Shown in pieces: positions 1 to 64,000 of a stretch of 64,000 bases of DNA. The notes under the pieces were generated by a model. It saw only the letters and a program-made list of their open reading frames with translations, was not told the DNA's origin and made no database searches. Numbering within the stretch: position 1 is the stretch's first letter; every line of letters begins with the position of its first letter. Source of the stretch: Paralichthys olivaceus. Lineage: Eukaryota; Chordata; Actinopteri; Pleuronectiformes; Paralichthyidae. The stretch lies in the NCBI RefSeq assembly GCF_024713975.1, contig NC_091116.1, forward strand, positions 12,740,986 through 12,804,985, read 5' to 3'. The translations under genes and the position numbers were made by a program.

Positions 1-876
1 GGCTTGTTCACCAGGAAGCAGTGAACTGACACTGAACACCGTGTCCTACAGTCCTTTTATTGATCGTGTGGAGCGGCAGGAGAGCGGAGGGTCAGCGTCT
101 CCCTGCCTCAGCAAACTGTCTTTGTCCTGCACAGAATCACAGGCAGAGGGGGGGTGGGGTGGGGGATACACCACTCTCATGCCTGGTGTAAATAAGAAAG
201 AGAAGGAGGAGAAGGGGGTCTGGGTCTGACTCCATTGTTCATGTCCCCACGTCCTCCTGCTGCTCGGAGATGAGCAGAGGAGGAGCAGAGGGGGAGCAGA
301 GGGGGAGCAGGTGTCGTGAGGGATAAATAAAATAAACCAGTGTCATCTGTGCTTTGCTCTGCATCATCAGAGGCCCCTCCCCTTTGTGCTGCTGAACCCT
401 AAAAAAAAACAGGCAGCAGCTGGTGGCGCCATCTGCTGGTTCAAGTGCACAACTACAAGGCACTAAACAGCTTTTATGTTTTAATAATAACACGATCGCG
501 GAAGAATCCACTGAACTTTGGTGCAGATTTGTTTTACTTTCTTTAGCATTAGACACAATATTAAAGACAGTGAATCAATGAGGTCCAAATAGAAATGGAT
601 TGTTTGGGTTTAAAGGTGGTTTTAAAGGGGAAATTGTTTTTTCATAAGGCTTGTTTTAATTAAGTCAACTGTTGAGCCTCAGTGGAGGACGGAGGTACGA
701 ATTCTACTGAGTGTCACTCTAGTTTGTGCTCATTAGAGCTTAAATTATTATAAAATATCTTAAACTAAACATTCCACATGTTTATTTTCTAAAAATGCCT
801 CAAGACATTTGCACCAGTGGATCTTTGAAATGTAGTCGCTGTCATTCAACATCTGGATTATTGCTGTTTCTCTCAG
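1..876. other. intron of fam171b (5' window edge), no exon seen
   Basis: This stretch precedes the first exon I can place for fam171b. No reading frame in it resembles the upstream part of the FAM171 ectodomain, so I read it as the 3' part of an intron. It ends in a pyrimidine-rich tract and an AG at 875-876. It holds a G-rich patch near 145-165 and otherwise unremarkable AT-rich sequence. Confidence 0.5.
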
Positions 877-3690
877 TTTTCTCTGCGGTGACGCTGCTCC
901 TGCTCCCTCACAGTCAGGGCAACGTGTGGCTGTTTGAAGACTCGGTGCTCATCACCAGGAAGTTACCTGGTACGTTTACAATACTTTTTATTCTTTTATA
1001 TATACTTTCGCAACAGAAGGACAAAGTGCTTCACAATAAGCAAGACAACAAATCACATTAAAATCCAAACAGCGTTTCTGATAGAGGGACGTATTGAGTT
1101 ACGTATCACTTCCTGTTTGGATAAAAATAATAAAAATGAGCAAACCACTCAGGGCTATCAAGGAGAAGTATATTCTGAGGTTCTTGTTTCAGTAGAAAAG
1201 ATGGTGTTGGGTGTTTACAGTCCAGGTGAGGTCATCACTGATGTACGTCCACATACTCCTCATGTGAGTCCAGATTTAGTTTTCTAACTCCCCACCTCCT
1301 TCTCACAGACAGTTCGTCCCAGCCGAAGGTTAAATTCCCCAAGAACCTCCTCACCGTCTCCGATGAGAGCAACATGTCGACGGTGAAGGCCTACCTGACT
1401 GTGCCACAGCACCATCTAGCAAAAGACTGTGGCAACTGCACTCCCGGCATCATCAGCAACAAATCAGGTGAGCGTTAACTGAGGCCTCATAAATGATGAA
1501 GCCAGTTTCCTCCCAGTCTGGACGATTCAAACACAGTTTTAAATATAAATGCTGTACTTGTGTTTTTATCTGCAGGGTTCAGGAGCATAGAGCTGAAGGC
1601 GGTGGCGGCCGTCAGTGTCCTGCTGTACTCGGGGGACGAGGAGCTCCAGGTTCGAGGTCCCATTCAAATCAGCCTCCCCCTGGGGCACAACACCCACCTG
1701 CGGGCGTCTGACACTGTGCCGGCCTGGGCCTTCAACCTGAAGACGGGTAAGATTAGAGAGGAGCGCTACAGAGTCAGATTAGTTAACACATGCAAAGACA
1801 ATTATTGTTTATGTACAACTAATAAACTCTCTGTTTGAAGGTGCTTGGGAGAATCAGGGTCTTGGAATAGTGAAGAAAGTGGGAATCGAACTTGTTTGGA
1901 CGTACACCGCTTCCCATCTGGGCTTCTGGGTCGCAGCACCCCTGCCCTCCTCAAACGGTACGATGACCAACTTCAAATATTACAGATACAAACACGGAAA
2001 TACAGTTGGAGAAGCAGCTTAACTCATAAATGTGTATGAATTCAGATTTTCTGGGACATGGAAGCACGTTGGATTTCCTCTCATACCACACCTACCTGCT
2101 GATCGGAATGCTGGGAGGAACGCTGGCTGTCGTCATCGGATTCCTGTGTTTGCTGCTGTGTCACTGCGGGTGAGAGATCTCAGACATGTGAACAGCGAGG
2201 TTGAGTTTTCAGCAAGTGAACATTTCCAGATTTTGATATTTCAGAATTATCTTAAAGTCAAATGTAGAATAACGCAATTATTTCAAAATAAAAACGTAAA
2301 GATTGTAAAGTCTCAACTCAAAGCAGACGTGTAAAACTTCACCGTCTTGATTCAATTCTGTCTCAGAGGTTCGCACCGGGAACCCAGGAGGAGGAGAGCT
2401 CGCTTCTCCAAACTCACGGTCGTGAAGAAAGACCAGACCACCTCCACCCACATGGAGGAGGGTTTGTTGTTCCGATCCGGCGACAACAGCCTCGCGTCCT
2501 GCAGCGTCCAGTGCGACCCTTCCTCCACGCCGCGGCACAAAGCCAACTTCAACATCTACGTGGAGGATCCAGGGAGTCACGCGGCGGCTTCTCTTTACCA
2601 GAACATCGCTTCGGATCGGATGAAAGGTTCGCAGCCGCCGCCGCACTACATCAACAGTGAGGAGGTGGCTCGGCTGCGGGAGAAGTCGGAGCAGAACCGG
2701 GCCAACATGAACTCCGACAACTTCTTTCCAGATAAGCTGGTTCACATCTACAACCAGCCGCTGGCCATTATCCAGGCCCCAGAGCTTTTCAGTGCTCAGG
2801 AGCAGCAGCTGTCGGGCTGCAAGTCCGCCACCTTCCCCCGCAACGGAGTCGAGTACGACGCTCACTCAGAGCCTGCGAGTAAAGACAGCTACACCCAGAC
2901 TCTTCCCAAAGTCCCTCACCACCACTCCCAGGGTGGAGGCAGCCCACAGCAGAGCAGCCAAGACGGGCCGCAGCCTCTGGAGACGCCTCCTCAAGGCCAA
3001 GGCCCGAATGCTGGCGTGTGGGGGCGCTACAGTAACCTCCTGGAGTCCTCCGTGTCCGTGCCCGGGACTCTGAACGAGGCGGCTGGAATGGAGGCGTTCA
3101 GCGGGGGGCATGGTGTGCCCAGTGAGCTGCAGGGGATCTCAGAGCGCACGTTGCTGGAGCTGACACGGGGCAAGTCGTCTTCGTCTCACGCCAGAGCCTG
3201 GTTCGTCTCGTTGGATGGGAAGCCGGCCGCACAGGTTCGCCACTCCATCATCGAGCTCCAGAGCCGCCACCGCCCGCCGAGCAGCAACGACACCAGCCTG
3301 GACTCTGGGGTGGACATGAACGAGCCTCTGCAGAACATCCGCGAGACGGAGCGCGACCGGCCGTCGTTCAGGGCCTCGTCCTTGCCGCACCACGGCCGAG
3401 CGGCACGTTACGGCGAAGAACAGGACCTGAGCAGCAGTGAGAGTGGCACCACTGCTACCTGCACCCCCGAGGACCCCTCCCTGAGGAACATTTTAGACGG
3501 GAGCAGTGGGGCTATTCCCAACATCCCCGAGGAAAGGGATGGGATGGACACGTCCAGCGCTCAGGAGGACAGCGAGTCCAGGGGGACGCCTCCTCCACGG
3601 CGCCTGAGGAAGGTGAGGGAGAGGGTGAAGGCGGAAAAGAGGAGTGCCAAGCACGTCCGCGAGGGGAGACCTGTCACCAAGCGGAGTTAG
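877..3690 (+). CDS. fam171b: FAM171B-like single-pass membrane protein, 5' partial
   Basis: Exons 877-969, 1309-1467, 1576-1746, 1841-1957, 2046-2169 and 2367-3690, with TAG stop at 3688-3690. Junctions are phase 1 except the last, which is phase 2, and the frame stays open throughout. The ectodomain reads QGNVWLFEDSVLITRKL and GAWENQGLGIVKK, both typical of FAM171. A transmembrane helix (YLLIGMLGGTLAVVIGFLCL) lies in exon 2046-2169. The large last exon encodes the cytoplasmic tail with the family blocks KLTVVKKDQTTST, SVSVPGTLNEA, ELQGISERTLLEL, AWFVSLDGKPAAQVRHS and SLDSGVDMNE. FAM171 proteins are poorly characterised type I membrane proteins. I chose B over A1/A2 from the tail blocks and because the next gene is calcrl, the neighbour of FAM171B in human. 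The signal peptide and first exons lie outside the window. Confidence 0.9.
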
Positions 3691-5800
3691 AGCGCGGCTC
3701 GTACATCCACACAAGCTTTGTGATTTCTTTTCCTAGTGTCCCATCAGCTGTTTAACCCAGAGCGAGCTTTACACAGGCATCGTTGTTGTTTCCTTATCGC
3801 TGTGCAACTTTGCCAAAGAACTCATGAGCTAGCTGAAGGAACAGAGCAGGTTCCACGTCACGTCTCCCTCCTCCTCCTCCTCCTCCTCCTCCTCCTCCTC
3901 CTCCTCCTCCTCCTCCTCCCCCCGATGTCTGAAGATCACCAGCGAGATTCTTCACAGCAACATGTCCGTGCGAACACGTTATCCCACAGTGCTGGCGCTA
4001 AAGAGGGTGCCTTCTTACTGCCTGTAGCCACAACACGTGAAGTCACAGAGGCACGGTGTTTCAGTCCGGAGGGTTGGACACAGGTACAGCTCGACGTGTA
4101 GTGCACTTATATCCTCTCACCATAACTGCCTGCTGTAAACCCAACACGACACAGAAGCTTCCCCGGTCTGTAGCGCTGACATCTTGTCTGGATCCTCCGG
4201 ACTCAGATCCGATCTGGTGACGTGAAACGCTTCGTCAGCTTTTCTCTGTTTGTCCGTGAACTAATTCAGCTTTAACTCTCCGCCCGTGACCGACTCCCTC
4301 CGAGCACCGATGTACGTTGTAAAAGCTAAGCTGCCGTTTTTAATCACACCTGATATTCAAGGTTTTTACGCCTACAGCTGTGTAAGAGTGCATGAAAATG
4401 AATGTTTCATTTGACGTCATTAGATCAATAAGAGACTGAATGATTCACCTCACTGACGTGAGCGTCGTGCTGCCGATTAGAACTCAGTAACTATATATAA
4501 AGAAACCAACCCAGGACTACTTTTAAATATCTAAATAATATTTTTCACCACATCCATGGGCACCGACGAGAACAGGCACAAGATGATGAATTAATTAGTG
4601 TGACTGGATCGTGTGTTTTCCCCCTGCAACTATTTTCCTAACGACGCCGCTGCAGTCGGTGCCTTGTAAGATTCACTTTTATCGCCCGTTTCAATGAAAC
4701 TGACACGAACAGACAAATATTTACCGGCTGATCAGCTTGACTTTGTTTTGTTTTTTTTGCTTGAAGAGAGAATGTTGGTTTTTAAAGTATTTTTCAAATG
4801 AAGGTTTAAATTTAACAGTGAGGCTGAACATGTAAGTAGAACTGTTCGACGTAGTCTCCGTGAAGTTTAGTTCTCAAACACAAACGTCTCCTATGAATTC
4901 ATCTCTTTTTAGGGTTTCTACAGATTTTAATACGTAGAATTTAAGACTTTTTAAGGCCGTCGCCAATAAAATTTACACAACGACAGATATGAAGGAAAAT
5001 TAGAGTCTCGGTCGAGCTTGTAGTTTTATTACAGCGTGCTAATATCTCGTTAAAAGAACTACAAAACAGAGACTTTACAAACGATGCGTCTCCAACAGAA
5101 GTCATTTTAAACACGATTGAAGAAGCGTTAAATGATCGTCAACATAATTAAAACCTGTAGACGTTTTTAGGTTTAAAATCCAGATAATTAAACTTCCTTT
5201 ATTTTCACCCTGCGAAACTCTTTACTTTTCATGTAGCGCCACCTTCAGGTCAATATTTCAATGTTCAATATTACACCTGCTCTTACTTGGTTCTAATACA
5301 TTTGTAATAATTTTTTTTTTTTTTTAACCTGAACCCATTTGGAACACGACTCAACATTCCCAGAAACTCAAAAGAGTGTAAATACTACAATTACAACAAA
5401 GTGATGTCATCGCCCATTTGTAATAAAAGTTTAGGATAAAAAATATGAATACGAGGAAAAAAAAAAAAAAAAAAAGGTTCCACGAGCAATATTTATCATG
5501 AATTCAAAATAAAGTGCAGCAACAATTTTGCCATATTTAGTCTTCCTTCACGGTCCAACTTTTTTCAACGCTGAGTTCATTTTCTATGTACGAGCCTCGA
5601 TTCTGTCGCCACGTTTCATACGCTGTGTTTTCTTTCTGTGTAAATAGTAAAACATAAATCATCTTATGTATCATGTGACTTTACTTGATTTCTGCTGTTT
5701 GTCCTCCATCGAGCAGCGAAGGTCTGTGTTCTTCTTCTCTTGTGTTTTTAAATGTGGATTCTTTATTTTCATCTTTAGGCCCGGTGCCTTTTTGTGGGAG

Positions 5801-5832
<32 letters not shown>

Positions 5833-6140
5833 TCCCGAGCTTTGTATTTTTAACTGTAGCAACAAGTCGAGCACTTAAATCATTTCAGTGAGTGAACGAA
5901 TCCCCAGCGACTCGTCCCAGTTTACGTCCAGCGGGGACGACGAGGAGTCCCGACCGTCACGCCCCTTTAAAGTGACCTCGCTGAATGTACTCGTGTTGAT
6001 TGGTTCTGTTGTGAGCTCCTCGTGTGTCGACACATTCAGCATCACGGGTTGTTTCTTTCTTCCCACCTCTTGTGTTTAGTGATGGTCGTGTTATTAGTCT
6101 TTGCCTTTTTGTGCACATTAATTAATAAACCTACTTGATA
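3691..6140 (+). other. fam171b: probable long 3' UTR of fam171b
   Basis: No coding exon is visible. The sequence is AT-rich, with A and T homopolymers (near 5310, 5459-5475 and 5806-5830) and a CTC microsatellite. Candidate polyadenylation signals AATAAA occur several times; the last I note in this stretch is at 6124-6129. The family is known for long 3' UTRs, so I assign this by position only; the true transcript end is not determined. Confidence 0.4.
3868..3919. repeat. (CTC)n trinucleotide microsatellite
   Basis: An almost perfect CTC/TCC run of about 17 units, 180 bases after the fam171b stop, so probably within its 3' UTR. In one frame it would read poly-leucine, but it is not in a credible gene. 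Confidence 0.9.
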
Positions 6141-7144
6141 CCAACTGTTGTTCAGGAGCTTTTACTTTCCGAAGTAACTTCCTGTGAGCTGTGCTCGTCA
6201 AGAGCAGCTCAGTTTCTCCGTCTTGGCTTGAGAAGTTAGTGATGTTCTCCTGAGCTGCAGCTCTCAGGTGCAGGAAAGGCCTCGGCGGCAGTGAGAGCTG
6301 GTTCTGGTCAGAGGACACTTCACCGTCTCCTCGTGGCCTCACACCTTCACGCACGAGACGTGGACGTTGTTGCCACGTTGTTGACCCTGAGAGAGAGACG
6401 AGGACAGAAACTCCACAAAACTTTCCACATGATGAGGTTGTGATTGAAAGATGCGTCCTGTTCTGAGGATATCAGGAGATTTGAGCCTGGTTTTATTACA
6501 TCCTAAAAATCTGTGCTGTTGATTTCCGCCGAACGTGCTCTCCGTCCACAGCTGAACGTGCTGGACCGCTCTGTGCGAGGTCATGTTCTGGTCAGAGGGG
6601 GAATAAAGAGCTGACCAGAGCATCTTACATCACTCTGAAACATGACTGTACTGAAACTCTGACCCCGGCACGACCCCGGCCGCCAACACACACCTGCAGC
6701 AAGACACCGGCAGTGTTTTCTCCAGCCGCTCCTCCTGACAGATGGGACGCACATCCTGGGCTTCCGGCAGACACTTCCAGCCTCCGGGCCCCGGGACGGC
6801 TCGGGCCCCGAGGCCCCAGGAGCAGGGGTGGGGGGTGGGGGGGTCGTTTTCCATCCAGCGAAGCTTTGGGTTGGTTGTGAACCTCCGAGATCAGTCTCTC
6901 AACAAGTCCGAGTTGAAATGAATCTGGAGGAGGTGTTTCTGATGTGAGGTCGGGAAAAGGACGGTCAGTCGTTTCAAACTCCCGGTGAACTTGTTCAGAA
7001 AGTGAAAACACGAAACATGAGCATCGTGAAGGAAAACTAGTGAAACGATCAACGTGTTAACGTGAAAGACGAAACATGAAAGACTCTGCAGGTGAGTTTT
7101 AACTTCGTGAATCAAAATGTTTGTAGAACACATCACAACAGATT

Positions 7145-7233
7145 ACTTCTTCTACTTCCTCTTCTTCCTCCTCTTCTTCCTCCTCTTCTTCTTTTTCTTC
7201 CTCTTCTTCTTCCTCTTCTTCCTCCTCTTCTTC
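7145..7233. repeat. TTC/CTC polypyrimidine tract
   Basis: About 89 bases consisting almost only of C and T on the + strand, in irregular TTC, CTC and TTCC units. Long homopurine/homopyrimidine tracts of this sort can form triplex DNA; here it is intergenic. Confidence 0.85.
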
Positions 7234-7756
7234 TGGACTCCAGGGGAGAGGGGACGCCGTAGCCATGGCAACCAGACCGCTGCCATGGAGACTCTCAGCC
7301 AGCAGATGGTGCTGTTGCCACGGAATACAACTTTATGTATATATTATATTAATATAAATTATTATCTATGAAGTATTTTTGACAATATTCTTGGATGACC
7401 CGTATTCATTCATTTAATAATTAATTTCTCTTTTCATATGGAAAAATAAAGATTTGTCACTTGCTTGATTATTTTTTTTGATGAAAATACGAAAACAAAT
7501 ATTAAACCTCTGGTTCTAAGATTAGTTTCTTTATATGAAACTTATGTGAGGGCTGACATGAAGGGGAGAACACTGCCCTCTGTAGGTGGTTCGATGGAGT
7601 TTTCTTATGAGGACAGGTGAGGACAATCAATCAGTCCTGTAGATGTGGGGGGGGGGGGGGGCTCTGATGTGTGGTTGAGATCTCTCTAGCCCCATGGTGA
7701 AGAGGTCGGCCATAGATCATGTAAGATGTTTATGTCCACCATGTTTTCATCGTTGC

Positions 7757-7804
7757 AGAAGAAGTTCCAGAAGAAGTTCCAGACGAAGTTCCAGAAGAAG
7801 TTCC
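7757..7804. repeat. 12-base minisatellite, four copies
   Basis: Unit AGAAGAAGTTCC repeated four times, the third copy carrying one change (AGACGAAGTTCC). The 12-base period keeps a frame open and on the minus strand reads repeated SSGT, which explains a short open frame there. No gene is implied. Confidence 0.9.
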
Positions 7805-8465
7805 AGACTGCTGCTTGGCCTGAACCGGTTCACCTCCATCGTCAGGTCTTAATTGATCTATGTTGAACTGTGTCCCTCTTGTGTGAATAGTCCATGATTT
7901 GTACATTGTTCGACAACTGACTGCTTCACTGTCCATCGTTAGATTCATTCATGTCGTTCTCACCTCTGTCAAGTTGAACCCATTGAAATGAATTGGTTCT
8001 ATTCCTTTATAGCCCAGTGGGACAAGCTGCGACAGAATCTCCCTGTGGTGAGTACCCTGCCTACTTACCAGCTACTATCAAATACTGTCGTTTGTATTTT
8101 TAGCTGTTAATCGTTTTAGCACTTTATTAGTTTTAAATAAAAGGTTTTGTCTTAAACTTATTGTTTACTCTTTCTCTCAGGAACAATTCTATTTTAAAAT
8201 AAATATTATATATATTCCAGTTGCCTGCTCTGTCGATCTACCGATTAGAAAAATATGTTTGAAAGATAAAAATCAACTTTCCTCACTTATTTCTCTCCAA
8301 GCGAGACACGTGAAAACACATCGAGTTACAGAAAGTAGATTATTGCAGATCTCATATAAACCCATAATTTAAAATTCTTATCTTACTTTATCTTATGTGA
8401 TTTCATCTTATCTTAACCTATACATCTTAAAAACGATCGAATCTAATGAAGTCTTTCTAATGTGC

Positions 8466-8560
8466 ACTGCATTGTGGGAATGTCCCTCTGGCTCCACATA
8501 AGACAACACGTGATGTCATCCACAGCTCGGTCTTTATCAGGCTCACTGTTGCTGCTGACT
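8466..8560 (+). promoter_or_regulatory. candidate calcrl promoter region
   Basis: Just upstream of the candidate first exon are several motif matches: ACTGCATTGTGGGAA (8466-8480), whose reverse complement fits a ZNF143/ZNF76 element and which also holds the RBPJ core GTGGGAA; CACGTG with an overlapping TGATGTCATC CRE/AP-1-like core near 8509-8521; and TTTATCAGG near 8533, a reverse-strand GATA core. These are pattern matches only. The clustering next to a clean exon-donor boundary is the reason I list it. Confidence 0.35.
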
Positions 8561-8667
8561 CTGTTGTGAGCAGACGCAGACTGAAGGACGACTCACACAC
8601 TCACAGGATTTATTCTCCTCAACAACTGGACAACACTGATTTCTTTTATTCTTCTGCTTCTGAGAAG
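8561..8667 (+). other. calcrl: candidate non-coding first exon of calcrl
   Basis: The segment ends in a consensus donor, GAGAAG|GTGAGT (intron from 8668). The coding part of calcrl begins exactly at a splice acceptor (TTGCACAG|ATG at 10783), so at least one upstream untranslated exon is required. This is the best donor I see between fam171b and the ATG on this strand. Its 5' boundary is a guess; a further untranslated exon near 9.9-10.05 kb is possible. Confidence 0.4.
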
Positions 8668-10266
8668 GTGAGTCTCTTTCATCACTCCACAGTTTGATTC
8701 ATGCTGGTGATGCTGACGACAGGTCCAATGTGGTTTTATTGAATCATACATTTTAGTCTTGACGCTAAATGTTCTGAAGTAACATTTAATATATATAATA
8801 TACTACAAATTTTACATCTAAAAAAACAGCAGCATCCCTCAAAGAGACGCCTCTGACGTGTAATCACCTTTTTAAATGTGTATTTTACAGTTTGTCTCAT
8901 TAAAGCCTGACTTATTAAGATTTCTCCCTCCTGACATAAACATCTTTAACCTACAAAAAAAACACATCTGCCCACAGGGGCGACAAAAAGAGGTGAAGAG
9001 GGATTTCCTCGACCAATGTGTTTCCAATAAAAGACTCGTCTCAGGGAAAAGTGTGAGAATCGGAGAGTTCTGACACAGATGGCTCACACAACAAGGGAGT
9101 GACTTCTCCATGAGTTATTGTGTGTCTGTGTGGAGCCGTGATGTGCGTCTCTGGGTGTGTTCGAGAAGATATTAATCTTATAACGTGACAAAGATTTCCC
9201 GTGTTAACAGCCAGCGGAGCAGGAAATGAATGAAGGCCTTGTTGTTGTGTGTCACTGTCATTTTAAAAGTGTTTTTTTTTTATTTGAAATGAGAAAGAGC
9301 AGGAGTCAACGTCAAGCTGGTGATAAAATATACATGAAGATCACAGCAGGTCTTCACGCACATGCTGCAGAAACTCAACTCATTAGATCTTCTTACATTT
9401 AATTATGCAACAGCTTAGTCACAAGCATCTTCTACAATATTCAGGCTTTTTAAGATGATGTATGATTTGGCATTGTGTTAAAAACCCGCGCTCTTAATGT
9501 GACGGGGTCAGAAAGGCCACTCATGTGCTTGTTTCATTCAAATGTTGTTTTCATTCCACTTTGCATTAAACTGTGAATCTACGAAACCTCTTTCTCTTGC
9601 TAAAACACATTAAATATGTTTAGAGTGAGCGAACCCCTCTGATGTATAATCACCTTTGTCTCCACATCTGTCGCTGCCGCGGCTCCCACGCCTCTTCATC
9701 CTCGGCAGGACACATCTGGAGACACATCTGTGGGAAGATGAGCTCACAGCAGGACTGGAAACCCACACTTTTAAAACTTCTCTTTCTGCATCATTATTAC
9801 TAATATTGTAAATACCGTTTGCAGCTGCATTTGTTTTATTGGCGTCTTGTGGCTGCACCTTAAACTGGCTCAACGTGCATAATAAGCATGCAGGAAGGAA
9901 GTGTGGAGAACAGAGGAAGCGAGAGGCCACATGTTTAACCCCCTTGTACAAACAGGAGAGAGCTGCCGCCCCCAAATTAAAAACATGGGTCTGCAGCACA
10001 GGGAGCATGGACAGAGAGATGTACTCTGATGTTCTGTGTAAATCAAGGTAATAAGTTGAGAGGACAGAACTCTTTTTTAAAGTCCATCGATGTGTGAGCT
10101 CTGGGAAAAAGGTTCATTTATTGTTTGACTGTCCTGTTGTGATACGAGGGATGTTTCTTTTTAGAGGGGAAGTTTTGTTGCAGCAGGTTTTATTCGCAAG
10201 GTTTTGGAAAGAAGTTGGAATAAAGTCTAATAAGCTCACGAGGGTTTGGTACTTCTGTGTGCATAC

Positions 10267-10293
10267 AGTAAAATCAATCAATCAATCAATCAA
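10267..10293. repeat. (AATC)n microsatellite
   Basis: Five to six copies of AATC/ATCA in the presumed first intron of calcrl. Confidence 0.85.
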
Positions 10294-10782
10294 TAATGCA
10301 CAATTTAAAACATAAAGCTCCTAATTTACAAATCCCTTCCAGCCTCTCATATATACAAACAAACCAGCATCTCAGAGTTTGAATTTGAGTCATTTTCAAT
10401 AAGAAAACACACATTTAAACTTTGAAATTCAGAAAATGAACAAGTACAGGAGCAGTTTCCCATTTCATTGTGTGGGGGTGTGACGCCGCACGTGAACTAG
10501 CGGAGGCTGAATGCAGCTGCTGTCAGCACAGCCAGGGTTGGATCATGTTAGCAGCTGCTGCGAGTCAGGAAACATTATTCTTATTGAGCTCTGGGGGAAA
10601 CTATTTGGGTCGGAGCTGCAGTTTTTTTTTTTTTTACCTGTTCCTCCGAATTGTGTAAAAATAACTTCCAGAGAAACATAAAAATAACGTTCGGGCTGAT
10701 GCAGCTAACAGTTTGGTCCGTGTGTGTTTTCCGGCTCAGAAACAAAGTATTGGAAAGTTATTCCACTTTTTGTTTTGCACAG

Positions 10783-13220
10783 ATGGACGTGAGGTGGGTG
10801 ACGTTTCTCCTGCTGCTGTTCTCCTTCGATCAGGTAAACCCTTCAAACGTGGCGGTTCAAATGTTTGGTGTATTTGCACAGTTGCATTATTCTCATTGTG
10901 CGTTTTGGATGCTGCATGAAAACAGCTGCTGGTGGCGTCGAGCGCCGAGGCTGAACACCAGGAGAACGCTAAGCACGGAATCCACTCACAGAACCAGATC
11001 ATCAGGGCCCAGTACGAATGTTTCCAGATGATCAGTCGAGAGTCGCATTCGTCCAAAGCCAAAGGTGAGGAGCGGGCGGGTCAAAGGTCGTGGATTGGTA
11101 TTCTTCACACCTGGTGTCATGTGACCCCCGTGTCCCTCTGCTGTCTCCAGGGCTCACGTGCAACGCGACGTGGGACGGGTGGCTGTGTTGGAGCAGAACC
11201 AAAGCCGGAAAAAGGACAGAGCAGAACTGTCCAGACTTCTACAATGACTTTGACTCAAGTGGTGAATGGTTTGATTTCTGTCCAGAGGCTCCACGTGTTC
11301 CATTTCCTGTCAATCATGACGTCTCAAACGAATCAAATTCAAAAAAACAAACTTTTGAAAACTAGAAAAAAACCTTCAACCTTTAACTTCATATTAAAAA
11401 ATCTTTGCAGCACTTTTTGCTTTTCACTAACCCAAGCTCTGTTTACAGAGATGGTGTCCAAAATGTGCACGGAGGAGGGCGAGTGGTGGCGTCACCCGGA
11501 CAGCAACCGCACGTGGACGAACTTCACGAACTGCCAACGCAACACGACGCACCACAACGAGGTGAGCGGGAAGAAATCCTGCCCATGTCCTGAGTATCTG
11601 CAGAGGACGTTTGAAGACATGTCGGTTCTGTTTCAGGTGGCGATGTCCCACTTCTACTTGGTGATGATTGGTCAAGGACTGTCGCTGGTGTCTCTGCTCA
11701 TATCGTTGGGAATCTTCTTCTACTTTAAGTGAGTGTGACTGTACTTCACCATGCATCGTGTTTGTGTTCGGAGCCACTGGCTAGTAAAGCTTTAATTTTT
11801 TCGGCCTTCAGGAGTCTGAGCTGCCAGAGGATCACTCTCCACAAAAACCTCTTCTTCTCGTTCGTGCTGAACTCCGTCATCACCGTGGTCATGCTGAACA
11901 CGCTGAAGGACAAACCGGGACACAACAACAACGACTCCGTGAGCTGTAAGCTGGTCATATTCATCCACATGTACCTGCTGAGCTGCAACTACTTCTGGAT
12001 GCTGTGCGAGGGGATCTACCTGCACACGCTCATCGTCGTGGCCGTGTTCGCAGAGAAACAACACCTCATATGGTATTACATGCTGGGCTGGGGTGAGTAA
12101 GCACTTCCATTTGCACTGTTGCACGTTCATGTGACTTAAAGCTCGGATCTCCTCGATGCTCTGCTTTGATTTTTTTCAGGATTTCCCCTCATGCCTGCAG
12201 TGGTTTACTGCATAGCTCGTCACTTTTACTACGACGACAAGTGAGTCTTCTTTCATCCTTGTGGGAAACTTGTGTATTTCACGTATCACTGAGCTGATCT
12301 GGTTCCTGCTTTCACAGATGCTGGATCAGTCCGACGTCCCTGCTGTACATTATCCATGGCCCCATGTGTGCTGCGCTGGTGGTAAGAGCTGAACTCTGAC
12401 CCCCTGCACCATCGCACACACGTGCGACTTTCGAACCTTTTAAATCGGCATCTTTTTCCAGGTGAACCTTTTCTTCCTCCTGAACATCGTGCGGGTTCTC
12501 ATCACCAAGCTGAGGGTGACGCACCAGGCCGAGTCCAGCCTGTACATGAGGGCGGTGAGGGCCACGCTGATCCTCATCCCGCTGCTCGGCATCCAGTTCG
12601 TCCTGTTACCCTACAAGCCCCAGGAGCACTGGATCACTGAGATCTACATGTACATCATGGAGATCCTCATGCACTACCAGGTCAGGAGGAGGTGCATGGT
12701 CGGATGCATTGACAGTTGTATTAACGAGAGTTTAGATTGAATCCACAGAGACGTTACTGTGCAGGAGGTTTTTCCTTCTTGTGTATTTCTTTTACTGATT
12801 TCATTTCCCCTTCACGTGCAGGGTCTCCTGGTTTCTACAATATTCTGCTTCTTCAACGGGGAGGTGAGTAATCAGCGTAATTCAGAATGTTACTACGAGT
12901 ATCTCATATCTCAAGATTTGATGTTGAGAGGTAAAAGTTTCCGGGTATTGAACTTCACATGTGAACAGATGAATTTTACTTCACGTGACGACCCTGTTGT
13001 TTTCGGTCTCCAGGTCCAGAGCGTCCTGCGGAGACACTGGAACCAGCAGCGGATGCAGTTCGCCGGCACGTTCGCCAACGCCGACTTCTTCCGCTCGGCC
13101 TCCTACGTGGCGTCGTCTCTGACAGAGGTGCACCGCTGCTACAGCATAGAGAGCCACACCGAGCACATGAACAGCAAGAGCTACCCGGACATTTTCAGAT
13201 CGGACAGCCCCTTCGTGTGA
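10783..13220 (+). CDS. calcrl: Calcitonin receptor-like receptor (class B GPCR)
   Basis: Eleven coding exons: 10783-10833, 10926-11064, 11151-11261, 11449-11561, 11637-11728, 11812-12092, 12180-12240, 12318-12381, 12462-12680, 12822-12863, 13014-13220. They total 460 codons with every phase matching, giving 459 aa (human about 461). With RAMPs this family binds CGRP and adrenomedullin at the plasma membrane and signals through Gs. The product shows an N-terminal signal peptide, the six ectodomain cysteines (AQYEC, LTC, WLCW, NCPDF, KMC, TNC) with N-glycosylation sites NAT, NRT and NFT, then seven helices including [49 protein letters not shown] and [14 protein letters not shown]. Exon 12822-12863 is the 42-nt TM7 exon typical of class B GPCR genes. 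Teleosts carry several calcrl copies; I cannot say which this is. The calcitonin receptor itself is less likely from the GIFFYFKSLSC and [10 protein letters not shown] blocks. Confidence 0.93.
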
Positions 13221-14396
13221 AACCTCGGCGCTTGAGATTTTTATTTTTTGGAGTTATGCTAGTGTTCACGACAAATGATTCATTCCGACGTTTTCCCGTC
13301 TCTCAGCAGAAAACAAATCCACTCGAACACTTTTCTTTTTTTTTCTCTCATGAATATCACACAAACAGACGAGGTGTGGGACCAAAGATCCGGTGAATAT
13401 TTGAAGTTATCAAACACGAGGAAGACTCAACGAATAAACCAGCCTGAAAATACGACGCCAACACGAGGATTTAAGACTTTTCTGCATCGTGTGGAATAAA
13501 CGTGAAGAGCTGATGGTTACGATCGTGCGAAGAGAGAAGTCGTGACGATCTGGAGCAGAACTTTCTCTGCAGAACTCCTTCTCTTTGGTTCATGCAGACG
13601 TTGAGGAGCTGGAGTCGTCGAGCTCCAGCAGCGAAGATGAAGCTTGTCCGACAGTTACCGATCCGATCCACATCGGAGGCCATTTCTGCTTCAGCCACTT
13701 TTGAGTTTTCTATTTATGTGCAGCGTGTTTTTTATTCAAGTTTAACAATTAATGAGAAACATGAGCTCAAAGCAACACTTTCAATCACTGCTTTATATTT
13801 AGACATTAGTGAGGTTTCATTATCACGCATGAAGAGTTAAATCAGCAGGAACTGACTCGAACCGATCGGCCGTCACCTCTGGACCCTGACGAGTGAAGAG
13901 CTGCTGGTTTCAGTCTTCAGCCGCAGGCGTCTCAGAGCGGCCTCTTCTGCAGCTCCGAGAACTTATCGTAACATCGATCAATGGATCAAAAATCACCGAG
14001 AGGAACAGTTTCAGGTTCCGGAAACTTATTTGCTTTCCTGCCAAGCGTTAGACGAGGAGGTCGCAGGAAGAGGAAATAAGTTTTATCATCTAAAAGCGAT
14101 GGAACCTGAATATTTCTGGATGATTACATGAGATTTCTTAGACATAGAAGAAAAGATGACTTCTCAAAATCGCAGGTGTATTAAATATTAAAGGATTTCA
14201 CAGTCAAGGTTCACTTTTTATATTTCTCCCGAGCTTTCAACCTCGGCTCACGAAAGAACAATATTTTATCACAGATTTGTCACGAATGAACGCTGGTGTT
14301 GAACAGTGTGTATATAAAACACAAAGGTGTGTTTCACTTTGTACTATAGTCTGTGATGACGCTTGTTTATACTGAAGTGATAATGCTGTAAATAAA
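13221..14396 (+). other. calcrl: 3' UTR of calcrl
   Basis: AT-rich sequence without coding signals, running from the TGA stop to a clear AATAAA at 14391-14396. Confidence 0.6.
14391..14396 (+). terminator. calcrl: polyadenylation signal AATAAA, calcrl
   Basis: AATAAA about 1.17 kb after the stop codon, the first well-placed hexamer on this strand after calcrl. Confidence 0.6.
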
Positions 14397-15644
14397 ACTA
14401 GTGTTTTTAAATGACATTCGGGACAAAGAGTCTGTTTTTGGGAGTTTTTCTAAATTACCAATGGTTTTGTTTTATTCTCCACAAAGACAAAAGGAAGACA
14501 ATATTCTTTTTCCCCTCCACCGTATTTAATTAAGGGTGGGATTTCCTCGTCTGACCTTAGAAAACATTTCCCACTGAAATGAATATTGTTTCCAGACAAA
14601 GAAGGGCGTGCTGGTGTCTGTTCCTCGTCCAACTTATATGTGAACAGGTTCAGCGAGGAAGTCCCAGAGGAAAAGTGCTGAATCTCTAAGTTTGAGACGG
14701 AGGAGCTGCTAATGGAGCGAGCGGACGATGATGAGGAGCATGTGTGTGCGTGGCCGTTAATCATAGTTACTACTTATACCTAAATCCTCAGAGATCCCCT
14801 CCCAACATTTTGACGTCGTTACAGCACCGAACCCCCCCCACCCCCCCACGACTTTAACCAAATCCTGTTCCATCCACACGAGAGACGGTGGTGCATCCTG
14901 TGTGCGTCGGGATGCCACACGCTTCCTCTAAAGCCGAAACCCAGGAGCGTCGACGTGCAGCAGGGCCCTCGCCAAAGATGTTTGTGTTGTCTACCTACCA
15001 CAACAGCCCACCTCCCTTTATTTACTCCGGTGGAAATCAGAGCTGTGGATGCATTGCAGGCTTCCTGTTTCTAAGAATACATCGCCATTGAACTCTTGAT
15101 CCGTCGGCTCTTGTGTGCTGGTAGCAAACACTTCCTCAGCATCGTGACTAACGCTTGTTTACGGCCTCCGCTTCCGCATGCTCGCACTGAAACTTAAAGC
15201 ATTTGAGCCGATGTGTTGTGTCCAGGCGCGGCGGCGGAGCGGCCCAAGAAAACGTTTCCACAGGACGCGCTTTGAGAATAGAGAGAGGGTCGTGCAAGAC
15301 AAGAATCTGCTTCACGTCACATTTGGTTTTAAAATCTGGTGAAGTGTCAAACAGACCCGGGTTTTCTGTTCTCCTGCAGAATCCATCTTGTCTCAAGAGC
15401 GAGCTGAGACGTCATGATTGACAGCCGAGACTGATCCTGGTACAGTTTTTACTTCCGTTGATATTTTTATCGTTGTGTCGGGTTAGTATTGTGACTCTGA
15501 AGCCAGGTGGGCGGAGCAGTAATTCTGAGATCACAGTCACCAGGCCGGTACGAGAGCATTAGAATAACCACGCCCCTCTGTTAATCTGGTTCACTGGCGC
15601 CCCCCAGTGGCCTAATTAAGAGAGGGAGGTGACACTGAGCACGT

Positions 15645-16110
15645 GCGAGCAGGTGGCTCTCGAGCAGGAAGTTGAAGCGAGTTAAGCTCTTGTACTGAAG
15701 TAGAAAATAAGTCATGACACGTGGAGATATTCTGGAAAGCTGAAGAGAAGTTGTACAACGGAGCTGCCGAATATTCCCGGTAAGTTAGCTGCTTGCTAAC
15801 ACCAAACTAGCGCTCTGTTGTTGCTAACCTCCAGAGTTTGGTTGTGATTGTTTGGTTGTGATTGTTTGGTTGTGATTGTTTGGTTGTGATTGTTTGGTTG
15901 TGATTGTTGTGCCTCAGTGAGCTGGTTTATTAAGCTGAACAGAAAATGCTGATCTGGATTACTGACTGATTGTTCCGCACGTTTGTGCAGGCTGGTTTTT
16001 TGCTTCCTGGTCTTCATCCTCATCATCATCCTCATCATCATCGTCCTTGGTCTTCATCCCCATCACTCATCGGATTCAACCCCTTTATCTTTTCCATCCT
16101 TTTGGAGCCA
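15645..16110 (+). ncRNA. possible two-exon non-coding transcript
   Basis: A strong donor (TTCCCG|GTAAGT, intron from 15781) is followed 200 bases later by a good acceptor (TTTGTGCAG|GCTGG, exon from 15991) and a second donor (GAGCCAG|GTAGGA, intron from 16111). The putative exons carry no ATG frame of interest; a hydrophobic frame across 15983-16186 begins only with TTG. This is inference from splice-site strength alone, and exon 1 has no supported 5' end. Confidence 0.2.
15837..15906. repeat. 14-base minisatellite, five copies
   Basis: Five perfect tandem copies of TTTGGTTGTGATTG (70 bases). Perfect identity between units suggests recent expansion. It lies in the putative intron of the possible non-coding transcript. 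Confidence 0.95.
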
Positions 16111-17739
16111 GGTAGGAACTTGGTGCACTATTATTCACAATATTCAAATAACTTTAAAAACTCTTAATCTCCCGAAACACGGTTGAGAATATTAAAAAGA
16201 CTGAATTTCATATTCCCTCGGTTATTTAAAAACTAACAGCAGTTTAATTCGAGATCTCAGTTTTTTTGTTATTGGTATTTGTTTTGTTTGATTTGTTGTC
16301 GGGCCCCAACATTTAAAAATTGCAGCTGAAGTAAACTGGGTTTTTAGTGTAATTGCCTTAATTTGGTTGTCATATTGACTAATTTCATGAGCCGTAGCAG
16401 TTTTATGTGAAATGACAATAAAATTGTTAGTAATATAATTCTTTTGTTTTTTTGGAATTGTTCTTGGAATTGGGTGCAATTCTTGTTCGTGCCCAGTAGG
16501 GTTGCAAAATCCTCTGGTGGTTGGTGTGAGTTATAAAGGGAAGAATTGTTTAATGAGAACCTAGACTCTTAGATATGCCTGTTAACTTGACAACACATAC
16601 GTCAGGTGGGTAACACCTTTTAACTTACACTATTTAAAAGTAGTTTAATACTACAATTAAAGATAAATACACTCGAATTAAGTCGTTCATTCAGATCAGC
16701 AGGTTAAACAAACTGAAGTTGACACGCTCTCTGAGTTTCTCGGCCACTCACATGGATATCCTTCCCTGAAATTTTCCAGTTATCTTGAAAGCCCTCCTTC
16801 ACACATCACGTCACCTTCCCAGCAGCAGCGCGGGTGGTATGTAAGGAATGCAGCAGGGGTCAGATTTAGTCGTGGAGAGCCAGAAACTCTGACAACAGAA
16901 AAATCGCAGGAAGACGGCGTCATGTGACCTGTGGCGTTGTTCGACTGCCGGGTGATTTTACGTAGAATTGTGCTCCGAGCTCTTAAACACCAGAAAACAA
17001 AAGAGCATCTTTGTGGTTTACTTGATTAGAAACAGACACAAGCTGAAGAGAAAATGTAAAATAACGCTGCATGCACTTCCAGTAACTCCACTGGCTGTTC
17101 ACAGAACTCTCTGGTTACAACATGCTCTCCAAACAATGCTTTGATGCACATACCAGACGCACATCTGGACAATAGCGTGATCAGGCCACTTGTGTGTGGG
17201 GATGTCTCACTCTGGAGAAAAATGGAATGAGTTCTTGGCCGGGCTCGAGGGTGTGGAGGGCGCACATTCGAGGGGTTGGGGTGAGCGATGTGGCCCGGGT
17301 GTATGGACGTGACCCGGGCCTGGGTGGGACCGCAGGAAGTCTGCCCCTCGCTGCACGGCCCTGTCAGACCGCAGCGGGGTCATGAATTATCTGAGCAGCG
17401 GTGATGTCAACGCGTGGTCGTCTTACTTTGGTGTCTCACGGAGGGACGTCACGACCAAAGAGGAGAGTTCATCCCTCGAGAGCTCGGGCAGGGGCGTGAC
17501 GAGGAAGACCCCGGGACTGAATCTGGGACCAGGTTTTTAAAATTAAAAAAATGAATCTTCTTTTTCGGTCTGCAGATGAATCTCTGTCACCACAGAAACA
17601 CAAATGGTCACACGTTATTTCAAACTGAGCTAATAAGACGTGACGAACAACTAATGCCATCGAATATTATCCATGTAGAAAACTTCTCTCTGACATAATG
17701 AGAGCAGAGATATATCTTTACTGATAGAAACGAACCGGT

Positions 17740-17858
17740 GCATCTATAGACTGTAAATAAAGATGAGGTGAAGCCCCCTGGTGGCTGCCTGCAGTACTGG
17801 TCATGCACCCTGCCTCCTCCACATCAGCAGATGGGACATGGACCAAACTAAGCTGATG
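17740..17858. repeat. possible dispersed fish repeat fragment
   Basis: The run from ATAGACTGTAAATAAAGATG through CCCCCTGGTGGCTGCC to AGATGGGACATGGACC resembles a dispersed interspersed sequence I have seen repeatedly in perciform genomes. I recognise it only from memory and cannot name the family; it abuts the SINE-like remnant to its right. Confidence 0.35.
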
Positions 17859-17862
17859 TATG

Positions 17863-18003
17863 TTCATCCGTCCATCCATTGAGTGTCTCAGGAGCTTTTC
17901 AGTTCACCTATGTGTCTTTGGACTGTGGGAGGAGGCCGGAGAACATTCGATGTTAAACAGTCAAACCCAGAGGCGACCCACTGCGCCCCCTGTGCCGGCC
18001 CTG
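17863..18003 (-). mobile_element. decayed tRNA-derived SINE (V-SINE/Mermaid-like)
   Basis: Read on the + strand it holds TTTGGACTGTGGGAGGAGGC and GGAGAACAT, the conserved central part of many fish SINEs, followed by AACCCAGAGGCGACCCACTGCGCCCCCTGTGCCGGCC, split here into its box-like pieces AACCCAGAGGCGACC and CACTGCGCCCCCTGTGC. The latter is a mutated reverse complement of a tRNA-derived head. The element is therefore inverted, internally deleted and without intact ends. Confidence 0.55.
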
Positions 18004-18283
18004 TGATGTCAGGCTCTTCAAAAACATCTCAAACAATGAGCTTATTGCAATTTTAAAGAGCCCAGTTCCTACGGCCCGGGGCAGCGAGCCAGTGTCCACT
18101 TGTGCGAGGCGCGTCGCTGCTCTTGTCTTCGGCATCATCCTGCCAACAGGAACTCCCTCGCTCCTCTCCCAGTTTCCTGCCATTGTTCTCCCCGCTGCCA
18201 CCAGGCTCAGGCTCCGCCCAGGATCTGGGAAAAGGTGGGATGTTAAATCGGCCCATTTCCTCTTCGATCAGCTACGACCTCCG

Positions 18284-18286
<3 letters not shown>

Positions 18287-18319
<33 letters not shown>
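18287..18319. repeat. (TG)n microsatellite
   Basis: About 16 perfect TG dinucleotides, intergenic. Confidence 0.95.
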
Positions 18320-18323
<4 letters not shown>

Positions 18324-20934
18324 AGGCATCGCCCTTATGAAGAGCTCGACTATCATTTTTCTTTTTTTGTGTGATGAAGAGAAGTGATTTCAGGCTCAGG
18401 TACATATATCAAACAAATTTTAAAAAATTTTAATTTACTTCCAAATATTCACAAGAGAATTAAATCTCCGGATATTTTTATTTTAATATATTTGAAGTTA
18501 CACATTTTTTATCAAGCTTCTTCCCTCTCTGAAACATCAGAGACACTTTTCCCCACATTTAATATTTCACTGTGTAGAATATGAAGATATTCCAACCATT
18601 ATAATTCTTTGAGGGGGGTCTGGAGCCAGTCACTGCTGAAAGTATACAGATATATGTCATGTAAACTATTTAGATCTAGATCTAAATCCAGTGTGACGAT
18701 GCAGCTAAATGGCTTCATTTCAATTTCCTGCAAAAAAAAAAAATCTGTAAACTCAAACAAAGTTAGTTACCTGTTAACTTTCCTGTGGGGAAGCAAGTCT
18801 GTGCAAGTTGTTCACTTCAAGTTCGGTGACCTTTGACCCTGGAATTCATGGTCTGCACCAGGAGCTGACAGAGATGGATAAGAAACTAAGAAGCTAAGAA
18901 ACGAAGTGGTTCATTATCCGTGGCTTCGTGGACCCGGTGGGGAGAGTACGAGTCCCAGAATAAACCTTCATGGGTTCATTTAATTTAACTCGGTGAAGAA
19001 ATTCCCTTTGTAAATTGAGAACATGTTGAACTACACCATGAAGAAGCAGCAACATGTTCCCGGCTTTATGACTTTCCCTCGATCTTTAGATTTGTTTTTT
19101 CTCGGCCGTGCGTTTTCATGCCAGTGAGAATAACTCAGGTTCACAGTCGGATCCTTTCTCATGATCTTTCCCAGTGTTCTTTAAGTGTTGTGGAGGGCAT
19201 CGGCGAGGTGGGGTTGGAGGGTGCACAGGAAGGAAAAGGAGTAGCTGGGAAATCTCATCGAGGCTCCTCGGCGAACAAGAGACACCCCAGTCAGGATCTG
19301 GGCGTCGCTGCCAAGTCATCTCAGGGTCGTCGACTCCAGCGCTACTCGTCTGGGTGAAGCAGCCACAAACACGTCGAGTGGAACAGAACTGTTCTGAGAC
19401 TTGGACTGAACGTACGTCAGGTTTGCAGAGAGAGAGAGAGAAAGACAAATAGGAGATGAAAGATATAAAAAAAGGAGATGAGGGAAGACTTCTGGTTTTG
19501 GTCACAGATTCTGAAAACCAGCGCCCCCGTTTTTTATCTTTGCTCCAATTATCTGAATAATTATCAGATGGATGATATTTCAGATATTCATGGTCCCAAG
19601 AGGATGAATCATATAAAGTGCAATGTACAAATATCTCCCGTCCGCCCCACAGAGCTTGTGTTTTCACCTCTGTGCGTCTTTTTGTTGGTCGGTTTGTTTG
19701 AAAGCAAGATTTCACAAAAACAACTGGACGGATTATCATGAAACTTTAGTGCAAAGACGCAGAATAAGTCGGGGAAGAACCCATTACCTTTTACATTGTC
19801 TTGTCACTATCTTTAACATTGCAAGCTAAGACGTTTAATTGGATTTTCACCGGTTTTCCAGTGAATAATTCTTGAATCTTGTTGAAGAAAATCAACCTTT
19901 ACGTTTCAAACTCTTGCAGTTTCCTTCGTTAAACCCCCGGTGTGTAAATCGTCTTGAGCAACATCATCACTTTACCATGAGGTTGTTTTTCCATCTTATG
20001 TAATTTTGTGTTTTTCCTCGTTGCTACCGTCCCGAACCGAGCAGCTCGTACATAATAATAAAAAAAAACTTCTACGTACAGTAGTTAGATCTCAGCTCGC
20101 TTTCCTTGTTACCTCTGATCATTTTTTTTTCCATGTGCTGAAATGAAAATAGAAGCCCCGGCTAAAAATGACCACCTCAACAGATGTGGAGCGAGGCCCG
20201 GGCTGCAGGAAACGGGGAGAGTGTCACGTCTTTCACCGAGCGGCGACTGGAGGGGTCGACCTAGAAACATGTGCGGCCTGAACTCTGGCTCTCTTTCTTC
20301 CTGTAAGGGCGCCTTCTCGCTCCCTCTCTCTCTCTCTCTCTCCGGCTCTTTATTTTCTTTCTCTTCTTTCTCATCTGCTTTGCTCACACGCCCATGAGCA
20401 CGCAGACACATGAAAGCAGAGTTAACAGCATGCAACAAGGACGAGGGTTCAAGGTTAAAATCTACACTTCAGTTGGTTTTGTGAATCAGAAAACAAGTGT
20501 GTGGTTATATTCCAATAAAAAGACAGTAAAATAAATATAACTGGACATTTATGGTCAGTCTCAGACGTACGTGAAGGTTTTTTCGTTCCAGGTGAAAGCT
20601 GGTAACTCTGATTTAACGTTTTTAAGAAAAGTGTTGTCTCCCTCCAGTGGTTCACTTTGAGCAACGTCTCATCTCAATTCACATTCAAAGCAAAATGTTT
20701 CTGCTCTTGAGGGGAAACCGAGTGTTTATTTCTTTTTTTTCTCACTTCAGTCATTCCAGAGAAAGACGTTTTATTCCACATCCACATCAACAATGAACAA
20801 ATAATTTGCAATTTACAGTCATATGTTGCATTTACACTTAGTTTGAAAAGGAAATAAAAAAGGATTTCAGTTGAAAGAGTAAATGAGTTCCTGCAGAGAA
20901 CTGAATAATTTAGGTTCAAGCATGATTTTCACTT

Positions 20935-20940
20935 TTTATT
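20935..20940 (-). terminator. col5a2: candidate polyadenylation signal, col5a2
   Basis: TTTATT on the + strand, so AATAAA on the minus strand, about 475 bases beyond the collagen stop codon. Other hexamers exist further on, so the used site is uncertain. Confidence 0.4.
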
Positions 20941-21413
20941 CCATTAAAATAACAGTTGTTGCCTTTTAAACTCTTCTATCCACACATCTGGACGTTACTG
21001 GAACAAATCATCACAAATAGAAGATAAGAACGTTTTTTCATTCTCATCCCCCTGATAAAGCTCTTTAAGATTTAAAATTGCTTGTTTTTCCAGTTTACAC
21101 AAGTTTACAGTCAATCTTAACCCCACCTCCTTTCTTTCTTCTTTCATTTCACACCTCAGACACTTCTTTTTTCCCGCCCTCATGCATTTCCCTGCAGAGT
21201 ACTAGATTGTAAATTTACCGACGAGGTGAATAAATTATGTCAGAGTCAGTTCCACCGGTCACACAGCTCTCGTCTGCACACACAGTAAACACACTGCACT
21301 TGAGGGAGATGCCGTCATGTGTGAAGAAGCGTGACGCTCACAGAAAGAGGAGTCCACATATATAGAATTTCTGGTGACGATGTTCCTCCTCATCAAACGG
21401 CTGAGTTGAGGAT

Positions 21414-22588
21414 TTATGAGAAGCACACGGGGCCAATGTCCAGGCCGAACTCCTGATCTGGATTTCCGACATCCATGGGGGCCAAGTCCACGATGGGCAG
21501 CCTGGCCGAAGTTTGAGTCCTGTACTCGATCACTGTCTTGCCCCAGTTTCCATTTGATTGCTGATGGAAAAAAAAGAGTTAAATCATTTAATTTCTGTCC
21601 CAATGTCCTCTAATCAAATATAAATATTCTGTTGAAGACGTACCGAGCAGCCGTCCTCGATGACGGTGTAGCGGAGGCGGTTGTTGCCCTGCGCTCTCAG
21701 CTCTTGGCCGTTGGAGCCTCTGAGAACCAGAGCTTTCTTCAGGGTGCTGCTGTTTGCGTCTTTATACGCCACGCTGTTCCTGCAGTGGTAGGTCACGCTC
21801 TGGTGCGACGCCGCGGACAACAGCTGCAGCAGCTTCATTTGAACGGCCACGGCATTCGGCAGCTCCTCCTTGTTTCCGTAGGTGAACTGAAAGTAGATGT
21901 CAGAACATGTCAAACTCAAGATTTTAAAGCTGGTGGACCATGCCCGTGTCCAAATACATCTTCTGGGAATCTTACTCTGGTTCCTCCGTTCATGTCGGCT
22001 CCGAACCACACGGGTTTGTTGGCGCTGGGGCTGGATTTCGTCCACCAGGCTTTGCGGGGAACATTTGCCGGATTGGCGGAGATGCAGGTTTCACCATTCT
22101 CCATATTACAGAAGACCCTGATGGCGTCTTTGGTGCTGCCTTGGTTTGGATCAATCCAGTACTCACCTGAATCAGAGTGAAGGAGTAAGATCACTTGGTC
22201 TTATCTATGCATATGTGATGTCTAGATAGAGAAAAACCAATCCCTCACCGCTCTTCTTCTGGGGGTAACACTGTTTAATGTCCTGGCAGGTTTTCGCTGG
22301 GTTCATCTTGCTGCCGTCAGGACTGCGCAGGTTCTGCAGATGTCCACTGAGGGTCTTCAGGGTGGCGTGGACGCCGGTGTCTGCACGTAGGGCGGCATCG
22401 TTCTTATTGGGAAGGGCTTCATCTTTCAACTCCGGGGGTGGATCAGCCGCCTCGAGGAATTCCATAACATGTTGAGCCTCGCCGTTCTCGTCGTAATCCA
22501 TCGGGGCGACCATGAGGTCTTCCACCATCGCAGAGGGAGGTCCTGGGGGGCCAGGAGGGCCGGAAGGTCCGGGCTCACCAGGTGGACC
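21414..22588 (-). other. col5a2: col5a2 C-propeptide exons (COLFI domain)
   Basis: Four exons in transcription order: 22249-22588 (340 bases; the last 18 helix residues, C-telopeptide and start of propeptide), 21976-22166 (191), 21644-21886 (243) and 21414-21560 (147, stop TAA at 21414-21416). The 191, 243 and final exon sizes are the standard vertebrate fibrillar collagen pattern. The fold is marked by [40 protein letters not shown] and [10 protein letters not shown]. This domain selects and trimerises chains and is removed by BMP1-type proteinases; an acidic Asp/Glu-rich linker ([20 protein letters not shown]) precedes it. Confidence 0.9.
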
Positions 22589-25500
22589 CTGACAAAGAAA
22601 TGATCCAACACTCAGTCTATAAATGATTTATTTAAATCTTCTCTCTGGGATAAAAACGTAACGTTGTGTCACCTGAGCGCCGATGTCTCCGCTCGATCCT
22701 CTGCTCCCGGGAGCTCCCATCGGTCCAGGCTGACCAATGTGTCCTTCCTTTCCTGGGGGACCCAACACTCCCGGAGGGCCCTGCACGGTTGTAAAACAGT
22801 GACACGTTTACACTGAGAAATAATGCAGATTTTCAAGACTTCAGATTTCCCAGCTCGCTGCTTTCATACACTTACCCTGTGCCCAGCTGGTCCGACAATA
22901 CCTGTAGATCCTGTATCTCCTGTGGCCCCCTAACAAAAGAAGATAGTTTCATTTAGTTTGTTTCGTCTGAAGTTTGGAGTATCTTTCTCCGCAGGATGTC
23001 AGTAATATTTTGCTCACAGTTATTCCAGGGAGACCGTGGAGTCCGGTGAAACCTCTGTGTCCTTTCTGACCCCTCTCTCCTGGCTCTCCAATGGCCCCCT
23101 TCTCCCCTTGTGGTCCTTGAGGGCCCTAAAAGCAGACAAACGATTCAGATTCAGTTCAGCACGTCATGGGAAATAAGTAACAATTAGTTTGATTGTACAT
23201 TTTAAATAATTAAAATATGGTGGAAAAAATTGCTATATTATCTTTACCACTTTCCCCCGCACTCCAGTTTGTCCTTGGGGTCCAGGGGAGCCTTTGGCCC
23301 CCTAAACTCAAAACAAGCAGAAGGACATGATGGAGCTGAGTTTGTATTTGTGACAGTATTGACAGAGCTGTGAATACGTGGCTGACAGATGCACTTTATC
23401 ATATTTCTATTTGTCAAACTCACAGTATCACCAAGTTGTCCTGGACTGCCGGTAAATCCCACCGGCCCCTCGGTTCCAGGGGACCCTGTGACACCAGCCA
23501 GACCCTCTGGACCAGGATTTCCTCTGTCTCCCTGGAAACACACATCAGTGATGACACAGTCCACAATCCACTATTTGTAAGAGAAAACACACTGACAGCA
23601 TGTATTCAAACTTACCTTGTCTCCCATTAGACCGTCTTTACCAGGTGACCCCTCTGCTCCGGCAATACCCTGAAACAACACATGACAACATCAGAATATA
23701 ACAAATAAATATATGACACAACAAATATTTTCTTTATTTTATTTGCGAGTCACTTCTGGTACAAGGACGAACCTCGGGGCCAGCGTCTCCTCTCGGTCCA
23801 GTGGCTCCCGGTAAACCAATTCCGCCATCGGGCCCTTTGCCGCCCTGTGTTCCAGTGGCTCCAGCTTTTCCTGGTGGACCCTGAGAAACAAAGAAGCAAC
23901 TCAAGCAGTTATTCACATTATCATTTTATCCGCGTTTGATAGATGTAGTCTGGCTTGGTGAGCGGGATTACTCACAGCAGGACCTGGCAGTCCCAGCATG
24001 CCTCCCTCTCCTCTGAGTCCAGGCTGACCCACGATGCCTCGCTGTCCTGCGGCTCCTACAGGTCCTGGAGGTCCATCAGGCCCCTGAGAGAGAAACACAA
24101 GAGCAGACATCCAGTTGAATCAACTCTGGACTTATTTTTTCACCGGCTGCATCAATATAAGCACAGTCTGAACTCTTTCTTACAGGAGGACCGTCCTCTC
24201 CAGAGTCTCCCTTCTCTCCAGAGCTGCCAGAGGGGCCCGGGGGTCCCGACTCTCCTTGACGTCCTCCGGCTCCGTTCTCTCCTTGAATACCAGCAGGGCC
24301 TTGCTTTCCTGGAGCACCTATTGGCCCATCTGCCCCAACAGCTCCCTGAAACATGCACACAAGTTCCGGGTCAGTACAAATTTTCCTTTATGTGTTAGTT
24401 TCATTTAATGGAATGAAAATAACTCACAAGAGAACCAGCTGGTCCAACTCCTCCAGGCAAACCGGGAAAACCAGGAGAACCCTGTGGGAACAAAACACTT
24501 TATTATCATTATAACATTAATGTTTAAAAAACTGTCGAGACACCAAATTAAAGCTATAACGTAAAAATAGAACTTGAAGATCTTACCGTTTGACCCTGTG
24601 TTCCTCTGCCACCTTTCAGTCCAGTTACACCAACAGGTCCCTAAAATAAAAACACAAAGAATTATCAGAGATCAACCAAATGCTCCTTCCTTCTACAACA
24701 GTTTCCTCCATGTTTTCGGTCGTGTACCTGTGTTCCTGGTTTCCCGGCCATCCCCTGTGGTCCGGGTGGTCCAACTTCTCCCTTCAGGCCTGGCTCACCT
24801 GTTTCACCTTTGACCCCGGCCTGACCATCAACACCCTGGGAGAGAAACCAAGACATAGGTCACGTATTCATTCCTGAAGCCTGAGACGTGACGTCTGGAG
24901 AGAACACACGAATGGCGTTGTACGGGGAACCTTAAAATATTCATGTTATATTTTGGACATGGCCGTCCCGTGCGTGTCTGTCCACTTACAGAAGTTCCAG
25001 GAAATCCAACAGCGCCAGTCGGACCAGGCTCACCAGTAGAACCCTGTTGATATCATCATCACACAAAAAATACACACTTCATCAGGAAAAATATCAAACT
25101 TCCAGTCAATTAACGTCAGATGTAAAACGAAGATGTTCCACTGACGGCGATTCCCCTGGTTCCTCTGCGTCCTGTAGGTCCTTGTGGGCCGGGTTCACCC
25201 TGAAATAAAGAAAATAAAGCAAAGAGGTTCTTACATTTGAAACTGAAATATTAGATTTTCAACGAGCCATATTTTACAGATTTAAAATAAAACAGTGCTT
25301 AAAGTTTTGCTCTTGAACCCACCTTCTCTCCGTTGGGTCCACCGGAACCAACAGGTCCAACAGAACCAGGAAGTCCCTTTAAATCAAATGAATAAATAAA
25401 TGTTGGCTCTAACTCAGACAAACAGAAACCGATGGTTTGAAAGTGGAAATGTTTTTGGTCACAAATATCCGGCTTCAGTACTTTTGTCATGATGACAGAA

Positions 25501-28500
25501 CTCACCCGTGCACCGTCAGATCCAGCTTTACCCTCCAGCCCTTTGTCTCCAACAGAACCCTGTGAGAAGAAATCATTGGCTCAGGTTCTTTTTCTTTCAG
25601 GGGCTGATATTTTGGGGATCAAACCGGTGCCTCTGTTTCTTTGCAGACGATCTAATCCTATTCTTTAACTTACACCATCTCCTTTAGGGCCTGAAGGTCC
25701 GGGTATGCCCCTCTCTCCTGGCATCCCCTGAAGTCCTGGACCCCCTGGTTCACCAACTCCACCCGCTGGACCAGAGTTTCCCTAAAATGTACAGGTACAT
25801 ATCACAGATTTTCATGCAGCAAGTGAAAATAATGGAGGTTTTGACCTTCACGTTTTAATTTATGGTCACGATACCTTTGGCCCGTCTGGTCCTGGTCCAC
25901 CTGGACTACCTTTGGGTCCCTGCAGCCCATTGGGGCCGATTTCACCTCTTTCTCCTGGGGGACCTCTTTCTCCCTACAAGGACAAACAACAGATAAAGAC
26001 ACGCACCAGTGTCTACACACAGAGCGACACCCTTAATCGAGGTGGTAACGGACATCAGCCATACAAGTGAACCTACCCGTGGACCAGTACTTCCAACAGT
26101 CCCAGCCTCACCAGCAAGGCCCTGGAAAAATATCATGACACATGAATTAATAGTCAAATTAAACTGAATTTTACTGCTCATGCAAAAAAAATAAAAAACA
26201 AAAGTAGTTTTCTTATCCTACCTCAGAACCTGGTTTTCCTGACTCTCCAGGTGCACCTGGCAGTCCGGGCAAACCCTAAAAAACACCAGAACACTTTTTA
26301 TTTATGCTCATGACAATAACAGAGAATATCAACTGATAGTTAACGTACATTTAATCAAGGTTTGCGCTTGAAATGGAGAAATCCCTCGTGGAATGAGTTT
26401 ATATTTCTTGTTCATCTTGTGGTTTCAGTTTCAATAAATGTCTAATTCAATTATTGAAATGAAAAACTCCTCCAGACTAAACTTCTAAATTAAAAAAGTC
26501 TATCATGACAGGATGCAGTTTACCTGGAAACCATTGAGTCCCTGAGGTCCCTGCTCTCCTCGTTTTCCTGCAAGACCCTGGAAAAAAGCAAATTCAATTT
26601 AATCTACATATTATTGATCACCAGAGGTTTTCTCAACATGGGGGGGTGGGGCTTACAGCTGGTCCCGTTGGTCCGGCAGCGCCCTCTTCTCCGTCTTTTC
26701 CATGCAGTCCCTAGAAGACAGTGAAAGTGAATCAGTGTATTTGTGCGTTGATGAGGAGAGAGGTAAGAAGTTCACATTGTATTGTATGAATTAAGATAAA
26801 CTTTACCCTTTGACCTGGAGGTCCTGCACTTCCTGCCTCTCCGATCTTTCCAGCATCACCCTAAAAAAAACAACAAGAAACCAAACACAGAAGTCGCCTG
26901 ATAAATTAATTTTATTCACAAGTTTAAAATCTAAATTTTTGTCATAAATTCAAAATATTAATGAGTAAAAGTTAGTTCTATGTTGTTTAAGTAAGTTCAT
27001 TCTCCTCCTCATTTGTCGCATCACAACAATATTGTGCAACGTCGTTCTATTTGCTCATCGCACGTTTCTAACGTTGCCGAGCAACATTCATACTGACAGC
27101 GAATCCTTTTGGTCCCGGCAGCCCCATCGGTCCACCAGATCCTCTGTTTCCAGTGGAACCAGCTGGGCCTTGTTTGCCGTCGTCCCCTGCTGAGCCCTGG
27201 TAATGCAGAGAGAAAATTAAATTCATGCCGTCGTGCAACAGATACCCCACATTGTGCTCGAGGCCTGGAGGAAGAATGGATTCTTATTTATCTGCGAGGG
27301 TGAGAAGTGAGATGTTGACGAGTTTTGTGCTCTACCATGGCTCCTTGTTTTCCCTCCGCTCCCTGAGCTCCGATAAGTCCAGTCAGACCCTGTGAAACAA
27401 GACTTTAACTGTGATACTGCAGTCGGGTTTGAATTACTTCTAAATACTAAAAGACAATATTCCGTGTTTACCCGTGCTCCTGTTAAACCCGGCTCTCCGC
27501 CGCGTCCCAAATCTCCTTCCAAGCCCTTGGGACCAGCTGATCCAGACAGCCCTCTCTCACCCTGAGCTCCCTGTGAAGCCGAATATGTTTCCATCAACAC
27601 TCAAAGTGCACAAACAGGATCATGACAGAGAACAGTATTTTAATTATCATTATGTTGATGTGACATCACCTTTGGGCCTGGTAAACCATCAGCACCCGGG
27701 AAACCTCTATTTCCTGGAGCTCCCTAAAACAAATGAAGGAACATTCTGATGAGATTTGAGTTTCCAATAAATGTTTCTCTCAGCTCAGAGGATCCTGAAA
27801 ATAGTCGACTCACCATCTCTCCTTGAGGTCCTGGAGGTCCGATGGACCCGGCGTCTCCTCGGGGTCCACGCTTGCCGTCCTCTCCCATCGGGCCTAATGG
27901 ACCCTGGGCACCGTGGTCGCCCTGACATCACACAGGAAACAGAACCCAGAGAATCACTGGAGTGGTTTCCCGACAAAGACGTCGAACAGTCGAACACATT
28001 ATTTATATGTTACTCACTCTCTCTCCCTTGAGTCCACTGTCTCCTTTAAATCCAGGCACTCCGACGTCACCCTGTGAATAAAACAATTAAATCTCCCAGA
28101 GCAAAGATACAAACACATGGACAACAAGGAAATCATTCTAGTGCTCGTACCACTTGGCCCTTGGGTCCGTCTGCTCCTGTAGTTCCCTGGGGGCCAGGGG
28201 CACCGGCTGGCCCAGTCAAACCTGCCGGACCCTGAACGCCTCCCAGACCCTGAGGAAGAAGATATTTAAGAGACGTGTATCAGATCTGCAGACAAAGACG
28301 TGAAGGACGCTTTGAATCTTTATAATTCATGTAGTTCCACTCACAGCTTGACCTCGAGCACCTGGAGCTCCATCAGGTCCTTCTGCTCCCTGTGGTGAAA
28401 CAAGTATTAACATATAATTCATAATGATGAGGTGAATCCCAAACTTTAAAAGAAACACCTGCTAAAAGCTGAGACAGAGTTATTTGATTTAAGTCTAACA

Positions 28501-31500
28501 CACCTGCTGTCCTGCTGGTCCCTGGGGTCCGACATGTCCGGCGTCCCCTCTGGTTCCCTGCTGACCTGGACTTCCTCTCACTCCGGTCGGTCCCGCTTCA
28601 CCCTGAAGCACACGACACATTACAGGACAACTTCAGAATTCAAAATATTAAATTTGTCAAGTCCCAACTCTTTGTTTTCATTTTAAACTTTTTAGACTTA
28701 TGTGAGTTTAACATCGCAAGAAACCGTCTTAGATACACAATGTCGATGCATGAAATAAACACCGGAGTCTCCAGGGGCCAAAATAAAAGGTTTTATAAAC
28801 TAAATATGGATAAAAAAATGTAGATTATAAAAGATCTCACCTTCACTCCTGGGCTGCCGGGAAATCCTGGTACACCGGGGATTCCCAGTGGACCCTGTAA
28901 TCAAAGAAAAACATAATAAAACAAATATTCTGGTGACTGTGAGGATAATTGTGTCAAAGGCCCAAATAACTGCAACAAAACTTGTATATAGAGTTTGATT
29001 TTTGTTAGAACTGCTGGATTAACGAGGAACCACTAATCTAATGATAAACATATTGGTTCTTACCAGAGGACCTGGTTTGCCGACATGTCCGGACGCCCCA
29101 CGTTTCCCCTGAAGGAAGAGGAGAAAGAAAAGATGTCAGTCCTGCAACATCCTTTTCGTAGTCTTTATACGTTTGTCTTTTTAAACACATGAACAAGGGA
29201 GGATTTTATTCACCACAGGTCCAGTCGGGCCGGCTCTGCCCCGCTCTCCCTGCAGACCCGCGGGCCCCTGAAACAGACGAGTGTCGGACATGAGGCTGTG
29301 AATCACAAACACTGTGCTGATGTTTTTTACTGTGCGTTTCCTACCATGGGACCGGGAGCACCCATAGAACCAGAAGAACCAGACGCTCCCTGAACACACA
29401 CAGACAGAAACAACGAGAGGTCAAACCATCAGACGCTTTGATATCATCTACATGTTATATTTGATGTGGAGTACTTGGCTCATGGTGATATACTGATAAT
29501 GCAAGTTCGTACCTTTGTTCCAACGGTTCCAGTCTCACCTCTCGAGCCGAGAAGACCAGCGTTTCCCTGGTGAAGAGATTAAAATTCAGGGAAAACTGCC
29601 CGAAGTGGGAGAAGTGTAACGTATGATGTTAACTACACGCGTCTGACCTTGTGACCTTTCAGCCCTGGGAGACCTGGGAGTCCTGGGAATCCTCGTGCAC
29701 CCTGAAGAAAAGAGCCAATCATGAATTCCAAACTTGAAATACGAGAATATCCAGCACATATTTTTACAATATGAAAAATAGATCACGGCTTGATCTAAAA
29801 TACTTTTTGGTTTTGATTAATAATATTAATAGAATTCATTTGGGAGACAAGGTTACCCCGGATCCTGGATATCCTGGTTCTCCTGTGGCACCGGCTGCTC
29901 CAGGTTCTCCCTGAGCAGAACATTTTGAATATTTAAAATGACACCAGCCAGAAGAAAAAGAAAAAGATGTGGTAAAGATCTGTGTGTTTGACTCACGTCA
30001 GGTCCGGCTTTTCCTGGAGGCCCGTCTGGTCCTCGATGACCCAGCTCACCCTGCGGACAAACACCTTTAAACTCAACTTCAACATCTCATGTTCAGAAGG
30101 AAGTTTAATGACAATCGTCTGAAGAACAAATAAAATGTAAAACATTTAGTTTTCCCCACCATCTGTCCTGGATCTCCAGCATCTCCTGGAAGCCCCTGAC
30201 CGCCACTCGGCCCCTGGGAGCAGGAGATAATAATAATATGTCATGAATATGATTTAAAGACCTGAGTTAATCAGTCAAAGAAAACTGAAAACCTACTGGT
30301 GCTCCGGTGGCTCCTGGAGGTCCTCGTGGTCCTGCTTCACCCTGACATCACAACACGCTCTTTAGATTACATAGAAACGTCTTTACATCGTGTAAATGTG
30401 AATATATATCATCTATAAGCAGCTCTCACCCTTGTTCCTGTCACCATCCCAGCCACACTAGACTTCTCACCGAACCCTGAGGCCATCTGAGACACCAGCG
30501 GTCCCTGATGAGAGGAAATAAATTCATAAATAAACCCTCCGTGATATCACACACCAGTGAGACAAGGTAACCGGCCCTGACTCAGAGAAAGACTCACCCC
30601 AGGGGGAGAGATTTGGCCCGGGGGTCCTGATTGTCCTGGATTTCCTGGCACGCCGGGCTCTCCGTCAAACCCTGGAGGCCCCGCGAAGCCCTGCGGGTTG
30701 AATGGAAACGTATCAGAACATGTGTGTTCATGTTTTCAAAGGTGGTTGTGATGGTCGCCCACTGAGGACGTCGCCGGGATCGATTGAAACGCACCCGTCT
30801 GCCTTTAAAGCCTCTCGGTCCAGTGCTGCCCTGACCTCCAGGAGGACCCTGAGACACAAAGAGTACATGAAGTTATACGATAGTTGAAAATGACATCCTC
30901 CTTTCATTTCATCAACATGTGCAGACAGATGTTTTCTAATCGTCATAATGAATTAAACAACTGTGACCCTAATAAAGGCACAAACTGTTGGTTAAGACGT
31001 TTTAGTGCCCCCTAGTGTCCAAACTTGTGTACCTTACATATTATGTTTTATCCAGTTTTACACACTGTACATCCCAGAATAAAGTAACTGAGAGTAAAAA
31101 CCCACCGAGGGTCCCGTATGTCCTGGCAGCCCGACCACCTGCGAGAAAAAATGATAAAGAAAACAATTTTTTATCAACTGTAAAAATGATTTAAAAAAAA
31201 GCCAGGGACAGAGATTGATTACTTACATATGGAATATCACCAGGTTCACCTTTCTGTCCCTGAAACGAGAAAAAATTCACATTTAGATTTAAACGACAAC
31301 AAAAACAATTGGTTTTAAAAGAAAATGAATGTCAGAATGATTTACCTTGAAGCCCCTGATTTCTAAAGAGAAGGAAGAAAGAAAGTTTACCAGAGTTAAA
31401 CTTCACAATATTACATCAATTAATACACCAACAAGTACACCGACAGCTCGGATTGATAAAAAAAACATTGAACTCGATGTGACGTCAGAGCGGACTTCAA

Positions 31501-34500
31501 GGTGTGTCAGTACATTGTGACATCACGGTTGGGTGTGGTTACAGACACAGGAAGTAACGATGAACATGTGGATGACGAGTCTCACCGATCATCCTGCTCG
31601 CACTGGCGAAGCTGTCGCACACGGGGCAGCACTCTCCGTCGGGCGTGACGACCTTCTGACAGTTTGACACAGTTTCACACTTCACCTCATCGCAGATGGC
31701 GACGCCATTGTCACAGACGCACACGCTGCACGGCTCCGGTTTCCAGATGTCGTTGTGCTGGTGGACTTCTCCGTCCACGTCGCAGCTTTCGCCTTCGGTC
31801 TGAACTGCAGCCGCGACACAAACACGCGGGGTGAGTTTTAAAAGCCAAACAACAAAAGCCCTCGATACTGAGTTTGACTTGACGTTTACCTGCTGTGGGT
31901 TCGGCGCTGGGAGCCGACGTCGACGCCGCAGATAAGCACACGGGGCAACACTCGCCGTCCGGGGTCACCGTTTCCTGACAGGGACCGAGGTCCTCGCACA
32001 CCACGTCCTCGCACACGGCGGTCCCCATGTCGCACACGCAGATCCGACACGGCTCGGGGTTCCACATGTCGTTGTTGGCGTAAACTTTTCCATTTTCTGT
32101 ACAGGTGTCTGCATGAAACAGAAAATCAATTAGTATGAAATTTCAGGATTTAAAGCAAAAGTTTCACAAAATGTAAAACTTTCCTTGAAATAGTAAATCT
32201 TAAATGCTAATAGCAAACATGCGTAACATTTCTACACAACAAGAGAAGTAGTCCTGTTTTTCCAAATTCCCTATGTGTAGATTTGTTTTCCTGTAAATTA
32301 TTCTAATAGAAGGAGTTTTGGTGTAAATTCTACACATAGGGATCTAAAACAGTGCAGCTTATTTTGAAGGAAGGAACTGGTCATTTAAAAAGTGCAATGA
32401 ACAGCACAACACAAAACACGGTGAAGGTGGAAGTTCCCAGAGGAATACACCTCATCAGGTAAACGAGTTACTTGCTCAACGTCCTTTGTGTGGCGGTAAA
32501 ACCGGTAGCAGCTCCGATACGCATTTAATCTGCCGATGGAGTTGCTGCCAAAGTTTCCGCTGCACAGAAGTTCATTGAGAAGTGAAAAAAAAAACTCAAT
32601 GTATTCCTTTTTGCAAACTGAAGGGAAACTCAGAGAGATTTAAAAAAAAACAACATTTTGAGGTGGTGCGCACAGGATGGAGCCCGAAGAGGAGGAGCAG
32701 GCGATGAAGAGCAACAGTCCTGACACAGATGTGAAGGTTGACGGTTTCAAACAAAACCAAAACGCAGCCACAGAAAATCTGCAGGCGACAAAACAACCTC
32801 GGGACGTTCAGTTTACCGGAGCCTGCGTCCGGGCGCAGTTCTGCAGCCGAGCACACGGGGCAGCACTCGCCCTCTGGGGTCTCTGTGGCCTGGCAGTCGC
32901 CTACATCCTCGCACACCACGTCCTCACAGACCACCGTCCCCATGTCACACATACAAACCCGACACGGCTCCGGGGACCATATCTGATAGTTGGAGTAGAG
33001 TTTGCCGTCCTCCGAGCAGGAATCTTTGTGAAAAACAAACATCTGACACAGTCGGTGCAAAGAACCTGGACCTGGGAAATGTTTAGTTTGGTCCATGTCC
33101 CATCTGCTAACATGGAGGAGGAAGGGTCATGACCTATACAGCAGCCCGCCGTCAGACCGCCTCTCCTCTAAACACCAGGTTTAAAACGGTTCTTAAATAT
33201 TTATTACCAGTTTTACGATCCGTGCTGGGAGGAGGTGGTGCGGCGGTCGAGCACACGGGGCAACACTCGCCCTCGGGGGCCTCGGCTGCGGGACAGTCCC
33301 CGAGCTCCTCGCACACCACTTCCTCACACACCACAGTCCCCGTGTCGCACACGCACACTCGACACGGCTCTGGGCTCCAGGTCTGATAGTGGGAGTAGGC
33401 GGTGCCGTTTTCGGTGCAGGCACCTTCACGAGACAGAACATCAGTCAGAGCCGAGGCTGATTCCCCTCGGGCGGAGTCTGAGTCATCATTATGGGGGTTT
33501 TCAGTCATAGGGTCTGCGAGCGTCTGCGAACCAGACAAACAGCTTCCCTCTCGACACGAACATGAGCTGCAGGCTTTTCTGTGAAGGTTTTACAAATACA
33601 AGCAGCTTCTGCCTGCAGCCGTTATGTTTCAGGATGTCTCAAGAGCGTCTTCACGGTATTTAAACGTTCACTCAGATGCACTGATTCGATTGATTGTTGA
33701 TCAGAGGTCAAAGGTCACGTGTTTTACATCTCGTGAATGCAACGTCGAGGGAATTAGAAAACATAAACGCAGGTTTTTTAAATGTGCGTAAACCCTTAAA
33801 AAAGAAAAATCTGTATTTCTGGTTTTCACTGAAGCATATTCAAAGTCTGGACTTGCATCATCGTCTCCACAAGTTTAAAACTGTTATGATTCCTGTGGCC
33901 CTGCACTGTGCGCTGCACACGGACCTGGTTTCCTCAGCTTCAATTGTGGAGGCTGCGGTGACGCTTCAACAACCGAGGCCAGAGGCAGAGGAGAGAGAGA
34001 GAGATAAACAGTTTCCACCTGCAGCCGCGCTTCCTGTTCATGGAGAAGATTCGTAGGCCGAGAGCAGAAACGATCTTCGGGGGGTCAGAAAAAGACTAAA
34101 ACCAGGTTTTTAACTTCAGAGAAATTAAACTATGAACATAAACATGTACTTTGTGCAGCTTCAAGACCAAAACAGCAGCTCTCAGTCAAACTCTCTAACC
34201 TGGGAACTAACAGGATTCACTCAACGTGACCTCTGACCTTTCCTCCTCAGCCGGGTGCACCTCCAAACTCAAAACGTGCAGTTTGGCCTCAGGTCTCAGG
34301 GTTGCAGGGACGCAGCGGACTCAGATCAGAGATACGATCGGAGAAAAGCCCCATAATGACGTGTTATACCAACAGGAAGGAGCCGGCAGGTGTCGGGTAT
34401 AACCAGAGAATGAAGGTGCGACAGCGGTGACGTCCATTTACCTGCTTTATTCTCTGAACCGTGCCGAGGTGCTGCAGCGGAGCACACGGGGCAACACTGG

Positions 34501-37500
34501 CCCTCGGGGGTCGCGGCCCTCTGGCAGCCCCTGAGCTCCTCGCACACCTCGTCCTCGCACACCACGGCGCCCTGGTCGCACACGCACACCCGGCACGGCT
34601 CTGGGCTCCAGATCTGATCGTGGGGGTAGACCTTTCCGTTTTCGTGGCAGCTGTCTGAGTCGAGCAGTGAACATGCGGAGCTGAGGATTGTGAGGCTTCG
34701 CTCTGAAACCCTCGGTCGTTGTTTCAGAGGAAATCAGCATTTATCACATTAGCATCAGACTTGTGTGTAAATGTGTGTATTTCCATATTTAACCAACAGG
34801 CTGCAGCATTTATCACTGATAAATATCAGAACCATCAGCAGGTAGAAGTCTCTGTGTGGAGTGAACCACACATCTGCTGATTATGGACAGGGGAAGTTAG
34901 TGAAGAGCGATGGACGCACTCGGATTCAAGCTCTTCTCTGTCCTGAAGCTCTGTCCCCGACCTCGCTGAGACTCTTTCCAAGCAAAATCCTGCTAGAGGC
35001 CCCTCCGCCCTGACCCATGAGCCATGTAGACACCAGCTCCTGATTTAACTCCGGCCTCTCGGAGTCTCAACGAGTCCCAACAAGTATGAAGAGAAGCCAA
35101 CTTAAAGCAGGAGAGGACGTCACAGACAGACAGATTGTCCTCAGGATCTTTAAAAAGGGAATTCTGTGGATTTCAGTCGTCATGTGAAAATGTCCCTCGG
35201 CCTCTGGAGAATGAAAATAACTTGTATTTATAAAAGAGGAACTCTGTGAAACTTCGGGCGTGGAGCTTTAAAGACGAGAGGGAATCGACCACACAAGCTG
35301 AGACTATGAAGAAGCTACAGCGCTGCATCATGGGAAGTGTAGTATCCAGCTGAAGGGATAAAAAAAATCTCCTCCATCATCCCCTATATTTATACGTATA
35401 GTGCACATATATAACTTAAATATAGTTTATTATAGATTCAGTTTTTAGTTTAGAATTAAAAGAAAGAAGAAAATATTCCCCTCAGGAGATAAACCATTTA
35501 TACGTAAAAGTACAGATGTGGTTTGAGACTGAGACGCTTTAAGAATTAGATGTTCAGACACTTTCAGGTAAATCACCTCTGAGCTGCTCTCGAGCAAGGC
35601 AGCGACTAGACTGCGGTTGAACCTCTGTAGCCTCTGGCTGTGAACTAAACCCATAAATGTGTCTTCATGCAACCATCACTGTCTCTGACTGTGAACATGA
35701 AAGAGCATCAGACCCGTGGGTTTCACCACATCGCAGAAAATAAATGAAAGGTTTGTTCTAAAGAAGAATTTAATTTATTTCTTATTGAGAGAAAAAAGAG
35801 CTCTGATGACGAGTGTCGTCTTCAGGATGAAAACCTAAAAAAAGAAAAGAAAGCAAAAGTAAAAATGGCCACCTGCTGCATTTAAACTCAGCTCAGTGAC
35901 GTCCCTACGTACTAATTATGTGGTGGAGCCTCTCCCCGACAGAGAAGCTGCATTTCAGAGACGTGAGTTATTTCAGGGGAAACCGCAGAGGCTCTATTAT
36001 ACGTTGGGCTCAGGCAGAAGTTTGTGGTTTGATTTTATTTGAGCTCAGAGGTGCCACACCCGGAGGAAGCCTCCCGCTCCTCTCTCAATATTCAACCTTT
36101 ACTCCCTTTTTATTTGATTTTACATCAAACTGGAGCTTCTGAAGAACATTTAGAAAAGTTACCACCCAACAAAACTTTATGTTTTCAGGCAGGTGACTTC
36201 GGTTTAAGTGATTATTGGTTAGGTTTCCTTGAATAGCAGCTTTTTATTATAATAAACCTGTTGGTTAGAGATTGATTTGAATCTTATTTCTCCTATATTC
36301 CACTTTTATAATCCTTGTTTTACGTTATTCCGCAGCTTGGTCTCTTAAAAACAACACAAACTTCCAGTTAAACATTATTTTTTTTCCATTTCTGTGTGAA
36401 TTACTGGATCTTTACTGCAAACTGAAGGAAACCGTGTGAGGAAGGAAAGTTGCCTCTGTAGTTAAAGTGATTACAACCACCAGGGCCACAGGAGTTTAAT
36501 GTAACAGTGACCACTAACGACTACGCTGCAGCCGCTTCCAAATAACATTTACCCCAGTTTACTTTAAGTCTTATGAAATATCACGAAATGGTTTAAATTC
36601 ACTACTTCATTCTTTGTAATTTAGACATTAATTGACTTCCTCGGGTCACAAATCATTTTTTTATGTTAGCAGTTCATGAATCAGTTTGCTTTGATTACAC
36701 CTGTCCGAACCAGGCTAGCTATTCCCCTTCGATTCCACTCTTTATGCTAAGCTAAGCTATTTAGATTCTGTTGTGCAGATGTTAAAAAATCTCTGCAGCC
36801 GTAAACCTGAAACTGTTCAAGAGGTGAATCCTCATTTGTTAATCTAGGATTTGTATTTGTTTTTAACCACGGCTTGACTTTTGATAACGCTGCGCGCGAA
36901 GACGTCTGCTTGTGTCACGACCTCACGGAACCGTAAACAACCTCGGATCCAGTTTTCTCTCGTTCTTGCAGCTCGAGCGGAGGTGAAGAAAGTGAGTGAC
37001 GCTCTCCTCTCCTCTCGCTGCATGGGTGTGTCTCGTCTGCCTTTTGGCCCAAAGTCTGACCAAAATTAGTGGCCTGCTTTTGTCCGTCCCTTCCACAAGG
37101 CCACATCATTATAGCCGTGGCGCTCAGCACCCCTTCATTCAGCCTCGGCCTCGCACTGAAATAGCCCGTGCGCGGCGTTTAGCGTGCACTGTAGCGTGCG
37201 GGGAGGGGGGGGGGTGAGGTATTTTTGATCCAGAATTACAAACACTGGGACGTTTTATTTTAGAAGATGTGTTCGAAAAAGGAAACAGCCTCATCTTCAC
37301 CTTTGAGAAAAAGAGATTTTGCTTCAACTTTTTTTTTTTTTTGGAGCATCGTTAGATCTTGTTCTGCACCTGTAAGATTTCCTGAAAAGTTCACAAATGT
37401 TTGAATCACCTTTCGAACACGGGGCCTCATTAAGGAGGTTGTGAGTTTAACCTTGAACTTAAAAAACCTGCAGCTGCTGGAAATCTGGAAGAAAACACAC

Positions 37501-37917
37501 GTCCTATATTTTTTCTTGAGAGGAAGAAAACAAATCATAAAGCAGGGATGTGATGGGAAAAACAAACAGACGCATAAAAAAAAGTAAATGTGTTTACAAG
37601 ACTCGTCCGCTCAAACATAAATCTTCCACACGCGACATGAAAAAGAACCAAAAATGTCGAACGGGTTGATTTTATGAAAGTAAAGTCTGTGAGCAGATTC
37701 TTTTCAGCACACACACACACACAGAACATTATTTAATCCTGTTTTTATCCACTTTTGTATGAACCTGTATCAGGTATCAGCACAGAAAGCCAATCAGAGC
37801 CCGGAGGGAAGGCCGTCACTCACCTTTCTTGGTATCTTCCTGGCAGGTCACAGTGATCACCTGAGCCAAGGCGAGGGCCAGGCACACAGTAATCCCAGAG
37901 CGTAACGAGGGGCCCAT
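21414..37917 (-). CDS. col5a2: Fibrillar procollagen alpha-2(V)-like chain with five VWC domains
   Basis: Fifty-eight coding exons on the minus strand splice to 5382 bases, an exact multiple of three: 1793 aa. Order: signal exon (1-31), five VWC domains (about 32-389), short collagenous N-propeptide (390-466), telopeptide with [10 protein letters not shown] (467-491), a main triple helix of exactly 1014 residues (492-1505), and a fibrillar C-propeptide (to 1793). Extracellular matrix procollagen that would co-assemble into heterotypic fibrils. I favour COL5A2 over COL3A1, COL1A1 and COL2A1 from the telopeptide, the [14 protein letters not shown] interruption and the C-propeptide ([41 protein letters not shown]). 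Human COL5A2 has 54 exons, about 1499 aa and one VWC; four extra VWC exons account for the difference. It is head-to-head with pjvk. Teleosts may have two copies (a/b); I cannot tell which this is. Confidence 0.9.
22673..30341 (-). other. col5a2: col5a2 main triple-helix exons (42 exons)
   Basis: All exons are multiples of 9 (45, 54, 99, 108 or 162 bases), begin with a Gly codon and keep unbroken Gly-X-Y. From 5': 30297-30341, 30160-30213, 29997-30050, 29857-29910, 29648-29701, 29513-29566, 29345-29389, 29214-29267, 29064-29108, 28841-28894, 28504-28602, 28345-28389, 28151-28249, 28018-28071, 27814-27921, 27670-27723, 27472-27570, 27336-27389, 27098-27196, 26807-26860, 26657-26710, 26524-26577, 26222-26275, 26077-26121, 25875-25973, 25674-25781, 25506-25559, 25323-25376, 25146-25199, 24990-25043, 24728-24835, 24587-24640, 24428-24481, 24184-24345 (162), 23976-24083, 23773-23880, 23616-23669, 23424-23531, 23248-23301, 23018-23125, 22876-22929, 22673-22780. 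They give 996 residues; 18 more in exon 22249-22588 complete 1014. Confidence 0.9.
30430..31362 (-). other. col5a2: col5a2 minor helix and N-telopeptide exons
   Basis: Exons 31346-31362 (17 bases), 31227-31259 (33), 31106-31138 (33), 30795-30848 (54), 30598-30690 (93) and 30430-30504 (75). The 17-base exon restores phase 0 after the last VWC exon. The next four encode a short Gly-X-Y helix with one break (GDIPYVVG); the last encodes the N-proteinase site region and telopeptide [15 protein letters not shown], whose lysine is the likely cross-link residue. Confidence 0.85.
31586..34654 (-). repeat. col5a2: array of five VWC-domain exons in col5a2
   Basis: In transcription order: VWC1 34442-34654 (213 bases), VWC2 33208-33423 (216), VWC3 32817-33023 (207), VWC4 31890-32108 (219), VWC5 31586-31804 (219). 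Every exon is phase 1 to phase 1, so any copy can be gained, lost or skipped without a frameshift. Each encodes a complete ten-cysteine VWC with the shared core [12 protein letters not shown] or WNPEPC/WKPEPC and GECCPVC or GQCCPVC. Copies 1-3 share the WSPEPCRVC core and copy 4 is close to them (WNPEPCRIC); copy 5, next to the helix ([20 protein letters not shown]), is closest to the single mammalian COL5A2 VWC. Introns between copies are 1018, 184, 708 and 85 bases. VWC modules in procollagens and chordin-like proteins are known to bind BMP/TGF-beta ligands. Confidence 0.92.
32269..32341. repeat. inverted repeat, 13-base perfect arms
   Basis: Arms CCCTATGTGTAGA (32269-32281) and TCTACACATAGGG (32329-32341) with a 47-base AT-rich loop, inside the intron between VWC3 and VWC4. 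It could be a MITE remnant or an intronic stem-loop. Confidence 0.8.
34655..37823 (-). other. col5a2: col5a2 intron 1 (3.2 kb)
   Basis: The longest intron of the gene, as is common for fibrillar collagens, where first introns often hold enhancers. I see no exon in it. It contains a strong ZNF143-type motif (35325-35343), T and G homopolymers (37329-37342, 37207-37215) and a short CA run (37709-37722). Confidence 0.7.
35325..35343 (-). promoter_or_regulatory. ZNF143/SBS-like motif in col5a2 intron 1
   Basis: The minus strand reads ACTACACTTCCCATGATGC, one or two changes from the long ZNF143/THAP11 element ACTACAATTCCCAGCATGC. A 19-base motif this close is unlikely by chance; these sites usually mark promoters or loop anchors. 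Nothing else nearby looks like a promoter. Confidence 0.5.
37824..37917 (-). other. col5a2: col5a2 signal-peptide exon
   Basis: ATG at 37915-37917 (minus strand), 31 codons ending in phase 1 at a good donor. It encodes [20 protein letters not shown] then [11 protein letters not shown], a hydrophobic signal peptide followed by a cleavage-compatible TCQ and a charged tail. The start was chosen because it directly precedes the hydrophobic core and the exon joins in frame to VWC1. Confidence 0.85.
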
Positions 37918-38440
37918 GTCTGGATGCCAGACATACAGCGTCCTCACACACAGCCTCCGCAAACACACACGAGGAAGTCAGAGCGAGCCCGATCCCGGGC
38001 TACAGCATCCAGACTGAGAAATCCAAAAATCCCTGAGAGGAAGAGGCTCCTGGACGAGAGATGACTGCCAACTGAGACCAGCAGGGGCCCCCCCACATCT
38101 CTCCCTCCCACTCTCACTCTCCTCCTTCATCACTTTTTTCTTAGCTCAAGGCCAGCCTCCTCCTCCTCCTCCTCCTCCTCTTCTGTCAGATGCAAGAGAA
38201 GATGAGGCAAATTAAAGGCTGCGTTAAACGAGGGCTGCATGATGCTATATTTCATTTTTCTTTGAAAGATGAAGTTGAGATTTTCTTTCGTCTCGTGATT
38301 TTGCCGCTTCCACGAGTCCAAGATTAAAATGTAGGATTCATGTTTTCTGGATCTGAAGAACTAAATGTTTCTCGTCTCCTGACGACTCAAAGCAAACTTT
38401 TTTATGTTCATGAAACATGAAGCAGAACTTGTTTTAAAAA

Positions 38441-38490
38441 GTGAAGTGTAAGACTTTGGATCAGAAGATCGAGGGTTCGATTCCCTTCAT
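38441..38490 (+). pseudogene. tRNA-Arg 3'-half remnant
   Basis: AAGACTTTGGATCAGAAGAT followed by CGAGGGTTCGATTCCCTTC matches the anticodon loop through T-arm of eukaryotic tRNA-Arg(TCG) (standard form GACTTCGGATCAGAAGAT..GAGGGTTCGAATCCCTTC). The T-arm stem GAGGG/CCCTT and the B-box GGTTCGATTCC are intact. The anticodon triplet would now read TTG, and no D-arm, A-box or acceptor 5' strand precedes it, so it is not a functional tRNA. Confidence 0.7.
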
Positions 38491-39458
38491 TCTTTTGGTT
38501 GTTTCGTGATCAATACTTCAGAACTCACGTAGAAACCAGTTTGATTAAATCCTCAGATAAACACGACACTCGTGACCTTTGGCAAAGACACATGATCTCG
38601 AACATCCAGTTCATAAAGAAGAAAGTGCAGAAGCTGATGGAGGAAGTGTCTTCTTCATCTGCTTCAGCCTCCGTCCCCAGAGGCTCAGCTCCGCTCCTCC
38701 GCTCCTTAATGACAAATCGGTCTGTTCCTCCGGCACCTTCGACACTTCCTGACCGGCTCTGCAGAGGAAACACCCGAGAACCGCTTCACGCTGCAGAATC
38801 GTCACAGTAACGAGGCTCAGATGAGCCGGAGTCACTTGAAATCATGATATTCTGTGAAGGGAGAGCGGCAGCGGAGACGACGGCACAGACTTCATGTTTT
38901 TGTTTTGTGTTGTCCTCCACCTCCGGGACGTCACCTCAGGGACGGACGAGCTCTGACCTGGAAAACACATCAGATGAGTCTGCACGATGAAAACAGATGA
39001 GGAGGAAGATGTGGGTCAGCAGGCGAGTTTCAGGTGGAGACACAAACAGACAAAATATGTTTCATTTCAAGGAATTCATCAACGATTCTGCTGCAGAACA
39101 AGAAAACTGTTGAGCAGCATCTCACATCATATGAAAGAAATAAAGTTGTAGATCTCAGAAATTAAAGTGAGATGAATAAATTCTGTTTCATTCAGCTCTT
39201 AGACCCTAACACGACATATAGATGCTTTAAATCAAACTGTTTCATCCTGTTTAATAAGAAGTGTTTGAACATCAGGCTGCGTGACTCAAGTGTAAATTCG
39301 TCCTTGAGTCAAACTTTGGAGGTTTTTTTTGTCCGTGAAGTGAAATTACAGGGAGAGTTTGTTGTACAGAAGCTAATACTGACCACGTCTCACATGTGGG
39401 ACGTAAAACATACAGGCTATTTGTGGACATGTGGACGAGACAGCAGCGTGACCACAGG

Positions 39459-39471
<13 letters not shown>

Positions 39472-39510
<39 letters not shown>
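39472..39510. repeat. (AG)n microsatellite after a short (AC)n
   Basis: About 19 AG units directly following a short AC run (39461-39471), a compound microsatellite. Confidence 0.95.
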
Positions 39511-39512
<2 letters not shown>

Positions 39513-39707
39513 GGACGTTATCCAAAGTAAAAAAAGCTGCAGAGAAGAAACATGAGATGTTAGAAAAACCACAGAGACATGTCTAAAAAAAAAAAAAAAT
39601 CACAATCCAGACGTTTTTTTCACCAGAAACCAGATGTTTCATGTATCACAAGTGGAACAAGCTGCGTCTCCAGGTCATCGTTTGTAAAGTCATGAAATGT
39701 AACGTGC

Positions 39708-39710
<3 letters not shown>

Positions 39711-39762
<52 letters not shown>

Positions 39763-39870
39763 AGCAGCACAAATTAAACCCACGACTAAAACAGCTGCTG
39801 AAAAGTGTCATTTGTTTTTCCAGCTGATTTATCAGGTGACAGGAAGCAGCAGGTTCACAGTGAGCAGGTG

Positions 39871-39915
<45 letters not shown>
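39711..39915. repeat. inverted microsatellite pair (TG)22 ... (AC)22
   Basis: TG repeat at 39711-39755 and AC repeat at 39872-39915, separated by about 116 unique bases. Since AC is the reverse complement of TG (shifted by one), the two arms form a roughly 44-base inverted repeat able to fold into a long hairpin or cruciform. It ends about 127 bases before the pjvk start codon. Confidence 0.9.
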
Positions 39916-39917
<2 letters not shown>

Positions 39918-40041
39918 CGTCCCATATTGTCTTACACACCACCTGCATTATTCACCACGAGCGTGAAAGAGAACTCCTGAGGTTCCTCACTGAGACGAGG
40001 TCGACAAACACCAGCGGTGAGTTCAGTGCCTCAACGCTGAA

Positions 40042-42103
40042 ATGTTCGCCGCAGCCACTAAGAACTTTGTGAAGCAGGTGGGAGACACCGGGAGGTTGAT
40101 CCCCGTCCCGAGCCTGAGCGAGGCCGACCGGTACCAGCCGCTCAGCCTGGTCACCAGGAAGAGAAGGAGGCACCTGTGGAAGAAGAACAAGTTCGCCTCC
40201 ACGGCCTTCTCCCTGAAGGACATCCTGGTGGGAGAGAAGGAGATCACAGCAGGTAACGAGGGTCACGACAGATCTCACGGGATCTGTTAGAGGATCCTCT
40301 TTTTTTAAAAATGTTTTTAATGGAAGAGCGACTCCATCAAATTGAAATATTCCAACATTTCATAGTTTGGATTTTTATCTGTGGGAGAAATAATGTGCAG
40401 GTGGAACAATGTCCGGATTAAATTCAGGTTATCATTCGTATTATAGATGTATTTAAAAACACTGCATCACATGAATACATGAATCCTGCATCTGCAAAAA
40501 CACAAATGGATTTAAATGATTTACTTTCAGTTAAAACACTAGCTGCTTTATGACTTCTGATTATTTTACTGTGGGCGACGTAGAGATAATTTAATTATTA
40601 TTCTTCTCACGTCTGCAGAGTAAATAATGATTTTACTAAAATACAACATGTTGTTATTTTACAGGCGTCTCTTCTTATCAGCTCCTCAACTACGAGGACA
40701 AATCTGACGTGGCCCTCAACGGTCGCCTTGGAAACCACATCATCAACGACGTTGGCTTCAACATCAGCGGCTCGGACTCCGTGGCCGTCAAGGCCTCGTT
40801 CGGCATCGTGACCAAACACGAGCTGGAGGTGCCCACGCTGCTGCGGGAGCTCAACTCCAGGTATCCCAGCATGCACTGTGTCAAATCGTCACGGTATCAC
40901 TTCAAAATGTAGATTTGACTGTTTCAGGTTTTTGGCTTTTTCTCCTGTGACACCTTGACACGTGACCTTTGACCTCAGTGTGACAGAGGGAACATGAGAG
41001 GGGGGGGGGGGGGTTCTGCGTGGATGAATAAATGATCGTGTTACCCGACACTGACACACACACACACTAGACTGGAGGTGTTTCACATGATTGGTGTCAG
41101 ATCTACACGACCGGAGATCAGAGTTCACCGGTGTGTTGTCTCTCAGGAAAGTGGACCTGGATCACTGCCTGGTCCGTCAGTCGAAGGAGAGCCGGCGCTG
41201 CGTCCTCTGCGTGGTCGTGGAAAGCATCCGCACCACGCGGCAGTGCTCCCTGACCGTCCACGCCGGGATGAGAGGCACCACCATGAGGGTAAAGGCCTCA
41301 AAATCCAAATTCTGCCGGTGTTCAGGTCCCGGAGTTTAATTTGTGTCGTCACAGTTTCAGATCGACGACGGGAGGAACCCCAGAGGTCGAGACAAGGCCA
41401 TCGTCATCCCGGCTCACACCACCATCGCCTTCAGCGTCTGTCAGCTGTTTGTTCGACTGGACGGGCGGCTCGGTACAACCACACACACACACACACACAC
41501 ACACACAGTGCGTTTGAAAGAGTCTTCTTCTGCTCTAAAGTTAGAGTCGGCACCAAAAGCTGTCTTCTGCTGTTTTCTTCTTTCAGATATCTGCGTTGCT
41601 CCGGAGTCTCAGGGCGGATTTGAGCGGGAGCAGATGCGGGAGCAGCTCGGAGGCTTCATCGGTCACTTCTCAATGGGTCGACTGCGCCGCTTCCTGTCCG
41701 GGATCATCTACGGAAACCCCTTCAGAGCAGGTACGATGAAAACCTCTGCTGCACAATGAGTTATTCCTGCATCGCTCTCTCCTGATCCATCTCCTGCGCA
41801 GACGACCGGACGTTTGAGGAGCTCACCCACTCCGACACCTACATGGACGACATGGTGACGGACTACTATGAGAAAGCCGCCAGCATGACGGACGTGTCCA
41901 CGGCCTACCTGAGGGAAAACACCCACACACGGGTCAACCTCCTCAAGCACAACATCCCGAAGGGCCCCTGCGCGCTGTGCGGCATGGGGAACCAGCGGCG
42001 GGAAACCGTGTACGGCTGCCTGGAGTGCTCCGCCGGAGGCCAAAAATATGTCCGCCTGCACGTGGTGCCCTGCTTTGACCTCTGGCACAAAACGCTTCGG
42101 TGA
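40042..42103 (+). CDS. pjvk: Pejvakin (gasdermin-family protein DFNB59)
   Basis: Six coding exons: 40042-40252, 40665-40860, 41147-41288, 41355-41472, 41587-41730, 41802-42103; 371 codons, 370 aa (human 352). The start [15 protein letters not shown] matches the family and the ATG (40042) is in good context. Further family blocks are [92 protein letters not shown] and [20 protein letters not shown]. The C-terminal half ends in a CxxC...CxxC cluster (Cys327, Cys330, Cys343, Cys346) conserved in pejvakin and absent from other gasdermins. Pejvakin is needed for hearing and has been placed at peroxisomes and stereocilia rootlets, with a proposed redox-sensing role. The region around residues 222-270 looks longer and more divergent than in mammals, which accounts for the extra length. 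Not a pore-forming gasdermin by sequence. Confidence 0.93.
41479..41507. repeat. (CA)n microsatellite in pjvk intron 4
   Basis: About 14 AC units starting only six bases after the donor of exon 41355-41472, so it occupies the start of the intron; length variation there could affect splicing. Confidence 0.9.
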
Positions 42104-42172
42104 AACAAGAGGAACTCTGACACGTGGGAGGAGCTTTGTTTTGTTCAACTGTCACTGTTTTTCACATGTTTG

Positions 42173-42178
42173 AATAAA
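42173..42178 (+). terminator. pjvk: polyadenylation signal AATAAA, pjvk
   Basis: AATAAA 70 bases after the pjvk stop, giving a very short 3' UTR. Confidence 0.65.
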
Positions 42179-42909
42179 AACCATGAAAACTGGACTTTGA
42201 AAACGTCCGTGAACCGTCACTCCAACACGAGCCAACTTCCCCAGAGAACGACGTGAACTCTTTGCCGTCTCTCACTTTTACCCAGTGTCGATTTCCGTTT
42301 GTCCTCTGGCCCCGGCTCGGTTCCACACGTGTGTGCCGCGTGGCCGCGATTAATTATTCAGCAAGGGCATTAAAAATGGACGTGAGGGGTCGTGTGAAGA
42401 AAGAACGACCTGGTGTTGATCTGGTTCAAGAAACTGGTTTATGAAGATAATCAGTGCGTGAGCAGACGTTGTAGTTTTATGAATAAAAGTGAATACATTT
42501 TTACTTTCCTAAGTTTTAATCAGCTTTTAACCTAAATTTAGTTTCTCTTGCCTTGGGTGCCATGAAAGATTCTCTATAAATTATCATTATTATTATTTAT
42601 AAGGAAGAATAGAATGAATAAATCCATCATACTTTGAAAACGAAGTAAAAAAAATAGCCATATTATGATATTCAGTGTGTTTTTAAGGATATTAAAAATA
42701 CTTTTAAAGGGTATTAATATAAAAACAAAACGATCCACGTTGTGTTTAAATTATACTTTAATTTCCTTGTCATTTACTACCTATAAATATATTTATATAA
42801 GAAAGTATTTTTAAAGTATTTGAGAAAAGAAAGGTGCTCTCATCTTGGACTGGTTTCTCCTCCCCGCCGCCTGAGGGCGCTGTCTCTTTGCGTTGTCGCT
42901 CAGCTCAAG
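42179..42909. other. spacer between pjvk and pwp2
   Basis: AT-rich spacer of about 730 bases, then a more GC-balanced region leading to the pwp2 promoter. No gene seen. A region near 42570-42600 is rich in ATTATT units. Confidence 0.6.
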
Positions 42910-42918
42910 CCGGAAGTG
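42910..42918 (+). promoter_or_regulatory. ETS-type site CCGGAAGTG upstream of pwp2
   Basis: CCGGAAGTG, a consensus ETS/GABP site, 146 bases before the pwp2 ATG. ETS sites of this type are common in TATA-less promoters of ribosome-biogenesis and other housekeeping genes, which fits the downstream gene. Confidence 0.45.
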
Positions 42919-43063
42919 CAAAGTGTCAACACAACTCAAACACGTGTGGAGGCAGAGAGGAAGACGCATGCGTCACAGCGGCTCTGCAGTTTTATTTACA
43001 CGATTCAATGGTTCGATGACCAACAGAAGAGAAACGCTCCGAGTCTGAGGAAGATTAATCAAA

Positions 43064-46000
43064 ATGAAGTTCGCTTACAGAGTGAGTACGAGACTGTTAG
43101 CTGCCGTTAGCCACTGGGAGCTAACTCCACTGCATTGTGTGTATGGGAAGCAACGTTAGCCCAAACCTCGTTCAGTATTTGCTAAATTCCAGATGTTCTT
43201 GCTTCTCGCTCCTGATTAAAAACCGCTCAGCACGTTTTAAAGTTAAACTCTGGTTTGTTAGCATTCGCACTAAAATTCGGCTAAAGCTAAAACAGCATTT
43301 GTTTACATTATTTCATTAATAATTGAATGTGTTCCCGGTGTGTTTTCTCTCTCGACCAGGAAGTTCTGAGTGATTTACTGAATAATCCTCTGTGTGTTTC
43401 TGTAGTTCTCTAATCTGCTCGGTGCAGTTTATCGTCAGGGGAACTTGAGTTTCTCTAAAGATGGAAACGCTGTGATCAGTCCTGTTGGAAACAGAGTCTC
43501 AGTCTTCGACCTGAAGAAGTAAGTCACCAAATTATAAAAAACATGGAGGAAGGTAAATCAAATGTTCTGCAGGATATCATGTATGAGCAAACAGGGACAA
43601 ATATGGTAAATATTAAAGATGTGCTACTTTCACTTGAAGACGTCATGAAACCAAAATAACACTGAGATATTTCCTCTTTTGTCTTCTAGCAACACGTCTG
43701 AGACGTTACCCATCTCCACCTCAAAGAACATATCATGTGTGGGAGTCTCTCCTGATGGGAACGTGGCGATAGTAGTGGATGAAGGCGAGCGAGCTGAATG
43801 ACGCTTTCCTATAATGTGATGTCTAATAAAAAAAAACAATTTGATCAGGAGTTTGTTTCCTACAAGAATCCAAATGTGTTTCTGTGCAGATGGTGCAGCC
43901 CTGTTGGTCAGTCTCGTCACCCGCGCCGTCCTCCATCACTTCCACTTTCACAAGCCTGTGAGCAGCATCCGTTTCTCACCTGACGGCAGGTAAGAAGTTA
44001 AATTTGGCTGCTCCTATTAAACTTCAACATTTCACCGGCATTCATCAACAAAAATGATGCTGAACTTTTGTCCTTTTACGTCTCAGGAAGTTTGTTGTGA
44101 CGAAGGATAATGTTGCTCTGATGTACCACGCTCCTGGGAAGCAGCGCAAGTTCAACGCCTTCGTGTTGGACAAGAGCTACTACGGTCCGTACGATGAAAC
44201 CACCTGCATCGACTGGACGGACGACTCCAAGTGAGTACGAGGAAAAACAGGTGGACGGATATTGAAGCAAAGAGCTGATTAAAAATAAGGGAATCTTGGT
44301 TTTCCCTCAGGTGTTTTGTGGTGGGCAGCAAAGACATGTCCACGTGGGTGTTCGGTGCCGAGCGCTGGGCCAACCTCATCTACTACTCCCTGGGTGGACA
44401 CAAGGACATGATCGTGGGCTGTTTCTTCGAGAAGGACAGTCTGGATGTGAGTTTTTTTCTTCCTTCCTCTACTTTGGGATTTACTCTCAACAGATAAATG
44501 TGGTTTTACATAAAATATTAGACAGAAAATAAAGAGAAACTTGAATCTGTGTCTCCAGTTGTACACTGTGAGCCAGGACGGGACGCTGTGTGTGTGGGAG
44601 AGCGACACCGAGCTGGATGGCCTCGTCCTGAAGAAGAGCCGGGACAAACCGGAGCCACTGAAACAACGAGATGAAGGAGAAGAGGAGGAGGAGGAGGAGA
44701 GGCTGGAAGGAGAAGAGGGAGAGGTCATCAGAGGGAAAGCTGAACCCCCCAAAGAGAAGAAGACAAAGAACGTTCGATACAAGCAGCTGAGCAAGTAAGA
44801 AGTTAAATAGTTAAATAGAGTTTAGAAGAAGAATTGAAAAGCAGCTTCATTTTATTTCTTTTTTTTCCATCTGCAGACACTTCTTCAACAAGGAGGGCAA
44901 TTTTAACAACCTGACCTCTGCCGCCTACCACAAGCCCACTCACATCCTGGTCACTGGTTTCGCCTCCGGTGTCTTCCACCTGCACGAACTCCCAGAATTC
45001 AACCTGATTCATTCCCTCAGGTGAGAGAAACATTACGTTTAGCTGCGGAGTTAAAAGAATCAACCCTCAGAACTCTGCTGCCGTAGAAATGTTCATATCT
45101 GTAAATTCTATTCATCCTAAACTAAAAGGGTTTGTCCATAATAAATCCTGAATTTGTGTTTATTTTCTCTTCAGTATTTCAGATCAGAGAATTGCTTCAG
45201 TGGCCATAAACAGCTCTGGAGACTGGATCGGCTTTGGTTGCTCGGGTAAGAGTTCAGTGTGCGTCTCTGGGTCGTCGCCGCAGGGATTCATGGTTTCCTG
45301 CTGACTGATCGTCTTATTGCATTCCTTGGATTTTGGGGGGCTTTTGTTTCAGGGATGGGTCAGCTGCTGGTGTGGGAGTGGCAGAGCGAGTCGTACGTCT
45401 TCAAGCAGCAGGGACACTTCAACAACATGGCGTCCCTGGCTTACTCTCCGGACGGACAGCACGTCGCGACAGGAGGCGACGATGGAAAAGTGAGTGTGTC
45501 ACGTCTTCTAGTTTGGCCATTTCTCAAATTTAATTTGTAGAATGATGAGGTTTCTAGGTTTCTCGTTTTGAAATCTGACGTCAGACTGTGGTTTCCCTCC
45601 CTCAGGTCAAAGTGTGGAACACCAACAGTGGCCTTTGCTTTGTCACCTTCACCGAGCACAGCAGCAGCATCACCAACGTCACCTTCACCTCCAGCGGCTT
45701 CGTCATCGTCAGCGCTTCTCTGGACGGGACGGTGCGAGCGTTCGACCTGCACAGGTGAAGTAAAGCTCGTCCGCCTCCAGGATTTAACAGAGAGGGACAC
45801 TGAGGGGAAACAGGGGGAAGCAGAATGTGTTTGTGACGTCTGCTCTGTGCACCTGTGTGATTTACAGGTACAGGAACTTCCGGACGTTCACCTCGCCTCG
45901 GCCTGCGCAGTTCTCCACCCTCGCGGTCGACAGCAGCGGAGAGTTGGTGAGCGCAGGAGCCCAGGACTCGTTCGAGATCTTCCTGTGGTCCATGCAGACC

Positions 46001-48359
46001 GGCAGACTGCTGGAGGTATTCGCACGATCACACACATTCACACCTTTATATAATGTCCGTGTATCATTGCCTCATCTCCGTCTTCCTGTGAGTCATCAGG
46101 TGCTCGGGGGTCACGAGGGTCCAGTCAGCTGCTTGTGTTTCAGTCCCGTGCAGTCGATCCTGGCCAGCGTCTCGTGGGATCGCACCGTGCGGCTGTGGGA
46201 CATGTTGGACAGCTGGCAGGTCAAGGAAACGCTTCCGCTCACATCTGACGGTAAAAGGAGTTACCTGATTCTGGGACGTTTAGATTTTTCACTAGTGGAC
46301 TGTGCTTTTATCATACAGCCACAAGAGGGCACCAGAGTTTAAAAAAATTAATTCACTCACTGTGGTATCTTTCCCCCTCAGGCTTGTCGGTGACGTACCG
46401 CCCTGACGGTCAGGAGTTGGCCGTGGCCACTCTGAACGGGGAGGTCGCTATCTGGAACCCCCACACCGCCACGCAAACCGGCTCCATCGCTGGACGCCAC
46501 GACCTGCAGATGGGCCGCAAAGAGACGGATAAAATCACAGCCAAACATTCCGCCAAGGGCAAGTGAGTGTCACAGTCACGACATCTGTCCCCAGCTGTGT
46601 TTCAGTGTGGCTGTTTTGGGGGTTTCTGCATTAGATAAGGCTTTGATCCAGGTTGTGTGTTATTTTTTCATTTTGCATGAAGGTCCTTTACGTGTCTGTG
46701 CTACTCTGCGGACGGGGAGTCGATCTTAGCGGGAGGTCAGTCCAAGTTTGTCTGCATCTACAACGTGAAGGAGCAGATGCTCGTGAAGAAGTTTGAAATC
46801 TCCTGCAACTTGTCCTTCGATGCCATGGAGGTAAAAATGAAAATGTCCAGGGATTATGTAGCCACACACAATGTCGTGTGAAATAACTATGGTTTGCTAA
46901 TTTGAAAATATGGCAAAACGTGATAAATTTGATGCTAAAACAAAAAACTTTTCCTGTTCAGGAGTTCCTGGACAGGCGGAAGATGACGGAGTTCGGCAGC
47001 CTGGCTCTGGTGGACGAGGGAGCAGGGGACGGAGACGGCGTCAACATCAGCCTCCCAGGAGTCAGGAAAGGTTTGACGCCTCCTTCAGCAGCTCAGACCA
47101 AAAGGAATCAGTGATTTCTCCAACCTGATGTGGAGGAATCTCCGTTAAACGTTTATATCTTCTCTCTCTGTGTTTTTAAGGTGACATGAGTTCTCGCCAC
47201 TTCAAGCCAGAGATCAGAGTCAGCTCGCTGCGCTTCTCGCCCACTGGTAGGTGATAGATTTACAACTTCCTGTGCAGAAGAGCAGGAGTCCGCTGTCACA
47301 TGTTTCACTAAAGTGGCTCCGTCTTCTCTCAGGTCGCAGCTGGGCGGCCACCACCACAGAGGGCCTGCTCGTCTACTCCCTTGATGGTTCTATAGTATTT
47401 GACCCCTACGACCTCGACCTGGACGTGACGCCGGCCAGCATACGCAAGCAGCTGCGGCTGCAGGAGTGGACGTCGGCCATCGTCCTGGCGTTCAGACTCA
47501 ATGAAAAAGCCCTCAAGCAGGAGGTGTTAGAAACGGTGCCACACGAGCAGAGTGAGTGAACCACTCTTCAAACAACTTCATCTTAAAGCTGAACACGCCT
47601 GAACGCTCTGGTTTGTCTGTGTCCTTCAGTCGCGGTGGTTTGCAGTTCACTTCCTGACATTTACGTGGAGAAGCTCCTCGGGTTTGTGGCGACGTGTTTG
47701 GAGAAGTCGGGTCACCTGCAGTTCTACATGAGCTGGGCCCAGAACCTGCTCATGCTGCACGGACAGAAACTCAAGAACAGGTCTGAAGAATGTTGTGAAC
47801 GATTTGAAAGTGACACTGTGTAAGATGATTAAATCAGAAGCACTGAGAGCAAAGGGACAACACAGTCGTATCTCACATCTGTGCATTTATTCTGTTTTGA
47901 TATGATTCTGACCGACTTTCTTGGGTGTGCAGGTCAGGAGCCATACTGCCCACACTCCAGGCGCTGCAGAAGAGCATCCAGAGACACTTTGACAACCTGT
48001 CAAAACTGTAAGTCTCTGCTTTACCCTCTACTGTCTCATACTGAACCGAACGAACACCAGCGTTAAAAATGTAAAAATAAGAAGACGAGTCTACAACAGG
48101 CCCGACAGAGATGAGACACTAAAAAGAAGACACCAACATATATATATCATTCACACACGTGTACCTTCTTTGTGTATGCTTTCTGTAAAGGTGTGACTTC
48201 AACATGTACAACATCCGCTACGCTGAGGCCCTGTCAAAGCAGAGGGGTGTGAAGAGAGCAGCAGCGGAGGAGGAGGAGGAGGAAGAGGAGGAGGCTGATG
48301 AAGGGCTGTCAGAGGGGATGAGCGAAGCATCGTTTGATGAGGCAGAGATGATTCTTTAG
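43064..48359 (+). CDS. pwp2: PWP2 / UTP1, UTP-B subunit of the SSU processome
   Basis: Twenty-one exons: 43064-43081, 43406-43518, 43690-43784, 43890-43989, 44087-44230, 44311-44446, 44559-44794, 44877-45020, 45175-45245, 45353-45489, 45606-45754, 45868-46015, 46100-46250, 46382-46562, 46683-46830, 46962-47070, 47181-47246, 47333-47551, 47630-47780, 47933-48007, 48191-48359. They total 920 codons, 919 aa, which is the human length as I recall it. Nucleolar WD40 scaffold in pre-18S rRNA processing. Start MKFAYRFSNLLGAVYRQGNL is the family N-terminus. Two beta-propellers of WD repeats follow (for example GGDDGKVKVWNTNSG, SVSWDRTVRLWDMLDSW), interrupted at about residues 240-256 by an acidic Glu-rich loop (EEEEEEERLEGEEGE). 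Residues about 789-890 form the Utp12 helical domain (LLMLHGQKLKNRSG, LQKSIQRHFDNLSKL). The tail is acidic. Intron 3 has a GC donor. Confidence 0.95.
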
Positions 48360-48406
48360 CAAAATGTTGGACTGTGAGAAAACATTGTAATTGTAAACAG
48401 TTTTTT

Positions 48407-48412
48407 AATAAA
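48407..48412 (+). terminator. pwp2: polyadenylation signal AATAAA, pwp2
   Basis: AATAAA 48 bases after the pwp2 stop codon, giving a short 3' UTR. Confidence 0.65.
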
Positions 48413-48702
48413 TTCATATTATGTAACATTTACTTATGTTGTATTTATGTGAATTCAACTCTTCTTTAGTGAAATCTTCCTGTAGTTTTAATCCTAATAC
48501 ACTAATAACCTCAACATTAAGCACTTTTAATGCATCTAATTCATGATTACTGCAGAGTTTGGTGTTTGCATGTGCTAAAACAAATGAAAATAAATTATTT
48601 AAGTGTTAACACATTATTTTATTCGTTAAACATTATGTTGAAATGATGTAAGAAGCTGTAAGAATTATTATTTTGTATTTTTAACATGAGGATTTGGGTC
48701 AA

Positions 48703-48751
48703 ACTACGTTACCCGGCAGCACTTGCGACGCCGGAGCGGAAGAGGCGGGGC
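48703..48751 (+). promoter_or_regulatory. eed: candidate eed core promoter
   Basis: ACTACGTTACCCGGCAGC (48703-48720) resembles the ZNF143 element, and GAGGCGGGGC (48742-48751) is a GC box (Sp1-type), both within 80 bases of the eed start codons. No TATA box. The spacing fits a TATA-less housekeeping promoter; the motif calls are by eye. Confidence 0.4.
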
Positions 48752-48780
48752 TTTGGGGCAAAATGAGGGAAAATAGGAAC

Positions 48781-52948
<4,168 letters not shown>

Positions 52949-54100
52949 GACGGAAACAGGAGAAAAAAGAAGAAATTTTGTTCCTGTTGCTTTTAACTTT
53001 CTCCCGACATGTTGTACAGGTCGACGTCGAGAGAAAAAAGGAAATGAACGTTTGGTCTCGGGTGTTTCTGCGTTTTTTTTTTCCTATTATAAAAAAAAAG
53101 AACCTGCTTCTCCTGCAAAGAGATCGATTATGTTTCCAGATTTCTACGACGTTTGAAGGACCAGGTTTGACGTGAGAACGAGGAACAAATCTTCAGTGAC
53201 CTAACGTGTGAATTTTGCTCCCTATCATGAATTAATGTTCTAATTTCATATATTGGATTTGAAGGAACAGTGATTATAGCGGCGGAGCTCCACCTCCTCT
53301 GTGTGCCTTCTTTTGTCGCCTGTTCGGCCGGAAAGCTGCATTTTTTTTTGCAGTGTTCCACATTTAACATCGATTAGTACACACAAAACAAAAGGAAGAT
53401 ATTTTTTGTCTTGTTTTATTTCACTTATTCTGATATTTCCTGTGTTTCCTTGTCCACACACACACACACACTCTCTGACTGTTGTTGCATCGTTTACAGT
53501 GTTTGTATTATAGTGACATTTGAAGCTTTATTAAGTTCAGTCAATAAAAGTGATTTTTGTAAATACTCACTCCAGAGTCACTTTGTGTGGAGATATTCCA
53601 CTTGAGTTCGGCTGAAGGTGAAATTAAATCCTGACGGGAGAGACGAGGGGGGAGGGGGGGGCGTAGCTTTTATTACAGTAGCAAGCAGGCTTTTATTTTG
53701 GAAAGTTCCACAAAATTAAAAGCCTACTGAAGGAAGGAGTGAGTTTATTTTTTTTTTTACCTTTGTGGAGATCTTGTATTTGAATTGACCTTAAATAAAA
53801 CGTATTTTTCTACACATATTACGTTTTATTTCTTTTCCCCCACAAGCGTGAGTCTAATTTAATTTATTTTTGATTTATAACAAAACTTTTAAAACTGCGA
53901 TAGATTTTTACTGCATTAAGGACAATACGTTATATAGGATATTTGTCCAATTTATCTCTTTATTCTTTCACTTGTTGTATCTTTAGTTTTTATGGGCTTC
54001 TCATGATGGGAGCCATAACATTCTTGATTTCTGAGCTGGATCCAGTTTCATTTCCTTCTCCTGTGCTCTTGTGTTGTTTATGGTCTGAAGGACAATAAAG
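52949..54100. other. eed 3' UTR and spacer to atp7b
   Basis: AT-rich 3' UTR with candidate AATAAA at 53543-53548, then a spacer with G and T homopolymers. No further gene seen. Confidence 0.55.
53543..53548 (+). terminator. eed: polyadenylation signal AATAAA, eed
   Basis: AATAAA about 595 bases after the eed stop codon; the first clear hexamer after the stop. Confidence 0.55.
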
Positions 54101-54163
54101 TGAAACCTGAACCCCCCTCCTCCTCACCCAACAGTGCAAACCCCCGCAGTTCAGACGCTGGAG

Positions 54164-54243
54164 TGCGCCCTCGCTCTGCGCCGCACCGTTGCGCACCGTG
54201 CCATTACGCACAGCTCCGCGCTCCCCTCGTGTGTCCTGCGCGC
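54164..54243. promoter_or_regulatory. MRE-core cluster upstream of atp7b
   Basis: Three matches to the metal-response-element core TGCRCNC lie in a CpG-rich stretch 70-150 bases before the proposed start codon: TGCGCCC (54164-54170), TGCGCAC (54190-54196) and TGCGCGC (54237-54243). A fourth, TGCGCTC, is inside exon 1 near 54465. MTF-1 binds such cores in metal-handling genes. In GC-rich DNA some matches are expected by chance. Confidence 0.4.
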
Positions 54244-54313
54244 TGCGGACTTTGGCCCCGCGACGTTCGACAGGTGGAGATAAACCGAGAGTCCGATCAG
54301 CTGCTGCTCCGAC

Positions 54314-57300
54314 ATGTTTTCACCGAAGTCGCCCAAAACCAGCGGGACCAGGGTTGAGTCCGCGTCGACGCGCGGCGCAGGGGAGCAGATCTGTATGGTT
54401 GAATGTGGCTGCGGGCCGGACTGCACCCGGGGACTCCACACTGCGGCCTGCGGCAGGGGACGATGCGCTCCGGACTTCCAGGTACAGAGGGGCCCTCCAG
54501 GGAACCGTCTGCAGCTCGTGTCCCATCAGATATACGTCTCCAAAGTCTTATTTTGAAGGGCTCATGTCCACCTCGTGCAGTTTATCCACTTTATTTTGGC
54601 GCAGCAGCAAATCTGATGGGAACCTGTTGAGCCACATGTTTTTCTTTCCACACCTCAAGTCCCCAAAACTATTTATTGATGCTTGAAAATAGGTTTCTAT
54701 GTCGTTAAGTTCAAGGGGTCATACTCACATTTAATATGTTATGATGAAATGATAACTTTAATTACACAGCGCCTTTAAAATCAGGGTTAGACAGACAAAG
54801 ACATGGACAACTCTGGTAACAACAATCAATCGTAAAGTCTAAATCCATAAAAAGAGTTGGAAGGAGACGATATTATCTAAAAGCAATAAAACAAAGATAA
54901 CAAGCTGATGTCCCAAGTGTGTGAAGAAGTGATTTATTATTAGTGAACTTTAAACACTTGAAATCATCTCCCCACAGATCCAGGCTACATTACAGTTTGT
55001 CTTAAACCATATTTATTACACATCAAATGTTAAATGTCTCTGTGACGCCATGCTCAAGGTCAGAGGACCCAAATGTAAACATGCACATACTAAAGTACTG
55101 CAGTATGAGTAGAAATACAAGTAACTGCTCAACAGAGGTCCTGCTAAAACTGTGTTTACTAGATTTTACTACAATTCACTGGGAGTCTTTTGATTTCTCT
55201 GAAAGATTTTGCAACTTTTGCACAAAGAAAATGTAAATGATCCTGCATCCAAAAAGATAAACAGCCTTTCCCAAGTGATTTTTCTCTTCTGGTGAATCAG
55301 CGGCTCGTTCTCTAAAATAAATCTGATTCTAAATGAAAACATTCTATAGTTTTAATGTGCAACAGGTTCTTCTAAAGCTTTAAAAAGTCAGAAACTGCTT
55401 CTTTATGCGGCCGATTACAGAAACAGTTGCTGAATCCGATGGTGAATCATGTGTAACATCTGTCCTCCAGTTACTCTGGAGGCTGAATGAACTTATTGTC
55501 CGAGCTCGTCTGGGCCGAAGCTGCGTTAGTGTCATGTAATCACACAGGTGACGTCGGTGGAAGAGGTCAGGGTCACGCAACGCAAACCGGCAAAGGGGTA
55601 GTTCTGTAATTCAGGTTGTCCAGTGTTTTGTAATTTAATCTTATCTCTGAAATGATTTGTGTGTTTGGAGAAGTTGCTCTTTGAACAGTTGAACAGCGAT
55701 CGTGAACTCAGCCATCACATTTCAGTGTCCGACTGTAACACAAAGGCTCACACAGAGATCCACGCACAGAGGTCTGCTCCTATAGACATTATTAATATGA
55801 AGCTGATTGAGGTTGTGGGTTCGAGTCCCATCTGGGGTGATTTACAGCTTTTGACCCGGCTTATGCAGCACAAGCTTCTTTTTTTTTTTTACATGGATGA
55901 AAATCAAAAGTGAGAGTCCATCTTCTCTCCTCCGCTCTGTGAGGTACCAGCGACTCTTGACTTTAAGCAGAGTCACGTTGTCGAGCTTATGTGGAGGCTC
56001 AGTCATGTGGTGTGTGTGTGTGTGTGTGGGGTGGGGGGGATGTCCAGAAACATTATTTTTCATATAAGTGACATGAAAGTTCAAGTGAAGACGAGAAGAT
56101 GTTGAAATTTATAAACCACCAAATGGGATCTGGTGCCTGAATTTCAGTGTAAGTGATTATGACCACGGAGACTATTCCTCACTTGTTTTCCCATAAAACC
56201 AAAAAGTTTGAGAGGTTTCAGATTTGATTTAGCGCCGGGGTTTCAGAGATCCGAGGCTGCAGAGCTGAAACAATGGTTGCAGGAACATTTTCCGAGCTTG
56301 TTGAGTCGTTGAACAGACGCTTCTTTGCGTTTTTCTTTCCATTCATCAGATCCAGCTGCACAGAGCGGACTAACGGAGCAGGACATTCAGAGTCGTCTTA
56401 GTTCCTGAGCCAGTGGAGTAATTACCTGGAACATAGGAACACTGTGGGAAACTACTGTGTTTGGTTTCGTGACGATTCTTCAGGGTCAAAGATCAAGAGT
56501 CTGTTTACGACAGGGATAAGCTGCGAATCCATGAATCATGGACCTGACTTCTGATAGCACCATTACCTCAGAGAGGATTCTGGATTTATTGCACAATATC
56601 ATACTGAGCTGTGAACAAAAGGCAGAAACATCCTGTACGATTTAATAATGTGCAGCTGACAGTGCAGTTTTGTCTGAGGGCTTTTCAAAATAAAGGCCCT
56701 AGGCAGCTGACTACTCATATTTTTGTGAAGTTGAATGAATGATTCTAATCAAGTGTCCTGAAATTGAAAGTTTTGCATTGATTCACTTTTCTTTTTTGAC
56801 TTTTTTTAGGGGATTTGCATTGATGTTGAGAATCAAGGCTTTGACAACTTGGCCTACGAGTATGGGAGCCAGAGTGATCTCCACCTTCCTCCCACATCTG
56901 CCTCCAGGGTGACGCTACACCTCCGAGGACTCTGCACCGAGCACCAGGCCCGGGCCATCGAATCCAGAACCTCCACGCTGAAGGGGGTACTCGGCATCAG
57001 CCTGTCTTTACCCAGGAAATTAGCCAAAGTGGACTATGATACCTCGGCCATCACAACCAAAGAGCTGGCCCTGGAGCTCCAGAGCCTGGGACACAGTGTG
57101 GAGTCGGCGGTGCAGATCAGGGTGGACGGTATGCACTGCCACTCCTGTGTGCAGTCCATCGAGGGACACGTCGCCGAGCTGCCAGGAGTGACATACATTC
57201 AGGTGTCTCTTCAGGACAAAGCGGCTCTGATTGTGTTTCAGCCTCTTCTAGTCACACAACAGGAGCTGAGAGACGAGATCGAGGACATGGGGTTCGATGC

Positions 57301-60300
57301 CACGTTCTTAACCGAGGACCCGTCCGCAGAGGACATCAGCTGCTGGCAGAGGGACATCTCGACGCTGTCCACTGAGACGGTGACCGTCTGGATCGGAGGG
57401 ATGACCTGCAGCTCCTGTGTGCAGTCCATAGAAGGGAGGATCTCTCAGATGACCGGGACACTGTCCATAAATGTGTCACTGGAGGACGAGAAGGGAACGA
57501 TAACCTTTGACCCCTGTCTGACGGCGCCGGAGCAGCTCAGGGCGGCTGTCGAGGACATGGGGTTTGACGCGTCGCTTCAAGGTATCGACCGATCAGAAAA
57601 ATGTACTGACAATAACGTGTCGATGATAAAGTCAGCTTTTCAACTCACGGAGCTCGAGGCAGACGATCATTGTTAGATCCCCTCAAACCACTTCCACTGT
57701 TGTCAACCCACTCATGGATTCTCCTACTTACATATATCTATATACATATATATCTATATATATATATATAATAATTCATTTATATTCAGGGGAGCTTTGT
57801 TATTTATAGACTCATGAGTACGAATGAAAGAATCAATCCGTCTACATAAAAATCCAGTGGAAGCACCGAAGGTCTTTCATGTACAGACTGCTGCGGGTCA
57901 CTAAGGCAGCAGGCCACCACGGTTACCGTCGGTTCCCATGGAAACCAGACAAGTATGCTCTCCAGTCGGACTCGGAGGGCTCTCGAATGGCGGCCGGGGG
58001 CTAATGACTGAAACTGCTCTCGCCAAGACTTGACTTTGATGAATTAATCTTCAGCTTTAAAGGTCAAGTTGACGTTGAATGTTTTGGATTTTAAAGGAGA
58101 AAGCTGCAGCTTTTCGTTCACACGCTTTTATTTCAGTCTCACCTCAGACGTTACTTATATTTCTGTCAATCTGTGGTTTGTGGATGAAGTTGTTTCACGA
58201 GACGTTTCTATTTCTTTGCTCGTGTTCACAGGTTCACATCCCACAGTTCGTTTTAAACCACGGTGGCGTAAATATTTGTTTTGCATGTTGTCATTAAAAT
58301 GTATGTGCGGTTGTTTTTCAGGATACGGTTCATCGCTGTGTGTCCACCTTTAATCATCTTCCCTCTCTTCTCGTCAGAGCCTGTAGAGACGATCCAGAGT
58401 CAGGGAAAGCTCAGACCCGTCACCTCTGGACCTTCTCGCCTTCCTGACTCTCAAACGCACAACAAGGCGGGAGTCAGCAACGGCACGGGATCACAGAGGA
58501 ACAATCAGCCGCGCTCCCCCGACGTCAAAGTGCAGAAGTGCTTCATCTGTGTGACGGGAATGACCTGCACCTCCTGTGTGTCCAACATAGAGAAGAACCT
58601 GCTCAAACACAAGGGTATGTTGACTCCAGAAAAAAGAAATATCCTGGATACAAACACTTACTGATGAAACTAAAACAGATCTAACAGAAATTGCGTCTTG
58701 GTCCAGGAATCCTCTCGGTGTTGGTTTCTCTGATGGCGGGAAAAGCTGAGGTGAAATATGACTCAGACGCCACAGACGCCAACGCTGTAACTCAGCTCAT
58801 CGAGGACTTGGGCTTTGGGGCCAAGTTGATGGAAGACAACGCAGTTTCACACGGGAAGCTCGACCTCTCAGTAAGTCTTCAAACACAACGTGACTCGGTG
58901 AAAAACAACAGCCTGGAGTTTTCACCACGGTTCACTTTTAGATAACAGGTATGACCTGCGCATCGTGCGTCCACAACATCGAGTCCGAGCTCACCACGAC
59001 CAAAGGGATCCTCGGGGCCTCCGTCGCTCTCGCCACCAAAAAAGCACAGATCCAGTTTGACCCCGAGGTGCTCGGAGCTCGAGATATCATCAAGGTCATT
59101 CAGGTAAGTCTCACCTGTTATTCTCAACACCTGATCTTTGTTTAAACCTGTGACTTCCACGCTGCTTCTCCCTGCAGAGTCTTGGATTTGAGGCCAGTCT
59201 GGAGAAGCAGGGATTCAAAGGCAACCTCGACCACTCAGAAGAAATTAGACAGCAAGTATCTGTAACTTCTTAAAAGTTAGAACTGATGTGAAAATTCTTT
59301 TTAAGAGCTCAGGCTGCATGTTCCTGGATTTTATCTGGAACCTTTATTGACCTATGCTAAGAGACGGTGGGTTGAAACAGAGGTGACAGATGAAGTCTCG
59401 AGGAAAGACGTATTTCTGGCACGTTTGCAGATGGAGAGGCTCCTTCCTGCTCAGCCTCGTCTTCGGCCTCCCCGTCATGGGCCTCATGATCTACATGATG
59501 GTGATGGACAGTCAGCACAGCCAACACGGAGGCTCCATGCCCGAGGAGCAGAACGTGCTGCCGGGCCTCTCCCTCCTCAACCTGGCGTTTTTCCTGCTCT
59601 GTACACCTGTGCAGGTAAGAGAACCGCTTGCTTTCTTAAATCCAGATCACTTGCTCAGAAATGGTCCAGTTTCCTGAGTGTGACTGTGGTTGGTTCCTTT
59701 TGCATGAAGGGGCCTTTTGTTTCTTGTGACTAAAACTTAGTGAGTTGACACTGGATAGTTCTTGGCACCTGCCACACAAACCAGGTTCATAATCTAGCTC
59801 AGCTTTTACCATCGGGGACATTTTGTCCAGATGATCTTTAGATTTTACTTTCAGCAAAACTTTGAATTTTTATTTTGGGTTCAGAAGAAACAGAAATGGT
59901 GCAGTGCTGACTTTTCTGTCCTTCCTTCCCTCCAGATCTTCGGAGGCCGGTACTTCTACATCCAGGCGTACCGCTCGTTAAAACACCGCACAACCAACAT
60001 GGACGTGCTGATCGTGTTGGCCACCTCCATCGCCTACATCTACTCCTGTGTGGTCCTCGTCGTAGCCATGGCCGAGCGAGCCAGCCAGAGCCCCGTCACC
60101 TTTTTCGACACGCCGCCCATGCTGTTTGTGTTCATCGCTCTGGGTCGGTGGTTGGAGCATGTTGCAAAGGTAGAAAATAAACAGATTTCGGTTGAATGAA
60201 GTTGGTAAATGCACGAAGCAGCTTTATAAAACTTGATTTAAACAATCTCTGCAGAGTAAAACCTCGGAGGCTTTGGCCAAGCTGATGTCACTTCAAGCCA

Positions 60301-63300
60301 CCGACGCCACTGTCGTCATTCTAGGACCCAACTTCTCCATCGTCAGGTCAGACACACGATACAGAAAGTAAAGTTAAAACTTCCAGTGTCTCACTTTGAG
60401 AAATAACAAGCTGTGGGACCTCAGTGAGGAGCAGGTGGTGGTGGAGCTGGTCCAGCGGGGCGATGTGGTGAAGGTCTCTCCAGGAGGGAAGTTCCCCGTC
60501 GATGGGAAAGTGATCGAGGGAAGCTCCATGGCAGACGAGTCCTTGATCACAGGTGGGAGGATGAAACAGCTGCAGAGAGGGAAAAGACTTTTTCTAAACC
60601 TTTTCTCTCTCCTCCGTCAGGTGAGCCGATGCCTGTTAGTAAGAAGGTGGGTAGTTTGGTGATCGCCGGCTCCATCAACGCTCACGGTGCTCTGCTGGTG
60701 GAGGCCACTCATGTGGGCAACGACACAACTCTGTCTCAAATCGTCAAACTGGTGGAAGAGGCACAGACGTCCAAGGTAAGACACAGATAAAACTTCATTT
60801 GAAATTCATTGCACTGCTGCAGAGAAGAAGCACAAACTGAGACCACTGGTTTCTGTAGTTTCCAGCAGCGCCTGGACATTTGTCCCTCTGGTGTCTCCTC
60901 AGGCTCCCATCCAGCAGTTTGCAGACAGACTCAGCGGATACTTTGTGCCCTTCATCGTCCTCGTCTCTCTGATCACCCTCGTGGCCTGGATGGCGATCGG
61001 ATTCATCAATTTTGAAATAGTGAAGGAAAACTTCCCGGTGGGTGCACGCTGCACACACACGTGTGTTCTCATGCGGAGATGAGGCTTTTTATTTTAATAA
61101 CCACGTCTGGATCTCTCCTCCTCACAGGGTTACAACCAGAACATCTCCGACGCGGAGGTCATCGTGCGCTTCGCCTTCCAGGCGTCCATCACGGTTCTGT
61201 CCATTGCCTGCCCCTGCTCTCTGGGCCTGGCAACCCCGACTGCTGTCATGGTGGGCACAGGTGTCGGAGCTCAGAACGGGATCCTCATCAAAGGAGGCGA
61301 GCCGCTGGAGATGGCCCACAAGGCAATGCACCTTAACGTCCTGATCCCCGACATTATAACAGACACTGAATCTTTACACTCTGCTGTCGATGTGTTGATC
61401 TACTATCCTCATTAACTGGGGACACCTTGTGGCGGCAGATGGTACTGCTTCATCACTGAAACTGTCCTGTATCTCAGATCCTTCCTTTTTTCTAAGTTTT
61501 TTTTTTTTTTTTACTGTGTACAGTTCATCACTACATTTCAGTTCAATTACTACATTTCCTACTTTTCCAAAGCTTGTGCTGGTGAGAGCAGTAAACCATA
61601 GGTACTGTGAGACAGTGACAGCGGCACAATCAGTGCAAACATTGGATTTAAAACGTTAAAGCCAGAAGAAGACAAATATATAATTAGAGATAAATAAATT
61701 ACCTCTCAGTGATCTTTCTCTTGCTTCCAGTCTCAATAAATACCTGATGCATGAAATCCACTTACAACACGAAGAAACTAAAGATGAAGGCGGATCTGTG
61801 ACTCTGTTGTGTTTCTCAGATCCGAGTGGTGATGTTCGATAAGACCGGTACGATCACAAACGGCGTTCCTCGGGTGACCCGTGTGCTGGTGTTGTGGGAG
61901 ATGGCGCGTATGCCCCTGAGAAAGATCCTGGCAGTGGTGGGCACAGCGGAGGCCAGCAGCGAGCACCCGCTGGGCATGGCGGTCGCTAAACACTGCAAAG
62001 AGGTGAGAGTCCTAATCAGGATGTTGTGTGTTTGAAAGCGTGTCCAGGTGAATTGACCTGCTCTCTCTCTGTGTGCACTCGACAGGAGCTGGGCTGTGAC
62101 GTGCTGGGTTACTGCCAGAACTTCCAGGCGGTGCCCGGCTGTGGGATCAGCTGCAGAGTGTCCAACGTGGAGCATCTGCTTCTGCAGCAGAGTGACGAGA
62201 GTTTCCTGCTTCCAGGAGCCACCACTGACGAGAGCAGCCTGCTGCCTGAGCCCGAGGCCCCGTCTGCAGGTCTGGTGCTCTTCACTTCCTGAGGTTCCCA
62301 GGTTTAAGAGTTCCAGTAGATGAAATCCACGTGACAGTATAGTTTCTTAATTTCTTTGCTTGCAGGTCAAGGGTTGTTTTTCTCCGTCCTGATCGGAAAC
62401 AGAGAGTGGATGAGGAGGAACGGTCACCACATCGGAGCAGACGTAGATGCCGCCATGTGCAGCCATGAGACGAAAGGGCAGACCGCCATCCTGGTGGCCA
62501 TAGACGGTGAGGACCTGCTCACTATATCCTCTTTATCAGACTTTGCTGCTGCAGCGCCTGAGTGGTGCTTGGTCCCATGTTGTGTGTGTTCTCTGCAGGT
62601 GTGCTGTGTGCCATGTTAGCGATTGCAGACACAGTGAAAGCCGAGTCGGCGTTAGCGGTGCACACACTCAACAGCAGGGGCATTGAGGTGGTTATGATAA
62701 CGGGAGACAACAGACGCACGGCCAAAGCCATCGCGGCACAGGTACGACACACACGTCGACAAAGAATTCTAAACATACTGATGGAAAACGACCTGAATGT
62801 CTGAAATGAAATGGTTCCTCAGGTTGGCATCAGGAAGGTGTTTGCTGAGGTGCTGCCGTCACATAAAGTGGCTAAAGTGCAAGAGCTGCAGGAGCAAGGC
62901 CTGCGAGTTGCCATGGTGGGAGACGGTGTTAATGACTCGCCCGCCCTCGCCCGCGCTGACGTGGGCATCGCCATCGGCACGGGGACGGACGTGGCCATCG
63001 AGGCGGCGGATATCGTCCTGATCAGAGTGCGTCTGACATGTCTGCAGAAACAGAAAATCAAAAGTTCACGTCACGTTCAGGTCAGTGCTTTAAACCGAGG
63101 GTTTTCCACTCTGTGCAGAACGATCTGCTGGACGTGGTGGCGAGTATCGAGCTGTCCAAGAAGACGGTGCGGAGGATACGCATCAACTTCGTCTTCGCTC
63201 TCATCTACAACCTTGTGGGAATTCCAATCGCTGCCGGTAAGGACAGATTATACACTTACATACATTAGCCCTTCACCTCATATTTAGACATAGAACAAGG

Positions 63301-63806
63301 ATCCTGTTAGAATTCCTGGAATAGTGGTCGTCAGTTTCCTCTCCTCTGTTGGTCGTAGGTGTCTTTATGCCTCTTGGTCTCGTGCTTCAACCCTGGATGG
63401 GCTCGGCTGCGATGGCGGCCTCGTCCGTTTCCGTGGTTCTGTCGTCTTTGCTGCTGAGGATGTGAGTCGTTTATATGAATGTTACATTTTCCACAGTTCA
63501 AGTCTGAGAAAACTATGATGAGCATCTGTTTGCTCCAGGTACAAGAAAACCTCCGTGGAGCTGTACGAGACGCGTGCCAGAGGTCAAATGAAGAGTCTCC
63601 GCTCGTCTCAGATCAGCACACATCTGGGACGGGACGGCCGCCGGCGGAGCCCCACTCTCCCCACCGCAGCTCGAGTACATCTGAATCAAAGCGGCGCGGC
63701 GACCCCCAACTTCCCCGGCCAGGGACTGTCCATTAAGCCCGTCCAGGAGCTGCAGGACCGCTACTCGTTCCTGGACCGCCAGACTGCTGACGACCTGAAT
63801 TTGTAG
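54314..63806 (+). CDS. atp7b: Copper-transporting P1B-type ATPase, ATP7B-like
   Basis: Twenty-one exons: 54314-54481, 56810-57581, 58378-58614, 58707-58870, 58942-59103, 59178-59251, 59431-59614, 59936-60169, 60255-60346, 60425-60552, 60621-60775, 60903-61037, 61128-61322, 61820-62002, 62086-62269, 62366-62506, 62599-62741, 62823-63026, 63119-63236, 63359-63461, 63539-63806; 1348 codons, 1347 aa (human ATP7B 1465). Moves Cu(I) into the secretory pathway or out of the cell. N-terminal HMA domains: one degenerate (from about 90), then CxxC at 163-169, 253-259, 374-380 and 450-456. Actuator TGE at 738-740, CPC at 863-865, DKTGT at 907-911, SEHPL at 947-951, TGDN at 1104-1107, GDGVND at 1150-1155. 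ATP7B rather than ATP7A from [23 protein letters not shown] and [17 protein letters not shown]. Exon 1 is inferred from frame and donor. The tail lacks a di- or tri-leucine motif. Introns 6 and 13 appear to have GC donors. Confidence 0.92.
55806..55839 (+). pseudogene. tRNA-Arg(CCT) 3'-end remnant
   Basis: GGTTGTGGGTTCGAGTCCCA followed by TCTGGGGTG matches the T-arm and acceptor 3' strand of eukaryotic tRNA-Arg(CCT). The B-box is perfect and the GTGGG/CCCAT stem intact apart from one wobble. No anticodon arm, D-arm or 5' acceptor strand precedes it. It lies in intron 1 of the copper ATPase gene. Confidence 0.7.
55999..56039. repeat. (TG)n with G-rich tail
   Basis: About ten TG units (roughly 56008-56027) running into GGGGTGGGGGGG, in intron 1 of the copper ATPase gene. 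Confidence 0.85.
57734..57775. repeat. AT dinucleotide repeat in atp7b intron 2
   Basis: Interrupted TATA/ATAT run of about 42 bases. Confidence 0.85.
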
Positions 63807-64000
63807 TCAGGAGAAAAAGGGAAGAAGGACTGAGGCTCGTTTCTGTCTCGTTCTCATGTTTACAAAAGCAGTGGATTTAGTATTTCTATGTATTTATGTA
63901 AAAAGAGATAAGGATACTTAAAAGTGCTCTTTTATTTTTGGCGCTTATTCATCTTTAGAATCGGACTCAAATCTCAAAGTGCGACTCGTCCACTGAACCA

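Follow-up and report, generated by a model that had tools for sequence, protein, structure and literature searches.

A col5a2-type fibrillar collagen gene of Paralichthys olivaceus with five complete VWC exons in its N-propeptide

The human fibrillar collagens are described with four N-propeptide layouts, a VWC being present in four of the chains (PMC2852846). An echinoderm review states that vertebrate fibrillar collagens lack the VWC (PMC10381214), which contradicts the other papers and the gene presented here. The human alpha2(V) N-propeptide contains one cysteine-rich domain, in agreement with the single VWC exon that the first-pass annotation had ascribed to mammalian COL5A2, and according to the same paper it is apparently processed by no protease (PMC3096658). 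Among fishes, Tacol5a2 of the shortbill spearfish is reported to have "a" VWC and 1495 residues (PMC11173678), and the residue numbering of zebrafish Col5a2a is compatible with one VWC. With one VWC in human and spearfish alpha-2(V) and a zebrafish numbering that fits one, the five VWCs found in the present gene represent an expansion; spearfish and zebrafish Col5a2a are two published data points that argue against five VWCs in all teleost col5a2. For the sea urchin fibrillar collagens, which carry arrays of a different module, forms with and without the array have been suggested (PMC2852846). In the open-licence PMC literature, no fibrillar collagen with several VWCs was found in the titles and abstract openings among the matches listed.

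The window, i.e. the whole stretch of 64,000 nucleotides that was analysed, contains a gene of 58 coding exons encoding 1793 residues with a single terminal stop (Table 1). Removal of the first four VWC exons would leave 1508 residues; the first-pass annotation set the 58 exons against a presumed 54 in the standard gene. Its view that four VWC exons, all in frame, have been added to a gene that is otherwise of the usual clade A kind is supported. The proposed col5a2 identity also held. The uninterrupted main triple helix comprises 1017 residues, the length that Table 2 of PMC11173678 gives for each of its six alpha-2(V) entries; in the same table the spearfish alpha-1(I) and alpha-2(I) helices have 1014 and 1015 residues, respectively. 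All 81 residues of C-propeptide exon 21886-21644, the single exon searched, match the C-propeptide structures of collagen alpha-1(III) and alpha-1(I) (E 3.4e-22 and 9.4e-22). Twenty-five of the 33 modified sites of zebrafish Col5a2a (19 of 22 Lys and 6 of 11 Pro) coincide with the same residue at one offset, while the next best of the 800 offsets reached 8, Col5a2a being the only collagen so compared. Matches to FAM171 and CALCRL, which we take to be neighbours of human COL5A2, were found, both on the same side of the gene. The sequence comparisons support a col5a2-type (clade A) fibrillar collagen, either col5a2a or col5a2b, which is ordinary apart from its four extra VWC exons.

Table 1. Coding features of the col5a2-type gene (positions in the window)
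Feature	Position	Strand	Description
Exon 1, coding part	37824..37917	-	Start codon, signal peptide (by eye), N-propeptide start; ends in phase 1
VWC1 (V1) exon	34442..34654	-	213 nt, phase 1-1
VWC2 (V2) exon	33208..33423	-	216 nt, phase 1-1; N-glycosylation sequon (residue 108)
VWC3 (V3) exon	32817..33023	-	207 nt, phase 1-1
VWC4 (V4) exon	31890..32108	-	219 nt, phase 1-1
VWC5 (V5) exon	31586..31804	-	219 nt, phase 1-1; adjoins minor helix
Linker exon, 17 nt	31346..31362	-	Returns phase to 0 ahead of minor helix
Minor triple helix exons	30598..31259	-	31259-31227, 31138-31106, 30848-30795, 30690-30598
N-telopeptide exon	30430..30504	-	Ser-Gln at expected N-proteinase site; last triplet starts main helix run
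Main triple helix exons	22249..30341	-	42 exons (30341 to 22673) and exon 22588-22249
Exon 22588-22249		-	Helix end and C-propeptide start
C-propeptide remainder	21414..22166	-	Exons 22166-21976, 21886-21644, 21560-21414; stop codon in last

Five VWC modules are encoded by minus-strand exons spanning 34654-31586, all of which have AG/GT borders. Each module scores above the curated cut-off of the Pfam VWC family (PF00093) over the full 57-position profile (E 1.2e-12 to 2.9e-14), and each core consists of 56 residues with ten cysteines in one shared register, the same as in collagen IIA. When the five modules were compared with the window by tblastn, 25 strong matches were obtained, i.e. five by five, the weakest with an E value of 1.15e-13; the next-best match was short (E 0.11), and no sixth copy was found by this search in the 3.2-kb first intron or the rest of the window. 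It is thereby confirmed that the gene is intact and contains five complete VWC exons in frame, at the coordinates and in the place, between signal peptide and minor helix, that the first-pass annotation had given them. Relatives were also sought in viral contigs, with 55 pattern matches of which none was confirmed, and in genome contigs, with 50 pattern matches of which one was confirmed over 14 residues (a Gemmatimonas MAG, L001) and is taken as chance; for an animal gene, the lack of useful relatives in these contigs was expected.

Among the solved VWC structures, that of collagen IIA comes closest both in sequence and in predicted fold. A phmmer search with V5 gave an E value of 8.7e-19 for the collagen IIA VWC and of 9e-4 for VWC1 of Crossveinless-2/BMPER, and a profile of all five modules gave 1.4e-24 and 0.024, respectively, with a weak match to chordin (9rd6, E 0.0017). 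Using Foldseek, a model of V5, the sole module modelled and of moderate confidence (mean pLDDT 70.1, five sequences), placed collagen 2A chains at ranks 1 to 3 and Crossveinless-2/BMPER VWC1 (3bk3) seventh. BMP binders such as chordin modules belong to the procollagen-IIA-like class, which is characterized by a central Gly after Cys1 and by a Trp and a Tyr in a small hydrophobic core (PMC6270503); here the Gly and the Trp are found in 5/5 modules and the Tyr in four, with His at its position in V5. In our own alignment, the column of the BMPER hot-spot Ile27 is occupied by Arg in the first four modules and by Ser in V5, and that of Ile21 of CV2 VWC1 reads I, T, I, M and I across V1-V5, both columns calling for caution as the first VWC loop is possibly in another register (PMC6270503). 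Sequence and model together support a placement of the modules in the procollagen-IIA/chordin class. A BMPER-like class was considered and rejected on the evidence of phmmer, profile, Foldseek, class residues and the Ile27 column. The parallel with BMPER drawn in the first-pass annotation stands for the number of modules, BMPER having five VWCs (PMC6270503), and fails for their class. The further suggestion of a BMPER-like module coupling matrix to growth factors is not supported in that form, in view of the residues in the Ile27 column and of BMPER itself, in which BMP is bound by VWC1 and by none of the remaining four modules (PMC6270503, PMC10326224); with one of five modules binding, a module number of five does not predict BMP control. 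Moreover, the sequence of a VWC does not allow its BMP binding to be predicted, and some VWCs are non-binding (PMC6270503).

Similar tandem exons are a usual site of assembly errors, and a duplication made by the assembly, or extra exons that have decayed, were weighed as the origin of the array. The copies differ at 26-44% of nucleotides (aligned codons), their synonymous distances range from 0.54 to 2.09, dN/dS lies between 0.15 and 0.50 in 10/10 pairs, and no stops or missing cysteines are present. The sole long repeat family consists of five copies of 199 nt, which cover the VWC exons and approximately 25 nt of flank, while the introns contain only short, partly matching repeats (20-29 nt) of a kind often due to chance. 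In a drift control, a simple model started at V4, the frame and the ten cysteines were kept in a fraction of 0.00065 of the sequences at d = 0.25 and in 0 of 20,000 at d = 0.5. Judged by these values, the copies are old and under purifying selection. The synonymous distances and dN/dS ratios make chance or assembly error very unlikely, and pseudo-exons or an assembly duplication, rejected also on repeat layout and drift control, are extremely improbable. A neighbour-joining tree of the 56-residue cores gave no resolution of the duplication order or the ancestral copy (best grouping 0.46 of 500). It is distinctly improbable, too, that V1-V4 are mostly skipped, such that the main transcript would be a one-VWC col5a2 and the long form minor or stage-limited, comparable to COL2A1, whose exon 2 is alternatively spliced (IIA form). 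As all VWC exons are of phase 1-1, any subset could be skipped in frame. With a weight matrix from intron bases only, built on this one gene, the V1, V2 and V3 acceptors are weak (5, 3 and 6 of the 52 other acceptors score no higher, respectively). Higher scores than those of the acceptors used were obtained 161 nt upstream of V1 for one AG, and 100 and 155 nt upstream of V2 for two more, which speaks against the exact borders of these two exons; as no offset is divisible by three, however, use of any of these AGs would shift the frame. However, the V4 and V5 acceptors are of ordinary strength (32/52 and 15/52), no donor is unusually weak except that of V2 (7/51), the modules are under purifying selection, and the matrix rests on a single gene. 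The shared phase and the weak V1-V3 acceptors may point instead to a module number that is tuned by skipping.

The N-propeptide comprises 370 residues, with a net charge of -47, a calculated pI of 4.12 and linkers between modules that are 53-75% S/T/P/A; its non-collagenous part is more than four times the length expected with one module. We propose that tandem exon duplication expanded the col5a2 VWC exon to five, and that the resulting chain would join type V heterotrimers like alpha2(V) and keep its N-propeptide. The five disulfide-rich modules and their Ser/Thr/Pro/Ala-rich linkers would then form a flexible, acidic string that projects from the surface of type I/V fibrils, where it could act both as an enlarged spacer restricting lateral fibril growth and as a dock to which BMP/TGF-beta-family ligands bind multivalently and with low affinity via modules of the procollagen-IIA/chordin class, the number of modules possibly being set by in-frame exon skipping as for COL2A1 exon 2. 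This combination of an expanded pro-alpha2(V), a fibril-surface spacer and a growth-factor dock of perhaps splice-tunable length is put forward tentatively, with a probability somewhat short of even. Set against it are the Arg/Ser residues in 5/5 modules at the Ile27 column, the loss of the class Tyr in V5, the stronger out-of-frame AGs upstream of V1 and V2, and possible cleavage by ADAMTS2. For the latter enzyme, N-terminomics located one cleavage site in the pro-alpha2(V) N-terminal domain (PMC12362006), so that retention of the N-propeptide may be incomplete. Retention is favoured by the human alpha2(V) N-propeptide, which is apparently unprocessed (PMC3096658), and by the presumed N-proteinase site of the present chain, where the residue preceding Gln is Ser rather than a small aliphatic one. 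That the array is a structural spacer only, bulky and strongly acidic, which restricts fibril diameter or separates fibrils and has no growth-factor role, is rather unlikely. Reviews assign the type V N-propeptide, located at the fibril surface, to the restriction and control of fibril diameter (PMC2852846, PMC9320522), and the charge, the pI, the composition of the linkers and the polar residues in all five Ile27 columns speak for such a role; yet selection preserves the ten-cysteine core of a class with BMP-binding chordin modules, which a spacer need not have, although disulfide stability alone could account for the cysteines. The stronger form of the proposal, in which the retained N-propeptide would be a chordin-class multivalent trap on the fibril whose valency is set by skipping, one gene governing both fibril diameter and BMP/TGF-beta availability, is unlikely.

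Under the proposed combination of spacer and dock, the extra VWC copies may alter fibril growth or the holding of growth factors. A five-VWC alpha-2(V) constitutes a natural test of the role of the N-propeptide: if propeptide size or growth-factor binding matters, the five-copy animal should show altered fibril diameter or BMP/TGF-beta signalling.

Chordin and chordin-like 2 are soluble antagonists with other domains. Their VWCs belong, as here, to the procollagen-IIA-like class (PMC6270503). BMPER/Crossveinless-2 equals the present gene in having five N-terminal VWCs in a row, but its VWC1 is of another structural class (PMC6270503), whereas the present modules are of the collagen-IIA class and are carried by a fibrillar collagen. 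Sea urchin fibrillar collagens likewise possess serial small cysteine-rich modules in the N-propeptide; there, however, it is the four-cysteine SURF that is repeated, beside a single VWC (PMC2852846), while the present gene repeats the VWC itself. Procollagen IIA (COL2A1 with exon 2) shares with it the cysteine register and the in-frame VWC exons, but has one VWC and forms a homotrimer (PMC9320522), whereas the present helix has the alpha-2(V) length. The closest counterpart is COL5A2/pro-alpha2(V) of human and spearfish, with which the gene has in common the 1017-residue helix, the clade A layout, the C-propeptide and an N-terminal VWC, and from which it differs in having five VWCs instead of one and 1793 residues against the 1495 of the spearfish chain.

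The collagen gene lies on the minus strand (37917 to 21414), is intact and, when exons were joined by AG/GT borders and consistent phase, comprises 58 coding exons of 5382 nt in total that encode 1793 residues with no internal stops. All five exact VWC translations, designated V1 (nearest exon 1) to V5 (nearest the minor helix), matched the whole Pfam VWC profile (E 1.2e-12 to 2.9e-14; 48.3 to 53.5 bits, cut-off 27.6), and a tblastn search of the window with each module returned the same five exons, with no sixth copy and everything else at E 0.11 or worse, which confirms the module count of the first-pass annotation. Each core is 56 residues long, with cysteines at 1, 19, 22, 24, 31, 36, 42, 52, 53 and 56, the ten positions of the collagen IIA VWC, and pairwise core identity is 50-75%. 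Since every VWC exon has phase 1-1, the arithmetic of the proposal that four exons were added to a standard gene holds within the window, with the mammalian exon count taken as 54.

Features of the collagen gene and its surroundings in the window
Feature	Coordinates	Strand	Remarks
Exon 1		minus	start codon and, on visual inspection, an apparent signal peptide
Exons 2 to 6	34654-31586	minus	five VWC exons
17-nt exon			after VWC exons, before minor helix
N-telopeptide exon	30430-30504	minus	follows minor helix
Main helix			1017 Gly-X-Y residues without interruption, after N-telopeptide exon
C-propeptide			after main helix, end of chain
FAM171 family C-terminal domain	2335-3690	plus	Pfam FAM171A1-2-B_C, E 6.5e-35
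Class B GPCR exons	10920-12100	plus	HRM, 7tm_2
Tandem repeat	15836-15908		14-bp, perfect, 5.2 copies
TG run	39711-39755		perfect, about 22 copies
AC run	39872-39915		perfect, about 22 copies, 116 bases from TG run
WD40 exons	45788-46342	plus	Periodic tryptophan protein 2 (PWP2) is second-best PDB row
ATP7A/B-type copper ATPase	56810-63287	plus	two heavy-metal domains in one ORF

An assembly echo as the source of the copies is made very unlikely by their nucleotide identity of 56-74% over aligned codons and dS of 0.54-2.09. The dN/dS ratio is 0.15-0.50 in all ten pairs, with V1-V2 highest, a sign of purifying selection on the modules. The sole long repeat family consists of five 199-nt copies coinciding with the VWC exons and some 25 nt of adjoining sequence, and the repeats reported in introns are just short imperfect matches of 20-29 nt. 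When drift was simulated in a simple way from V4, none of 20,000 sequences at d = 0.5 retained both the frame and ten cysteines; at d = 0.25 the fraction that did was 0.00065. No order of branching among the copies is supported (best grouping 0.46 of 500).

The C-propeptide, for the one exon tested, matched alpha-1(III) and alpha-1(I) structures, with no alpha-2(V) structure in the best five rows. Table 2 of PMC11173678 gives this same helix length, 1017, for all six of its alpha-2(V) entries (spearfish, zebrafish, swordfish, human, mouse and chicken). Among the 33 hydroxylated or glycosylated zebrafish Col5a2a sites in the available part of PMC9245515, 25 (19/22 Lys, 6/11 Pro) fall on an identical residue at one offset, the next best of 800 scanned offsets giving 8. 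Perfect TG and AC runs are located 1.8 kb upstream of the start codon. One flank of the gene holds the FAM171 match and the GPCR exons, whose first ORF has its nearest PDB chain in CALCRL, the calcitonin gene-related peptide type 1 receptor (E 3.6e-17). Both are neighbours of COL5A2 in humans, and the FAM171 match is probably the last exon of fam171b, the family member expected from gene order. On the opposite side are a WD40 gene close to PWP2, the best PDB row whose matched stretches pass alone (best 60 of 403 rows), and then the copper ATPase, whose ORF best matched Copper-transporting ATPase 2 and which is followed by a weak HMA piece (below the Pfam cut-off) and a hydrolase piece. WDR75, which we take to adjoin human COL5A2, is missing among the best 60 of 403 rows for the WD40 exons, which suggests a rearranged neighbourhood. 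Compactness and the neighbouring genes point to a teleost as the probable source.

The human alpha2(V) N-propeptide is described, in the accessible text of PMC3096658, with a single cysteine-rich domain, and the abstract of PMC11173678 gives the cloned spearfish chain (1495 residues) 'a' VWC, one sentence of its text having the plural 'domains'. The helix starts at residue 231 in the zebrafish Col5a2a numbering available versus 489 here; the difference of 258, against 285 for four modules, leaves room for one VWC in the zebrafish record, which could be incomplete. Judged from these sequences and partial sources, five VWCs is thus an expansion, in this lineage or this paralogue. Titles and abstract openings among the literature matches listed mention no fibrillar collagen with several VWCs; multi-VWC gene models may well be present in gene databases.

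At the fibril surface, the N-propeptides of type V collagen restrict fibril diameter (PMC2852846, PMC9320522). The alpha2(V) N-propeptide is apparently unprocessed by any protease (PMC3096658), whereas N-terminomics placed one ADAMTS2 site in the N-terminal domain of pro-alpha2(V) (PMC12362006). In type I-III chains a small aliphatic residue precedes the N-proteinase Gln, according to PMC12362006. Here Ser precedes the presumed Gln in the N-telopeptide exon, so retention is mildly favoured. The non-collagenous N-propeptide spans 370 residues, with a net charge of -47 and a calculated pI of 4.12, and its linkers of 13-22 residues are 53-75% Ser/Thr/Pro/Ala. On type I/V fibrils it would resemble acidic beads on a string, an array that could keep fibrils apart and may also offer an avid docking site for ligands of the TGF-beta family. 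Of the gene's 52 other acceptors, 5, 3 and 6 score no higher than those of V1, V2 and V3, which are at the weaker end, and 32 and 15 no higher than those of V4 and V5; stronger AGs, out of frame, lie upstream of the V1 and V2 acceptors. Omission of any VWC exon would preserve the reading frame, which makes isoforms with a smaller number of modules plausible.

The first-pass interpretation is supported in part, for a col5a2-type chain with four extra in-frame VWC exons but not for a BMPER-like module. With V5, phmmer found collagen IIA to be the nearest solved VWC (E 8.7e-19, Crossveinless-2 9e-4), and the five-module profile gave 1.4e-24 versus 0.024. Foldseek with a V5 model of moderate confidence (mean pLDDT 70.1; best match rmsd 5.1) ranked the collagen IIA entries 5nir and 1u5m 1-3, CCN3 fourth and the Crossveinless-2 entry 3bk3 seventh. 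The available text of PMC6270503 sets a procollagen-IIA-like class apart from CV2/BMPER VWC1 and assigns to it the BMP-binding modules of chordin and chordin-like 2. Of the class residues given there, Gly and Trp occur in all five modules and Tyr in four, V5 having His; the column of the BMPER hot-spot residue Ile27, as placed by our own alignment, is polar throughout. As VWC1 is the sole BMP binder among BMPER's modules (PMC6270503, PMC10326224), and the modules here are of collagen IIA class, the likeness to BMPER is one of module count and not of class or known activity.
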